From assembly GCF_001315985.1 (NCBI RefSeq), contig NZ_BBBI01000007.1, positions 1-64,000 on the forward strand: DNA of 64,000 bases, given 5' to 3'. Below the pieces are notes generated by a model. The model was not told where the DNA came from. It worked only from the letters and a program-made list of their open reading frames with translations, and did not search any database. The stretch's first letter is position 1; each line of letters opens with the position of its first letter. Source of the DNA: Vulcanisaeta distributa JCM 11216 (GTDB taxonomy: Archaea > Thermoproteota > Thermoprotei > Thermoproteales > Thermocladiaceae). Of this stretch, positions 1-64,000 are shown in pieces. The position numbers and the translations under genes are program-made.

Positions 1-843
1 TTCATGACCATACATGCAGCCGTCACCAGGGAATTAGCAATTAAGGCTTTGAAGAGCGATAGGGTCATACCCATCGTCTCTAGGGGGGGTGGGGGGGATA
101 TGCTCATTGGCTGGATGCTCCATAATAATGCTGAGAACCCATTCTACGCCAGGTGGGACTATGTGCTTGAGCTCTTTAAGGAGTACGACGCCATCATCTC
201 GATAGGCGATGCCCTACGCCCAGGAGCCACGGCAGACAGCCACGACGAGTTCCACATAGCGGAACTAATCGAGGCGGCGAGACTGGTGAAGAGGCTAGGA
301 AGGCCGGGGGGGTTCAAGTGATGGTTGAGGGTCCAGGACATGTACCACTTAACGAGATTGTTTGGGATGTTAAGCTAATGAAGAAGTTAACGGATAGCGC
401 GCCGTACTACGTCCTGGGGCCGTTACCTACCGATGTGGCTGCCCCCCCCTACGACCACATCGCCGGCGCCATTGGCGCCGCAATTGCTGGGGGCAGCCGG
501 CGCGGACTTACTATGCTACCTAACACCTGCTGAGCACCTGGGCTTACCAACGCCAAAGCAAGTTGAGGAAGGTGTAATAGCCTTTAAAGTGGCGGCTCAC
601 GTGGCGGACACGATAAAGCTTGGCAGGAGAGCCAGGGCCTGGGATGACGAGGTCAGTAGGTTAAGGGGTAGGCTTATGTGGAGGGAAATGATATCCAAAT
701 TAATAGATCCAGATAGGGCCTGGGCCGTGTATACGCAGTACGGGGAGCCCAGGGTTAAGGGTTGTACAATGTGCGGCGGTTACTGCCCAATGCTCATGGT
801 GATGCAGCAAATTAAGAAAGTTAAGGGTGAGGCTAATGGATGA
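1..843 (+). CDS. thiC: Phosphomethylpyrimidine synthase ThiC, 3' part, frame broken
   Basis: ThiC is the radical-SAM enzyme that makes the HMP-P pyrimidine of thiamine from AIR. The window opens inside the gene. Readable blocks in order are [16 protein letters not shown], a DALRPG block, [24 protein letters not shown] and [10 protein letters not shown], ending in the Fe-S motif CTMCGGYC (C-x2-C-x3-C). The blocks lie in different frames. The frame breaks at a 7-G run near 306-312, where 5 G restores the frame, and near 490, where 5 G should be 4. Two more runs near 87-100 add glycines to VSRGGDM. The function is secure from the motifs. The breaks look like tract-length errors, not decay. The stop overlaps the start of the next gene. 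Confidence 0.9.
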
Positions 844-1345
844 GACTTGGGTCTGGAGCACATGGGTTAAGGCTAGCAGGTTAAGGGGGGGCGCTGACGT
901 TGCGATAGTCGCTGCTTGCCTACCCTTCGTAAACCCGAAACTCTATCAAGAGATTTCGAAGAATAAGGTAGTGCTGCTCGCCTGTCCTGAGCGTGAGCAC
1001 TCGGCGCTTTACGGTAAAATAGCGAGCATGGTTCGATCGTCAAGGCCGAGGTCGATAATGATAGTCTCGATAGATGGTAGCCCACACTGTGCATTACTTC
1101 ACGCATCGGTCAACGAGGCTGAGTACATACTCAATGAGGACATACCCAGGAGACACTACGTGGTACTTGACGGCGAAGAGCTTAGAGAAATATCGCCGAA
1201 TGCCGTGAGAGTCGCTAGATACTTATCGATTGTTGAGGAGTTGATCAGGAAAAACCCCGAGGCACTCGAGGAGTTGGCAAAACATAGCCTTGAATATAGG
1301 AGTAGCCTCGCCAGGACTGGTAAAGGCGATGCATCAAGGACCTAA
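836..1345 (+). CDS. Conserved hypothetical protein with cysteine motifs, next to thiC
   Basis: I do not recognise a named family. The ATG at 836 overlaps the thiC stop, so the two genes are probably co-transcribed; a start a few codons upstream is possible. The protein is about 170 residues, soluble and without membrane segments. Cysteines sit in [16 protein letters not shown] and SPHCALLH, each after a hydrophobic strand, which could form a metal or Fe-S site. The C-terminal third is helical and charged. The overlap with thiC suggests a link to thiamine synthesis or to the ThiC cluster, but this is inference only. A 7-G run near 882 adds one glycine in RLRGGADV. Confidence 0.6.
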
Positions 1346-1350
1346 TGGTG

Positions 1351-1755
1351 CTATTTCACAATACTTCTTGCAAGTTTTACCAAGTCCTCCACGTATCCTA
1401 TATCCTCCCTAATCTGCCTCGCTTCAACCTTGCCTCATGGAATCCTTCCATATGCAGAAACCACGCCCTACCCCCCCACCAAAGCCTAACCTCCCCTATT
1501 GGGCTTGCTACTTATTGAGCTCACGGCGTCGAATAGCAACGTTGTTGTTTACCTCCCTGGGCCTAGGGCTATGGCCATCGCCTTGATGGCCTCCTCGGCG
1601 GCCTTGTAGAGCTTCTCGCTTGCCTGCACGGGGGGGTCCCTACTGACCAATTCAACGCCCTCCCTCAGGAACCTCTCGGCAAGCTCAAGGTGAACCTTAG
1701 ACCGTTCACTTTTAGGTTTAATACCTTTGATATTATGTCAATACCCCCTCTTCAT
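1351..1755 (-). pseudogene. PaREP1-family gene, frame broken
   Basis: On the minus strand the pieces LELAERFLREGVELV, ASEKLYKAAEEAIKAMAIALG, AWFLHMEGFHEA and VEDLVKLARSIVK lie in family order but in at least three frames. This is the repeat-associated PaREP1 family (HEPN-like helical proteins) found in many copies in Thermoproteales. The run near 1630 makes DPVQASEK read as DPPVQASEK. A one-base loss lies near 1397 and another break near 1560. The start is uncertain because the ATG near 1755 does not join cleanly. It may be a live gene spoiled by sequence errors or a decayed copy. A second family member lies at 17299-17784. Confidence 0.6.
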
Positions 1756-1853
1756 GGTCTCATTAATTAAGCTCTTAGGTATTGACGTTGTCGAAATCAC
1801 TCTACACTCAGTATAAAGCCTTACTTAAAAAGTAGTTTGTGCTTTAATTAGTG

Positions 1854-2944
1854 CTAAACGGGATAGAGTGGAACATGTTCTAGTGCGGTTGTTTCGGGGG
1901 GGAAGCCTAGGGCCACGTTCATTGCCTGCACTGCCTGTCCTGACGCGCCCTTCATTAGGTTGTCTATTGCGGCTAGGATCACAAGCCTGTTTAACCTATT
2001 GTCTATTTCGAAGCCTATGTCAACCAGGTTCGACCCTATCACGTACTTAACGTCCGGATACCTCTGAAAGCCTGCTCTATCCTTAACAATCCTGATGAAT
2101 GGTTCATTACTGTACATGGCCCTAATGGCTTCCACACGTCTGGCTCCTGCACAGATTTCGTTAACCACGCGTGTGCCGTGGTTAGTATCCCCCCCCTGAC
2201 TAGGTCTACGGCGTGTGGGGTGAATGCTACGCGTACCTGCTTATTAATTAGTAGGCTTAGTTCCTGCTCTATTTCTGCCGTGTGCCTGTGGTGAACAACC
2301 TCGTAGGGCCTAATCACGTATGTCCTGAAGGGGGTGTAGGTCGAGCCTGGGCGCGTGTGCGCCGGCGCCTGAGCTCGATATCTTCGCATCAACCACAATC
2401 CTCTCAGTATCCACGAGACCAGCCTTCACCATAGGTGCTAGGGATATTATGGCTGCGGTTGCCATGCACCCAGGCACGGCTATTAACTTGGCGTTTCTTA
2501 ATTCCTCCCTATGTAACTCGGGAAGCCCATAAACGGCCTTCTTAAGTAGGTCTGGGTATGGGTGTGGCTTCTCCCACCCGTACCACTCAACGTAGGCATT
2601 TGGGTCCTTAAGCCTGAAGTCCGCGGATAGGTCAATCACGGTTAGTCCAGCCTCGTAGAGCTTTGGAACCCACTCAATACTCTGCCATGTGGCAGCGCCA
2701 GGAATACTACGTCAACCTCCTTTTTGAGTATGGCGTCAATCGTGGAGTCACTGAAAGTTAGGTTTGTCCTGCCCCCCCTAAGGTTTGGGTGAACCCTAAA
2801 TATGTACTCGCCCTTAAACTCCCTCGAGGTTGCGCAGGCAAGTTCAATACCCGGGTGGTTAAGCAATAACCTAAGTAACTCACCGCCGGTGACCCCCCCG
2901 CTGGCCCCCCCTACGACGCATGCCTTGTACTTACCACTCACCAT
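1854..2944 (-). CDS. lysY: [LysW]-aminoadipate/glutamate-6-phosphate reductase (LysY/ArgC), frame broken
   Basis: NADPH-dependent reductase of the ArgC family that turns the LysW-bound acyl phosphate into the semialdehyde. Visible parts are an N-terminal nucleotide fold (SGKYKACVVG then TGGELLRLLLNHPG), VIDLSADFRL, the active-site cysteine in AVPGCMATAA and the C-terminal PETTALEHVPLYPV. The pieces are 2642-2944, 2310-2639, 2039-2398 and 1854-2168. Breaks lie near 2640, 2330 and 2180. The paired 7-base runs at 2893-2912 turn GASGVTGG into GGASGGVTGG. The ATG at 2944 overlaps the end of the upstream LysX-like gene by 14 bases, which indicates one operon. Its role in both lysine and arginine synthesis is inferred from the single LysY in the window. 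Confidence 0.9.
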
Positions 2945-3677
2945 TGAACCACCTCGCTATTGTGTTCACCACGTTATTCACGACATCCATTGTTAATTCA
3001 ATCCTGGGTTCTACACCAAGGATTAGGTGCTCATTACCATAGGCGCCTATTGTGTACGTACACATAATGCACCCAATGTTCCTTGAAAGCTTCAAAACCC
3101 AGGGCTTTAGGTCGCCGCAACCAATACACTCATCACCGATGACTTGCACGTTAATGATTTTGTCTGGCGCCTTAATAACCATGTTAATTCTGGCCAGCGG
3201 ATTAGCCATGTACATCCTATGCTCAGCCACTGATTTACCACCTTCCCACGTGGTTACTAAACCATCGAGACTTAACGCCGGTGATGGTGTAGCCAAGTAA
3301 GCCCTGCCAAGCCCCCCCCTAATTACCTTACCAACCACGTTGGGATTTAACGCAACACTTATCTCGGGCGTTGGGTAACCCAGCCTGGAGAGTTCCCTAA
3401 ACAGTGCGGCTCTGTTAATAGCTAGCACGTAGGCGCCACGTGGATTTAACGTATCCTCAAACAAGCTGGATATTACGAGGGCCTCAAAGGTATCATCGAG
3501 GAGCAGCACAGCCTTGCTATTCCCGCGTTTCACTTCATCATCTCTAGTATTTATTATGGTAACCCTGAAGCCCCTATTTACTAGATCATTGTGTATTTTC
3601 TGCTCTACTGGACCGTACTTACTGAGTACAAGCGTGATGTCTTGGTTGACCGTGGTTCCTGCTTCAATGACCACCAC
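2931..3677 (-). CDS. Divergent LysX-like protein with two CxxC motifs
   Basis: This intact 248-residue protein starts at a GTG. The N-terminal half resembles LysX/ArgX: a strand-loop start, a helix with VEQKIHNDLVNRGFRV, and NRAALFRELSRLGYPTP, which matches the NK..TT..L..AG.P.P helix before the ATP-grasp core. The ATP-grasp core itself is not recognisable; the LysX ATP site (VKPVHGSWGR) is replaced by VGKVIRGGLGR and the metal-binding end is missing. Instead the C-terminal third has two CxxC motifs, ECIGCGD and GCIMCTY, that could bind zinc or an Fe-S cluster. It heads an operon with lysY. A regulatory or LysW-handling role is possible but unproven. Confidence 0.65.
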   Translation of the reverse strand: MVVIEAGTTVNQDITLVLSKYGPVEQKIHNDLVNRGFRVTIINTRDDEVKRGNSKAVLLLDDTFEALVISSLFEDTLNPRGAYVLAINRAALFRELSRLGYPTPEISVALNPNVVGKVIRGGLGRAYLATPSPALSLDGLVTTWEGGKSVAEHRMYMANPLARINMVIKAPDKIINVQVIGDECIGCGDLKPWVLKLSRNIGCIMCTYTIGAYGNEHLILGVEPRIELTMDVVNNVVNTIARWFNGEW

Positions 3678-3699
3678 CTGTGCTTACCGTAGCAATGAG

Positions 3700-3771
3700 A
3701 CTTTTAAATATTTTCTTTACTATTGCAGGGGTTATAAACGTGTTATTGTTAGTAAAGGAAATGTTTATATA
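3700..3771. promoter_or_regulatory. Divergent TATA boxes between the lysY and lysX operons
   Basis: A minus-strand TATA box (AATATTTAAAAG, 3701-3712) lies about 24-35 bases before the GTG at 3677. A plus-strand one (GTTTATATA, 3763-3771) lies about 30-38 bases before the lysX ATG at 3801. The spacing predicts almost leaderless mRNAs in both directions. Confidence 0.55.
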
Positions 3772-3800
3772 GTGTATTTAGTGGGTAACCTGTGGGAGTG

Positions 3801-4641
3801 ATGGAACGGTTTCCATACTTTATGACACAATGAGAATTGAGGAAAGGCTAATACTTAGGGAGCTTAGGGACCTTGGCGCCAACGTTGCTCTAGTGAATAT
3901 TGATAACATATCTCTTAACCTTAATGAGGGGGGGGTGATGACCTCGGCATAGTCCTCGTGAGGTCCATGAGCCATACGAAGGCGGGTTTAATTGCCCGTA
4001 TTCTAAACATCCAGGGTGTTAAGACTATTAATAAGGGACTGGCCATAGAGAATTCATGGAATAAGGCCATTGCCATCTCAACATTGGCTAAGGCAGGTAT
4101 ACCCACCGTCCCAACAAGGCTCTTACTATCGGTGGATACGCAGTATGATGGTGTTAATTATCCGGCCATTGTTAAGCCTGTCCACGGTTCCTGGGGGGGA
4201 AGACTCGTAAGCCTAGTGGGCAATCACGATGAGTTAGTACTGTTGCTTAGGCATAAGGCCGTGGGTGATGCCTACTCAAAGATTGCCATGATTCAGCCAT
4301 TCATTGGCGATGGTACTGACTACAGAGTCTTTATAATTGGTGATGAGGTGGTTGCGTCGATGGTTAGGAAACCAAGCCCAGGTGATTGGAGGAGTAACGT
4401 TGCCAGGGGTGGGGTTGCTCACGCACTCAAGCTTAGTGCAGACGCTTATGAAATTGCCATTAAGGCCGTGAAGGCCCTTGACCTTGATTACGCAGGCGTC
4501 GACCTACTATATAGCAATGAGACTGGTTACATGGTTAATGAGGTCAACGCAATACCTGAGTTTAAGGGCCTCATGAGCGTCTCGGGCATTAATATTGCGC
4601 GTAAAATAGCTGAGTATGTGATAAATACTGCCAGGAGGTGA
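3801..4641 (+). CDS. lysX: LysW ligase LysX (ATP-grasp), frame broken near the 5' end
   Basis: ATP-grasp ligase joining aminoadipate (or glutamate) to the C-terminal Glu of LysW. The ATG at 3801 fits the TATA box. One missing A near 3805 would give METVSILYDTM, the usual LysX start, then EERLILRELRDLG. A second break sits at the 8-G run near 3925. From 3958 the frame is open: RSMSHTKA, NSWNKAIAISTLAKAGIPTVPT, IVKPVHGSWGGRLVSLVG, VFIIGDEVVASM, DLDYAGVDLL and EVNAIPEFKG (metal-binding Glu and Asn). The run at 4193-4199 inserts a Gly in the invariant SWGR. Substrate choice between this and the copy at 8345-9214 cannot be settled by eye. Confidence 0.88.
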
Positions 4642-4648
4642 TCACTCA

Positions 4649-5828
4649 ATGAGCAATGACCTACTTAGGTTTGAGGATGAGTACCTGGCTAGGTACTACA
4701 GCAAGAAGACCATAAACATTGTCAAGGGCTACATGCAGTATGTTTGGGACTCAAACAATAATAAGTACCTGGACATGCACACGGGCTTTGGCGTTGCATT
4801 CCTCGGCCATAGGAATCCAAGGATCATAAACGCCATCAAGGACCAACTTGATAAAATAATCACGGTACCACTGACCTTCTATAACGAGACGAGGGCCGAG
4901 TTCATTAGGGAGTTCATGAGGGTCGTACCGAGTAGTTTCGGCAAGGTATTCCTACAGAATAGCGGTACCGAGGCCGTGGAGGTCGCCCTTAAGATAGCGA
5001 GGAAAATTACTAAAAAGGCTGAGTTCCTGGCATTCCTGAACTCATTCCATGGCAGGACGATGGGTTCCCTCTCGGTAACCGGTAATGAGAAGTATAGGAG
5101 GGCCTTCGAACCAATGCCGTATAAGGTCAGGTTCGCACCATTCAACGTGGTTGACCAGGTGGATAAGTTGGTGACTGAGGATTTAGCAGCTGTGATTGTT
5201 GAGCCAATACAGGGCGAGGGCGGTGTTAACCCAGCAAGGCCTGAGTTCCTAAGGGCCCTTAGGCAGGTGACGAGGGAGAGGAATGTGTTGCTTATATTTG
5301 ATGAGGTCCAGACCGGGTTTGGCAGGACTGGGCGTGTTTGGGCCTTTGAGAATTACGGCGTAGAGCCTGACATATTCACAGCGGGTAAGTCAATAGCCGG
5401 TGGGTTACCAATCGGAGTGGCAGTCGTTAGGAGGGAGTTCGGTGACGTTTTCGAACCTGGGGAGCACGGTAGTACCTTCGCAGGTAATCCACTCGTTATG
5501 GCTGCGGCTAGGGCAGGGGGTTGAGGTCCTGGTTAATGAGGATGTGCCTGATAGGGCGAGGGCTATGGGTGATAAGTTAATGAGGATACTAGAGGATGAG
5601 TTTAATGGCTTGAAAACAGTCTTGAGAATTAAGGGCATGGGACTTATGATGGGTATTGAACTTAAGAAGAGGGCTGATCCGTACATTGATAAATTAATGA
5701 GTGCTGGACTACTGGCGAGTGTTGCTGGTGGGACTACCGTGAGGTTACTACCACCTTACTGCATAACTGATGATGATTTAGAGACAGCGGTTAGGGCTCT
5801 TAGGTCTGTCCTGTCAGACTCATCATGA
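4649..5828 (+). CDS. lysJ: LysW-aminoadipate/glutamate semialdehyde aminotransferase (LysJ/ArgD), frame broken
   Basis: Class III PLP aminotransferase that aminates the LysW-bound semialdehyde. Motifs in order are MHTGFGVAFLGH, QNSGTEAVEVALKIARK, FHGRTMGSLSVTG, EPIQGEGGV, FDEVQTGFGRTG, TAGKSIAGGLPIG (PLP lysine in AGKS) and GSTFAGNPL. The ATG at 4649 follows GGAGGTGATC, a good ribosome-binding site, 7 bases after lysX ends. The frame changes at a G run near 5516; the 3' part continues VLVNEDVPDRAR to LRLL-type residues and ends at 5828. The 3' end overlaps the converging homocitrate-synthase-like gene by 29 bases. Length of about 390 residues is normal. Confidence 0.9.
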
Positions 5829-7186
5829 TGTCATTAAGTATGTTATTCAATTCCTCATCACCTAACGGCTCCCTCCTTAAGCCATTATCGTAAAGATGCA
5901 TGATCCTCTTATAGACCGCATCAATGAGTTGCGGTGTTGGTTCTATACCACGCTTCTTTAGCCAGTACTCTATCGATGACCTGCCTGAGTACGGCCCAAC
6001 CAATATATTCGCCTCGCGACCAATTACGGTGGGATCCATTGATAGATACGTCATTGGATTCTTCAGTTGAGCATCGACGTGTATACCCGCTGCTGTTGTA
6101 AAGGCATTCTCGCCAACCAGTGGTTGATACCTCGGCACTGGGTAATTAAGACTTCGGAATTCCTCGGCTATCTTACTAATCACCCTGGGATTCATTCCAT
6201 CAAAGGAACCCCCCCTAAGCCTGGCATACCAAATTACCAAGGCCTCTATGGCACATTACCAGCCCTTTCTCCAATGCCCAATAGCGTTCCATTGTTTATG
6301 GACGCACCGTAAAGCCAGGCAGCGACTGCGTTGGGTACTGCCATGTAGTAATCGCCATGACCATGGAACTCCAGGGACTCGCTGGGTATTCCCAACACCT
6401 TCCTAAGGACCCACACGAGCTTTGGTACGCTATAGGGCAGTGGCGCGAATGGGTAGGGTACGCCAACGCCTGTTGTGTCTGGTAGCTTTATCGTGATCTC
6501 AACGCCATACCTCTCCCCCAAGCTTAAGTAGCTTCTCCACAAAGGGTATTACAAAGCCGACCACGTCAGACCTGGTCACGTCCTCAAGGGAGCACCTAAG
6601 CCTAATACCCTCCCTCAACGCGTACTCCGCAACCTCTAGGTACTTAGCCACGACTCTATCCCTCGTGGAATTGAACTTATACCTAATGTGTATGTCAGAT
6701 ATCGACATTAACATAACCATTTCATCAAGGCCTGCCTCCTTAACGAGCCTCACATCCTCAACCCTAGCCCTGCCCCCCCCAACCAATTACCCTGGGCCAT
6801 TCAAGGCCTAAGTCCCTAACTGCCTTAACAAGCTCTCTATCCCTACCAGTGTATAGGAAGAATTCGCTCCTAATTATTTTGCCGCTTCCATTATCTAAAT
6901 CAGCCAATAACCTAAACAATTTAACAGCATCATTTATTGAGTAATAAACGTAGAAGGCTTGTTGCCCATCCCTAAACGTCGTGTCGGTTATGAATAAGCG
7001 CCCAGGTGGTTCTGGATCGATATTAATCCCATCAGTTATTAACCTAGGCGGTAAGGGCCATTGATTAAGATCAGCATACTCCAACTCCTTGTACTCAATA
7101 CCCTCGTGCTTCAATAGTCGTATTAACGACTCATTATTTTCCCGGGCTAGTGAACCCTGGTTGTTAAGTGCTTCAATTAGAACCAC
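5800..7186 (-). CDS. Homocitrate synthase-like enzyme (isopropylmalate synthase family), frame broken
   Basis: A TIM-barrel acyltransferase that condenses acetyl-CoA with a 2-oxoacid. Visible motifs are DTTFRDGQQ (catalytic Arg and metal Asp), the IKLPDTTG strand, FHGHGDY (metal His pair) and GIGERAGN. The pieces are 6764-7255, 6499-6786, 6246-6542 and 5800-6240, with breaks near 6775, 6525 and 6245. The start is set at GTG 7186, which lies 25-34 bases after a TATA box; upstream codons are not needed. Among lys genes the natural role is homocitrate synthase, the first step of the aminoadipate route, but isopropylmalate, citramalate or Re-citrate synthase are alternatives. The first 45 residues look like a LysX N-terminus (see findings). 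Confidence 0.75.
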
Positions 7187-7210
7187 CCAGGTTTTTCGTA
7201 AAATAAATAA

Positions 7211-7220
7211 TTTATAAATT
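7211..7220 (-). promoter_or_regulatory. TATA box of the homocitrate synthase-like gene
   Basis: The minus strand reads AATTTATAAA, 25-34 bases upstream of the GTG at 7186. It lies between lysK and this gene, so the gene has its own promoter although it follows lysK on the same strand. Confidence 0.5.
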
Positions 7221-7257
7221 TTACCCCCTAATAATAAATATGGCTTAAAAAACAATA

Positions 7258-8348
7258 CTATTTATAAATATTCATAAATTCAACTATCGCCTGCTTATAT
7301 ATATCTATGGCCCTAAGGTAATCCTCAACAAATATGTATTCCTCAAACGAGTGTGAGTACGCTCCATCGCCAGGCCCATACGCAACCATGTTCTTTGTCA
7401 ATAATGCCAGGTCATTCATATCACTTGTACCCCATTTCCTGGCCGGGGGGGTGGGTCCCTTACCTAATACCTTAATTATTGCCCTAGACACTGCCCTAGC
7501 GCTTGTATTATTGATTGAAACCTCGACGGGTTCAGTGCACCACCTCATGTTTATGGTGATTAATCCTCCATACTTACCCAGTAACTCATTAATTCCCGCC
7601 TCAACATCCTTACATGATTTCCCAGGTGGTATCCTAACGTCGAGTATCAGCTGCAGTTACTTGGTATCATGTTCTCGGCCTCGCCGCAGTTCATTATTGT
7701 TGGCGTCACGAGAAAGTTCTCGTAGGATGTACCAGCCATTAACGTATTCCACAAATCCCTGTACACATTCATTGCAATGAGTATGGAGTTAGAGCCCAGG
7801 TCTGGATTTGATGCATGGCCGCCCCCCCTAGTCCTCACATTAACCTCAAGCCTAGTACCGCCCCCCCTGTACTTGACAACCACCTTATCAATCCCCCCCG
7901 TAGGCTCACCAACAATAATACCCGTGGGCCTCGGCACGTGATTACCACTTATCAAATACCTAGTGCCTAGGCTATCACCCTCCTCATGTACGACGGCCGT
8001 AAGCACGAGAGTTCCTCTACTCAATTCGCTCTCCATGAATGCCAGCAACATGGCCATTAACGGGCCCTTATCATCGCTGGCCCCCCTACCAATGATTTTA
8101 TTACCCTCACGCCTAACCTCTATGAAGCCAGGCACCGTATCCATGTGAGCATGAAGCCATAGGACGGGCTCTCCATCACCCTTAATGGCGATTACATTAC
8201 CAACCTCGTCAATTCTAGCCTCAAAACCATTCATAATTAGTAATTCCGTAAGGAATTCCGCCAACTCATGCTCATCACCCGTGGGTGAGTAAATGTTCAG
8301 GGCCTCCATGAGTAATTTTAACTTGGCCTCGTCACTGAACATCGTCAA
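7258..8348 (-). CDS. lysK: LysW-lysine/ornithine hydrolase LysK (M20 peptidase), frame broken
   Basis: Zinc peptidase of the M20/DapE family that frees lysine or ornithine from LysW. Visible motifs are SPTGDEHELAEFL, WLHAHMDTVPG (metal His and catalytic Asp), GRGASDDKGPL (bridging Asp), VVHEEGDSLG (catalytic Glu pair), IVGEPTG and the C-terminal block with KWGTSDMN and AYGPGDGAYSH. The two main pieces are 7647-8348 and 7258-7548, with the break between about 7550 and 7650. Runs near 7822, 7862 and 7894 add glycines. The ATG overlaps the stop of the upstream lysX/argX copy (8345-8348), a sign of translational coupling. Confidence 0.92.
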
Positions 8349-9214
8349 CCCCCCCTCTTAACAATGCCCATTACCAACTCCGCTATTCGCCTAGCCACAT
8401 TAACACCTGTCACCCTCTGCACATTCTTGAACTCAGGCACTGTGTTGACCTCCAGGACCTTATAACCACCGTCAGACTCAACAACATCAACACCAGCGTA
8501 GTAAGCACCAACGGCCCTAGTAGCCTTGACACTTATGTCCTCAAGCTCCGGATCAATCCTCACGGCCTCCGCCTTACCACCCCCCCTCGCGGTGTTCGTC
8601 CTCCAATCATCATTAACCGCATACCTATAAATCGCTGCCACCGCCTCGTCACCAACCACAGTCACCCTAATGTCCCTACCGGGCTTCCTAATGAACTCCT
8701 GAACTAGATACGTCTCATACTGGGGGGGATTCTCCATGGAACTTCTATGCCTTGCGAGGAGCATTAGATCCTCCCTACTACCCACTAGGCTTACGAGTCT
8801 TCCCCAGGAACCGTGGACAGGCTTAACAATGGCCGGGGGGGACCCAACAACGCCTAGGGCCTTCATCGCGGACTCACTGGATAAGGCCACTATAGTGTTT
8901 GGTATTGGAACACCAAATCGATTGAGTATAGCCAGCGTGACCGCCTTGTTATTGCCAATCATTATTGATATGTAGGGATTTATTGATTTACCACCAATGG
9001 CTTCATACAATTGCGATAATAATTGAGTCCTGTGCTGACTGACAGTCCTTATAAATGCTGTGGCAACCTCATTAGCTCCAGGAAACTCAAAGGTTAAGTC
9101 CTCAGCACTCACAAGCCTATAATTAATGCCTAAATTATCGAACTCCCTAATGAGCAGCTTCTCGTCAAGCCTTATGGCATCGTAGAGGAAGTGTACGACT
9201 TCAATCAGAACCAC
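8345..9214 (-). CDS. argX: Second LysW ligase (ArgX/LysX), intact
   Basis: Intact 289-residue ATP-grasp ligase. It shows FLYDAIRLDEKLLIREF, GNNKAVTLAILNRFGVPIPNT, IVKPVHGSWGRLVSLVG with the normal SWGR, VTVVGDEAVAAIYR, GAYYAGVDVVES and EVNTVPEFKN. It differs clearly from LysX at 3801-4641, so the genome carries two LysW ligases, as in crenarchaea where one handles glutamate (ArgX) and one aminoadipate (LysX). Which is which is my guess; the symbol could be reversed. It sits 13 bases after lysW and overlaps lysK, forming the order lysW-argX-lysK. The GTG start follows GAGGGG-type sequence that could act as a ribosome-binding site. Confidence 0.88.
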   Translation of the reverse strand: MVLIEVVHFLYDAIRLDEKLLIREFDNLGINYRLVSAEDLTFEFPGANEVATAFIRTVSQHRTQLLSQLYEAIGGKSINPYISIMIGNNKAVTLAILNRFGVPIPNTIVALSSESAMKALGVVGSPPAIVKPVHGSWGRLVSLVGSREDLMLLARHRSSMENPPQYETYLVQEFIRKPGRDIRVTVVGDEAVAAIYRYAVNDDWRTNTARGGGKAEAVRIDPELEDISVKATRAVGAYYAGVDVVESDGGYKVLEVNTVPEFKNVQRVTGVNVARRIAELVMGIVKRGG

Positions 9215-9227
9215 CCCCCCTCAGCAA

Positions 9228-9410
9228 TTATTCACCCCCCCAGTCCTCCTCCTCAACCTTAATCAGCTTCAACTGTATTAAGCCATTCTGAATAACCACT
9301 TGGTACTTCTGACCGCAACTTGGGCAGCTGACCAACTCACCATCAAGTACATCATCTGGTATTTCTATGTCTGCCCCCCCACAGACCTGGCAGGAAACCT
9401 TTGTTGGCAT
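9228..9410 (-). CDS. lysW: Amino-group carrier protein LysW
   Basis: Small acidic carrier whose C-terminal glutamate is joined to aminoadipate or glutamate, protecting the amino group during lysine and arginine synthesis. It has about 60 residues with two zinc-binding CxxC pairs, CQVCGG near residue 7 and CPSCGQ near residue 32. The end should be EDWGE, but the 7-C run at 9235-9241 makes it EDWGGE; the Glu terminus remains. A run near 9373 similarly adds a Gly after CQVCG. The ATG at 9410 is preferred over an in-frame GTG just upstream because of the TATA spacing. It heads the lysW-argX-lysK operon. Confidence 0.95.
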   Translation of the reverse strand: MPTKVSCQVCGGADIEIPDDVLDGELVSCPSCGQKYQVVIQNGLIQLKLIKVEEEDWGGE

Positions 9411-9441
9411 CACGTTACTACGTGAATATAGCTATTTAAGC
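9411..9441 (-). promoter_or_regulatory. lysW promoter with palindromic candidate operator
   Basis: A TATA-like box (GCTTAAATAG, minus strand, 9432-9441) lies 22-31 bases before the lysW ATG. Between it and the ATG is the perfect inverted repeat CACGT-TACT-ACGTG (9411-9424), covering the expected transcription start. A repressor bound there would block initiation. No regulator is identified; a LysM-type Lrp protein would be the natural candidate in crenarchaea. Confidence 0.45.
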
Positions 9442-9493
9442 ATTGCGGCTAATAGCAGGAGGTTTTATAAGTCAATGGGCAGGATATATATTC

Positions 9494-10330
9494 TCAGGAA
9501 TTACCTGTTGGGATTACGTGAGTGCCAACACCATTAATTGCAGACATGATTGGCTTATCGATCACGCCATTGGAGATTATCGCATATACGCCCTTACTGG
9601 CCAATTGGGCCGCCGTGTAGACCTTCCTCTTCATACCACCCCCCCTAACCTCCGGATTCTTAAACAAATCCTGCGCCTCAGCGGCGCTTACCCTATTAAT
9701 GACCTTTCCATTTATGAGAACACCATCAACATCCGTAAGAATCACCGCGTATTTAGGCATTAAGAAGAGTGAGAGTATCTCGAGTGCTTGGTCTCCATCA
9801 ACATTTAATGGACCACCAGTCTTATTATCCATGGCTATTGGCGCTATCACCGGCGTGAAACCATCATTAAGTAGTTTCATTATGAAGTCCTTATTCGCAC
9901 TCTCTATCTTACCTGTGTAACCACCATCAACAACCCTCTCCCTACCCCCCCTCTCATCAATTATTATCATCGACTCCCTCCTCCTAGCCCTCAGTAGGCC
10001 ACCGTCAACTCCAGAAAGCCCGATGGCGTTAACCCCCCCAACGCCTTGCAACCTACTCACCAAGTCCTTATTTAGGTACATCATACCCATGACGTAGGCA
10101 CGCAAAGTCTCTTGATCTGTGTACCTGCTCGTAACCCCCCCGCTGGGGCTTGTTACGAACTTGGGCTTAAGCCCCCATTCTCTCCATTAGCTCATTTATG
10201 AAGTAACCACCACCATGAATTAGAATCACCCTATGGCCATTATTGATTAAACCAGGTACTTCCTTAACGAGGTTATCAACCCCCCCTTCCTTATTACGGA
10301 CCCACCCACCTTCACTATTATTAGCATCAT
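9494..10330 (-). CDS. lysZ: LysW-aminoadipate/glutamate kinase LysZ, frame broken
   Basis: Amino-acid kinase family enzyme phosphorylating the LysW-bound side chain. The start at the ATGATG near 10330 gives LIIVKVGGSV, then HRVILIHGGGYFINELMERMG (glycine loop). A break at the 5-C run near 10170 (4 expected) joins LKPKFVTSPSGVTSRYTD, where the run near 10135 adds a Gly to SPSGV. The open piece 9494-10105 has GVNAIGLSGVDGGLL, PVIAPIAM, DGDQALEILS, VILTDVDGVL and the C-terminal KVYTAAQLASKGVYAIISNG. The TATA box at 10351-10360 fits a near-leaderless start. The gene ends about 80 bases before lysW, on the same strand. Confidence 0.9.
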
Positions 10331-10350
10331 TAAGTGGCTGGTTATCAATA

Positions 10351-10360
10351 TTATAAATAT
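10351..10360 (-). promoter_or_regulatory. TATA box of lysZ
   Basis: The minus strand reads ATATTTATAA, about 21-30 bases before the ATG pair at 10325-10330, consistent with a near-leaderless transcript. It sits inside the AT-rich palindromic stretch AATATTATAAATATT. Confidence 0.45.
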
Positions 10361-10401
10361 TGCCATAATGAAAACATCGGTTTAATATTTAGAAGCGAAA
10401 G

Positions 10402-11603
10402 CTACAACAAGCCTCTTAATTCATTAGCGGCCTCACTAATCCTCTCAATGCCCATGCGTATTCTCTCAATGCTCTCTACCACGAAGGATATCCTAATCGC
10501 TGATCTATAAATGTCACTGAAGTACGTGCCTGGTATCACGGTTACACCATACTTCTCAAGAAGCAACTCAGCAAATTTCTCGGAATCCCTGATATACCTC
10601 GATAAATCAACGAAGATGAACATGGAGCCCTTTGGAACAATAAACCTGGACTCGGGCAAGTACACCCTCAATGCCTCAACTGCAGCGTCCCTCCTTGACC
10701 TATACTCCTCGATTATGTACTTAAGGTGCTTCATCCTGGCCTCGGACCTGAGGTACGCGGCCACGAACTTCTGGGCAATAACGGGTGGGCAGTATGTCAT
10801 CTCCTCAGCGGCTAGCTTCAACTTGGGTATTGCATCGCTTGGTCCGTAGATGAAGCCCAACCTCCAACCTGGTATTCCTGGATCCTTCGAGAATGTATTT
10901 ATTGAGATTACGTGGTCAGGCGCATATTTATATATGTATACGTGTTCACCTTCGTAAATTAACGTCCTATATGCCTCATCGGACACTATCCAGAAGTCCC
11001 TATCCATGGCTAGATCGGCTATGGCCTTGGCGGTGTTCTTATCGATAATATTACCCGTTGGATTGTCTGGAGATACTATTACCAAAGCCTTCGTCTTATT
11101 GGTTACTAACTCCTTAAGTTTCTCAATATCAATCTTAAATCCGTCATCCATACTCAAACCAATCCTTTTTACCCTACCACCGAAGTACTCAATAATTGGT
11201 TTGTAGCCGAAGTACGTGGGGGGGTCCAGGAGAACAACTTCATCGCCTGGATTTAGGATCGTCATGAACGTTGCAAATATGCCCTCCTGACCACCCGCTA
11301 TGATCACTACATTATCTGGACTCACATCAATGCTACCAAGTCTTCTTAAATCCTCAGAAACGGCTTCCCTTAACTCAATAATACCCTGGCTCGGTGTGTA
11401 TCCGTAAGTTCCATGCTGTTATCCTCAACCAGTTGCTTAGCCAGTAAGGACCTTATCTCAATTGGTGGCGGTAGACCCGGTTGACCGGCAGATAGGTTTA
11501 TGATATCCCTTCTCTCTCGCTTTAGTCTCTCCCTGATAGCGTCGATTCTCCTCGTGGGGGGGCTCTCCCTTAGGAAGGTTATTGATTGGGAAAAACCGCG
11601 CAT
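10402..11603 (-). CDS. Class I aminotransferase (LysN/AspC-like), frame broken
   Basis: PLP-dependent fold-type I aminotransferase. It has an N-terminal block IINLSAGQPGLPPP, then VIIAGGQEGIFATF, LDPPTYFGY, VSPDNPTGN, WIVSDEAYRTLIY, INTFSKDPGIPGWRLGF (PLP lysine in FSK) and the C-terminal arginine near SAIRISF. The pieces 11370-11603 and 10402-11325 are separated by a break near 11330-11400. In this gene block it could be the aminoadipate aminotransferase LysN, which supplies aminoadipate for the LysW route, but aspartate or other specificities cannot be excluded. It diverges from carA. Confidence 0.8.
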
Positions 11604-11676
11604 TGAAGTCTTGTTTTGAGCAAGTATATATACATTATGTATCCAATACGGTACTGTAAATGTCTTAAGGGCAAAG

Positions 11677-11693
11677 CTTATAAAATATTTATA
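11677..11693 (+). promoter_or_regulatory. TATA box of the carAB operon
   Basis: CTTATAAAATATTTATA lies 25-41 bases before the TTG start of carA at 11718, the right distance for a near-leaderless transcript. Confidence 0.55.
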
Positions 11694-11717
11694 ACAAGCC
11701 CGTGTGAATGATTCGGT

Positions 11718-12795
11718 TTGAGGAGGTACCTCGTACTTCAGGATGGGAGCGTGTACCGTGGCTATGCCTTTGGCGCTAATAACGATGCTGTTGGCGAGGT
11801 AGTGTTTACAACAGCTAATGTTGGTTATCCGGAATCCTTGACGGACCCATCATATAGAGGGCAAATACTCGTGTTCACAAGCCCATTAATAGGTAATTAC
11901 GGCACATCGCCAGACCAGTGGGAGAGCGACTCAATTCAGGTGAGTGGCGCTGTTATTTTTGACTTAACAATGCCCAGTCACTACACGTCGATCATGAGCC
12001 TTAACGAGTGGTTTAAGAAGGAGGGTATACCAGGCATTTATAGGATTGATACCAGGGCGTTAACGGTTAAGCTAAGGGAGGTTGGCGTAATGATGGGTGC
12101 GATAGCCGATGATGTAAATAAGGCCGTAAAGCTTCTTAGGGATGCGCCTAGGTATGATGATGTTGATTTCACGAGATTAGTCTCGCCAAGTACGCCGATT
12201 AAGTATGGCGATGATGATAAGCCCTGCATTGGTATTATTGACTGCGGCGTTAAGATGAGTATTGTAAGGAACCTACTAAACAGGGGGGGCTTTAGGGTCG
12301 TTAGGTACCCATGCCACATGTGGAAGAACGCCTTAAATGACTGTGATGGAATCCTCCTTAGTAATGGCCCTGGCAACCCAAACCTACTGACCTATTTAAG
12401 CGATGTTGTTACCGATGTGATTAGGGATAGAAAACCAACCCTAGGGATATGCCTAGGACACCAGGTAATTGCCCTAGGCGTTGGGGGGGCTAGGATCTAC
12501 AAGATGAGGTATGGGCATAGGGCAATCAATAAACCAGTACTGGACCTAATTAGGAATAGGGTCTACATAACGACCCACAACCATGGATATGCCATTGACC
12601 CACAGAGCATAAAGGGCACAGGTTTCAGGGTATGGGCTATACAGCCTGATGATAATACGGTGGAGGGGGGGCTGATTCATGATAGATTGCCAATACTAAC
12701 AACGCAGTTCCACCCCGAGTCCAAGCCCGGCCCCCTTAGACGCTAATTGGGTCTTTGATGAGTTCGCGAGGATGGTGATCAACCATGGACGTTAG
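11718..12795 (+). CDS. carA: Carbamoyl-phosphate synthase small subunit, 3' end frame broken
   Basis: Glutaminase subunit giving ammonia to CarB for arginine and pyrimidine synthesis. It shows [18 protein letters not shown] at the start, [37 protein letters not shown], the class I amidotransferase domain with [18 protein letters not shown] (nucleophile Cys) and TTQFHPES (catalytic His and Glu). The TTG at 11718 is the only start giving the conserved N-terminus. A break near 12735 hides the last residues, [18 protein letters not shown], which end at 12795 and overlap carB by 11 bases. Runs near 12285, 12483 and 12664 add glycines. Confidence 0.92.
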
Positions 12796-15700
12796 GAAGG
12801 TCCTAGTGATTGGTAGCGGCCCCATTAAGATTGCGGAGGCTGCGGAATTCGATTACTCGGGGATACAGGCGCTTAAGGCGTATAAGGAGGAGGGCTTAAC
12901 TACGGTCCTCGTTAATCCAAATGTTGCCACAGTACAAACAACGCGTGTATTTGCAGATAGGGTTTACCTGATGCCCATAAAGCCTGAGTTCCTGGAAATG
13001 GTTATTGAGAAGGAAAGACCTGATGCAATTGCCTGCGGCTTCGGTGGCCAGACAGCGTTGTCGGCGTGCATAAGTCTCAACGATTTAGGAATTCTTAGGA
13101 AGTATGGCATTAGGGTTCTGGGAACGCCAATAGATGGCGTTAGGTCAGCCCTGAGTAGGCAATTGTTTAAAGACCTAATGAGTAAGTATGGGATACCGGT
13201 ACTACCATCAAAGACCACGTACTCACTTGAGGAGGCCTTATCAGCGGCCAGGGAATTGGGCTACCCAGTGCTTGCCAGGGTATCCTTTAACCTAGGTGGT
13301 GCAGGTGCCTTCGTTGCACATGGCGATGATGAGTTAGTTAATAAGTATCATAAGGCATTGGCCATGAGCGAGATTAAGGAGGTTCTCGTTGAGAAGTACA
13401 TAGGCGGTTGGAAGGAGATCGAGTTCGAGGTCATGAGGGATCAGTATGGGGGGGAGTCAGTGGCCGTGGTTTGCATGGAGAACATAGACCCCATGGGCGT
13501 GCACACGGGCGACTCAGTGGTTGTTGCGCCCTGCCTAACATTAACAAATGATGAGTACCAGAGGGCTAGGTTAATCTCCATTGGCGTTGCAAACGCGATA
13601 AACCTAGTCGGTGAGTGCAACGTGCAGGTTGCTATTAATCCCAGGGGGGGCCCGGAGATGTACGTAATAGAGACAAACCCAAGGATGAGTAGATCAAGCG
13701 CCCTGGCGAGTAAGGCCTCGGGGGGGTACCCACTGGCGTATATAGCGGCTAAGCTGACGCTTGGTTATAGGCTAAGTGAGTTGATTAATAAGGTGACCGG
13801 CAAGACCGTGGCCGCCTTTGAACCAAGCCTTGACTACATAGTAGTTAAGATACCGAGGTGGGAGAGCGATAGGTTTGGCATTGATGAGCCCCCCCTGGGC
13901 CCTGAAATGATGAGTATTGGCGAGGTCATGGGCATTGGGAGGACGCTTGAGGAGGCTTGGCAGAAGGCAGTGAGGATGCTTGACATTGGTGAGCCAGGCC
14001 TCGTGGGTGGTAGGATATACCATGAGGCAAGTATTGAAGAGGCTGTGAAAATGGTTAAGGAGAGGAAGCCCTACTGGTTCCTGTACGCGGCTGTGCTTCT
14101 TAGGGAGGGCTTCTCCGTTGATGATATTAATGAGTGGACCGGCGTTGACAAGTTCTTCCTATACGCGATTAAGAGGGTTGTGGATTTCTACGAGGGATTA
14201 AGGAGGGGCGAACCATTACCGCTTGAGGAAGCCTACATACTCGGTTTTAGCGAGGAACAGCTAAGGAATGCTCTTGGCAATGAACCGGAGAAAAAATTAC
14301 CCGTGATTAAACAAATCGATACCTTAGCCGGGGAGTGGCCTGCGGCCACGAACTACCTATACTTAACGCATGGTGGTGAGGTTGATGATGATGCAGGGCC
14401 TGGCGTTGATGTCGTAGTCACGGGCGCCGGTGTCTTTAGGATTGGCGTTAGTGTTGAGTTTGATTGGTCCGTGGTTAATACAGTACTCATGCTTAAGAGA
14501 CTTGGTTACAGGGTTGGGGTGTTGAATTACAACCCAGAGACCGTATCCACGGACTGGGACTTCGCGGATAAACTCTTCTTCGACCAATTAACCCCCAGAA
14601 ACCCTAAGGAACATACTAATTAAGGAGAGGCCCAAGTTCGTGGTGCTATGGGCTGGGGGGGCCAGATTGGACAGAGACTCTATGGCAAGGCTAGGTCCTG
14701 GCTAATTGAGAATGTCAGGATACTGGGCACGAGACCGGAGTCCGTGGATCTGGCAGAGGATAGGTCCAAGTTCTCGAAATTACTCGATGAGTTAGGCCTT
14801 GACCAACCACCCTGGGCCTACGCATCAACTATTGAGGAGTTGATAGGGCTTGTGGAGAGGTGGCTTGATTACCCAGTAATTGTTAGGCCAGTTATGTGCT
14901 TGGTGGTACGTACATGGGCATTGCCAGGAATAGGCAGGAACTACTCAATTACGTTAATAAGGCAGCTAGGATAAGCCCCCCCGAGCACCCCCCCGTGGTT
15001 GTGTCCAAATTCATCGGTGATGGTATTGAGGCTGAGGTTGATGGTGTTGGTGATGGTAATTCCGTGATCGTTGTGCCCGTGGAACACATAGAACCACCTG
15101 GCGTGCACTCCGGCGATAGTACCATGGTAATACCACCGAGAGGTGTTGATTATAGGTTAGATGACAATTGGAGAATTAGAATGGCCGAGGCTCATTGAGA
15201 ATCGCTAAGGCATTAGGCATTGTTGGGCCATTCAACATACAGTTCATTGCCGGGGGGGATAAGCTATACGTGATTGAGGCTAACGTGAGGGCCAGTAGGT
15301 CAATGCCCTTCACCAGCAAGGCCACTGGTGTTAACCTAATGAATTTGTCCGTAAAGGCTGCATTAAGTGGCCTGGGCATGGATAGGGAATTCATCGTGCT
15401 TAGGCCAAGGCGCTGGTGGGTTAAGGCAAGTCAATTCGCCTGGAGTAGGGTTAGGGGGGGTTCATACCCGAGGCTTGGGCCTGTGATGTATAGTACGGGT
15501 GAGGTGGCATCGAGTGGTAAGGCCTTTGAGGAGGCATTACTTAAGGCCTGGTTATCGACCACGCCATCGAGAATCCCAAGTAAAAACGCCCTGGTTTATA
15601 CATACGATGAGCAATACGTTAAGGCAATCGACGAAATAAGAAATCGCCTGAGCAGGTGGCTCACGGTTTTAGACGATACTGGGGGGGAGGTTAGGGCCAT

Positions 15701-15908
15701 GCTTAAACAAGGCTCCGTGGATATACTCATGACTGGGGGGGGCGATACTATGAATAAGGACTATGCCACACGTAGACTGGCTGCGGATACCGCAACACCA
15801 ATAATACTACACCCAAGCCTCGGGCTTGAGCTAACGAGAGCCTTTGAGTGGTTGAGAGGTGGTGGTAAATACGTGATCGAGGAATTGCTTGAGACCGAAA
15901 TTAGCTAG
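12785..15908 (+). CDS. carB: Carbamoyl-phosphate synthase large subunit, several frame breaks
   Basis: Makes carbamoyl phosphate from bicarbonate, ammonia and two ATP. The first half is open to about 14590 and has [39 protein letters not shown]-type [17 protein letters not shown] and GEVMGIG. Breaks follow near 14600 (one C too many), 14660, 14903 (one A missing in [12 protein letters not shown]) and 15190. The second half shows [26 protein letters not shown] and a C-terminal methylglyoxal-synthase-like regulatory domain with [23 protein letters not shown]. The total length of about 1040 residues is normal. The 3' end overlaps the converging argH by 4 bases. Confidence 0.93.
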
Positions 15909-17266
15909 TAACCAAGTAGTTTATTCTCAATTTCATTAAGCCTACCCATTATTGAATTAACCCTAGCCATTAACTCCCTAACCTCACCAAGCCTGGCCTT
16001 AGCATTCTCAATAACCGAACGTGGATTTGATGAACCATGTACAGGCTTCATTAGTGACTCAATAACATCAAGGCCAACCTTAATGCCGCTCCTCAACTCC
16101 CTAGCGACCTCACTATACACGTCCCTAAACGGCCTACCCTCCCTCATCGATACGGTCTCTGCATACTCAGCAGCCGTAACCACGTACTTACCCAGTGACT
16201 CCTTAACACCCTCCTCATTAACCTTAATGCTGTTGATGAAATCCATGAATATCGAGAGGCCCTCAAGGGCTATTTTAATAATAAGCCATAGGTGCCTAGT
16301 CAATTCCTGCAGGTCAAGCTGATAGCCAGATTCTACGGGCCTAAGTATCGAGTACATGGCCATCAAATGCCCCCCCACGGCCTCCCCCCCAATCCTAGCC
16401 CTAAAAACCTCCAGGGTGGCTGGGTTCCTCTTATGCGGCATGATACTACTCGTGGCGAGGTGACTCGGGTCAGCACTCACGTAACTTAGCTGGGGGGGCA
16501 TCAACCACATCTCAAGGTTATTAATGAACCTGCCAACCTCCACCAGGTAATTAACTACCACCGAGGCCGCGGATATTACGAAGTACCTGGAGCCCGTCGC
16601 ATATATTGTATTATCAACAACACCATCAAAACCCAGTTCTGCAGCCTCCCTAAATCTGTCAATACTAACCATGGTACCAGCAAGCGGGCCTGAGCCCAGT
16701 GGCGACCTATTGATTAATTCGTAGACATGCATTAACTCGCTGAGGAAGTCCCTGGATAGGTCGTCTAGGTAAAGCATGTAGTGACCAAGCGTCGTTACCT
16801 GGGCTGGCTGCCTATGGGTTGAGCCTATTATCACCTTATCATACTCCTCAACGGCCTTGCTCAGAACGACCTCCCTGAGCTTAAGCGTGGTGAGTATTAA
16901 GTCGAGTAAAGCCCTCCTAAGCCTAAGCCTAATTGCCGTTGTCACGTGGTCATTCCTAGACCTACCAATGCCGACCCAACCACCTATGCTGCCCAATCTC
17001 CTGATTAATTCTGCCTCGATGTACTCATGCACATCCTCATAACCAACAAGCCTGCCTGGTTCATAACCACCACGCCAAATATCCCTGAGGGCATCCCTAA
17101 TCCTCCCAGCCACATCATTATTAATAACGCCAACCCTCTCAAGCTCGTTAACATGAACAATGAGAGTAATTATCACGTACTTAAAAATCTCGGAATCATC
17201 AATGATCGATGACGTATAACTAATCTTATCAATACTTCCAGCCCCAAGTAACTCCCTGCGATACAC
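15905..17266 (-). CDS. argH: Argininosuccinate lyase, intact
   Basis: Last step of arginine synthesis: splits argininosuccinate into arginine and fumarate. The 453-residue frame is open. It has GRSRNDHVTTAIRLRLR (substrate binding), STHRQPAQVTTLGHYMLY with the catalytic His, SPLGSGPLAGT and the fumarase/aspartase signature in TSSIMPHKRNPATLEV, where the mobile catalytic Ser lies in SSIMP. It has a normal length for the family. Runs near 16371, 16386 and 16492 are in frame and add residues. It faces carB, sharing four bases at the 3' ends. Confidence 0.95.
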   Translation of the reverse strand: MYRRELLGAGSIDKISYTSSIIDDSEIFKYVIITLIVHVNELERVGVINNDVAGRIRDALRDIWRGGYEPGRLVGYEDVHEYIEAELIRRLGSIGGWVGIGRSRNDHVTTAIRLRLRRALLDLILTTLKLREVVLSKAVEEYDKVIIGSTHRQPAQVTTLGHYMLYLDDLSRDFLSELMHVYELINRSPLGSGPLAGTMVSIDRFREAAELGFDGVVDNTIYATGSRYFVISAASVVVNYLVEVGRFINNLEMWLMPPQLSYVSADPSHLATSSIMPHKRNPATLEVFRARIGGEAVGGHLMAMYSILRPVESGYQLDLQELTRHLWLIIKIALEGLSIFMDFINSIKVNEEGVKESLGKYVVTAAEYAETVSMREGRPFRDVYSEVARELRSGIKVGLDVIESLMKPVHGSSNPRSVIENAKARLGEVRELMARVNSIMGRLNEIENKLLGY

Positions 17267-17298
17267 AGGGTTAAGTCAGAAATCACGTTTTAAGTATT

Positions 17299-17784
17299 TC
17301 ATTGACCAATGCTACGTAGAATGTCCTCCATCCCCCCCCTAATTAATGTCTCAATATCTCTCCTAGCAGAATCATCATCTCCGTAAGGGCTAAGGACCCT
17401 TTCAGGGTCAGGTCCATTGTATTGGTACTGATAGATCCATAAGGCCTTATCCGTGAGTAGGTCAACCCTGCCGCCGATGATCATTGCCACATCCTTCAGG
17501 TAACTCGTCGGCATAACCGCTATTACCCAATCAACCCTATCAACACGCTCTCTCCTACCCCCCCTCAACCTAACCTTACCACTAAAGACCTTGCTCAACT
17601 CATCCCTCCTGTCAACAGCCAATGCGGCCACTAGGGCCTTCCACGCCTGAAACGCCTTGCCAGCAGCGTTTCTGATCAATCCCTCGCTAAGGAATCTCTT
17701 AGCAAGTTCTAACTTAATCTTAGCCTCATCAATCCTAATCCTTTTGTACTCCTTAGGGTCGTACCACGGCTTCACTAATTGCAT
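17299..17784 (-). CDS. PaREP1-family protein
   Basis: 161-residue soluble helical protein. Residues 20-60 (AKIKLELAKRFLSEGLIRNAAGKAFQAWKALVAAL, given here as the span around LAKRFLSEG and GKAFQAWKAL) match the helix pair of the PaREP1 family, which is thermoproteal and HEPN-like. The middle carries RLRGGRRERVDRVDW and the end is acidic. The molecular role is unknown; HEPN-like folds are often RNases or parts of toxin-antitoxin pairs, but I see neither a catalytic R-x4-H motif nor a nucleotidyltransferase partner beside it. It lies 33 bases downstream of argH's start side, on the same strand. Confidence 0.6.
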   Translation of the reverse strand: MQLVKPWYDPKEYKRIRIDEAKIKLELAKRFLSEGLIRNAAGKAFQAWKALVAALAVDRRDELSKVFSGKVRLRGGRRERVDRVDWVIAVMPTSYLKDVAMIIGGRVDLLTDKALWIYQYQYNGPDPERVLSPYGDDDSARRDIETLIRGGMEDILRSIGQ

Positions 17785-17873
17785 ATGAAATTCCCTCCTA
17801 GGTAGTGGAAATCTAGGCAGGTATTTAATTTATCTTAAACGGAATATAGTAAGTTTATCCTGAGTATATTAAG

Positions 17874-18986
17874 TCATTGGGAACCCTTTACCGCGAGCAC
17901 CATGTTCCTCAACTTTCGTCTTGCAGATTCAAGGGTTTGCACAGGGTTTGTGGCACTTGAGGCAAAACCACATCCTGGAGCTACGATTAACTTACCCGGG
18001 TCACCACTGACCACCTCCAGCGCTGCTTCGTACCTCCTCCTAATGACCTCCACTGGCTCCACATTCCTTGACTTAACACTGACGATTCCCAACGCCAACT
18101 TCTTATCCCTTGGTACCGCGTACTGTTTGAAGTACTTTAGTTCCTCGAAATCCCTAATACCATCAAATACCTCGAAGGGTCCGAGAACACCCACCTTTAG
18201 ATCGTAGAGCTCGGGCAACGCATCATCATAATGACCAAGTGTATTGAACTGGGAGTTATTGAAATTTCCCCAGCAGGAGTGGATCTCGAGATGCTCAGCA
18301 GGTAATTTAGAGAGGACCTCGTTATTCAATTCCACAGCCCTCCTAACACGCTCCTTAGCCTTACTCTTATCGGGGGGGTTATACTCGCCATACACGTCGA
18401 ACTGGAGTATGTCTGGCGCATCGAATTGGACAACATCAGCACCCGCATTAAGTGCTGCCCTAACCTCGTTAATTATTATTTTCTCGACATCATCGAGGTA
18501 ATCATCAACCGTAGGATAATACTGCTTAGCCCGCTGACGGTACTTATCAATTAACTCCTTAGGCCTTGCAGGCATCCAATCAGGGTCTGGGTAGACCCTG
18601 GCCATGAAGCTTGGTGCAAGTATCGTCACCTTAATCCTCCTCCTAACTCCCAATTTATCCAAGGCCCTCTTAATGCCCTCGACCTCCCTAGCTAGTATTG
18701 GCTTACTTGGGTCGTACTCTATGCTTCTCAATATGACCGGTATGAACCTCCTATCACCTGCTGAGTTTTCCCAGTATAATTCCGTGACCTCAAATCCAGG
18801 TAATTCCGTTAAGTCGCTAATGAATGATTGACGCCTGTACTCCCCCCCATCATTGATTTCGTCAAGCCCAATCTCGACTTGCATCCTAACTACATCCTCA
18901 ATGGCCTTATCCAGGTTTTGAGGAGATAGGTTAGGTGGTCTTGGTAAACTACCCACGTGGGTTGTCCTAACCTTTTCCAAATCCAT
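17874..18986 (-). CDS. MetE-like cobalamin-independent methyltransferase, intact
   Basis: 370 residues corresponding to the C-terminal catalytic half of MetE, the common archaeal short form. It begins TTHVGSLPRPPNL, has EINDGGEYRRQSF, VRAALNAGADVVQFDAPD, LEIHSCWGNFNNSQ (zinc-type His and Cys) and ends with LIVAPGCGFASSATNP, which holds a zinc cysteine. Archaeal forms lack the MetE N-terminal domain and may use methylcobalamin or another methyl donor to methylate homocysteine. It could act on a different thiol. The ATG at 18986 is clear and has a T-rich upstream region. Confidence 0.82.
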   Translation of the reverse strand: MDLEKVRTTHVGSLPRPPNLSPQNLDKAIEDVVRMQVEIGLDEINDGGEYRRQSFISDLTELPGFEVTELYWENSAGDRRFIPVILRSIEYDPSKPILAREVEGIKRALDKLGVRRRIKVTILAPSFMARVYPDPDWMPARPKELIDKYRQRAKQYYPTVDDYLDDVEKIIINEVRAALNAGADVVQFDAPDILQFDVYGEYNPPDKSKAKERVRRAVELNNEVLSKLPAEHLEIHSCWGNFNNSQFNTLGHYDDALPELYDLKVGVLGPFEVFDGIRDFEELKYFKQYAVPRDKKLALGIVSVKSRNVEPVEVIRRRYEAALEVVSGDPGKLIVAPGCGFASSATNPVQTLESARRKLRNMVLAVKGSQ

Positions 18987-19028
18987 ATAGTTGATTTAAC
19001 TAAGGAGGTATTTTTAACAATAGTCTCT

Positions 19029-20248
19029 TTACGCTCTATGCCTAACTCTATAGGCCGTTAATGAATGCAGCACGTGCATCTTTATGAAGCCCCCCCTGGC
19101 CTCTTCCTCACTTGGGTACCAACCACTCACGTAATCTACGAGGTCCTTACTATAGCTTGCGTATGGACTCTCCCTACCAAGTATTGTTAATCCACCGAAG
19201 ACCTTAACCTTAACGACACCGCTAACCCACTTATTCATGGCTTTAATGAGGCCTTCAAGCTCCTCACGCAGTGGCTCATGCCATAGACCACCATAGACCA
19301 GGTCCGTCCAGGCCTGGTCAACAATCTTCTTAAACCTGTACTCAAGCGGTGTATAGACAAGCTTCTCCAGGTCCCTATGGACCTCGATTAGGGTTAATGC
19401 AGCCGGGGGGGCCTCATAGACCTCCCTTGATTTAAATCCAACAACCCTATTCTCGATATGATCAACCTACCGAAGCCATGGGCACCAACAACCTTATTAA
19501 GCAATGATATTATGCCAACCATGCCCATCCTCTCACCGTTAACCGCCACGGGTAGGCCCTCCCTGAACTCAACCTCAAGGATCAGCGGCTCGCTGACCTT
19601 CTCAGGTGATACCGTCCACTTAAAGGCATCCTCAGGAACCTCGACACCCGGGTCGTCAGTCTCACGACCTCTATACTCCTCGACCATAGATTATCATCAA
19701 TACTAAACCTACCGTGTATGTTAGGTATTGGTATGCCATGTTTCCTCGCGTACTCAATCTCCTCAGCCCTATTCATTCCCCCCCAAATCTTCGCTGGCTC
19801 AATTATCATGAGATCGGGTGCCAGGGCCATCAATGCCTCGTTAAACCTGACCTGGTCATTACCCTTGGAGGTTGATCCATGGGCAACCGCGTCACAGCCC
19901 TCCCTCTTAGCTACCTCAACGACCTTCTCGCAATTAACGGCCTGGCCAATGCCGTACCCAATGGGTACCTGTCCTCATAGAGTGCGTTGGCCATTATTGC
20001 CATTGCAACGGGACCCTCGGCAAAATCCCTCTTGGCATCTATCGTGTAATGCTTAGTGGCGCCAGCCTATATGCCCTTTCCTCAATGTCTCTGAAATCAT
20101 CGTCTTGCCCGACATCAACTGTGACCGTTATAACCTCCGCATTAAACCTCTCCCTAAGCCAATGAATGGCTACTGTGGTATCGAGACCCCCCCGAGTAGG
20201 CAAGTGCGATTTTACTGGGTTTCCTAGTCGCCGGTTTAGGGAATTCAC
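19029..20248 (-). CDS. argG: Argininosuccinate synthase, several frame breaks
   Basis: Joins citrulline and aspartate with ATP. The pieces in order are [113 protein letters not shown]-type residues and the C-terminal [13 protein letters not shown]. The P-loop SGG run at 20187-20193 has 7 bases where 6 are required, so it breaks the frame; other breaks lie near 20065, 19965, 19690 and 19455. Runs at 19090 and 19781 add a Gly in ARGF and IWGM. The 5' end near 20248 is approximate because the first codons are in a shifted frame. Confidence 0.9.
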
Positions 20249-20302
20249 GTCCTTCCTAAACCCTATGTATTAATAAGCCTTATCCCAATAACCTATATAA
20301 CT

Positions 20303-21423
20303 TTAACCAACCACTGCAATGACAGGTTTCGAAAGACTCCTTAATTCCCTTGAAATATCCTCAGGCCTTAACCTACTTATATAATTAATGAACCTCTCGT
20401 AATAATCAGTTGGCAAGCCGTAGGTTGGTATCACTGAATGGAGCATCGCCATGCCCTCCGGTGATTCGCCAGTAACCTTAAGCCTACCAACCCTATTCCT
20501 AATAGCCATCCTTAGCTCCTCCTCTGAAACGACAGAGTCTCCCATAGTGCTGAGCATGACGTTAAGGGCATCCTTAAGGACTTCCCTACGCACACCGGCC
20601 ATTACGATAAGGACTCCTGAGCTGCCCAACGGCCAGTACATGGAGTAGGCATAGTAGGCCAATCCCCCCCTCTTTACCCTAACCTCCCTGTAAAGCCTCG
20701 ATACTAAACCCATGCCTCCGAGTATCGTATTCATCACCATAACCCTGAAGGAGCCCTCAAGGTCCATAACGTCATAACTTGGGTATGCAATGGCCACCGT
20801 GGTCTGCACCTTACCCTCAAGCCTAATATCGACATCACCACTCCCAAATCTGTCAATGGGTACCTTAACGTAGTTTGTAAATGGCAGGTTAATCTCTAAA
20901 TAATCCTCTGGAGCCACGACAGTTAGTGATAATACCCTCAATGCGTCAATGGCATCTTTAATGTGGCCCTTCGTCATATCAATAAATTTATAATCATAAG
21001 CAATTGGGTGCCTTGAGTATGGGTGATCATTAAATAATACTTTCAATGCCTCCGCCACAGACCTAATGGCCGTATCCTCTCTGTTAATGCCTATGCTCGT
21101 TCTCGCCTCTCTAATGGCATCATCAATCCTATCAATGACTGGACTCAGTAGCATATCCTCAATGAGCTTCACAGCTTTATCAACAATGGGGGGGTATCTA
21201 GCCTTAACCCTTAGGTTAGTGCGTCAAACCCTTTCTCAAAGGAGAATGATACTCCAATCCTCTCAAGTTCCTTAGCGTAACTGCTCATCCTCCACAGTGG
21301 TATTAACACATTCGCAATCCCAGGACGAGATTCCTGCAGCGAGCCTAGGTTTAATTTAATGTCGAGTACAGCCACGTCCTTAACGGGAGACCTAATGAAT
21401 AGTTTATTCGCCGTACCCATCAC
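20303..21423 (-). CDS. M16-family peptidase-like subunit lacking the zinc motif
   Basis: Belongs to the M16 fold (pitrilysin/MPP) by the C-terminal block AYPSYDVMDLEGSFRVMVMN, LGGMGLVSRLYREVRVKRGG-LAYYAYS and the helix MAIRNRVGRLKVTGESPEG. The N-terminal part (21211-21423) has no HxxEH zinc site: it reads DVAVLDIKLNLGSLQESRPGI. A break near 21215 separates the parts. The ATG at 21423 overlaps the stop of the catalytic partner (21420-21423), so the two are probably made together. This is like bacterial and mitochondrial M16B heterodimers, in which one subunit is catalytic and the other, containing a glycine-rich loop, binds substrate. The glycine loop here would be LGGMGL. Confidence 0.7.
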
Positions 21424-22673
21424 CTATAAATTATTGATATTGACCTATCTAATAATTTATCCACGAAATCCACGTACTCGGTGGCGCCCACTTTCATGGC
21501 GTCCTCAATTATCGAAATTAACCTACCTGGGTCATTCATAAGTAACTGCGACAAACCATAAATCTGGCCTAACTTACTCGGTGAGTCCATGGAGAAGGCC
21601 AACCTGGCCCTTATCCTCTCCCTAGCGAAGCTTAGCTCATCCTCGCTAGGTCTCTCCATAATTAATTCCCCAATCCTTGCGATTACCCTGTCGGGGGGGT
21701 CCTTAACATTATAAATGATTATTGAGTATAGGTTATTCATGTACGTCACCTCATAATAACTATAAACAGCGTCTCCAAGGCCCTCCTCAACAAGCCTATA
21801 GAGCCTTGATGACCTTGGGACCGCCATGGGTTCCCTACTCGTTAGGCCATATGCAAAGGCCCTATCGCCCGAAACTACGAAATCCATGAGAATAAGCCTT
21901 CTCAAGCCATCAATGTCATGCATCCCAGGGACCTTGAAGGTTATTAGTAACCTGGGTGTTTCACCACTTGATGCCTTTAACTCAACCCTGACCTTACCCT
22001 GCAATCCATCATCCCAGGGCTTAACGACCCCCCCTGATTCACCGCTAGACCCTATATTGCCGAAGTGCTATTGGCTAGTTCCGTGGCTTTATCCTCACTT
22101 AACCCGCCGACCACGACCAATACGGCATTACTGGGGTTGTAATAACGCCTATAATACCTAAACAACTCATCCCTGGACACCCTGTTTAGGTCACTTCTCA
22201 AGCCAATGACTGCGTACCTATACGGGTGCGTGTCCCAGGCAATCATCGAGGCCCTATACATGAGCCTGAAGTCTGGGTCATTCTCATTCATATCAAATTC
22301 ACTAAGCACAATCTTCCTCTCAAGCTCGAATTCGCTTGGGTCAAAAACCGCATTTACCATTCTCTTACTCTCAATTTCAAAACCCAACTCGGCGTATTCC
22401 GTGGGCAGCACCTCTACGTAGGCTGTGTAGTCGTAGTTCGTAAAGCCATTAAAATAACCACCAACCCCCCCCTCGATGAGCTCGTCCACGCTACCCTTTA
22501 TTCCCTCAATCCTCCTGAAGAGCATGTGCTCGACTAAGTGTGAGCCCCCCCGAATATACCTGGTACTCATTCTTGGCGCCCACGTTGTAAAACATGTAAA
22601 TTGCAACAACATCAACGGGCATGTAGTGAGTAATTACTGTTAGTCCATTACCCAACCTGGAGATACGCACCAT
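21420..22673 (-). CDS. M16-family zinc peptidase, catalytic subunit, frame broken
   Basis: The start at ATG 22673 gives MVRISRLGNGLTVITHYMP, a typical M16 N-terminus. The zinc motif HxxEH is seen in SHLVEHMLF, and the third ligand region in ERKIVLSEFDMNENDPD. The pieces are 22506-22673 (N-terminus), 22052-22615 and 21420-22004, with breaks at the run near 22545 and near 22030-22060. The rest has YRRYYNPSNAVLVVVGG and a second domain with ITFKVPGMHD. It could be an oligopeptidase or processing protease; no signal peptide is seen, so it is likely cytosolic. Confidence 0.8.
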
Positions 22674-22955
22674 ACAAAAGGGTAATAAGGCAGTGGCCAT
22701 AAAAGGATTGCGAGTGATGAGTTCGCGAAATGATGAATAACCAGTTCTATACTGAAGCAATAATTCCCCTTAATTAAGACCCAGGGATAAGGCTTTTTAC
22801 CTTTAATTCATGGTTAATTTAAGTGACGAGTTTAGAGCCCACTGATTAATGCCTGTAAAGGGTGATGAGTGGCTGAGTGCTGATTAATAATTTATTGAGA
22901 AATGGTATAATAATTTAAGGAAATTTTAGAAAAGTGAAATGGATAAGAGGAGAAA

Positions 22956-23267
22956 CTAGTCCACAAGTTCTATCTCGATTTTTATGTTCTCAGGCACCCT
23001 CATCCTCATTAACTGCCTAATGGCCCTCTCATCAGCGTCCATGTCTATTAATCGCTTATAGATCCTCATCTCCCAATGGTCATACGTGTGGTATCCCTGC
23101 CCACTCGGTGCCCTCCTAACAGTGACCAACAACCTCTTCCTGGGTAGTGGTATTGGCCCTGAGACCTTAACGCCGAGTTTCTTGGCTATGCCCACTATTT
23201 CACTGGCTAGGTTATCAACCTGCTTACTGTCTGTTCCCCAAATGCGTATTCGCGCCTTTCTCGGCAT
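22956..23267 (-). CDS. rps10: Small ribosomal subunit protein uS10
   Basis: 103 residues, intact and of normal archaeal length. It starts MPRKARIRIWGTD, has the KVSGPIPLPRKRLLVTVRRAP loop region and ends IEIELVD. It lies 6 bases after the EF-1 alpha gene on the same strand, the conserved archaeal arrangement, so the two are co-transcribed. Confidence 0.96.
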   Translation of the reverse strand: MPRKARIRIWGTDSKQVDNLASEIVGIAKKLGVKVSGPIPLPRKRLLVTVRRAPSGQGYHTYDHWEMRIYKRLIDMDADERAIRQLMRMRVPENIKIEIELVD

Positions 23268-23273
23268 TAATCA

Positions 23274-24615
23274 TCACGCCTTAATTTCAACCTTCTTCGG
23301 CTTAATCTCGATTATCTGGCCCGCGGCTATTGTCCTACCCATGTCCCTGAGGGCAAACCTACCAAGCCCTGGGAAGTCACTGTACTTCTCAACAACCACA
23401 TCCTTGAGCGGCTTAAGCCTAACAACGGCCACATCACCCTGCTTAATGAACTGGGGCTTCTGCTCCACGGTCTGTCCAGTCCTTGGGTCCAGCCTAGCGA
23501 TTATCTCGATTATCTGTGCCGGCACGGTTGCTGTGTGCACATGTAGCACTGGTGTGTATCCAGGGCCTATTGCCGTTGGATGCCATAGCACTGCCAGCCT
23601 CGCCACAATTTCCTCAGCAACTGTTGGTGGGTTGGCTAGGTGACCCATCACGTCACCCCTCTTTACGTCCTCCTTCTCAATACCCCCCCTAACGTTAATA
23701 CCAACGTTGTCTCCTGGTTGTGCCTGCTCTAGCTTCATGTGGTGGGTCTCAATGCTCCTGACATCGCCGACCTTTGCGGGTGGCATAACGACGACCCTAT
23801 CACCAACCTTCAACACGCCGGTTTCGATTCTGCCGACAACCACCGTACCGGCTCCAGTTATTGTGTAAACGTCCTGTATTGGTAATCTGAATGGCTTGTC
23901 AACGGGTCTCGGTGGCGGCTGTATTGCGTCCAGGGCCTCTATTAGGTTGGTCCGTTGTACCATGGCATGTTCTGGCTCTTCTCCTTGATATTATCGCCCT
24001 TCAGGGCGCTGACGGGTATGAAGGGCACCTTTGATGGGTCATAGCGAGAAGCTTCATGAACTTGCTAACCTCGGCCTTGATTTGCTCATACCTCTTCTGG
24101 TCATAATTAACAACGTCCATCTTATTAACAACCACTATTATCTGCCTAATACCCAACGTGGCGGCTAGGAATAGGTGTTCCCTGGTCTGCCCCCCCTGTG
24201 GGCCAATGCCTGTCTCGAACTCACCAGGTCTTGCAGATACAACGAGCATGGCAGCATCCGCCTGGCTTGCACCGACTATCATGTTCTTTATGAAGTCCCT
24301 GTGGCCTGGCAGGTCTATGATTGTTATGAAGTACTTGGGAGTCTCGAAGCCTACGTGCATTGCCTCAATCGTGACACCCCCCCTCTCCCTCTCCTCCTTC
24401 AGCCTGTCCGTTACCCAGGCATAGACGAAGTCCTCCTTACCCATCTTCTTGGCTTGTTCCTCAAGCTCCTTGAAGCCCTTCTCATCGACGTAGCCAGTAA
24501 CCACCAGTAGATGACCTACCAATGTTGATTTGCCGTGGTCCACATGCCCTATAACAGCTAGGTTAAGGTGTGGCTTTTGTAAAGCCGACTCCTTAGGCTT
24601 CAGTATTAGGCTCAT
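23274..24615 (-). CDS. tuf: Translation elongation factor EF-1 alpha, two frame breaks
   Basis: GTPase delivering aminoacyl-tRNA to the ribosome. Domain 1 has [12 protein letters not shown] (P-loop), ERERG-VTIEA (switch I), [11 protein letters not shown] (switch II) and NKMD (base recognition). Domains 2 and 3 have [35 protein letters not shown] and KSGDVAIV-like [12 protein letters not shown]. Two single bases are missing, near 24042 and near 23955, and several 7-base runs add residues, for example ERERGGVT and PQGGQT. Start chosen at ATG 24615 ([17 protein letters not shown]), since the in-frame TTG upstream adds nothing conserved. As an essential gene it shows that the breaks are errors. 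Confidence 0.95.
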
Positions 24616-24690
24616 ACTTATCAAGACCGAGTTATGAATGAGTTAATAAATTTTTAGGTTTTTAATAACGAAGAACCTAGGGAAACAGGC

Positions 24691-25142
24691 TCAGGATAAC
24701 CTCTGCCTAAGCTTCTCCACGCTGTCCTGGACTATTTTCTGAGCCACCGGGTCCAGCACCCTGGCGCCCATAGAACCTATTAAGCCGCCGACGTTTCCAT
24801 CGAAGTACCAATTAACCCTAGTCCTACCTGGGCTCGGTTCCTCAAGTTTGAAGCCAATCTCGAAGTCCATGGTGCTCTGCATGCCCGTGCCCCCCTACCA
24901 ACAACCCTGGCGCTCTCTGGCGGCTTCTTCTCGGCGAATTTGGCGGTTATGTTTATCGTACCCTTAATAGCCCCAACACCCATGCTAGCCTTAACCCTGA
25001 AGTTATCGGGGGGGTCAACCACGTCAACAGACTCAACGCCTGGTATTATAGAGGCTATGTTCCTCGGGTCAACGAGGAAGTTATAAACCACATCCCTAGG
25101 CTTATTAACCTCAAAGGAACCATCATAGTGAACCCTCGCCAT
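24691..25142 (-). CDS. coxG: CoxG-type SRPBCC protein, frame broken
   Basis: About 150 residues of the CoxG/SRPBCC fold: YDGSFEVNKPRDVVYNFL, DPRNIASIIPGVESVDV, GTINITAKFAEKKPPESARV, GTGMQSTMDFEIGF, and the family hallmark VGGLIGSMGARVLDPVAQKI near the end. The start at ATG 25142 fits. A C run near 24888-24893 (6, where 4 is expected) shifts the frame. CoxG proteins go with molybdenum hydroxylases of the CO-dehydrogenase type and may help membrane attachment or maturation. The nearby coxSML genes support that here. Confidence 0.8.
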
Positions 25143-25188
25143 ACAGCAGGTCAATGCTGAACTCATTTATAAGTAATTCTAACGGTAC

Positions 25189-26292
25189 TTAAATCAATAG
25201 GGTGATTATTGAGATCACGCAGGACATGATTAGTGATGCGGGTATGGCTATGAACCCAGTGTTGAGGCCGTACACCGATATTAATATTGACAATAGGTAA
25301 TTAATTAGGCCACCTAATGAACTAGCTATGTGGTATGAAACGCCTGAACTAACATGCCTAATATCGCTCCTAAATAGTGATACCAGATATAGTGATTGGG
25401 GGGGCGTATAGGCTAATGCATCGGCTATACCAAATAAGATAAATAGTAATAATGGCTGCACCCTAAACATTAATGCATTTATTAATGCGAAAATTACGTA
25501 CCCAAGCACCAACACCTTAACAGGCCCTGCCCGAGTCATTACGGCCGACGTTATTAACGTGAATATTAATAGGGAGATTGTGGCTGCGATTATTAGGTTT
25601 GAAATCCCATACTCATTAAAATATATTAGGAGTACGGAGGTATATACGTAGAAGCTGGAGCTTTCACCGAACTTAACGCCAATCGCCCTCACGACCTTCC
25701 AGGCATCCTCAATACGGAGGGTGGGCCTCCAATTAATGGGTTTGGCGCCCTCGGCAAGCGCCAGGATTATTATGGCTGATGAAAGGCTTAGTAGTGACCC
25801 CATCAACAATGCCAAACGCCAATTAATAACGGCAAAGGCCGTCAATAGCATACCCAATGGCACGCCGAGCTGTATTAAACTCGTTAGGAACCTGCCAACA
25901 CTACCTCTCACGGATTCGTAGGTCAGTATCGATGCCGAGGCCCACTCGCCGCCGATGGAGAGTCCCTGGGCGATCCTTAGGACTATTAATTCATACGCAG
26001 TGTACCATGTTCTTTCAATGATCGAGATTAATAGTGTCGAGACACCCATGATAATGAGAGTCAGCACCAGTGATGCCTTGCTTGAGAATTTATCACCGAT
26101 TATGCCGAATACGTATGCACCAATGGGTCTCGCAATGAATGCTACAAATATTGTCGTGAAGGATAATAATACGCCCAAATGTAGTGCTGACTTCGTTAGT
26201 ATTATTGATGCAACAACATTGTAGGCTAGGAAGTTATACCATATAGACACCGTGCTCACCACGCTGAATAATGCCACTACTAAATTCCTCAT
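25189..26292 (-). CDS. MFS transporter of the metabolite-symporter type, intact
   Basis: 367 residues with about 11-12 hydrophobic helices. It shows FVAFIARPIGAYVFGIIGDKFSSKASLVLT (the loop 2-3 region, residues about 48-78; key residues RPIGA and G-D-K) and RIAQGLSIGGEWASASI, typical of the metabolite:H+ symporter group (shikimate, citrate, alpha-ketoglutarate type). It is a plasma membrane importer of an organic acid or similar substrate. Shorter than the usual 430 residues, mainly at the N-terminus and in the central loop. The substrate cannot be told from sequence. It sits between coxG and a VKOR gene. Confidence 0.75.
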   Translation of the reverse strand: MRNLVVALFSVVSTVSIWYNFLAYNVVASIILTKSALHLGVLLSFTTIFVAFIARPIGAYVFGIIGDKFSSKASLVLTLIIMGVSTLLISIIERTWYTAYELIVLRIAQGLSIGGEWASASILTYESVRGSVGRFLTSLIQLGVPLGMLLTAFAVINWRLALLMGSLLSLSSAIIILALAEGAKPINWRPTLRIEDAWKVVRAIGVKFGESSSFYVYTSVLLIYFNEYGISNLIIAATISLLIFTLITSAVMTRAGPVKVLVLGYVIFALINALMFRVQPLLLFILFGIADALAYTPPQSLYLVSLFRSDIRHVSSGVSYHIASSLGGLINYLLSILISVYGLNTGFIAIPASLIMSCVISIITLLI

Positions 26293-26345
26293 GCGTTTAA
26301 TCTTAATATTAAATCTGGGCTCTTGAATATTGCGGATTAACCCAC

Positions 26346-26762
26346 CTACGGATTAATTATTATCAATAGCGTGGTTAGTAGTAGGATTATGTCCGTGGTT
26401 AAGCAATACATGCAATAAGCCCTGTGGCTCACCTGTAGGTATATTCCGTAAACACCAATTAGTAGGTCAATCATTGATAGGAACAATGCAATCATTAGCA
26501 TGTTCATCATTATTAGGAGACCTATTAGGAATAGAACAATGGCAGCCCCCCCAACGGCTAGTAATAGCCTAATCCTCCTTGGCACTATGAAGTTAAACCT
26601 ATCACAATGAAAAACGCCGGGTAGGCACACATTCACGTACCTAATATTCTCATACGTGTAGTACGTCATTAGTCCTGAACCAATCAGTGGTATTACGGCG
26701 AGTAATGGTGTCATTGAAACGCCTAAAGAAACACGTATTAAAATCAGGATTGATTTGTGCAA
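26346..26762 (-). CDS. VKOR-family membrane thiol oxidoreductase
   Basis: 138-residue membrane protein with about four helices. Two cysteines lie in the first outside loop (CLPGVFHC, spacing C-x6-C) and a CMYC pair sits at the start of the last helix (YCMYCLTTDIILL), the pattern of vitamin K epoxide reductase homologues. In archaea these reoxidise a DsbA/thioredoxin-like partner and pass electrons to quinone, making disulfide bonds outside the membrane. A start further in at the ATG for MTPLLAVIPLIG (26714) is possible. A partner thioredoxin-fold gene is not beside it. Confidence 0.75.
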   Translation of the reverse strand: MHKSILILIRVSLGVSMTPLLAVIPLIGSGLMTYYTYENIRYVNVCLPGVFHCDRFNFIVPRRIRLLLAVGGAAIVLFLIGLLIMMNMLMIALFLSMIDLLIGVYGIYLQVSHRAYCMYCLTTDIILLLTTLLIIINP

Positions 26763-26800
26763 TATGCTATCTAATACATTATTAAATTAGTGAATGCCCA

Positions 26801-27331
26801 CTAGGACCTAATTATATAAAGTATGTGAGGTAATTCCTGAAGTATTATCTCAAGCCCTGTCTTAACACCATCCGGCGAGCCGGGTAGGGCCACTATTAAC
26901 TTACCCCCTGCGATGCCGGCCGTGGCCCTCGTCATTATCACGCCAGTACCAATCTTCTGATAACTAACCTGCCTAAACAACTCACCAAAGCCCTCAAGCT
27001 CCTTCTCAAAGAGTGGCCTAAGGGCCTCTATCGTCACGTCACTCCTGGCGAGGCCTGTACCACCTGTGAGTACTATCACATCCACGTCATCACGAAGGAG
27101 TAGGGAGTCGACGAGCGAGCGTATCATGACCAGGTCATCCTTAATCAACTCCCTACCAACAACCCTATGCCCAGCCTGCCTGAGCATGGACTCCGCCAGG
27201 TCCCCCCCTGATTCATCGGTGTATTGTTGACCACTCACCTTTGCGTTATAGCGTGATGTGGACACTGTTATCACGAAGAAATTAGCAGTCTTAGGACCAG
27301 CCTCCCTATGTATTGTTCTTGGCACACTCAT
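26801..27331 (-). CDS. moaB: Molybdopterin adenylyltransferase MoaB/Mog, intact
   Basis: Adenylylates molybdopterin before molybdenum insertion (moco or tungsten cofactor). It has FFVITVSTSRY, DESGGDLAESML (ESGDL with an added Gly), DDVDVIVLTGGTGLARSDVT and LPGSPDGVKTGLE. Length of about 176 residues is typical. The start at ATG 27331 is preferred over the GTG 12 bases upstream because of a TATA-like TAAATACTAAATC about 25 bases before it. It fits the neighbouring molybdenum hydroxylase genes. Confidence 0.9.
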   Translation of the reverse strand: MSVPRTIHREAGPKTANFFVITVSTSRYNAKVSGQQYTDESGGDLAESMLRQAGHRVVGRELIKDDLVMIRSLVDSLLLRDDVDVIVLTGGTGLARSDVTIEALRPLFEKELEGFGELFRQVSYQKIGTGVIMTRATAGIAGGKLIVALPGSPDGVKTGLEIILQELPHILYIIRS

Positions 27332-27439
27332 TGAAGAAAGCACCTCATGATTTAGTATTTAAGGACTTCATCTGGCTTACGCATAATTATTCATTAACCG
27401 CGTAAAAACACTTATTTAGTCCAGCTAATCAACAAGTCG

Positions 27440-28252
27440 ATGTCTTCCTGCGAATTCTTCAGGGCCTTAACTAAGGCTGGTTCAGAGAGTGATAGAATGG
27501 TTATTGTTAAAATGTTTGTTGGCGATAATGCGCTATCCGACATAATAGTTAATGGAAAGTCACTACTCGGCATTACGACCAATAAGGAGGTACTGGAACT
27601 GGCCGGCAAGGCATTGACTGAGGGGGGGAGGACCGTTGAGACCGTGGTAAACGGCATTAAGGTGATTTTAGAACCGGTGGAACCAAGGCCTACGGTCATC
27701 GTTGTTGGCTCGGGGGGGCTTATAGCCAAGGCCCTTGTTGATGTTGGTAATGCCATTGGCTATTACGTGGCCGTTGTAGGGAACGGTGACGTAGATAAGG
27801 ACCGCTTTAGCAATGCGCACTTCATAAGTAATGACCTCAGGGACCTCGAGAGACTCGTTGATGAGAACTCCATCATAATAATAGCAAATGAGGGTGGCAA
27901 GCCGTATGATACCGAGGCCCTCTACATAGCCCTTAAGCACAATGCAAAGTTCATAGGCCTACTCGCCAGCCAGAGGAGGGCTGCCGTGATGATTGCGGAT
28001 ATGGTTAGGAGGGGGTTAAGCCTTGACTACGTATTAAGTAAGTTGCACTCACCCGTTGGGCTTGACATTGGGGCTAAGACTGCAGGCGAAATAGCCCTTA
28101 GCATACTCGCCGAGGTTATGATGTTCATGAGAAACGCAAGTGGTAAACCAATGCGTGAGGTTAAGGATCCGAGGAAGTTCGTAAAGGATGCCCTTGAGGG
28201 TAGGATACAGGAGCAATCATGTTCCTGGAGACCCACTGAATTTAAGTTGTGA
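27440..28252 (+). CDS. XdhC/CoxI-family molybdenum enzyme maturation factor, intact
   Basis: 270 residues. The XdhC/CoxI N-terminal domain is followed by a Rossmann-like domain with VIVVGSGG-LIAKALVDVGNAIGYYV, NAHFISNDLRDLERLVD, FIGLLASQRRAAVMI and the hallmark LHSPVGLDIGAKTAGEIALSILAEV. XdhC binds the molybdenum cofactor, helps sulfuration and inserts it into xanthine-dehydrogenase-type enzymes. It lies next to coxS (convergent) and the cofactor gene moaB. The 7-G run at 27712 adds one Gly to GSGLIAK. Confidence 0.85.
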   Translation: MSSCEFFRALTKAGSESDRMVIVKMFVGDNALSDIIVNGKSLLGITTNKEVLELAGKALTEGGRTVETVVNGIKVILEPVEPRPTVIVVGSGGLIAKALVDVGNAIGYYVAVVGNGDVDKDRFSNAHFISNDLRDLERLVDENSIIIIANEGGKPYDTEALYIALKHNAKFIGLLASQRRAAVMIADMVRRGLSLDYVLSKLHSPVGLDIGAKTAGEIALSILAEVMMFMRNASGKPMREVKDPRKFVKDALEGRIQEQSCSWRPTEFKL

Positions 28253-28264
28253 ATTTGTCTCGAC

Positions 28265-28792
28265 TTACTGCATCGTTTTCAACTCTCTCAACCTCTGAAC
28301 GGCTAATTTAACGGCCTCGATAATGTTCTGGTAGCCAGTACACCTGCATAGGTTTCCCGACAGACCCCCCCTCCTAATCTCCTCCTCTGTTGGGTTGGGG
28401 GGGTTCTCACTCAATAGCCAGTAGGTCTCCATTATAAAACCAGGCGTGCAGTAACCACATTGAAGGGCGTGCTTCTCCCAAAAGGCCTCCTGTATCGGGT
28501 GTAGCTTGCCGTCCTTGGCCAAGCCCTCAAGCGTAAGTATCTCAGCGCCATCCGCCTGAACCGCAAGTACTTGGCAGGACTTGACACTAACTCCATTCAT
28601 TATGACCGTGCACGCACCACAATGCCCAGTATCACAGCCAACATGTACACTAGTGAGCCCAAGATCCTCCCTTAGGAAGTGAACGAGTAGTTTCCTTGGT
28701 TCCACCTCCCTCTCGTACCAGACACCGTTGACCTTGACCCTAATCCTAACCCTCTCCTCAGGCCCAACCTTGAGTGTTGCCGCCATGCCCAT
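28265..28792 (-). CDS. coxS: Molybdenum hydroxylase [2Fe-2S] small subunit
   Basis: Electron-transfer subunit with two [2Fe-2S] clusters. The plant-type cluster is in [13 protein letters not shown] plus a later Cys; the second is in CGYCTPGF and CRCTGYQNI, normal for the family. The ATG at 28792 overlaps the coxM stop (ATGA), though a GTG three bases upstream could also be used. Runs near 28365 and 28396 add Gly and Pro in RRGGLSGN and SENPPNP. It transfers electrons from the Mo site in CoxL to FAD in CoxM. Confidence 0.93.
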
Positions 28793-29649
28793 CACCTCGA
28801 CAATGCATTCTTAATAGCCCTCCTAGTCATTACCTTAACCATGGCCCTCTTATACTCGGCTGAGCCCCTAATGTCGCTTATCGGGCTTGACTCCTTCATC
28901 GCCCTTTCAGCCGCGTCCTCAATAACGTCATCCGTTAATTTACGCCCAATCAGGGCCTTCTCGGCCTCGCGGGCTCTAAAAGGCCTGGGCCCCGCGGCCG
29001 TGATTCCAATACCCGCGTCCTCCACTGAACCATCAGGGCTGAGCTTAAGCATTACTGCGACACCGACAACCGCGAAGTCACCGGCCTTACGCTCAAGCTT
29101 AACATATGAGGACTTAACGGTACCGCTTAACCTAGGTATCACGATCTCGCCAAGAACCTCGCCCCTACCTAACACCGTAGTGAATGGACCGGTTATGAAG
29201 TCCTCAACAGGCACCTCCCTAGTTCCTGAGGGACCAAGCACCTTTACAGAAGCCCTAAGCGCTATTAAAGTTGCGGGCCAGTCAGCCGCTGGGTCTGCAT
29301 GAGCCAGAGAACCCGCCATTGTGCCTAGGTTCCTGATTTGAGGATCACCAATCTGTACCGCAGTCTCAGGAAGTGCTGGGTATATTTTCCAGAGGTCACG
29401 ATTAACCTCCACCTGGTGGTGCCTAACCAATGCGCCGATGCGTATCTTATCATTCTCAATGCTTATATACGATAAGTTAGGTACCCTGTTGATATCAACC
29501 AAGTAGGAGGGCCTAACCAACCTAAGCTTTAGCATGGGCATTAGGCTCTGTCCTCCTGCAAGTATTTTGGCATTCTCATCAGCCTCAAGGACCTTCACGG
29601 CCTCCTCCAATGAGTTAACCCTTATGTAACCAAATTTCGGAGGATACAC
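28792..29649 (-). CDS. coxM: Molybdenum hydroxylase FAD subunit, intact
   Basis: 285 residues of the CoxM/xanthine dehydrogenase FAD-domain family. It has [18 protein letters not shown] (FAD pyrophosphate loop), the [11 protein letters not shown] strand, [26 protein letters not shown] (second FAD loop) and the C-terminal [10 protein letters not shown]. The gene precedes coxS in the same operon and diverges from coxL, which is less usual than a single coxMSL operon; together they form one enzyme. Confidence 0.93.
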
Positions 29650-29720
29650 GTTAATGCGGTTACGATCATACTAATTAAGCATTACTTCAATATTCAGTTA
29701 AAGTACTTAAGGCGTAATTA

Positions 29721-29730
29721 CTTATAAAAC
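29721..29730 (+). promoter_or_regulatory. TATA box of coxL
   Basis: CTTATAAAAC lies 24-33 bases before the coxL ATG at 29754, predicting a near-leaderless transcript in the coxM-coxL divergent gap. Confidence 0.5.
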
Positions 29731-29753
29731 ATTATTTACTTACACGTTAATTA

Positions 29754-31963
29754 ATGCCTTACATAGGTGCTCGTATTAAGAGGATCGAGGATCCTAAATT
29801 CATCACCGGCAGTGCCAGGTATGTCGATGACATAGTGTATCCAGGTACGCTTTACATGGCGATACTAAGAAGTGCAGTCCCCCCATGCGAGGCTTCTTAG
29901 GGTTGATTACGAAGATGCATTAAAAATTCCAGGGGGGGTTATTGGCGTCATAACGGGATTAAACATTAATGTTGAGAATAGGCCTAGGAATTTTCCCATG
30001 GCTAAGGATGAGATTCTATACGTGGGTCAACCAATAGCTGCCGTGGTTGCGGAGGATAGGTATAAGGCCTATGACGCCCTTGATTATATACAGGTTGATT
30101 ATGAGCCATTACCTGCTGTGGTTAACCCAGAGGAGGCCGTTAAGGATGATGTAAAGGCTGTGGAGGGCATAAGTAATATCGGCTATAGGTGGACATATAG
30201 GGCTGGAAACCCGGAGGAGGAATTGGGAAAGAGCGATGTCGTTATTGAGGCAAAACTCGAAATCGGTAGAGTTTACCCAGCCGCGATGGAGCCCAGGGGG
30301 GGATTGCTATCGGTGTACCAGGAGGGAAGGTTGACGGTTTACGCCTCGACACAGGCACCGCATTATATGCGTAAGTTCCTCCTTGATGCATTCAAGAGTT
30401 ATGTCAGTGATATAAGGGTTGTTCAAGCCGACACCGGTGGTGCCTTTGGCTCGAAGATGTTCCCATACCCTGAGGACTACATAGTCACTTACGCAAGCAT
30501 TATCTACAGAAGGCCCGTTAAGTGGGTAGCCACTAGACGTGAGGATTTATTGAGTACATACCATAGCAGGGCCCAGATACATAGGATTAAGGCTGGATTT
30601 ACGAGGAATGGTGAATGGAGGGCATTGATTGATGAATTGATAATAGACCTGGGTGTGGCAACCCATGGCTATTACCTGGCCGACATAACGTCCACGTTGA
30701 TAACAGGCCCCCTATAAACTCAGGAATGTGCTTGTGGAGGTGTACGGCGTCAAAACAAACAAAACACCGCTTGACCAGTATAGGGGGGGGCTGGTAGGCC
30801 TGAAGCTGCCTTTGTTTATGAGAGGATAATGGACATGGCTGCTGATGAGTTAGGAATGGACCCCCCCATAGAGATAAGGAGGAGGAACCTAGTGACGGAG
30901 CTACCCTACACTAACCCATTTAATCATAAGTATGATAGCGGTAACTACCTACACCTACTCAGTATTGCCGAGGGTTATTACAGGGATTTTGAGAAGAAGG
31001 CCGAGGAATTAAGAAACAGGCAGAAGGGCCGGTGTTGGCCTGTCATTTTACATAGAGCAGAATAACTTTGGCCCGTGGGAATCTGCATCAGTTAGGGTTA
31101 AGTCTGATGGTAAGGTCCTCGTGATAATCGGCGCGGCACCCCATGGGCAGGGTGATGCAACCGCCATAGCGCAGATAGTGGCTGATGAACTCGGCATCGA
31201 CATAAGCCAGGTGGAGGTTTCATGGGGGGGCGACACCGAACTTATTGGTGAAGGCTTTGGCACGTTTGGCAGTAGGACACTGACACTGGCCGGTAATGCC
31301 GCATTGCTTGCTGCGAGGAAGCTTAAGGATAAGCTTAGGAGGGTTGGCGCCGCGCTGATGGGTGTTAATTACGAGGATGTGGTTTATGAAAATGGTGTTG
31401 TTAGGGATACTAAAAGCGGTAAGTCATTAAGCATTGAGGATATAGCGAACGCATTAACCACAAGTGTTGGTGGTACATGGACATACCCAGTCGAGCCATC
31501 GCTTGAGGAGACGGCCTATTTTGGCTTAAGTGGCTATACATATCCGTATGGCTCTCATGTAGCCTTAGTTGAGGTTACCGAGGAGGGGTTGGTTAAGGTC
31601 CTCGATTACGTGGCTATCGACGATATTGGCATGGTGGTCAACCCAATGCTCGCTGAGGGTCAGGTAATTGGTGGAGTTATCCAGGGCTTTGGTGAGGTCG
31701 TCCTAGAGGAGGTTAGGTATGATAATGACGGCAATCCACTTACACAAACCTTCAGTGAGTACTGGATACCAACGATAATGGAGTCCTTTAACGTTAAGTG
31801 GTATTACCTCGAAGAGGGCAAATCCAATGCGCCACTGCCAACTAAGGGCATTGCCGAGGGACCTCTGATTGGTGTATTGCCGGCATTAACGAGGGCTGTG
31901 GAGAATGCCGTTGGTAGAAGAATCACGAAGATACCCATAGACCCATCATTATTGGTTAGATAG
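29754..31963 (+). CDS. Molybdenum hydroxylase large subunit, aldehyde-oxidoreductase type, frame broken
   Basis: Binds the molybdopterin cofactor. The ATG at 29754 gives YIGARIKRIEDPKFITGSARYVDD, then a break at a C run near 29884, HARLLRVDYEDALKIPG, PGTGGAFG-type VQADTGGAFGSKM, breaks near 30715 and 30783-31040, DQYRG-AGRPEAAFVYERIMD, then GTFGSRTLTLAG, and the catalytic Glu region GIAEGPLIG near the end. The active-site loop is YRGAGRPE, seen in form II CoxL and aldehyde oxidoreductases; true CO dehydrogenase has AYRCSFR. So an aldehyde such as glyceraldehyde is a likelier substrate than CO. A crenarchaeal glyceraldehyde oxidoreductase is one fit. Confidence 0.85.
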
Positions 31964-32011
31964 TGTGCTACGGGCTCTACTTTTTATTTAGGGTGATTTA
32001 ATCCTTAGTAC

Positions 32012-32063
32012 GGGGGCGGATGATGGCGAGCCACCTAGGCGGCTACTCGCCTGACACCCCCCC
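32012..32063 (+). other. GC-rich hairpin with a kink-turn-like internal loop between converging genes
   Basis: Stem parts are GGGGG (32012-32016) with the C run (from 32057), and GGCGAG (32025-32030) with CTCGCC (32046-32051), capped by CC ACCTAGGC GG. The internal loop between the stems has TGA on both strands (32021-32023 and 32052-32054), which resembles a C/D-box kink-turn. It sits between the stops of coxL and leuS. It may be a bidirectional terminator, a small RNA or an L7Ae site. The C run length is suspect (see findings). Confidence 0.4.
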
Positions 32064-32092
32064 TTACTATTTATTATTTTATAAAGTAAAAT

Positions 32093-35000
32093 TCACCGAC
32101 TTTCCTTCATGGCTTCTACGTATATTGCAGGTCTTCCAGGCAGTGAATTCCTAGCCCTATTGCTGGGGTCGTACGCCGGATTGGTCGCATCCTGGATAAA
32201 AACCTCAGTGCCTATTCTCGACCTGATGTAACTGCTTAATTCCTTGAATACCCTTATTTCCATCTCCCTACTAACTATTTTCCTCGGTATTGTACCATCA
32301 ACGACCTTAGACACCAAGTTAGCCACCCTATCAGCCATGCGCCTATACTCCGGCTTACCCACTATTGCCCTTATTGTCTCACCCATCGTCTTACCCTCAT
32401 TGATAAGTCTAGTGGCCTCATTAACGATTTGGTAATACTCATTTGGTGGACCCACGTATAGATATACCGACTTAGGCGTTATCTTCGTAACCCTGAGTAT
32501 CTCCTGCACGTCCTCCACAGCCCTCTCAATAAGGTCTAGGGCAATGTCCAACTCATCATTTATTAACTCCTCACTATACTCAGGCCAGGGTTCCAGGGAT
32601 ATGAACGTATCATTACCCATCCTATGCCAAAGCTCCTCAGCAATGTGAGGCATGACCGGCTGTAACAACTTAACCCAACGCTCCAGTACGTACCACAGGG
32701 CCCACCTAACCTCATCCCTACTCGCATTAATGACACCCGTAATCTCTAAGTACTTCTCAACCGATGAGAGTAGGTCGAAGAATGCCTTAAGCGTGTACCC
32801 CCCTAATGTTCTCATTATCCATATCAACCGTCGAATCACGTATTACCTTATTCACCTTAGAAACTAACCACTGCGTAATTAATGATGAACTCCTAACATC
32901 AATATTAACTGTTGGTTTGCCCTCCTTGATTACTTCATTTGCAAGGTTCCAGAACCTAACTAACCTACCTGCGACACTGGCTACGTCATCCTCCCTCCAA
33001 TCAAGTGTTGAGTCCAGGTCGGTAGCTGAGGCCAGGTAAAGCCTGGCAAGGTCTGCGCTGTACTTCCTTGGAATGTAGGGTAGTGGAAGTACGTTACCCA
33101 ACGACCTACTCATCTTCATGCCCTCCCTAATCACGTACTCATTGAGCGTTATCGACCTCGGCCAATACTTCTCTGGAAATATGGCGACGTGGTGGAACAC
33201 GAAGAAGCTCAGGTGACTACTTATTAGATCAGGACCGCTATGCCTCTCATCCACTGGGTACCAGTAGTCAAACTCATTTCTTAAATCCTCAACAAGCTCC
33301 TTACTGACACCAAATAACTCAGCGACACGGCTTGGATCACCCTCGCCTAAGAACACGTAGTTGAAGAATGCCATTATTGCATTGAGGGCATCCTTATCGT
33401 TACCCCTACTATTTATGACCCTCTTGGCGAAATCGCCTAGTTTCTTATCAAGGCCGCTTGACCTTACTTTATGGGCGATTGTGTAATATGCCATATATAT
33501 CGTTGAGTCACTCAGGGACTCGATTATCCAGTCTGGATCCCAGGGCAGTCTCGTGCCTAACCCCCCTCTTCCTTGCGCACGGTCTCATGGACAACCAATT
33601 AAACACGTCCTCAAAGTTCTTCCTGTACTTCTCGGGTATTATCCTCATTGAATTAAGGCACTTGAATGCTTTAGCCTTCCACTCTGGATTTCCGTAATTT
33701 AAGAACCACTGATCCTTAATCACAGCCGCGATGACGGGATTGCCGCTCCTTGTATATACCTTCCTGGGTTCAAGCTCGTACATTCTACCCCCCCACGCAC
33801 CCTGCTCACTCAGTGCCTTAATCGTCCTCTCCCTAGCCTCATTGACGCTTAATCCAGGGAATAACGTATTCTCCTTCATAACGCCGTTGTAAAACTCCTC
33901 CCTATACACGATTCTCGTAGCCTCGTCAAGCTTCTCCTTATCGCCTTGGTCCTTAACGCCGAGTTTCTCGACCACGTCCTTGGCCGGATACCTACCGTAG
34001 TTGGGTAGCTTAATGATGCTTATGGGCTCTATCGATTCAACAACCTCCTTAATCCCGTACCTACTCAATGCCTCCTCATCCTTCTTAAGGTCTATTAGGG
34101 CTACGTAATCGTAGGGTGCGTGGGCAGGTACGCTATAGACGATACCCGTGCCCGTATTCTCATCGATGAAACCGCGGGTAGCACCGGCACTCTCCTATTA
34201 ATTAGTGGTGTAATTACGTACTTACCTATCAATTCCTCACCACGTACTGAACCAACGACCTTAACGTCATAGCCCTGATAACCTAACTTCCAGGCGGCTG
34301 GCTTCGATATTATCCATCTCTCGCCATTAACCTCGGCAATGACGTACTCAATGCTTGGGTGAACCCACACATTCGTGATTCCATATATGGTCTCAGGCCT
34401 TAATGTAGCCGCGACCAGGTACTCATTTGAATTCTCCAGCTTAAACTTCACTAGGTTGAACTCGAGTATGTCTATTGTTATTTCGTCCCCCCCACCCTTA
34501 ATGTCATGCTCACCCACTGCCTGATTCTCATCCGGTGAGTATAGGACTACGTGGCTGCCCTGCGTTATGTAACCGGCCTCCCTTAACCTGTAGTACTGCC
34601 AGATAATGAATGCGTTGTAGTCAGGGTCTCCGGTCGTGAATTGTCTCCTAAAGTCCATTGAGTAGCCCATGGACATGAAGTCCCTAGTGTAGACTGAGGC
34701 GAAGAATTGGGCTATGTTCCAGGGGTTAGTGAATGTGCTTAGTACCTCCTTAATCTTGCCTGGGTCGTCTACGTATAGGCTTACGTACCAGGAATACAGC
34801 TTTATATCCTCTGGGTCCCCCTTCATTATCCTGTCAGCCACTGACTGTATCGGAGTTCCCGTTATATGCCATGCGATTGGGAATAGAACATTAAACCCCC
34901 CCCTAGCCCTCTTATACCTAGCCATTATGTCGCCTATCGTGAACGTCCTACCATGTCCTATGTGCGGTGAACCCGATACGTATGGGTAAGGCACCGTGAT

Positions 35001-35144
35001 AAAGTACTTGGGTTTATTAGACCTTGGTTCGGCATTAAAAATGCCTCTCTCGTACCACTCCCTCTGCCACTTTCTCTCAATTTCCCTAATTTCCCTTAGA
35101 AATTCACCGTATAATTCTTCAACCTTTGACTTAAACGCTTCCAT
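32093..35144 (-). CDS. leuS: Leucyl-tRNA synthetase, archaeal type, several frame breaks
   Basis: Class I synthetase of about 950-1000 residues. The HIGH motif is PHIGHGRTFTIGD near residue 60, the editing domain follows, and the KMSKS motif is KMSRSLGNVLP near 33110. The pieces are 34101-35144, 33508-34068, 32787-33494 and 32093-32839, with breaks near 34190, 33555 and 32800. A 7-C run near 34896 adds a Gly to RARG-FNVL. The final anticodon-binding and C-terminal domains are present to the SLPGRPAIYVEAMKES end. It is essential, so the breaks are almost surely sequence errors. Confidence 0.93.
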
Positions 35145-35200
35145 TTCATTTCCTAAGAAAAACCATCGTTTTTAATAATTACTATTTCATTTTTAAGTCT

Positions 35201-35640
35201 TTAGTCAGCACCGCTGACCTCGGTATCAAGGAACTTAGTCTCCGCTAATTCAGCAAATCTAGAAATAACCCTCTCCTCACTAATTATGTCTCTGATGGAG
35301 ATAACACCACGTAATTTATCCCCATCCATGACTATTAAATGCCTCACTTTATAATCATTCATTAGTAGGCAGCCCTATAAACACTATCCTTGGGACTTAT
35401 AGTAACGAGGTTACCCACAGTACCAACATCCGTAACCCTGGCGTTTAAGTCAACGCCATTAGCCAGTGCCTTAATTATGTCTCTCTCCGAAATAACACCA
35501 ATGGGTTTTCCTGAACTATTAACGATCACCAGTAGGCCGATGTTTTCCTTACTCATTAAATCAATAGCGTCCTTAACCCTGGCCTTATCGTTTATTACAA
35601 CGGGTTCTCTCTTTATTATTTTATCAACAGTAATGCTCAT
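35201..35640 (-). CDS. Two-CBS-domain protein, frame broken
   Basis: About 145 residues with a tandem CBS (Bateman) pair. The first domain has VVINDKARVKDAIDLMSKENIGLLVIV and GVISERDIIKAL; after a break near 35362 the second reads DYKVRHLIVMDGDKLRGVISIRDII. CBS pairs bind adenosine nucleotides or SAM and regulate partner proteins. The ATG at 35640 is chosen over a TTG upstream. No partner gene is evident; the nearest is leuS downstream. Confidence 0.8.
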
Positions 35641-35763
35641 CGACAATTAACGCATATAATCATTTATAAACTTTATGCGTTATTTATAATGATAAAATAA
35701 TATGAATAATCGCCAAAAAGATGATAAAATAATTTAAAAAGAGAATACGATCCTTATTAAGTA

Positions 35764-36653
35764 ATGGCGTATTTAACGACCCAATCCATAATTGGGATCA
35801 TAATCTTCATAATATTAATCATAACAACAATAATAGGGTTTAGAGGTAAGACCGTGATTATTCGCGAGTTGATAAGACACTCACGCGTTGGTGATACTTG
35901 CATACTCTCCATGGACTTAGACATAGTAGACCCGTTAAGACGAAGGACCGCATTGGAGGGACTCTATGCATACATTACTATGTACTTCGTTAGGGATGAT
36001 GGTTCCATGATACAATTCTTTAAGGGTTACGTACCCTCATTGAGCAATACTTGGAGAGTAATGGATTTATCACCAAGCATTAGGTTGTTTAACCTAGCCA
36101 TTGGTGGTGATGGTATAGTCGTTACTGATATATTAATACCATATCCATCATCCCTTGAATCACCTGGTGGCTTAATAATGCCATTTGATATAAAGACCGG
36201 CGAACCCACTGGAATTATCAATTTCCTAAGCATTAGGAGGGCCTTGGCATCAGAGCTCGGTGAGAGACTTGCTCAATCAATGAGCCTAGCGAGATTGTAA
36301 AGAGGATTAGATTAGATTTATCATTTTACAATGGCGTGAGTCTCACAGAGTATTCAACATCATTATTGAAGTTATTGGCACATGTGGGTGTTCAGGTTAA
36401 TAATGAGGTTAGGATTATTGAGGGTTCCGTTGATGCGAGCCTTAGGAAAAACATTAATTGCCCATACCTCTTTAGTAACGCGCAATGCCTATGTAAGGCA
36501 TTTAGGACTACATGGGCTTGGTTTACTATTATTGAGGCAATCCTCAGCCTAACCTACGTACTCATACCCTCCCTACTCATACCATTAATAATAGCCCCCC
36601 CGATAATATACATAGTATTGACTTTACTGCTCTCGCTACTGAGGATCATCTAA
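35764..36653 (+). CDS. Membrane protein of unknown function, one frame break
   Basis: I do not recognise a family. Residues 8-27 form one helix (SIIGIIIFIILIITTIIGF). A long soluble domain follows (IVDPLRRRTALEG, YFVRDDGSMIQFFKGYV, FDIKTGEPTGIINFLS). After the break near 36270 the frame continues EIVKRIRLDLSFYN, GVQVNNEVRIIEG and ends in two hydrophobic helices, WAWFTIIEAILSLTYVLI and IIYIVLTLLLSLLRII. Three cysteines lie in NCPYLFSNAQCLCKAF just before the last helices. It may be a membrane-anchored sensor or scaffold. Ends overlap with the converging Cas4-like gene. Confidence 0.6.
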
Positions 36654-37560
36654 CAATACTGTATGGGCAATACCTCCTGTGTTCACAGCCCGAACATAAC
36701 CCCCTACTCGGTGATGGCTTTGGATTCCTAAGTCCGAGCCAATAATCAATAGCGTAATCAACATCCCTAAGAAACTCATCAAATCCCCTAATACTTATTC
36801 TATGAATAGTAACGTACTTAGAGAGCCTCACAAAATCCTCACCACCCTCCAACTGCTTAATTATTATGTCTATGTTATTGATTATTCGAAAGTCCGAGCC
36901 ACGTATAACCTTTATAATAGCCACACCCCGTGGGTTAAGCCCTAGGTAATTCATCATGTGGAAGTACGACTCTGCCTGCAACACATCTCTACCCTTCACA
37001 CTCCCTAATCCTGCTGGACCACCTATCGTCTTTAACTCAATTATATACGCGGGTCTATTATCAAGGTTAATTACCAAGTCAGGAAGGCCAAGTATTGGCA
37101 CATTCCTCCTAACCATGATAAGTGACGCCTCCTGAATAAACGGCTTGCTAAAATCCGCATGACCAATCCAATGCTCCATCTTAGAATTGAAAAAGTAAAT
37201 ACCCTCCTCGCCGCGATTTACAATGACTGGGTTCCAACCAGGCTCAAGCCCAAGTCCCTCCTCATTCACACCGAGTTGCTTGAATGCTCTTGAAGCCCAT
37301 TAATCACGTTCTTATTAACAATCCTACCCTTTAGGTAGTCCAAGTGCATTCTATATTCGCAACCATGAACCTGCGAACCAACGTATCCACTCATTAAAAA
37401 GAGGACACCATGCTTAAGCCTAGGAATTATAATCCTCTCGTCGCCCCCAATAGAGCACGGCTGATTCACCAAGCAATTCCATGCGAGGCGCAATATCGAG
37501 CCTAGGCAAGTAAGTCACCCAAGATATGTCATTAATTGACCTTATATCACCTATAAGCAT
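36646..37560 (-). CDS. Cas4-like PD-(D/E)XK nuclease with Fe-S cysteines, frame broken
   Basis: Start at ATG 37560 gives LIGDIRSINDISWVTYLPRL. Catalytic residues are seen in GLPDLVIN (Asp) and AYIIELKTIG (Glu and Lys), followed by a QAESYFHMMNYL helix typical of RecB-family nucleases. The cysteine set for a [4Fe-4S] cluster is HGCEYRMH in the N-terminal half and CSGCEHRRYC at the C-terminus, which is the Cas4 arrangement. Breaks lie near 37443 (5 G, 4 expected) and near 37300. Cas4 makes 3' overhangs and trims spacers; here no cas genes or repeats are near, so it is a solo copy, perhaps in repair or mobile-element defence. Confidence 0.75.
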
Positions 37561-37656
37561 TACTGGACCAATCCCGTTAATTACCCCTTATAATAGGTAA
37601 ACCCAGTAATTCCCGTATTCACCTAAGGTTTATAATCCCAGCGGTAAGGCGTTGTT

Positions 37657-39035
37657 GTGGGTAAGGTAAAGATCATAGCGACTATAGGGCCTGCCTCAGA
37701 GAAGCCTGAGGTATTGAGGGAATTAATTAAGTACGTCGATGGCATAAGGATAAACTTCTCCCACGGCAATACCGAGGAGTGGAGATCCAGAATATCGAAT
37801 GCCAAGGGCTTTAGGGGGGGCGATATTGCAGTACTTGGTGATTTGAGGGGGGGCCCTGGGGGGGTTAGGACGGGTAGTATGAAACCCATAACGCTTAATG
37901 TTGGCGATTCCGTGGAGTTTAGGCTCGCTGATAAGTCGAATGGGGGGGGATTCGTACCAATACCCAGCCCATCATTCTTCAGAGTCATAACCATTGACGA
38001 TGTCATTGTGATGAATGATGGTAGGTTAAGACTACGTGTTGATAAGGTTTCGGCCAATAATGCCGTATTAACGGCATTAACCGCGGGGGGGACTATTTCC
38101 CAGGAAAAGGCCGTGGTTATTAAGGGTAAGGATTATCCACTGCCAATACTTGATGATTATGATAGGGAGGCCCTTAGGTTCGCCGTAGAAGTCGGTATGG
38201 ACTACGTGGGTATTAGCCACGTTAGGAGCTCGGACGATATTGACGAGGTCCGGACTGAGTTAAGGAGCTCGGTGGCGACTGGGTTAAGCTCGTGGCTAAG
38301 ATTGAGGGTCCCGACGCCGTGAGGAACATGAGGGATGTCATTTGCGCCAGTGACTATGTGATGGTTGCCAGGGGGGGCGACCTAGGCATGCACTTTGACC
38401 TTGAGGAGATACCCAGGATACAAAGCTCAATAATTCGGGAGGCACAGAAATGCGGTGTACCCACCATGGTTGCCACGCAATTGCTTGAGTCTATGATTGA
38501 GCAGCCGGTGCCGACTAGGGCTGAGGTTGTGGATATAACGAATGCCGTCATGGAGGGCGTTGACTCATTATTACTGACTGGGGGGGAGACGGCGGTTGGT
38601 AAATACCCAGTGGATGCTGTACAGTGGTTGAGGAGGGTTGCCACGGAGTATGAGGATGATGTGCGTATTGATAGGGATGTGATGGCTAACCTAACCGATA
38701 GGCTCGCCCTGGGCATTGTTCAACTTGCGAGGACATTGGTGCTAAGATTGTGATTTATTCGAGGGGTGGCAGGTTTGTTGAAGCAATTTCTAAGTATAGG
38801 CCTAGGGTGCCACGTACGTGGGTGTTAGTGATGAGAGGATACTCAGGAGATTAAGGCTTTATTGGGGCGTTGAGCGATACTCATTGGTGACGTTAAGGAC
38901 TATGACGAGGGTGAGAGGGAGACCTTAAATCGACTGATAAGGGACGGCTTAATTGCAAAGGGAGACCTGGTTTTGTTGACCCATGGGGTTATAGATACGT
39001 ATAATGACTATAGCATAAGGATACTCAGGGTTTGA
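37657..39035 (+). CDS. pyk: Pyruvate kinase, several frame breaks
   Basis: Last glycolytic step, PEP to pyruvate. GTG at 37657 gives KVKIIATIGPAS, then GIRINFSHGN, VILNDG-like VIVMNDGRLRL, VGISHVRS, MVARGGDLGMHF and PTRAEVVDITNAVMEG. The invariant ARGDLG and SGETA-type motif (LLTGGETA) each carry an extra Gly from runs at 38368 and 38579. Breaks lie near 38285, 38733 and 38820; the C-terminal domain (GAKIVIYSRGG, then GDLVLLTHG) ends at 39035. Total length of about 455 residues is normal. Confidence 0.92.
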
Positions 39036-39435
39036 TTAGGCGACAACGTCTTCTATGTATTATTATATACGCCACGTAGGCAAGCACTAGGGTAATTATT
39101 AGGAAGAAAATGGTCACCGACGTGTAGCCCATGATTAACGACCTTATTGATAGGTATAGAGGTAATAATGGCATTAATATAACCAACGCTAGGCATAGGT
39201 ATTTTATGTAATTCGCGCTGAATGCGGCATGGGAGGCATTAACCGAGTTAATAACCCTTAACACATCACCAAGCTTTTTACTATTTGGCTCTATGTAGAG
39301 CTTGACGTAACCAAGCCTCACCAACTCCTCAACGGCCTTCCTCTCATCTTCACTCAACGAGTCATAGGCAATCCTACCCCTACTCAAAATTCTCCTGAGT
39401 AACTCCCTACCCCCCCTCTCGCTCAACTCATCCAT
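39025..39435 (-). CDS. Small membrane protein with charged N-terminal domain
   Basis: 136 residues, not recognised. Residues 1-65 are soluble and rich in Arg and Glu (DELSERGGRELLRRILSRG, YDSLSEDERKAVEELVRLGY), with the look of a winged-helix module. Residues 78-130 hold two hydrophobic segments, YLCLALVILMPLLPLYL and TIFFLIITLVLAYVAYIIIH. A basic tail follows. It lies about 20 bases after the membrane gene 39455-39952 on the same strand, so they are likely co-transcribed. Its end overlaps the converging pyk. Confidence 0.55.
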   Translation of the reverse strand: MDELSERGGRELLRRILSRGRIAYDSLSEDERKAVEELVRLGYVKLYIEPNSKKLGDVLRVINSVNASHAAFSANYIKYLCLALVILMPLLPLYLSIRSLIMGYTSVTIFFLIITLVLAYVAYIIIHRRRCRLIKP

Positions 39436-39454
39436 CTCAGTATCACCTCACTAA

Positions 39455-39952
39455 TTAATTCAGACGAAGATAACTGCCTAAATAAGGCATTACGGGATCT
39501 AAGTAACTCAACGGCCGTGTTAAGCCTAATAGATACCTCATCAGGCTTTCACCATAAATAACTAAGTAATTACTACCGCCATCACTGATGAAGCCCCCAA
39601 GGCCCATTATATCACGAAGCAAGGAGAAATCCAGGGTGTCAATTCGTAATGCTGAAACCCACCTATCGCCAATACGCACCACACCATCACCAACACCAAC
39701 ACTGAGACAAAGCCTGCTAAGTTTTAAGTCATTAATTCCCTGAGAGGAAACACTCCTTAATAGCCTAATTTTAGTTGTAACCAAGCCCCCTGAGGTACCC
39801 TTACTTTTCCTACGCCTCACAACAAGGAAATAAATTACTAATGCAATAACCAGTACAATCATGAATAATACGGGACTTATTATAAAGAGAAAGAAAGATA
39901 CTAAAATACCTAAAATCCAATACCAATTTTTCCTTAAAAAATCACTAAACAT
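39455..39952 (-). CDS. Membrane-anchored protein of unknown function
   Basis: 165 residues. Two adjacent hydrophobic stretches near residues 11-45 (YWILGILVSFFLFIISPVLF, then MIVLVIALVIYFLVV) anchor it, followed by a basic stop signal RRRKSKG. The remaining 110 residues are soluble and include LLRSVSSQGINDLKLSRL, GDGVVRIGDRWVSALRI and LGGFISDGGSNYLVIYG. I see no catalytic motif. It is first in a two-gene unit with 39025-39435. Both lie in the gap between pyk and rnpB. Confidence 0.55.
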   Translation of the reverse strand: MFSDFLRKNWYWILGILVSFFLFIISPVLFMIVLVIALVIYFLVVRRRKSKGTSGGLVTTKIRLLRSVSSQGINDLKLSRLCLSVGVGDGVVRIGDRWVSALRIDTLDFSLLRDIMGLGGFISDGGSNYLVIYGESLMRYLLGLTRPLSYLDPVMPYLGSYLRLN

Positions 39953-40217
39953 GATTGCCTTCAGAATATAATAATCGTAGAAGCTAATTAATTAATTGGA
40001 TAAAAAGAGAAAGAACCATCAATAGAAAAGCTTCATTAAATACGAATTAACGATGCTGATTTCCTACAAATCAACATAAGGCCTTATGAAGCATGAAGAT
40101 AAATGCTTTATTAAGTATATAATGAACCAACGTGATTAAACACCTGTCACAACCCAACTTTCACATTACAAATTAAATTACAACCTTTATAAGAACCCGT
40201 AATATAAATGAAACGGT
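39953..40217. other. AT-rich gap before the micropeptide and rnpB
   Basis: 265 bases with only scattered stops in all frames and no tRNA or box C/D pattern I can confirm. The last 30 bases hold the TATA box CTTTATAAG (40185-40193) of the micropeptide gene. AT content is high compared with coding regions. Confidence 0.5.
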
Positions 40218-40280
40218 ATGTCCAAGAAGGAGAAGAAGGAGGAAGGAAAGAAGGAGGAGAAGAAGGAAAAGAAGAAGTGA
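40218..40280 (+). CDS. Putative 20-residue lysine/glutamate-rich micropeptide
   Basis: ATG at 40218 opens a 20-codon frame of almost only Lys and Glu: MSKKEKKEEG followed by KKEEKKEKKK, then TGA at 40278. A TATA box at 40185-40193 lies about 29 bases upstream, as for leaderless genes here. The codons are purine-rich (AAG and GAG), so a non-coding purine tract is the alternative. The sequence resembles the charged tails of ribosomal proteins such as archaeal S25e, but no such domain follows. It may bind RNA or DNA. Confidence 0.35.
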   Translation: MSKKEKKEEGKKEEKKEKKK

Positions 40281-40402
40281 TAATAAATATGTTGGGTGAG
40301 CGAATGATATTTACTTAAAACAATTTATATTTTCTTTTTCCTTACTGTTTAAACATGCTGTGATCAATAAACCTATAATGAAGAACTACCTGGAGGAAAA
40401 TG

Positions 40403-40640
40403 GCCGCTGTGCGCCCAGCCACGGCATAACTCCCCCCCTTCTGTAGTATTTGTCTAAGGCCCTACCCGGACCTCACCCGTGGAGATCACAGGCCCCCTAT
40501 TTGGGCCACCGTCCCACAGCGACCTCTCGGTCGGCGGGTTGCCCCCCCGCGGGGGGGACCCACGGCACTGTGGGGAAGTTTCCTCAGGCGAGCCGTTGCC
40601 GGGCTCGCCCGGTTGCCTGCCGTGGCTGGGCGCACAGCCG
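40403..40640 (-). ncRNA. rnpB: RNase P RNA, reduced (type T-like) form
   Basis: The RNA runs right to left. The 5' end (40619-40638) and 3' end (40406-40425) form a perfect 20-base-pair P1 helix, GCCGTGGCTGGGCGCACAGC with its complement. Next is a P3 hairpin, GGGCGAGCC with GGCTCGCC. Conserved region I is GAGGAAACTTCC (40574-40585). Near the 3' side ACAGAAGG then GGGAGTTATG (about 40425-40444) matches conserved region V and can pair with ACTTCCCC to form P4. At about 238 bases it lacks room for a full specificity domain, as in the minimal form of Pyrobaculum, Caldivirga and Vulcanisaeta. Loop runs at 40543-40557 are likely length-distorted. Confidence 0.8.
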
Positions 40641-40746
40641 CAAATTACTTAAGTATACTGAGGCTTGATAAAGCTTATCCCGTGCATTGGATATACTTCC
40701 TCATGTGCTGAAATCTTATTAAACCCTTAATGCCAGTTCGATTTGA

Positions 40747-41996
40747 ATGAGTAAATACATATACCCAAACGCCATTATTGCAACTGCAGGTCACGTGGAT
40801 CACGGCAAGACAACACTGGTGCACGCACTCAGCGGTGTCTGGGTCGCCAGGTACAGTGAGGAGATTAAGAGGGCCATGACTGTTAAACTCGGCTACATAA
40901 CCATAGGCCTCTACGAGTGCTCGTCAATGGATGGCGAGTTTAGGATGATAAGTGATGGATTGCTTAAAGACGGTAAGTGCCCCCCCAATGGCGATGAACC
41001 GGTACTAAAGAGGAAGGTGTCAATACTTGATGTACCGGGCCATGAAGTGTTAATAAGTACTATGATATCAGGAATTTCCTATATCGATGCCGCTTTGCTC
41101 GTGATCGATGCCTCAATGCCAGTGCCCCCCCAACCACAGACTGAGGAGCACTTCACGGCATTAACAATAATGGGTCTCAATAAGTTAATAGTTGTTCAGA
41201 ACAAGCTTGACCTAGTGAATAAGGAACAGGCCCTAGAGAACTACAGACAGATTAAGCAGTTCCTTGGCAATACCTGGGCCAGGAACTCACCAATAATACC
41301 CGTGTCCTCGCTACACAAGGTCAATATCGAGGCCATATCCTCATTAATCGACAGATTAGTACCACCCAGGGAAACCTCAGGTGGCGACTTTAGAATGCTC
41401 GTATTAAGAAGCTTCAATGTTAATAAGCCAGGTACCCCACCAGACAAATTGGTTGGTGGCGTGCTTGGTGGTACCGTTATTAAAGGCTCGGCTAAGGTTA
41501 ATGATGAGATTGAGATAAGACCAGGGCTTAAATTGGGTAATAAGTATGAACCAATAATCACGAAGATAGTCAGCATAGCCATCGGTAATGAGTACATCGA
41601 GGAAGCCAGACCAGGTGGTTTAGTGGGTATCGGCACCGAGCTTGATCCAGCATTAACGAAGGCTGACTCCCTCGTCGGCAGTATTGTTGGTAAACCCGGC
41701 ACACTACCACCAGTATGGAGTGAATTAACTCTTGAGTTCCATAGGATAGAGAAACCCAGCGATCAAGCGTTGAGGGAGGTTACGTTTAAGCCTAAGGACG
41801 TGATCATGGTCCATGTTGGATCAGCAGCCGTTATGGGAATCGTAAAGGGATTTCACAGTGATAAGCTTGATGTGATACTTAGGAAGCCGTCTCCGCAGAG
41901 GAGGGTTCCAAGGCCGTGATCACAAAGCAGGTGAATAATAGGTGGAGGATCGTTGGTTATGGAATCCTAAAGGGCGGTAATGCAGTTCTAGAGTGA
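40747..41996 (+). CDS. Translation initiation factor aIF2 gamma, 3' end frame broken
   Basis: GTPase subunit of aIF2 that carries initiator tRNA. Motifs are ATAGHVDHGKTTLV, DVPGHEVLI (with preceding ISILDV), NKLDLV, and the domain 2 to 3 boundary GGDFRMLVLRSFNVNKPGTPP. The gamma-specific zinc knuckle region has a Cys in YECSSMDG and a Cys in DGKCPP; the usual four-Cys knuckle is reduced to two here. A break near 41895 hides the last residues, VSAEEGSKAVITKQVNNRW, which end at 41996. A PIN-domain gene follows, the common archaeal order. Confidence 0.93.
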
Positions 41997-42006
41997 AGTA
42001 ATTGAT

Positions 42007-42408
42007 ATGAAAGTAGAGTGCGTGGTCTTCGATACAAGCGCAATACTACTAATGTTCACCGAGGGCCTGCGCGTCATTGATCAAGTAATTGAACTTATTA
42101 ATTCACCAATAATACCCATGATCCCATACCCAATACTTAGTGAATTAATTAAACTAAGCAAATTAGGTAGGCCCAGTATATCTAGGGCCTCAAGTAACGC
42201 CCTTAATTACGTTATTAATAATTTCTCAATAGCCAACGCCGCGGGTTCACCTGACAATTCCGTGGTGGAGGTATCCACTAGGTATGGCTGCATTGCTGTG
42301 ACTTGCGACATGAAATTACTAAAGAGACTGAGGCGGATGGGCGTTAAAACAATTTATCTAAGGGCCAGTGCAGGCAAACTCGAAGCTGACTTTGACCTTA
42401 ATTTTTAA
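42007..42408 (+). CDS. PIN-domain protein of the Fcf1-like type
   Basis: 133 residues with a PIN fold: VFDTSAILLMF (first Asp), LSELIKLS (Glu), SPDNSVVEVST (Asp) and VTCDMKLLKRLRRMG (last Asp), the four acidic metal ligands. In archaea the gene after aIF2 gamma is commonly an Fcf1/Utp24-like PIN protein thought to act in rRNA processing. It lies 10 bases after aIF2 gamma. A VapC toxin is less likely, since no antitoxin gene is near. Confidence 0.85.
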   Translation: MKVECVVFDTSAILLMFTEGLRVIDQVIELINSPIIPMIPYPILSELIKLSKLGRPSISRASSNALNYVINNFSIANAAGSPDNSVVEVSTRYGCIAVTCDMKLLKRLRRMGVKTIYLRASAGKLEADFDLNF

Positions 42409-42435
42409 GGTAAGAAAAACAAGACTTTATTGATT

Positions 42436-43809
42436 TTAAGATGAAACTTCTTTGTTATTATTTATTGTATTATTAATCACCGAAACAACAACGCCTGCGG
42501 CCAATCTCTCCGCATCACCCTGCGTTGCGAAGGCGAATTCATCATAGGCAACCTCACCATGCATCTCCCTATCACCAATCCTCAGAGCCTGTGGCGGCGC
42601 CCTCAACGGCACGATCTTACTTATTAGCTTAAGGATTAGGTACGTCATTAAGGCGTCATAGGCTATCACCACGGCGACCCCCCCCAATAATTGTAAAACT
42701 ACCTGGAATGGGTTACCATAAAGCGCGCCAGTAAGGCCTGGATCCACATACTTAGTAATGCGTGGATCCGCAAATACTCCGGCGAGAATGCCGCCAATTA
42801 TGCCTGGGACCGCGTGGTCTGAGAATACGCCTAAGGCATCGTCAATGCGTTTCGTAAGCCTAGACCTAAATTGGAACATGTTTAGTGAGTACCATGCGGC
42901 GGCGCTTGACACGGCACCGATTATTACTGCGCCAACGCCATTTACGTAGCCCGCGGCTGGCGTTATACCAACGAGGCCGGCCACCGCGCCGGACACGGCG
43001 CCCGTGAACGTGGGCCTCTCAAGATAGGCCATGTCAAGTATCATCCATACCACGACAGCCACCGCCGTAGCCAGGTTAGTGTTTATCACAGCTATTGCAG
43101 CGTCTATCGTTGACCCATACGGATCACCGCCATTAAATCCGTTCCAACCAAGCCAGACAAGGCCGAGGCCCGCCGCGACCTGGGTCAAGTTATGCGGTTG
43201 TAACTTCCTCTCCTCAACCAACCTCTCGCCAACCATCGCAGCTGCTATGAAGGCCGCTATACCCGCATCAACATGTATTACGTAACCACCTGAGAAATCC
43301 ACAACACCAAGTTGCATAAGCCAACCACCGCCCCCCCAAAGCCAAAAGGCCACTGGACTATAAACGAGCAAGGACCATAGTGGTACGAAGAGCATCCAAG
43401 CCTTAAAGTTCATCCTCTCTATTAGGGCGCCGACCATCAGCGCCGGCGTTATTGCGGCGAAAACGAATTGAAAGAATATCAACGTCGACATGGTTATGTT
43501 AGGGTACTGCTGCGCAGCAGGTACGCTGGCCTGCGACGCAATAATATTGCTTGTTAACGCCGGTATTGGCGTGCCCAATATGTTAAGACTGCCTATCTTC
43601 ACTAACGTAGGTCCAAATGCGAACATGTAGCCCGCTAATACCCAAATGATTAGTACTATGGCAAAGGCGTAGAGCACCATCATCATTGTATTTATTGCAT
43701 ACTTACGCTTGGTCATGCCTCCATAAAGGAGCATTAGGCCAGGTACGCTTTGAAGACCTACGAGGGTCGCTGCCGTGAGCATCCACGCATTACTGCCGGT
43801 GTCTAGCAT
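42436..43809 (-). CDS. amtB: Ammonium transporter Amt
   Basis: 457-residue Amt/Rh channel with about 11 membrane helices. It has [20 protein letters not shown] and [18 protein letters not shown] at the start and the conserved histidine pair of the pore, [14 protein letters not shown] and [12 protein letters not shown]. The C-terminal tail [15 protein letters not shown] is the family end that contacts regulatory PII. The open frame starts at ATG 43809, but a hydrophobic signal-like segment lies upstream in another frame (43815-43900), joined by a Pro-rich linker. The true start may therefore be a GTG near 43900, with one base missing between. Confidence 0.92.
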
Positions 43810-44100
43810 GGTGGCACAGAGGCTGGTGGGTACCCAGAGAGATTTGGCGGTGTATCAGCTTAGCAACCATTGCAGTCGCTAAAGCCATGATTAAAAGCAC
43901 TGGCGTTATCCTGCTCAGTATTACTAACCTATTTATCCTATTTACCGTTTTAATGGGTCACTGGGCACAAACTATGTAGACTAAGTAGTTTTTAAGCTTT
44001 TCTCTCTGTGCTATTTATATTATTATCGTAAAAATATTGGATCAGGGAATAAATATAAATTACTATGTATTTTTATTTTAAATATATTGATCATCTTGAT
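43810..44100 (-). other. Probable displaced signal segment of amtB and AT-rich gap
   Basis: On the minus strand the frame from GTG 43900 reads LLIMALATAMVAK, a signal-peptide-like helix, followed in a shifted frame by [17 protein letters not shown], then amt[11 protein letters not shown]. This is what a secreted N-terminus of an archaeal Amt looks like. From 43901 to 44100 there is a T-rich gap before glnA with no other gene seen. Confidence 0.4.
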
Positions 44101-45432
44101 TTAAGCAGTGACTAGGTACTTACTGTACTCCCACTGGGTTATTATATTCCAGGTCTTCTCCCAGGGACCAACATTTGTCAGGTAGTCCTCCCACTCATTC
44201 TGCTTAATCTTAACGTAGGCATTTACCAACTCGCTTGGTAATTCAGCGGCTAGGAAGCTCTTTGATAATTCCTTTAATGTGTCCTCAAGTGTGGCTGGCG
44301 TTTCCTGGGCATTGGCTAACTCATACGCCACCTCCTCAGTTGGTGGTGGTGGTTCCTTCCTATCCTCGAGACCCTTAATTGTGGTCTTCACCATGCCGCG
44401 AAGGCCAGGTATGGGTTCATGCTTGGGTCTGGGTGCTATACTCAATCCTGTTAATCCTCATCTTATACTGTGGTATCCTAATCATGGCGCTCCTATTTGC
44501 GTAGCCCCAGACAATCCTCGTGGGGGGGCCTCGTAGTGAGGTACCAACCTCTTGTATGAATTGACGAGTGGTGCGACGAAGCTGCTTAATGCCCTCGCAT
44601 TGCTCAATATTGCGCTTATTGCGTAGCCGCACTCCTCAGTTATCTTTCCAGTATTGCTCTGGAATAGGTTCTTGCCGTCCTTCCAGACGCTGATGTGCGT
44701 ATGCGCGCCGCTACCGTTGACTCCCCCCCAGAAGGGCTTTGGCATGAATGTGGCCACTAAGCCGTATTTCCTAGCAATGTCCTTAGCCATTATCTTAAAG
44801 TACACAACCTGGTCAGCAAGCCTAAGTGGGTCCGTGGCGCCTATATTTATTTCGTATTGACTTGGTGCGACCTCGTGATGGATCTTCGTATAATTAATGC
44901 CCGCATCGGCTATTGCCGTTATTAACTCCTTCATGAACTGCGACTGCACTGTGACGTTCCAACCATCGAAGTAAATACCTGGGTCAGCAAACGCAGGTTT
45001 ACCACCATCTTCCTTAACCACGAAGAACTCAACCTCAACGCCCATTAGGAACTCATAGCCCTTCGACCTAGCCTGCTCCAGTGTATCATTAAGTACCCTC
45101 CTCGGGTCGAGCGGTGATGGTTTATCTGCTATGTCAGATATAAGTGTGAATACGTCGGCTACCTTACCATCCTGCCAATACTCAATGTACACAGCCCTTG
45201 GGTCGACATACGCCACGAAGTCACTCCTATTTACTGTTGAGTATGATGGTATTGACGAGGCATCAAAGGGCATTCCATCAATGAAGAGGTCCTTGGCCAT
45301 GTCTATTGGTACTATTTCGGACCTTGGTGCGCCGTTTATGTCGACTATTATGAACTTAACGTACTTTATGCCTGAGGCCTTTAGGATTCTCCATAGGTCT
45401 GCCGGTTCGATTTCTAGGCTCTTTGTGGGCAC
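44101..45432 (-). CDS. glnA: Glutamine synthetase, frame broken
   Basis: Makes glutamine from glutamate, ammonia and ATP. GTG at 45432. The piece 44482-45432 has DINGAPRSEIVPID, DGMPFDASSIPSYSTVNRSD, YEFLMGVEVEFFVV, HEVAPSQYEINIG and GSGAHTHISVWKDGKN (metal and ammonia sites). A C run near 44520 is 7 where YEAPTRIVWGYANRS requires 5, shifting the frame; the rest then reads SAMIRIPQYKMR and the C-terminal ANAQETPATLEDTLKEL. The gene lies next to amtB in the same direction, so ammonia uptake and assimilation are paired. Confidence 0.93.
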
Positions 45433-45645
45433 GGATAATGTGCATAAAGAGGTTTTTAAGCTTTATTCTTATTATACTTAGTCTTTCCGTAATAATATAT
45501 AGTACGAGATAATTCATATATATTCATAATATTTTATTTAATTTAACATCATAACGCATTAAAGTATATTGAGTAAGTCCTGATACCGTAATTACCCATC
45601 ATGAACAAAAGGTTTTATTAATTGGCCCTCCTATGTGGCGTTGAT

Positions 45646-46164
45646 ATGATGCAGATAAAGCTTGGTTTTGAGGAGTGGCGTAAGTTGGGTAAGGAGATTG
45701 AGAGGATCGCCCAGAGTGATGAACTTGAGTTAATCATTAGTATGACATTTGGATTTACGGGCATTGAGGGTAATGAGGGTGAGGAGGAAGAGGAGGTTGA
45801 GGAGGAACATGAACATCATCACCATCACATAACGGAATTACCTAGGGAGGTCATCGAGGAACTGAATGATTTCATGGACATACTAAAGACAAAGTATAAT
45901 GCAAAGATTGACCACCACGTGCATGGAGACCACGCAGGCGTGGTCGCCTCAGTGATGACAAATGGTAAGGATGCAATAAACGTGTTTAGGAACATAATCG
46001 ATGATGCCAAGAACTGCGAGAACTGCGTATTAGCTGGAATTGACGGTGAGTTTCACCTTGGTAATGACGTTAGTATAATCTTCTTCGGCGATAGTTATAA
46101 GTTAACATTCATATTACCTGCCCAGGACGGTAGGCGATTAATAATTAGTGAGGTAAATACCTAG
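45646..46164 (+). CDS. Hypothetical protein with a Glu/His-rich linker
   Basis: About 172 residues from ATG 45646 (an ATG three bases on is as likely). I do not recognise a family. Residues 1-45 are MMQIKLGFEEWRKLGKEIER with a hydrophobic segment LIISMTFGFTGIEG. A natural acidic/histidine stretch follows, EEEEEVEEEHEHHHHH, then helical DFMDILKTKYNAKIDHH with DHHVHGDHAGVV, rich in His, and the pair CENC. The His, Asp and Cys clusters suggest binding of a metal such as nickel or zinc. The 3' end overlaps the converging thioredoxin gene. Confidence 0.6.
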   Translation: MMQIKLGFEEWRKLGKEIERIAQSDELELIISMTFGFTGIEGNEGEEEEEVEEEHEHHHHHITELPREVIEELNDFMDILKTKYNAKIDHHVHGDHAGVVASVMTNGKDAINVFRNIIDDAKNCENCVLAGIDGEFHLGNDVSIIFFGDSYKLTFILPAQDGRRLIISEVNT

Positions 46165-46582
46165 GGCTTAACTCCTAGGTAAATCTCGATATACCTCCTC
46201 ATCGTGTTATAATCAACGGCACCAATTATTCTATAGATTTCTTCACCATTCCTGAATAGTATCGTGGTTGGTATTGACATAACACCATACTCAGCGGCAA
46301 TCTCTGGGTATGAATCGACATCGATACGCCCAAAGAATACCCTGCCCGCAAATACCTGGGCCAACTTATTGAGTATTGGTTCCATTATCCTGCAGGGTAT
46401 GCACCAGTCAGCGTAGAAATCAATCACGGAGGCTGAGCACTCCCTAATGTACGATACGAAGTTGGTATTGTTAAGTACTGCAATACCATTAGGCACGTAG
46501 GCCTATTAATTTGTGTTTCCCTGGCACGTGCCATTATCATTTCCCTGTATATTCTCTCAATTATCTCCCTCTCCTCATCCAT
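46161..46582 (-). CDS. Thioredoxin-family protein, frame break near residue 28
   Basis: Thioredoxin fold with the redox motif WCIPC in FYADWCIPCRIMEPILNKL, then FFGRIDVDSYPEIAAEYGV and SIPTTILFRNGEEI with the cis-proline. The common crenarchaeal N-terminal helix DEEREIIERIYREMIM lies in a shifted frame from ATG 46582, joined by one base change near 46500. A TATA box TTTTAAA is about 28 bases before that ATG. It probably reduces cytosolic disulfides; the GTG at 46496 is the start of the intact frame only. Confidence 0.85.
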
Positions 46583-46638
46583 CCTAAAGGGCAAATTACT
46601 GAGCCTTTAAAAGCCGTTAGCGCCTGTTCACTCGCAAA

Positions 46639-47527
46639 TCAACTCAGTACATACACACCATACACCTTATTAATATTGTCCACACAAAGCGTGTGTAGGA
46701 ATTCCTCATTGATGAAACCATTTATTAAGTAACTCCTTAACTTCCTAATTAATGTCCACGGTGGTATCACAGCACCGGGCCTCTTGGGATCATCAATGAA
46801 GTCACTCTCAACAACGAACCTCGGCCCATGCTTAACGGCCTCCTCAAACTCGCCCCCTCCTCCCCATGGGTATTGATGGCATTATACCATTATTACTAGC
46901 CATGTCAATCGTTACGGGCTCTGCATGATGCATAATAACACTATAGGGCCTATTGCCCACCCTTTTGACCATATTTATTATTGATAATGCAGTGTCAATA
47001 CCATTCCTCTCCAGGTGTAGGTGTACGATAGCATTGACGTCCTTGGCAACGCCGAATGCGTACTCTAACAATTCATTGAAGAGGTTAGTAACGTCGCCCG
47101 GCACCTCCCAATGGGGCCTACCAACCTCGCCGATACCCACAGCCTTGCCTTCCCTAACATACTCAGCAGCTAAGTCAATTCCCCTTCTCATGAAGTCAAG
47201 AACCTCCTCCCTGGACCAACCCCTCCTGAGTAATTCATAACCCTCGGCTGGGTGTAAGCCAACAACGGCCACGGACTTAACGCCCTCCTCATTAATAATC
47301 CTGGCGGACTCCACGGTGATGTCGTACATCCTCCTAACACTGTCAAGATCCCCCCCAGGCGTTAAACCTAGGCTCCAGGTGAGTAGGGCGACTATCACTA
47401 TGAATCTGCCACCCTCCCTCTTAAACCTTCTCGCCAACTCCCTGGGGCCCATGCCGATTACAGGGTTTGTATGTGCATGGTTATCGCATAGTGGTAATTC
47501 CCTGCCCTGCATTGCCATGTGGTTCAT
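46639..47527 (-). CDS. TatD-like metal hydrolase, frame broken
   Basis: Amidohydrolase-fold protein. It starts LPLCDNHAHTNPVIGMGP (metal-binding DNHAH), has GLHPAEGYELLRRG, GKAVGIGEVGRPHWEV (Glu), NAIVHLHLERNG (His) and VIMHHAEP (His), then after a break near 46858 the Asp region FVVESDFIDDP and a C-terminal helix LHTLCVDNINKVYGVYV. The pattern matches archaeal TatD-related hydrolases of uncertain substrate, perhaps DNase-like. Length of about 290 residues is normal. No operon partner on the same strand is evident. Confidence 0.75.
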
Positions 47528-47560
47528 GTTTTTATTAGGACTTAATTAATAACCCTTCAG

Positions 47561-48459
47561 GTGATACTTGGCAATCAATTACTGAGCACCCTAAGGAGTC
47601 TCGGCATTCATAGGTTGTGCATACCCCCCCACAGGCTCAAGTGCAATTATTACCTGCCGCAGTGCATAGCCGTGAATTTATTACTGGGTAAGTACGTACT
47701 GTGCTTAGGCGGTTTTGGTTACCGCGTAATTACGGGAATTAATGAACTTGAGGTGCTTGCGTTATCCTTAACGGGTACAATACCATGCGATGTATACCTA
47801 ACTAAGCCCGAGGATTGCTTGGTGTCACTGGATTTCCCAATTAATGCTCCTGAGAAGCCGCACTTCATAATTGACCTATCCCTCTGGAGCGATCATACGG
47901 ATTCCGAGAAGAACGAACTCATAGAGCAGGTACTGGCGTCGATAAATACCGTAAGGAGGTACCTTTGGGACCCGAATCTGGAATTAACAAGTGTGAATGA
48001 TGAGTTCCTCGATAAATTTAACAAATTCGCCAGGGGGGGGTTTAGGCACGGCGTAGTTATTAGACGAGACCTATCTATCATACGCGGCAATGCGGTTATG
48101 CTTGATCCGGAGGGTGATTGCGTACTTAATGAGGAGTTGATAAGGAATGTCCATACATTCATTATTGGGGGGGTATTGTCGATAAGGAGAGGAGGATTAA
48201 GGGCGAGACGGCTAGGCTGTATAGGCTGCTTGGCCTTAGTGTACCTAGGTGCAGGATCGAGCTTAGGGGATCGATAATAGGCGTTCCTGATAGGATAAAT
48301 AAGGTGATCGAAATAATACTAACGACACTATTTGAGACCGGCAATGTCGAGGCTGCGATCATCAGGGCTATGTCCAAGAGGGATAGGGTGAATAGGCTGT
48401 TTTATGAAATCCAAAGGGCTGCGTATAGGTTACGTAGGAGGGTAGCACCGTGCTTGTGA
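47561..48459 (+). CDS. Trm10-like tRNA (position 9) methyltransferase, frame broken
   Basis: SPOUT-fold methyltransferase. GTG start at 47561. It has FIIDLSLWSDHT, KNELIEQVLASINTVRRYLW, HGVVIRRDLS, and near the C-terminus HTFIIGGIVDKERRIKGETA (the SAM-binding knot region) after a break near 48172 at a 7-G run, then GLSVPRCRIELRG and RVNRLFYEIQRAAYRLRR. In archaea Trm10 homologues make m1A9 and/or m1G9 in tRNA. The C-terminal end overlaps the next small gene by 10 bases, suggesting co-translation. Confidence 0.75.
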
Positions 48460-48638
48460 TCCCGAAATCCATGGTAAGCAGGATCAATTGGGTCAATGCA
48501 ACTGAGGAGGAATTGAATTTAGCACTAAGGAAGTCGCACATTTACGTGATTAATGACGAGGAACTAAGCAAATACCTATCACTCGGTATGGCTAGGCCTG
48601 GACCCCCCCTAACGAGCAAATACGTAAGTAAAGCATAA
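48450..48638 (+). CDS. Small conserved-type protein between trm10 and rpl34e
   Basis: 62 residues from GTG 48450, overlapping the trm10 stop. Not recognised. It reads MLVIPKSMVSRINWVNATEEELN, then RKSHIYVINDEELSKYL, and ends GPPLTSKYVSKA, soluble and mixed alpha/beta in look. The 7-C run at 48601 adds a Pro. Context (tRNA modification, L34e, cmk) suggests an information-processing role; this is inference. Confidence 0.55.
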   Translation: MLVIPKSMVSRINWVNATEEELNLALRKSHIYVINDEELSKYLSLGMARPGPPLTSKYVSKA

Positions 48639-48666
48639 AAACTCATAGGTGATTTGGCGAGCAATT

Positions 48667-48933
48667 ATGCCAAGGCCGGCATTAAGGTCAAGGAGATTAA
48701 GGAGAACGCAAGCCAGAACGCCGGGTGGCAAGCACGTAGTTCATTACGAAAAGAGGCTTGCCTCTAAACCAAGATGCGCCATCTGTGGAAAGCCGCTCCA
48801 GGGCATTGATGAGGCTAGGGTTAAGACCAGGCATGTTTCTGGTTTAATGGTATCGAGGCCATACGGCGGCTATATTTGTCACAGATGCTTGGCCCTCGCC
48901 CTTAGGATGGCCGTACGATTGTCCTCAACGTGA
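48667..48933 (+). CDS. rpl34e: Large ribosomal subunit protein eL34
   Basis: 88 residues from ATG 48667, intact. It starts MPRPALRSRRLRRTQARTPGG and shows the zinc-finger cysteines CAICGKPLQG and ICHRCLALALR. The track's longer frame upstream is not needed. Sits directly before cmk, the usual archaeal arrangement. Confidence 0.93.
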   Translation: MPRPALRSRRLRRTQARTPGGKHVVHYEKRLASKPRCAICGKPLQGIDEARVKTRHVSGLMVSRPYGGYICHRCLALALRMAVRLSST

Positions 48934-48939
48934 TTAGAA

Positions 48940-49484
48940 ATGGGTATTGTAGCCATTAGTGGACAAGCAGCCAGTGGGAAGACCACAGTGGCCAGAGAAT
49001 TGGCAAATAGGTTGAATTACAGATTTGTATCTGCTGGTGAGTTATTTAGGAAAATAGCCATTCAACGAGGCATATCGTTACTCGAGCTTCATAGGATTGC
49101 AGAGACGGACTTTAGCATTGATAAGGCCGTTGATGAGGAGACAATCAAGGAGGCTAGAAAGGGTAATGTAGTTATTGAGGGCCACCTAGCCGCTTGGATA
49201 CTCAGGGATGTGGCTGATGTACGCATTTATCTGAAAGCCGATATTAAGGCTAGGTCGCAGAGGTTGTCGGCTAGGGATGGTAAGTCAATTGAGGATGCGT
49301 TGAGAGAGATTAAGGCCCGGGAAGAATCAAATAGGAGAAGGTACCTGCCATCTATGGCATTGATATAAGCGATATCTCATTTTTTGATCTCGTCATTGAT
49401 ACAACATACATAGATGCTAAGAAGGTCGTCGATATTATCTATGAGTATGTGTATAATGTATTACGTAATAAGGGCAGGTTTTAA
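48940..49484 (+). CDS. cmk: Cytidylate kinase, frame broken near the 3' end
   Basis: Archaeal-type CMP kinase. ATG 48940 gives MGIVAISGQAASGKTTVAREL with a P-loop, then FVSAGELFRKIAIQRGISL, DEETIKEARKGNVVIEGHLAAWI and YLKADIKARSQRLSARDG (substrate and lid Arg). A break near 49350 after RRYL joins IYGIDISDISFFDLVIDTT and IYEYVYNVLRNKGRF, ending at 49484. Length of about 181 residues is normal. It follows rpl34e by 6 bases. Confidence 0.9.
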
Positions 49485-49704
49485 CTTAACACCCCAATTA
49501 CGCGGCTAACTAATCCACCGTCGTTAATCCTCAACTAGTAACTTAAATCAAGTTGTCTCACAGAACCCACTCGGTAATGGATTCAGGAAGTAATTGAACG
49601 CACAGCTTTAAGGTTAAAGTCATAAGGGTGCTTATTAAACTCATTAATGCAATGCTAATTTTTATGCTGAGCCGATATACTACATCCTTAGTGATTACAT
49701 TTAC

Positions 49705-50066
49705 TTAGCCTAATATCTTTCGATACGCCCTTAGCCAGGTATAGATTGATTCACCGCCAGCCACGTACTTGTCCTTCATGAGTCTGTAAGCTGATACATA
49801 GCCTTTATAGACGAGGTACGCGTAATAGCTATTAAGCTTGGCCTTGATCACGTTAGCTTGTCGGACTTCGCCATAAGGAGGGCCATGTGGTATGCGTAAT
49901 ACTCCCTGGTCTTGACATCACCGTTCCACCACTTATCATAGAATACGTCGAGAAAGCTTAGGTACTCATCGATCTTATCCTTAAACGGGTCCCTCACGTG
50001 CCTTGCCAATACTTCCCTTAATTCATCCTTCCACGTCCTCACCTCCTTGGGCTGTATAATACTCAT
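49705..50066 (-). CDS. Small helical hypothetical protein, frame broken
   Basis: About 120 residues, not recognised. The first half is MSIIQPKEVRTWKDELREVL, then KIDEYLSFLDVFYDKWWNG and YAYHMALLMAKSDKL; after a break near 49857 it reads NVIKAKLNSYYAYLVYKGYVSAYRLMKDKY and ends at YRKILG. Almost all helix with many aromatic residues, no membrane segment, no motif. It may pack as a helical repeat. Upstream on the same strand is a small membrane protein, 50147-50425. Confidence 0.5.
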
Positions 50067-50146
50067 CAGAGTAGCTAGTTATTTCTCTTTCTATTTAAAT
50101 CTTTCTCTTTTTAATCAAAAGAGAAAATGATCACACCATACCTAGG

Positions 50147-50425
50147 TTATCCAGTAATTAGGCTTACCTTAGCTCCTGAGTTACTTAATAAATACTGAAC
50201 CGCTTGATAGGTGTAATCCGCTATAATTTTTAGTAATGTGTATGACAAATAACCCAGTTTATAAATAATATATCCTCCTATATATAATAAATCACTAACC
50301 TGCTTATCTCCAATGCTAAATATGTATGCCTTTAGCTCAGCCTTAAATGGAGCGACTATTGAGTAGATCAGGGCCAGAGCCACTATAACTAGTAGTACCT
50401 CGAAAAACACCCTAACAGCACTCAT
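50147..50425 (-). CDS. Small membrane protein of unknown function
   Basis: 92 residues. One strong N-terminal helix, VFFEVLLVIVALALIYSIV, then a loop with KAELKAYIFS and two weaker hydrophobic stretches near GGYIIYKLGYLSYTLLKII and YQAVQYLLS. Tyrosine-rich. No family recognised. It is transcribed away from the Memo gene, between 49705-50066 and 50490. Confidence 0.45.
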   Translation of the reverse strand: MSAVRVFFEVLLVIVALALIYSIVAPFKAELKAYIFSIGDKQVSDLLYIGGYIIYKLGYLSYTLLKIIADYTYQAVQYLLSNSGAKVSLITG

Positions 50426-50489
50426 ATTTAATTATACCTAATTGAATTAATTAATTAAATATTTCGTTTAATCGAATACGAGAATATCC

Positions 50490-51359
50490 TCATAGGTAAA
50501 AGGCTATTGATGCGTAACCCACGGTCTCCAATGTATAGCCACTGGTGTCGCCAGACGTGGCATGCCTCAATAGTACCACGTTCTTAACACCAAGTCTCTT
50601 GGCTGCAATTATCGCTGTCGCAATTGCACCATAACCACAAGCTGACACATCATAACGCTCAATAACGTCGAAGAAGGAATCCTCATCAAGCCTAAGGACT
50701 GGGTCTATGGCCCTCATGTCCTTCTCAGTGGTTATTTCATGAGGCTCATAATGATTCCAATCACTGGAAGCCACATAGACTATAGAACTTGGCTCATGAC
50801 TTAATATGACCTCGGCAATTGCATTGCAAGGTCCTTAGCCACCTCCTTTGTCTGTCTCCAAATTATTATTGGCACGATCTTCACGTTATTGCCAAATATG
50901 TACTGTATAAAGGGTAATTGAACCTCAAGTGAGTGCTCCTGGACAAAGGCATAGGTGTCAGGTTCCAGGTACTTAACCCTACTCATCAGTTCCTTGGCCA
51001 CCTCAGAATCAACCTCAAGGGTACCAAGTGGGGGGGTTTCCCAGGCACCCTCGGGGGGGTATATGGCTACAGGCGCGCCAATACCATAGTGATTAGGCCC
51101 AACTAGGATGAACGTCCTTGGACTATGAAACCTGTAAACCTCAGCGAAGGACATGGCAGCCACGGGACCCGAGTATACATATCCTGCGTGTGGGACTATG
51201 ACTATGGGCACGGCCTTAAACCCCCCCTCACGGGGGCTGCCTAACTAATTGACCAGGGCCTAATGGGTGGCTTATTGACCATTCAATCTGCTTGATTAAT
51301 TTATCCCTATCAGCCTCATAGAATGCACCCGCAACCGCTGGTTTGCGTACCTTGGCCAT
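50490..51359 (-). CDS. Memo-family protein, frame broken
   Basis: ATG 51359 gives [20 protein letters not shown]. Memo hallmarks are [19 protein letters not shown] (first metal His), GPNHYGIG (second), [16 protein letters not shown] and [13 protein letters not shown] with the conserved Cys, then [17 protein letters not shown]. Breaks lie near 51230 (the 7-C run) and 50790. The MEMO1 fold is found in archaea and eukaryotes; metal binding is known but the reaction in archaea is unclear. It is upstream of uS2 in the opposite order to the reading strand (uS2 starts further right). Confidence 0.85.
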
Positions 51360-51430
51360 ACAGTGATTAGTCTAGGCCGGGAAAAATAAACGCTTTACTT
51401 TGCATTGATTAGTTAATTAATCTCAGTGCT

Positions 51431-52107
51431 TTATTGGCTAACTCCCTCAATCGATATCCTGACCTCGAATTCCTCAGGTGGCACAGGCAGGTCCTCATTC
51501 TCCTTCAACTCGCCCCTAACCCTAAGCACCTGCCTAGCCAATAACCAGTATATCAGCGCCAAGCTCCTCCTCCCTTGTTGTTGCATGGTATTATCAAGTC
51601 CACGTAGGATATTGGCGTGTCCGTATCCACGAGCGCAATGACTGGTATACCCATCGTGGCTGCCTCCTCAATCGCCTGCGCATCCGCCTTTGGGTCAGTG
51701 GATATTAGTAGGTCAGCCTCTATGTAGTGGTTAAGGTTCGGGTTTGTGAATGTCCCTGGTATGAACCTACCCGTTATCGCCCTACACCTAACGAATTTAC
51801 AGAACATCTCCACTGGCTTGAAGCCATAGGGCTTGGCTGAGTAGGCTACCACCTTCTCAGGGTCATACATAGTAATCATCTTGGCCGCAATCCTAATCCT
51901 CTCATCAATCTTCCTAAGATTGAGAATCCTAAGACCATCAGGCCTCACGGAAAACACGAAGCCCCTCCTCTGCAGATAGGCATTGGACACCCTAGTACCA
52001 AGCCTAACACCAGCCGCTAGGTAGCGCTCAATTGCAATTAGCAGCTCCTCCTGCGGTGGAACCGGCGCAAGCCCTTCCTCACGGGTCTCCTTACGTTCCT
52101 CACCCAT
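51431..52107 (-). CDS. rps2: Small ribosomal subunit protein uS2, frame broken at the end
   Basis: About 225 residues. Starts MGEERKETREEGLAPVPPQE, with RYLAAGVRLGTRVSNAYLQRR, MYDPEKVVAYSAKPYGFKP, GRFIPGTFTNP, LLISTDPKADAQAIEEAATMG and VDLIIPCNNKG. A break near 51585 joins the C-terminal tail YWLLARQVLRVRGEL to EEFEVRISIEGVSQ, ending at 51431. It follows enolase on the same strand, the conserved archaeal eno-rps2 order. Confidence 0.92.
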
Positions 52108-52170
52108 TGAGAACTACGGTGAAGAATCTAATTAATAAGTATTTCACTATGAAGAATTTAATAGTGAGTA

Positions 52171-53438
52171 TTAATGCCTAAGCCTTTGGACTAATGACTG
52201 ATTCATCCTGGCTGCCTTACCCATGTAGTCCTGAATCCTAATCAACTCATTAAGCTTGACAATCCTCTCACCACCAAGGACCCCGCTCTTGATTATCGGT
52301 GCCCCAAAGCCAACGGCTATGTGCGCCAGGGTCTCATACTCAGTATCGCCAGATCTATGGGACACCACTGGCACGTAACCGTTAGACACCGCCAACCTAA
52401 CAGCCTCCCAAGCCCTTGATAATGTGCCTATTTGATCGGGCTTTATTATTATGGCGTTTGCGGCACCCTCCTTAATGCCCCCTGGTTAACCTGGATGGAT
52501 TCGTCGTGAATAGATCATCACCAACAATTAGGCACTTGTCGCCTATGGAGTCCGTTAGCTCCGCGAAGGATTGGAAGTCCTCCTCATGGAATGGGTCCTC
52601 GACGTAGACAAGCCCGTACTTCTCAATCAACCCCCCCTAACAAACTCAAGCTGTTCCTTGGGCGTTCTTGAAACCCCCTCATTGGTGTATACGTACTTCT
52701 CACCATTCCATAGTGTTGATGCCGCCATATCAACGCCAATCCCTATTTCAAAACCCATCTTGGAGCTGACCTCCTTAACAGCCCTACTCAGGATATCCAA
52801 TGCCACGTTAGTGGATACTTTGGCTGACCAAGCACCCTCATCATTACGACCACCGGTAAACGTTGGGTCAGCCTTAACCAACTCCTTAAAGACAGCCCTA
52901 TGAACCTCAATGTTGGCTTTAAGGGCGGAGTAAATGTCCTGTGCGCCGTACGGTAGCACCAGGAATTCCTGAATATCAGGGCCAAGCCCGCGGCTATGCT
53001 TACCACCGCCAATTACATTACCGAGTGGGTACGGCAAATCCCTGATATTAGCGCCGCCAAGGTGTTGATAAAGTGGTATCTCTAGGGCGTTTGCCGCTGC
53101 CCTGGCGGTTGCCATTGACGTGGCTATGGCAACCGCACCGCCTATCCTCGAGAAGTTCTCCGTACCATCGATCTCCTCAAGCCTTGCATCAACTTCACCC
53201 TGTATTGACGCATCCAAACCCATTAGGTCAGGTGCCACGCTCTTCTCAAAGGTACTAATTGCCAGGTCGACGTCGTTATTGGGGAAGTAAACGACCTCGT
53301 GAGAGCCCTTGATGCACCGGCTGGTGCTGCCGCCCTCCCATAACCATCTGTCAGGTATACTTCAACTTCAACGGTCTCCTCACCCCTTGAGTTAAAGATT
53401 TTCCTGATACCCAAATCCTCTATGGTCGTGTCTGGCAT
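52171..53438 (-). CDS. eno: Enolase, several frame breaks
   Basis: Interconverts 2-phosphoglycerate and PEP. ATG 53438. Motifs: [16 protein letters not shown] and AAAPAGAS at the start; [27 protein letters not shown]-type [20 protein letters not shown], and [16 protein letters not shown] at the end. Breaks lie near 53240, 52625 and 52480-52500. A C run near 52631 precedes FVRGG. As a central enzyme, its breaks are artefactual. It lies upstream of rps2. Confidence 0.92.
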
Positions 53439-53522
53439 AAACCCTAGTAAGGTGAAGAGCCCCAGTATTAATGTGTTATTAGCGGTAAGTATACGTTTAC
53501 TTTACGTATACGCATCAATCCA

Positions 53523-54149
53523 TTACCTAGTTAGTATAGCCCTTGCAATATCAATTATTGGGTATAGTGTGTCGGAATTAACAACAATCCTCGCAGCATT
53601 AGCTACCTCCTCATTGACAGGGTTATAGGCTATGGAGTACCTAGCCCTCCTGAGCATTGGTAGGTCCATGTCACTATCACCAACGGCCATGATGTAGTCC
53701 CAATCTAGTCCCAACTCGTTAATTAACTCGTGAACAATATCCTTATTCTCGACATTTACCTTAACTGAGATTAATGAGCCATCCTCATTAAATATTAATT
53801 CATTGCTTATGAAGTAGTTCACGTAATCCCTAATGGGGGGGATACCCGTGTAGCTCAGGCCACCACTAACCGCTATTATCAACACGTTATTATCCTTAAG
53901 GAACTTCAGCAGTTCTAAGGCGCCTCTCCTCAGGGTTATGGGGACCTCAATCCAGGTCCTGGGCACGCCCATCCAGAGAAGGGCATCAACGAGCGCCCAA
54001 TCCCTATAATTAATGAGCCCTGCCTTATACGCCTCCCTATTTATCGAAGCCCAATCATCAGTACCGAGAACCTTATGTAGGTGCTGCCACGCTGACCTGA
54101 AGTACGTGAGGACCCCCCCATCAATGTCGAGGATTGCCGCCTTAATCAT
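53523..54149 (-). CDS. HAD-family phosphatase
   Basis: 208 residues, one frame. HAD motif I is ILDIDGGVLTYF, which should be DxDGVLT: the 7-C run near 54113-54119 inserts a Gly after DG. Motif II is IIAVSGGL, motif III region KDIVHELINEL, and motif IV GDSDMDLPML gives the Asp pair. A helical cap domain lies between residues 15 and 90. It resembles archaeal phosphoserine phosphatase and phosphoglycolate phosphatase; the exact substrate cannot be told. The ATG overlaps the next upstream gene's stop by one base. Confidence 0.8.
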   Translation of the reverse strand: MIKAAILDIDGGVLTYFRSAWQHLHKVLGTDDWASINREAYKAGLINYRDWALVDALLWMGVPRTWIEVPITLRRGALELLKFLKDNNVLIIAVSGGLSYTGIPPIRDYVNYFISNELIFNEDGSLISVKVNVENKDIVHELINELGLDWDYIMAVGDSDMDLPMLRRARYSIAYNPVNEEVANAARIVVNSDTLYPIIDIARAILTR

Positions 54150-54523
54150 TACTCATCACCAATGCCAACGTCCTTTATTAGTAGTCTAATCATTAGTAGT
54201 CTATTCCTGTGCTTAGCATGTGAGTTCTTTGCAGTGGCTGGCGCAGATAATTCCTTAATGAGTAGATGGTTCTTATTATTGTCCTTAGTTCTAATGAAGA
54301 GCTTATTATCGTTAAGGGCCTTCACGGTTATACCTTCCCTATTAATGCCTAGAACCTCAACCTTAGTGATCACATAATCATCTTCAACTTTAATTATGCA
54401 CTTAGGCTCCCTATACCCATCGTATTCGGATACCTCCCAATTACCCAAGCCATCCCTAATTACTATATCCATGATGTTCATTAAACCTTGCATAAAAGCG
54501 TTTTTAAAGGCATAATACGTCAT
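54149..54523 (-). CDS. Hypothetical protein with a possible small beta-sandwich domain
   Basis: 124 residues as drawn, but the first 15 (AFKNAFMQGLMNIM) may be untranslated; an ATG at about 54486 is an alternative. Strand-like repeats CIIKVEDDYVITKVEVLG, GITVKALNDNKLFIRTKDN resemble the alternating strands of Hsp20/CS-type folds, which is a weak guess. The tail is basic, KHRNRLLMIRLLIKD. It diverges from nnr and leads into the HAD gene. Confidence 0.45.
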   Translation of the reverse strand: MTYYAFKNAFMQGLMNIMDIVIRDGLGNWEVSEYDGYREPKCIIKVEDDYVITKVEVLGINREGITVKALNDNKLFIRTKDNNKNHLLIKELSAPATAKNSHAKHRNRLLMIRLLIKDVGIGDE

Positions 54524-54531
54524 TCCCGAGT

Positions 54532-56163
54532 ATGCCCATTGACTTCAGGGATTGGTCCTCAGGCGCAATAACGACGCTTGAGATGAGGGTCATTGATAGG
54601 AATGCCGTCTACATGGGCATTGATAGGCACATACTCATGGAGAACGCAGGTAGGTCTGTGGCAACGGTAGTCATTGAGAGGTACCCAAAGGCCAGGAGGA
54701 TACTCGTTGTTGCTGGGCTTGGTGATAATGGTGGTGATGGTATTGTGGCTGCTAGGTACCTACACTCATGGGGGGGTAGGGAGGTCAAGGTTGTTCTCCT
54801 GGGACGCATTAGTGATGCCAGGGAGGAATTGGTTGTGGATAACCTGGGTATTCTTAGGGGGGGGTTGAATGTTGAGATAATAGAGGCTCCAACACCCTAC
54901 GACTTACTCGCTCATCAGGAGGTCTTTCACCCATGGGCTGAGGTTATAATTGACGCAATCATAGGAACTGGGATTAGGGGGGGTGTTCTTAGGGAGCCGC
55001 AGGCAACGGCTATTGAGTTAATCAATAAGTCATCGGCGTATAAGGTAGCTGTTGACATACCCAGTGGGTTGGACCCCCCCGACACCGGCGAGGTTAGGGA
55101 TATCGCTGTTAAGGCCCACGTTACCGTAACAATGCACAGGCCTAAGGTTGGCTTGGTTAAGGAGGGTGTTTCCCAATATGTCGGTGATTTGGTGATTGCG
55201 GATATCGGGATTTCTGAGGAGATAGAGCACATCGTCGGTCCCGGCGACCTATACTACATGAGCTATGCCAGAAGGCCCGACTCTAAGAAGGGTGATAATG
55301 GGCGTGTATTATTCATTGGTGGTTCCAGGGAGTTCACGGGCGCCATTTACTTAGCGGCTAAGGCGGCACTTAGGACTGGGGGGGTCGACCTGTCAGTGGT
55401 TATGGCTCCCAGGGATGTGGCCAGGGACATAAGGGCTCACGATCCAAGCATAATAGCTATACCCCCCCTAGACGGTGATTACCTAATGCTTAGTCATGTG
55501 GATCAAATAATGGAGCAGGTTGGTAAGTCCCATGTAATAGCTATTGGGCCTGGGCTTGGGCTTAGGGAGGAGACTATGAGAGCAGTTGTTGAGTTGATCT
55601 CTAGGGCTGTTGATGTTGGTAAGAGGGTGGTCATTGATGCTGACGCCATTAAGGCAATTGGTGAGTTGAAGAGGCAGGACTTAATAACGAAGAATGTAAT
55701 TGTAACGCCGCACGCCGGCGAATTTAAGTGGTTGACAGGCGTGGATGTTACTAAGGAGGTTAACACCTGGTCGAGGGCCTTGATGGTGCGTGATGTGGTT
55801 AAATCATCACTGAGGGGCGGTGTTGTGTTGCTTAAGGGTAATGTTGACATAATAACCGATGGCGAGAGGTACAAGCTCAACTTCACGGGTAATCCGGGTA
55901 TGACTATTGGAGGCACTGGGGGGGATGTGTTGACTGGCGTTGTTTCGGCATTAATGGTTAAGGTCCAGGACCCACTTGAGGCAGCTGCAATTAGTGCCTT
56001 CGTGACGGGGCTCGCAGGTGATTTAGCAGTTAAAGATCTCGGCTATCACATATTACCAACTGACGTTATAGATAACATACCTAAGGTATTCAGGAGTTTG
56101 ATGAACATTGATGATATTGTTAGATCATCGATTCATCCACAGGCCTTAAAGCTAATTGGTTAG
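54532..56163 (+). CDS. nnr: Bifunctional NAD(P)H-hydrate repair enzyme Nnr, intact
   Basis: 543 residues. The N-terminal epimerase domain has MENAGRSVATVV, VVAGLGDNGGDGIVAARYLH, AIIGTGIRGG and VDIPSGLDPPDTGEV. The C-terminal ADP-dependent dehydratase domain has SKKGDNGRVLFIGGSREFTGA, IGPGLGLREET, VIDADAIKA, VTPHAGEFKWLTG and FTGNPGMTIGGTGGDVLTG with the catalytic Asp. Both domains are needed to repair damaged, hydrated NADH and NADPH. Seven-base runs add Gly or Pro but keep the frame. It starts right beside the divergent hypothetical gene. Confidence 0.95.
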   Translation: MPIDFRDWSSGAITTLEMRVIDRNAVYMGIDRHILMENAGRSVATVVIERYPKARRILVVAGLGDNGGDGIVAARYLHSWGGREVKVVLLGRISDAREELVVDNLGILRGGLNVEIIEAPTPYDLLAHQEVFHPWAEVIIDAIIGTGIRGGVLREPQATAIELINKSSAYKVAVDIPSGLDPPDTGEVRDIAVKAHVTVTMHRPKVGLVKEGVSQYVGDLVIADIGISEEIEHIVGPGDLYYMSYARRPDSKKGDNGRVLFIGGSREFTGAIYLAAKAALRTGGVDLSVVMAPRDVARDIRAHDPSIIAIPPLDGDYLMLSHVDQIMEQVGKSHVIAIGPGLGLREETMRAVVELISRAVDVGKRVVIDADAIKAIGELKRQDLITKNVIVTPHAGEFKWLTGVDVTKEVNTWSRALMVRDVVKSSLRGGVVLLKGNVDIITDGERYKLNFTGNPGMTIGGTGGDVLTGVVSALMVKVQDPLEAAAISAFVTGLAGDLAVKDLGYHILPTDVIDNIPKVFRSLMNIDDIVRSSIHPQALKLIG

Positions 56164-56259
56164 GCAATTAATTATCAGTAGCCTGGAAGATCATCAATTA
56201 CTGATCAGGGTCCACCATAGTCATCATTAACATTCAAAGGAACTATGAATTAATTAAGT

Positions 56260-56550
56260 TTATTCTAATGGCATGTGTACTATCCTCCTACTCCGTGTTG
56301 AATATCTACGCCCGCCTCTCTCGCGGGACCTCCTAATGTCTAAAGCTACGTCCAATGGATTATAGGTGATTGTTACGTTAACAACATCATCGTTTGCACA
56401 GGCAACAATATGCATTTTAGGGTTGTTAATTAATATTACCTCACAATTATAGTTCAAGCTATGATACTCATTGCCGTTATAATCACCTATTAATTGTTTC
56501 TTAAGTGCCATCCATAACGTTTTACTTATTACTATTGTTTCCCTAATCAT
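56260..56550 (-). CDS. Small hypothetical protein
   Basis: 96 residues, not recognised. It starts MIRETIVISKTLWMALKKQL, has a short strand pair around EVILINNPKMHIVACANDD and VVNVTITYNPLDVAL, and ends in an Arg-rich tail RRSRERGGRRYSTRSRRIVH. The basic tail suggests nucleic-acid contact. It lies alone between nnr and a membrane gene on the opposite strand. Confidence 0.45.
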   Translation of the reverse strand: MIRETIVISKTLWMALKKQLIGDYNGNEYHSLNYNCEVILINNPKMHIVACANDDVVNVTITYNPLDVALDIRRSRERGGRRYSTRSRRIVHMPLE

Positions 56551-56716
56551 TCTATTTAACTAATTCAACTCCAAATAAATAAAGGTTTCCTCACAGTAAT
56601 TCAAAAAACATGAATAGAGACTTGACTTTTATTTCCTCGATACAAACCGCGTTAAATACATCGTAGCCTGTAACGAATGCAATGCTTATTCCTAACTTAT
56701 AAAAGCAACGAGATGT

Positions 56717-57498
56717 ATGAGTAGCAAGTTAGTCAGTGGGAGGATTCATACGGACACTGGCGCATTATCACTATTAATAACTAATTATGCATTCTCCTTG
56801 ATTACCCTATTGTTGATCAATAAATACCACGTTAATATTATTAGATTAGTATTGACAACGGGTCTCGTTATATTAAATATCACAAGCCTTGTAAGAGCCC
56901 ACCTAGGCCTGATATCCAGGAGGGGGGGCTTAAGCGATTATTTACTGTTTCTAATAAACACGGCCCCCCTATTTGCTTCTCATCCCCCTACCTAGGTATT
57001 TGGGTAATAATACCCTTAATACCCCTGGCTTTATTTATGGCAGAGGTAATGCGTGGGAGAGGTAGGTCGGTAATGGCTAATGTGTCTGGGACTGCATTAA
57101 TAGCATCAACGTATCTTGCATGGTATACTCTCATGGGTGGTATTTTGATTAATCTATTTGTGGCTGTGTCGATAGTATGGGTTACCTACCATGCATTTTC
57201 TGCATTATATGTGGAGGGCAGGTTGCCGTTTAGGCGGGGGGGTGTTAAGCCGTACCACTCATCAATGCTTTGGTTTATAAGCTTACCTGCCCTAGCCTAT
57301 GGGCTGTACATCACTAGCGGTACACTGTCTCTGGCGGTATTGATTGAGCCATCGCTTAGGGCGTTAATTGCCATTAAAGAGGATAAGTTATCCATGGGTG
57401 ATTTAAGACGTAGGATTAGGGAAATTGGTATTGGCCTATTAATTGAGTCTTTGGTACTGGCCACCCTGGTCTTGATTCTTATTTATGCATTGGCGTGA
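56717..57498 (+). CDS. Multi-pass membrane protein, one frame break
   Basis: About 255 residues with around seven hydrophobic stretches: NYAFSLITLLLINKY, IIRLVLTTGLVILNITSLV, DYLLFLINTAPL, the join near 56990 to WVIIPLIPLALFMAEVM, GTALIASTYLAWYTLMGG, NLFVAVSIVWVTYHAF, WFISLPALAYGLYI and LLIESLVLATLVLILIYALA. The central loop has RFRRGGV-like RLPFRRGGVKPYHSS. No transporter or enzyme motif is clear. Runs near 56923, 56963 and 57237 sit in it; the 56963 run probably causes the break. Confidence 0.55.
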
Positions 57499-57722
57499 TC
57501 ATTAACGGGAAGTATTGTGTTCATGAATTCAGCTACCTTATATGCGGTATTTTGATGAATGTAATAATTGCTATGTGGGTGTAAGCTGTGTATTTCATGG
57601 ATACATTTCATAAACGGGATTGAGCCCTATGTTAGTACTAGAGTTAAATGGGTTTACTCAGTAGTTATGGTATTGTGACTTATAGAGAAATAGTTATAAG
57701 GACATAAGTAGTAATAGGTCTA

Positions 57723-59607
57723 ATGGTACCGAGTACTTCAGATGAGGTTGAACGGCTTTTCCGAAGTAAGATGAGTGATGAAATGTATCGAAGACTAATG
57801 AACATTAATAACCCTGAGCTTCACAAGTTCATAGCCTGGGCCGTAGACCTATGCAAGCCTGATTCCGTGTTTATAAACACAGGTAGTCCTGAAGATTTTG
57901 ATTACATTAGGAGAAAGGCAATAGAGACTGGTGAGGAGATAATGTTGAAAACCCCTGGTCATACCGTTCACTTTGATAGTCCTTACGACCAGGCCAGGGC
58001 CCGTGAGGACACGGCCATATTATTGCCTAATGGTCAGAAGCTTCCCTTCATAAGGACTAAGGACCGTGATGAGGGATTGAAAGAAATTTACTCACTACTT
58101 AACGGTATAATGAAGGGTAGGGAAATGCTCATTGGTTTCTACTCACTTGGGCCCAAGGGCTCGCCCTTCAGTATATTGGCTGTTCAAATAACGGATTCCT
58201 ACTACGTAATGCATAATGAGAACATACTATATAGGGCTGCCTATGACGAGTTCGTCAGGCAGGGTGAGAGGGCTAGGTTCCTCAAGTTCCTTCATTCACA
58301 GGGTGAGTTGAACGAGATGAAGCAGAGTAAGAACATTAAGCAGAGGAGGATTTACATAGACCTTCCTGGCGAGACTGTGTATTCAGTGAACACGCAATAC
58401 GGCGGTAACAGTATTGGTCTCAAGAAACTGGCCCTTAGGCTCACGATTAAGAGGGCCATGGAGGAGGGATGGCTTAGCGAGCACATGTTCCTGATAGGCG
58501 TTGAGGGGGCCAAATGGCAGGGTCACTTACTTCACCGGCGCATTTCCGTCATACTCAGGCAAGACGTCAACGGCAATGCTCGGTAGGTTAATCGGGGATG
58601 ACCTCGCATTCCTAAGGAATGTCAATGGCGAGGTTAGGGCGGTTAACCCAGAAATAGGCGTCTTCGGGATAATCGAGGGCATAAACCCAATCGATGATCC
58701 ATTAATATACGAAGTGCTGACAAAGCCCAATGAGATAATATTCTCGAACGTGCTAATTACCGAGGATGGCGAAATATACTGGAATGGGATGGGTAAGCCA
58801 GAGCCTGAGAAGGGCATTAACTACACGGGTAAGTGGTGGAGGGGGGGAAAAACCGATGAGAAGGGTAACCCAATACCACCATCACACCCCAACGCCAGAT
58901 TCACGGTATCACTAAAGGCATTTAAGAACCTGGACCCTGCCTATGACGATCCAAGCGGTGTTGTTGTTGGTGGAATAATATTTGGAGGTAGGGACCCTGA
59001 CACGCTTGTTCCCGTCTTTGAGTCCTTCAATTGGGAGCACGGCGTAGTCACGATAGCCGCATCCCTCGAGTCGGAGAGGACTGCGGCAGTAATCGGTAAG
59101 CCGGGCGAGAGGGAGTTTAACCCAATGGCCAACCTAGACTTCCTATCCGTGGACTTAGGCGTTTACATAACGAATTACCTGAAGTTTGGCGAGGGCCTTA
59201 CGAGACCTCCAAAGATATTCGGTGTTAATTACTTCCTTAGGGATGAGCAGGGCAGGTTCCTGAATAGTAAGGAGGATAAGAGGGTTTGGCTTCAGTGGAT
59301 GGAGAGGAGGGTTCATAACGAGCTTAACGCCATAACAACGCCCATAGGCTACATACCGAGGTATGAAGACCTAAAGGTCCTGTTCAGGGAGGTGCTCAAT
59401 AGGGATTATAGGCTTGAGGACTACACGAAGCAATTCGCGATAAGGGCTACGAAACTCCTCGAGAAGATAGACAGGATTTGGAAGATATACTCAGAAATAC
59501 CTACGACGCCGAGGAGGTTCTTCGAAGTACTTGAGGAGCAGAGACAGAGGCTGCTGGATGCCAGGAGTAAGTACGGTGACGTAATACCACCGCAGAGGTT
59601 TGAGTGA
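57723..59607 (+). CDS. pckG: GTP-type phosphoenolpyruvate carboxykinase, frame broken
   Basis: Converts oxaloacetate to PEP with GTP, for gluconeogenesis. Starts [21 protein letters not shown]. It has [53 protein letters not shown], then after a break near 58520 [18 protein letters not shown] (P-loop), [31 protein letters not shown] and RHEAD-type [13 protein letters not shown]. Length of about 628 residues is normal for the GTP-type enzyme. With pyk and enolase in the window, central carbon flow is well represented. Confidence 0.93.
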
Positions 59608-59616
59608 ATTTGGCAA

Positions 59617-60715
59617 TCAATCTTCCTTGTTCAAAATCATTAATTTATATTGAGAACCACTGAGTCTAATGGCAGTATCTATTATCTGTAACTCGCTCTT
59701 TGTGGCTAACGTCACCGCGCGGCCGCTCCTATCAAACCTTGCGGTTCTGCCTATTCTATGAATATATGTCTCCGGGTTACTTGGTACATCGAAATTAATT
59801 ATTAACCCCACATCAACTATGTCTAAACCCCTGGAGGCTAAGTCGGTAGCTACTAGGACTACGTCTCCATTCTCATCCCTAAACCTCCTTAGTACTCTCT
59901 CCCTCATGTACTGCTTCATGCCACCATGAAGCAACAATGCATGGTAATCCCGGGACAACTGCCTATACATCTATACGCCCTCTCCCTAGTATTTGCAAAG
60001 ACTATGGATTTACCCGCCAACTCCTTCGTCATGACTCCATACTTCTCCCTCCAAAAGCCATTAATCAAGTATACGACCTGGTCCACAAGCGGCAACTCAT
60101 ACTCGTGGTTACCCGTCCTTAGAAAGACAGGATTCCTCATAATACTACGTAACAATTCATAGATTTCCCTAGGCAGAGTCGCGGTGGCGGCATAAGTCTG
60201 CTTTCTATTATGCGCCAGGCTTGATATAACACGAACATCATCTATGAAGCCCATATCCAACATTCTATCCACTTCATCAATAACGAAGTAATTAACACGA
60301 CCCAAATCAATGTAGGACTTCCTCACTAGATCCAGTAATCGCCCAGCGTCGCCACAACAAGGGATGCGTCCCTTACAGAACTTATTTGGTCGTCATAAGG
60401 CACACCGCCATAAACAATGGCATGCTTAAACCCAAGGTACTTATTGAAGTAGGTAAATTGTGAAGCAACCTGAAGCGCTAATTCACGGGTTGGCACGATT
60501 ATTAGGGATTCCGTAACCTTACCAACCATGGAGTTCATTATGGGCAGTAGATAAGCCGCGGTCTTACCACTACCCGTTCGGGCCTGCATGGCAATATCAA
60601 CACCCTCTAAAGCCTTCGGTATGACTAAGCTCTGGATCTCTGTGGGTTTCTTAAATCCAACATCGGCCAGGGCCTTCCTAAGTTCCTCTCTTAGTTCGTC
60701 AAATACCTCGTTCAT
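59617..60715 (-). CDS. DEAD-box RNA helicase, frame broken
   Basis: ATG 60715. Motifs: GFKKPTEIQSLVIPKAL (Q motif), ARTGSGKTAAYLLP (I), VPTRELALQVA (Ia), YGGVPYDDQ, after a break near 60330 the DEVD form of motif II in FVIDEVDRMLDMGF, ATATLP in place of SAT for motif III, VFANTRERAYR (IV), then after another break near 59950 VATDLASRGLDIVDV (V) and HRIGRTARF (VI). Two Rec domains, about 365 residues. It probably unwinds short RNA duplexes in ribosome assembly or decay. The DEVD box is an accepted variant. Confidence 0.88.
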
Positions 60716-60844
60716 TCAGCACCAATAAACTGGGCATTAATAAAACGGAGCCTAAGCAAGCATTCCCTCCTAATTGCTGGAGATGGCTCTATGAATTGGT
60801 GCAGTAAATATTATTAGGTAGGTAATGAAATAATATTGGCATAA

Positions 60845-61206
60845 ATGGCGTCACGATGGTACGCAAGGGCTGAGCGATATAAGGCATTGAGTAAGGACAT
60901 GCTTAATAGGGGGGGTTCTACCCAGAGACATGCTTTTTTGCGCAGCAGGCTGTTGAATTTTACCTTAAGGGTAAGCTCATAGAGTTAACGGGCTCGAGAT
61001 TATATACGTATTCAATAGTCACGCTGTTAAATCAAGTGGTCTCAATACTTAATAGGCCCATTAACAATGATCTCATTAAGTGCGCTAAACTCCTCACTGA
61101 GCAGTACATAGGGTCTAGATACCCTGATGCCCGTATGATTGATTATGATAAGGATGATGCTGAGGATTGCCTCAGGTGCATGGAGATTGTGATGAATTAT
61201 GTTTAG
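60845..61206 (+). CDS. HEPN-domain toxin-like protein, frame broken
   Basis: About 120 residues. ATG 60845 gives ASRWYARAERYKALSKDML; a 7-G run near 60908-60914 shifts the frame, after which it continues YPETCFFAQQAVEFYLKGKL (the HEPN helix with the AQQA...E..KG core), SRLYTYSIVTLLNQV and the C-terminal YPDARMIDYDKDDAEDCLRCM. HEPN proteins in pairs with minimal nucleotidyltransferases are toxin-antitoxin modules; the nuclease Arg-x4-His is not clearly seen, so it may be a non-toxic or AMPylated partner. The stop overlaps the next gene's start. Confidence 0.75.
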
Positions 61207-61576
61207 GGAAATCCTCCTAAGAATGCATCGCGAAATCGAGGAGTGGATAAGAGAGCTATGTAGTGAGGGTTACACGGTCATATTATTTGGTTCGAGAGCA
61301 CGTGGCGAGGCTAGGATAGACAGTGACTGGGACCTGCTCATCATAGGCAATGAACCACCCACCGAGCCACCAAATGACCTAGCCCAGGTACATTACGCCA
61401 ACGCTCTAGCGGCTGAAAGGGAAATTGAGAACTTCAACACAATATTCCTCGACGCACTCTACGAAGGTAAGCTATTATGCGGTGACGCAGTGATGTTCAA
61501 TAAATTGAGAAATAAAGTCCTTAACGTGACCAGGGATTTCGTAAAGACGAAGGACGGATGGATAAGAATAAGGTAA
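61199..61576 (+). CDS. Minimal nucleotidyltransferase (MNT antitoxin-like)
   Basis: 125 residues, intact. The nucleotidyltransferase signature is VILFGSRARGEARIDSDWDLLI, i.e. GS-x3-G followed by two Asp in DSDWD. ATG 61199 overlaps the HEPN stop, so the two are coupled. In HEPN/MNT modules the nucleotidyltransferase acts as antitoxin, often by AMPylating the HEPN toxin. The C-terminal half is helical with EREIENFNTIFLDALYEGK. Confidence 0.85.
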   Translation: MFREILLRMHREIEEWIRELCSEGYTVILFGSRARGEARIDSDWDLLIIGNEPPTEPPNDLAQVHYANALAAEREIENFNTIFLDALYEGKLLCGDAVMFNKLRNKVLNVTRDFVKTKDGWIRIR

Positions 61577-61583
61577 TAGAAAC

Positions 61584-61616
61584 TGGCGGACTCAGTGGGA
61601 TTTGAATCCACGATCT
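61584..61616 (-). pseudogene. tRNA 3'-end fragment (T arm, acceptor strand and CCA)
   Basis: On the minus strand AGATC, then T arm GTGGATTCAAATCCCAC (61595-61611), acceptor strand TGAGTCC (61588-61594), G and an encoded CCA (61584-61587). The first T-stem pair next to the loop is A-C instead of G-C. No matching 5' half (GGACTCA) lies upstream within several hundred bases, and the low GC is unlike tRNA-Lys nearby. Likely an integration-site remnant, or a 3' half of a split tRNA as known in Caldivirga. Confidence 0.55.
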
Positions 61617-61838
61617 ATAGCTTATCGTAGAACTTATTTCATCATTACTTACAGGTTTACAAGTGGAAAAGAATTAGTATTCCTTAAGTGCGTCTATATA
61701 TCCTTTCATGCCTTAAGCTTTAATAATATAAAAGATTTCATGTTTATTTAGTGATTTTGTTTCATTAAATAATTCTATTTTTCTACTTAGAGTGTTTAAA
61801 TTATTAATAAAAGCTTTAGTCATGCTCTGAAATATTTT

Positions 61839-62255
61839 ATGCCATGTCTTAATCATAAGTCCTCACAGGGTCAGGTTAAAAAGCTTATTCGAGAATTTAG
61901 TATTGGTATGAGCCTTATTAAGGAATTAACGCGGGAGCCTACTATTGATTTAGTTAGGTTCATTATTGCGTATTATATTAAAAAATATAATAGGGGTGTT
62001 AAAGCAGAGGTACTTGTTAAGCTCTTATTCCTAGTTCTATATACGGATGAGAAGGGACTTATTGATTCACCAAGGGTGAGGTTGCCTGAGGAATTTAGGA
62101 TCTACTTAAAGGGCCCATTTGTACCAATTGATAGGTTACTTGGCGGTGAGTTAGAAATGTCTAAGTATGGTATTGCTAAGGTTGGTGATAGTTATTACAT
62201 TAACGTGAACGCCCTTGAGGATGCCTATAGGTCCCTTGAGAAGAGGGGGGGTTGA
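61839..62255 (+). CDS. Unrecognised first gene of a three-gene PIN operon
   Basis: 138 residues. Soluble and helical: VKKLIREFSIGMSLIKELTRE, then VLVKLLFLVLYTDEKGL and YLKGPFVPIDRLLGGEL, and a strand end KVGDSYYINVNALED. The block KLLFLV plus KGPFVPIDRLL loosely recalls the Panacea/SocA antitoxin domain, which I cannot confirm. The ATG at 61839 lies after an AT-rich gap with TTTAATAATA boxes. Its stop overlaps the next start (TTGA). It could be the antitoxin or sensor of the set. Confidence 0.5.
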   Translation: MPCLNHKSSQGQVKKLIREFSIGMSLIKELTREPTIDLVRFIIAYYIKKYNRGVKAEVLVKLLFLVLYTDEKGLIDSPRVRLPEEFRIYLKGPFVPIDRLLGGELEMSKYGIAKVGDSYYINVNALEDAYRSLEKRGG

Positions 62256-62491
62256 AAGATCTGGCAGATTACGCCATGAGGGTTGTTGATAAGTATGGTG
62301 CGTTGAGGGAGGAGGTCTTGATTAACCTAACTCTCGAAATACTAGGTATTAAGAACGAGGTTATCAAGGCAATGGCCTTTAACATGGACTTGGAATCCTT
62401 CATAAAAGCCATGAAGAAGCTCAGGGAGATACTAATGAGTAGGGAATATACTGACGAGGAGGAACTCTACCCAGACTTATTTAGTGGGTGA
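62252..62491 (+). CDS. Second gene of the PIN operon, small helical protein
   Basis: 79 residues from TTG 62252, which shares bases with the upstream stop. It is helical: KDLADYAMRVVDKYGALREE, VLINLTLEILGIKNEV, DLESFIKAMKKLREILMS, and an acidic tail EEELYPDLFSG. No motif. It may be an adaptor or antitoxin for the PIN gene that follows, whose GTG start overlaps its stop. The three genes share overlapping ends, implying fixed stoichiometry. Confidence 0.45.
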   Translation: MKDLADYAMRVVDKYGALREEVLINLTLEILGIKNEVIKAMAFNMDLESFIKAMKKLREILMSREYTDEEELYPDLFSG

Positions 62492-62495
62492 CTTC

Positions 62496-63179
62496 ATGGT
62501 ATTTAGGGCATTCCACGTTTTTGTCGACACTAGCGTGCTCGTTAAAATAATATACGCAATAACTCTATATCACAAAGTAAGCGTTTCAAAGAGACCACCA
62601 CGGATTCTTGGCATGCTTGAGAATGGGATCCTAACTATTTATACCGATAATGCTGTGATAAATGAGCTTAAAGACACAGCTCTACCTAACCTATTAAGCA
62701 ACGTCAATAGGACAGAGCATGGATGGCCCAATATAAAGCCTGACATAATGATACTGTACTGTATTGATGAATTGAATTATTTAGTAAGTAGAAACTATAT
62801 AAGGATTGCCGAGGAGGATAGGTCGTTAGAAAAACAAAGGAGGGCCTTAGGGAATAGGCCCACAAGGAGGGTTTGTTGGAGGGATGGTCTAATAGACGAT
62901 ATATTAAGTAGGGTCCCGCCTGAGATGGTTCCATTTGAGGATATTAGTATAATTAGCTCATTACTCTATGCCTATGACTTACTGGCCACAGTACCAAGAA
63001 GGGCATTATCCGGTATAACAAAGGGCAAGTTAGTATTTATTACTGACGACAATAAGCTTAAACAATTCGTAGAAACATACTTAACATGCAATAATTGTCC
63101 CTGCCGGGAGAAAATAATTACCTTAAGTTATAAGGACTTCAAAGATAAATTGCTAAAGTCCTTCCTAGGAGCACAATAA
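62496..63179 (+). CDS. PIN-like nuclease, third gene of the operon
   Basis: About 227 residues from ATG 62496 (an in-frame GTG at 62484 overlaps the upstream stop). PIN-type acidic sites: VFVDTSVLVKI (Asp), VINELKDTA (Glu), FEDISIISSLLYAYDL (Asp) and VFITDDNKLKQFVE (Asp pair). Longer than a VapC toxin (about 130 residues) by an inserted helical, basic segment around RSLEKQRRALGNRPTRRVCW. The cysteines NNCPCRE near the end are unusual. RNA cleavage is inferred from fold only. Confidence 0.6.
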   Translation: MVFRAFHVFVDTSVLVKIIYAITLYHKVSVSKRPPRILGMLENGILTIYTDNAVINELKDTALPNLLSNVNRTEHGWPNIKPDIMILYCIDELNYLVSRNYIRIAEEDRSLEKQRRALGNRPTRRVCWRDGLIDDILSRVPPEMVPFEDISIISSLLYAYDLLATVPRRALSGITKGKLVFITDDNKLKQFVETYLTCNNCPCREKIITLSYKDFKDKLLKSFLGAQ

Positions 63180-63424
63180 ATAGATACATAATAATTGAAA
63201 TATCAGGTCTAAAGCTCCTCATGTTCTGATGGCTGTAATATCTAATGAATGCTTTGCACCCAGCAGAAGAAGTTATTTTTAGGAAAAATGCGTTATGTTA
63301 CTTAAATCGTTAAGGTACAAAGCCTGCAATCAACGCATCATAAACCTAACATGGAGTTATCTACGAATTTCCAAACATGAGGAAAATAAGCAACAGTATA
63401 ATTAAGAGAGATTGTATATAAATT

Positions 63425-63501
63425 TGGCGGGCCCGGTGGGATTCGAACCCACGACCTATGGGTTAAAAGCCCACCGCTCTACCTGGCTGAGCTACGGGCC
63501 C
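63425..63501 (-). tRNA. tRNA-Lys (anticodon TTT), with encoded CCA
   Basis: Reads GGGCCCGTAGCTCAGCCAGG from 63501, with acceptor stem GGGCCCG/CGGGCCC, anticodon stem and loop GGGCTTTTAACCC giving anticodon TTT, T arm GTGGGTTCGAATCCCAC, discriminator G and a genome-encoded CCA. No intron is seen. All stems are complete. Confidence 0.95.
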
Positions 63502-63554
63502 GTATTCATTAATTATTTGTACTTTTAAGGTTTTATGTTGCCTTAGTTTTTTAA

Positions 63555-63920
63555 TTGCGGTATTTTTATTATGCTGTGTCTTCGATTGTTGATGTTAGGC
63601 TTGGTGATTACCATGGTGAGTGGGTTTTGGATAGTGGTGTTGTTAGGTATGTTGAGCATATGGGTGGTGATGTTATTGAGGCCGAACTTGAGGGCTGTGG
63701 TGAGGATTACACCGATTGTGTTATTGACGATGTCGTTAAGAGATTTGGTGATGAGCTTAAGCTCCCAAGGTCTGTTCTTGGTTCGGTGAGGGCTAGGCTT
63801 AAGGCCCTTGGTTTCCCATTGGTGATTACGCTGCGTGAGGAGGTTAATGTCTCAATTGTTGAGTTCAGGGGTAAGAACGGCAATGCCCAATTGATTATTC
63901 GCTATCAACTTATTTCCTGA
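63555..63920 (+). CDS. Hypothetical soluble protein
   Basis: 121 residues from TTG 63555; a GTG at 63576 is an alternative. TTTTAAGG about 30 bases upstream is a possible TATA element. Not recognised. It has a beta-rich start VDVRLGDYHGEWVLDSG, an acidic centre GGDVIEAELEGCGEDY with DCVIDDVVKRFG, and ends VNVSIVEFRGKNGNAQLIIRY. The last 11 bases overlap the converging membrane gene. Confidence 0.5.
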   Translation: MRYFYYAVSSIVDVRLGDYHGEWVLDSGVVRYVEHMGGDVIEAELEGCGEDYTDCVIDDVVKRFGDELKLPRSVLGSVRARLKALGFPLVITLREEVNVSIVEFRGKNGNAQLIIRYQLIS

Positions 63921-64000
63921 GGAGGATTACCCTGAGCACCGCGTATAGTATGAATGCGACTATGAATATTACAAGGGCCAATAGCGCTATTCCGCCGAGT
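63910..64000 (-). CDS. C-terminal end of a membrane protein, cut by the window edge
   Basis: The minus frame reads LGGIALLALVIFIVAFILYA then VLRVILLRK and stops at 63910-63912. This is one hydrophobic helix with a basic tail, typical of a membrane protein's last segment. The rest lies past the window end, so no function is given. Confidence 0.6.
   Translation of the reverse strand, partial: LGGIALLALVIFIVAFILYAVLRVILLRK

Follow-up and report, generated by a model that had tools for sequence, protein, structure and literature searches.

The locus lies in the 64,000-nucleotide stretch of DNA that was analysed here (the window), taken from a 2.42-Mb archaeal assembly of 65 contigs with an estimated completeness of 67.75%. 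Three overlapping open reading frames were found on its forward strand: ORF1 (61839-62255, 138 amino acids), which contains the motifs KLLFLV and KGPFVPIDRLL; ORF2 (62252-62491, 79 amino acids); and ORF3 (62484-63179, 231 amino acids when read from a GTG at 62484), which encodes a PIN-like DTS motif. The initial annotation had described these overlapping frames and the two motifs of ORF1, and all of them are present in the sequence. Relatives were sought in a first set of 101 genomes that includes the source genome (G000), whose family also includes Caldivirga, and in a wider set of 398 Thermoproteota genomes.

Comparison with relatives indicated that the locus encodes two genes. Wherever the relatives' upstream gene is complete, it is a single open reading frame of 187-210 amino acids spanning both ORF1 and ORF2 (gene A), and the two parts are continuous in nine other loci. 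In the window, the first part (61908-62251, forward strand) corresponds to the N-terminal half of this protein, as indicated by alignment with intact relatives and by a match to a Panacea profile, and the second part (62252-62491, forward strand) to its C-terminal half. A profile of the fused protein matched the window in two pieces, at model positions 3-119 and 116-197. In the alignment, relatives read ...YRALEKRGLKDLADYAMRIID... through the junction; the window reads ...YRSLEKRGG and a stop, then LKDLADYAMRVVD. The proposal that the three frames form a new three-component system has in its favour that three open frames exist in the sequence as read. Against it, all relatives have two genes, and alignment places the middle "protein" on the C-terminal half of their first protein, right after the point where ORF1 ends; we consider this proposal scarcely credible. 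Three separate genes were rejected on the basis of the single fused frame upstream of the PIN gene in relatives. A three-gene system with a chaperone or sensor also lacks support, since the 79-residue product forms the C-terminal half of one and the same Panacea-like protein.

The break in the frame of gene A falls at a run of seven G residues (62245-62251), where the window reads GAGAAGA-GGGGGGG-TTGAAA. Relatives have a shorter run and are in one frame with AGGGGACTG or similar; restoring their frame in the window needs two fewer bases, or one more. Similar breaks were found nearby. The PEPCK gene (57723-59607) has one extra G at 58505 compared with G007, G003 and G002 and reads as two overlapping frames, and the gene for a DEAD-box helicase (59617-60715) lacks a base at about 59967 and another at 60346 compared with G003 and G002. 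This amounts to three frame-breaking single-nucleotide indels in about 3 kb of the two genes, mostly in short homopolymers. A non-coding run at 60909 has seven G residues in the window and five in G002. Across the source genome, open reading frames are shorter, with a length-weighted mean of 245-254 amino acids versus 323 in a complete genome of the same genus. Because the same type of error occurs in PEPCK, in the helicase gene and in the run at 60909, and because frames are short genome-wide, the break in gene A is likely a sequencing or homopolymer assembly error. Gene A is probably intact in the organism and split in the assembly only. Other "split" genes in the window merit the same suspicion as these two neighbours.

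A real strain mutation or a phase-variable G tract, leaving a decaying module with a split and inactive Panacea protein, was also considered. Long G runs are easily mutated in cells too, and pseudogenes of the A/B family are common in relatives. This explanation is nevertheless unlikely in the face of the nearby single-nucleotide breaks, the non-coding G run two residues longer than in G002 and the short frames genome-wide; in addition, the long G tract is absent from aligned relatives, and the other one-sided losses affect the PIN gene. A genuine frameshift would leave an intact toxin together with a broken antitoxin in one cell, which would count against a toxin-antitoxin reading. Programmed frameshifting was rejected, as the aligned relatives have a single frame without a slippery run.

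The likely true start of gene A is at 61908 (ATGAGC, encoding MSLIKEL), downstream of the first ATG at 61839. A TTAAAAA element on the forward strand (61876-61882) lies 32 nucleotides upstream of this start, and in alignments the same element precedes the gene A start by 32, 33 and 36 nucleotides in G010, G007 and G004, respectively. We infer that it is an archaeal TATA-like promoter with a near-leaderless start.

Single-sequence Pfam searches did not find a Panacea domain in the window gene A protein, did not match Panacea (PF13274) at E values up to 5 in six close homologues of A, and returned nothing in the source genome. A profile built from the six close homologues found distant ones in Thermoproteota, including the protein of locus L065, which matched SocA_Panacea in Pfam with an E value of 1.4e-4 and 23.1 bits, below the cut-off of 25.7. 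A wider profile including L065 recruited proteins in 30 of the 398 Thermoproteota genomes; SocA_Panacea was matched by nine of ten recruits tested, eight of them above the cut-off. As a guard against circularity, ten Panacea proteins with L065 left out (seven above the cut-off, the rest their relatives) were compared with the close A homologues alone. The two alignments matched over 148 columns with an hhalign probability of 96.7 and an E value of 3.6e-10, which supports the resemblance to Panacea suspected for the first protein in the initial annotation; the unrelated PIN alignment, used as a control, gave a probability of 0.2. In a repeat run, the real score was 74 versus at most 20 for column-shuffled versions. 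The Panacea profile also matched all six close homologues, at E values between 4.6e-11 and 2.2e-4, and ORF1 of the window at 2.7e-6, where the best shuffle reached 0.024; the match extended across the frameshift.

An AlphaFold model of a gene A relative, of fair quality (pLDDT 78, pTM 0.76), consisted of helices and one beta hairpin; few sequences were available as input (4-5 for the models of A and B). A Foldseek search with this model returned no significant PDB match, and a sequence search of the PDB found no relevant relative for the A or the B protein. By profile comparison, the product of gene A is clearly a divergent Panacea (SocA/DUF4065) homologue that lies below single-sequence Pfam detection. 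A second, very divergent A-like frame was observed elsewhere in the source genome (L138:387-950, contig G000:C23), with an E value of 3.9e-7 against the wide profile.

Gene B (62496-63179, forward strand) encodes a predicted PIN-like nuclease of 227 amino acids, with the GTG at 62484 as an in-frame alternative start upstream. In six full-length close homologues, D11, E55, D142, D154 and D178 (G010 numbering) are invariant; the counterparts in the window protein are the likely catalytic acids D11, E57, D149 and D185, together with the also invariant D161. The initial annotation had let its reading of this protein depend on the conservation of acidic residues, and these residues are invariant. 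It had also mentioned a "long basic insert" and a Cys pair, which was partly right: the six full-length close homologues share four cysteines (C125, C191, C194 and C196, G010 numbering), which the distant homologue L063 does not conserve. Pfam with single sequences did not call gene B a PIN protein above the cut-off, and PIN_3 matched four of six homologues with a best E value of 0.0036, below the cut-off. When compared with a profile built from canonical PIN proteins of the source genome and its relatives, gene B gave a score of 26.8 and a probability of 22, compared with at most 18.1 for shuffled versions. The AlphaFold model of the window protein had a pLDDT of 66, and its best Foldseek match was the PIN domain 3ix7 (probability 0.89, E 0.083), a weak match. 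Taken with the model, the comparisons indicate that the product of gene B is a probable, not proven, divergent PIN-like nuclease.

Assignment to VapBC was rejected, since the size of B (227 amino acids) and its Panacea-like partner do not fit and Pfam detected no RHH, AbrB or Phd domain. The pair resembles VapBC in having a PIN-like nuclease with conserved acids and an antitoxin gene placed first. It differs in that gene B encodes about 215-230 amino acids versus about 130-150 for the PIN proteins of VapBC, with weak PIN similarity only, and in that the partner is Panacea-like and not a ribbon-helix-helix, AbrB or Phd DNA-binding antitoxin.

The PIN protein search of the 101 genomes returned matches in nine, the source genome included. 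In the wider set, 9 of the 398 genomes had homologues of the gene B type, in every case adjacent to A, and the pair recurs across Thermoproteales. All full loci have A and B adjacent, in the order A then B, with the genes overlapping or nearly touching. The neighbourhood survey suggested in the initial annotation found A and B linked wherever the family occurs; the two frames beside the PIN gene, which might have been unrelated to it, are one gene linked to it. More distantly, the arrangement recurs in a second taxonomic class, where G368, G465 and G462 each have an A-like gene with a related PIN-like gene after it; the two PIN groups are themselves only weakly linked, with an E value of 0.012 for a set of about 1000.

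Five loci have a broken B and a whole A (G004, G021, two copies in G025, and G462), some of them in draft genomes. In G004, a 2-kb insert with a TnpB-like gene interrupts the PIN gene. One copy in G038 has both genes broken, and a broken A with a whole B was seen only in the error-prone window. As far as sequence can tell, the gene order, the overlap or close contact of the genes and the one-sided loss of the PIN gene in this small number of loci fit a type II toxin-antitoxin system. Alternatively, gene B might encode a PIN enzyme for RNA processing or repair, whose regulatory partner would be A and which would not act as a toxin; its product exceeds the length of a typical VapC, and four cysteines are conserved in its close homologues. 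We regard this as improbable, given the patchy distribution in 9 of 398 genomes, the horizontal mobility of the pair, the frequent inactivation of B while A is kept, and the tight pairing with a domain of the antitoxin type.

Other Panacea-like genes of Thermoproteota adjoin PD-(D/E)XK-like, RelE-like and other partners. Two PD-(D/E)XK-like families lie beside Panacea-like genes, one in L121, L124, L126 and L139, the other in L127, L128, L130 and L134; they were judged by their IEVK / VEVKR motifs and are unannotated by Pfam. The RelE-like small protein was judged by eye. In L131, L132 and L133, Panacea-like genes of about 250 amino acids are followed by a family of 277-296 amino acids that starts with LYLDxxYxYAP and has Cys pairs, with no Pfam match in the one member tested. 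At L123:3018-4332, a divergent Panacea-like protein, which also weakly matches DarG in PADLOC, overlaps a PIN-like protein with a zinc-ribbon insert resembling that of NOB1.

In the window, the pair occupies an inserted islet (61625-63424) that holds only A and B and has a G+C content of 36.6%, compared with 46.5% for the window. The islet is bounded on the right by its integration target, a tRNA-Lys (TTT) gene on the reverse strand (63425-63501; detected by ARAGORN and scoring 76 bits with the Rfam tRNA model), and on the left by an attachment-site relic (61584-61624), where 41 bp from the 3' end of the tRNA recur as a displaced copy identical at 33 of 41 positions. The local match score of the relic was 25, versus at most 15 in shuffles. 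The insert between the tRNA gene and this copy is about 1.84 kb long. The relative G002, with 95% identical DNA, carries the corresponding empty site in one locus: window positions 54818-61624 align with its positions 1-6770, and positions 63425-63995 with 6730-7301, revealing an exact insertion with 41 bp duplicated. The tRNA-Lys sites of G007 and G008 are also empty, with overlaps of about 39 and 41 bp (about 38-41 across siblings). The empty site of G002 has one tRNA copy, to which the left relic can be aligned; the two share a T that is absent from the window tRNA, as expected if the relic is the host fragment that was displaced. The identity of the relic to the G002 tRNA (34/41) is only marginally higher than to the window tRNA (33/41). 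Directly to the left of the islet lies a pair of genes for a HEPN protein and an MNT-type nucleotidyltransferase (61036-61576), in which the HEPN frame looks truncated, with single-nucleotide insertions compared with G002.

By inspection of its reading frames, no integrase was found in the islet, which besides A and B contains only short frames, including those in its non-coding ends. The only integrase match in the source genome is on another contig. In G010 (locus L210), the distance from the 3' end of the same tRNA-Lys to an integrase gene is about 0.8 kb; integrase-bearing elements of the genus thus probably integrate at this tRNA gene.

Copies of the pair elsewhere also lie near tRNA genes. 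In G010 and G007, it is located beside tRNA-Gln, where a repeat matches at 19 of 21 positions with a score of 17, compared with shuffle maxima of 16 and 12. The tRNA-Gln site of G008 is without the pair, and those of G000, G002 and G003 gave no match to it. The G004 copy is 54 bp from tRNA-His, and a left-hand tRNA repeat was found neither for this copy nor for the Thermoproteus copy at tRNA-Ser. Hence the pair has integrated at tRNA-Lys; its integration at tRNA-Gln is supported by the short repeat, and for the remaining copies integration is only suggested, by proximity. The identity comparison establishes horizontal acquisition of the pair, because the PIN protein is only 59-60% identical to its nearest relatives versus 94% for PEPCK, and because the pair is absent from the 95% identical G002.

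Collectively, the data presented make it quite probable that A and B form a mobile two-gene module, antitoxin first, in which a Panacea protein is paired with a PIN-like toxin and which has been inserted at tRNA-Lys. Most likely, it is a type II toxin-antitoxin or defence pair that moves horizontally; the initial annotation had proposed a toxin-antitoxin or defence unit, which is still the best reading, as a Panacea-PIN pair rather than a three-gene set. From sequence and by analogy, we infer a nuclease activity, its neutralisation, a trigger and a means of mobility. Gene A would encode a divergent Panacea-domain antitoxin or sensor and gene B a PIN-like RNase toxin. By analogy with PanAT, the Panacea protein would most likely bind the PIN nuclease and keep it inactive. 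Loss of this hold, or the sensing by Panacea of a trigger such as stress or virus infection, would free the nuclease, which would then cleave cellular RNA and stop growth. The pair probably moves between Thermoproteales, and its form in the Vulcanisaeta-related host is the 1.84-kb insert at the tRNA-Lys 3' end. Insertion was probably carried out by a site-specific integrase absent from the islet, either supplied in trans or lost since.

The pair could instead be a virus-defence (abortive infection) unit, with Panacea as sensor and PIN as effector, rather than a stress or addiction toxin-antitoxin system. Its mobility, its patchy distribution and its position beside a HEPN/MNT pair at a tRNA integration site are in line with this, as are the nuclease-like partners of related Panacea proteins and the sensor role proposed for Panacea in passages of PMC10440598. 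However, no virus relatives of A or B, no phage relatives of A and no plasmid relatives of B were found, PADLOC and PHROGs returned nothing useful for either gene, with no defence-library match, and the pair has no direct link to a virus. Sequence cannot separate a defence unit from the toxin-antitoxin explanation that we prefer, and we rate its chances at somewhat less than even. A further suggestion, which is rather doubtful, is that a Panacea sensor-PIN effector pair is a minimal integrase-free satellite that enters different tRNA genes (Lys, Gln) via the integrases of other elements. If so, the two-gene defence or addiction cargo would itself be the mobile unit.

In passages of two publications (PMC8832971, PMC10440598), the Panacea protein of PanAT is described as binding the toxin directly or acting as a sensor, and the published Panacea survey as built with Pfam cut-offs, which A proteins of the window type fail. 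Like PanAT, the type II toxin-antitoxin pair proposed here consists of two adjacent co-directional genes for a Panacea-domain protein and a toxin-like partner, with partner swapping among relatives (nuclease-like, RelE-like and other partners in Thermoproteota) and a patchy, mobile distribution. Unlike PanAT, its Panacea domain has diverged too far for the Pfam model to detect it, its partner is a large PIN-like nuclease, and it sits in a tRNA-integrated islet of 1.84 kb. Panacea-toxin pairs are already known; in the main-text passages of both publications that were searched, a Panacea-PIN pair is not named. What is new is most likely a divergent Panacea with a PIN-like partner, as a variant of PanAT.

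The islet shares with crenarchaeal tRNA-integrated elements of the SSV or conjugative-plasmid type (PMC3718332, PMC6563490) the integration at a tRNA 3' end and the displaced host fragment at the far end, and its 41-bp duplication is within the 29-69 bp range of duplicated fragments in such elements (PMC6563490). It differs from them in that genes for an integrase, for replication or of viruses are absent. At 1.84 kb, it is also smaller than the smallest cryptic thaumarchaeal element that PMC6563490 names, which measures 2.6 kb and has an integrase.

These results would extend the Panacea antitoxin domain to divergent archaeal proteins that fall below the Pfam cut-off of the published set and have a PIN-like partner. 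The small, thermostable pair may offer a means to ask how unrelated toxins can be held in check by a single domain. The exact tRNA insertion and the empty sites indicate that such a pair moves as a block of only 1.84 kb, and they make the question of what moves the islet a testable one.
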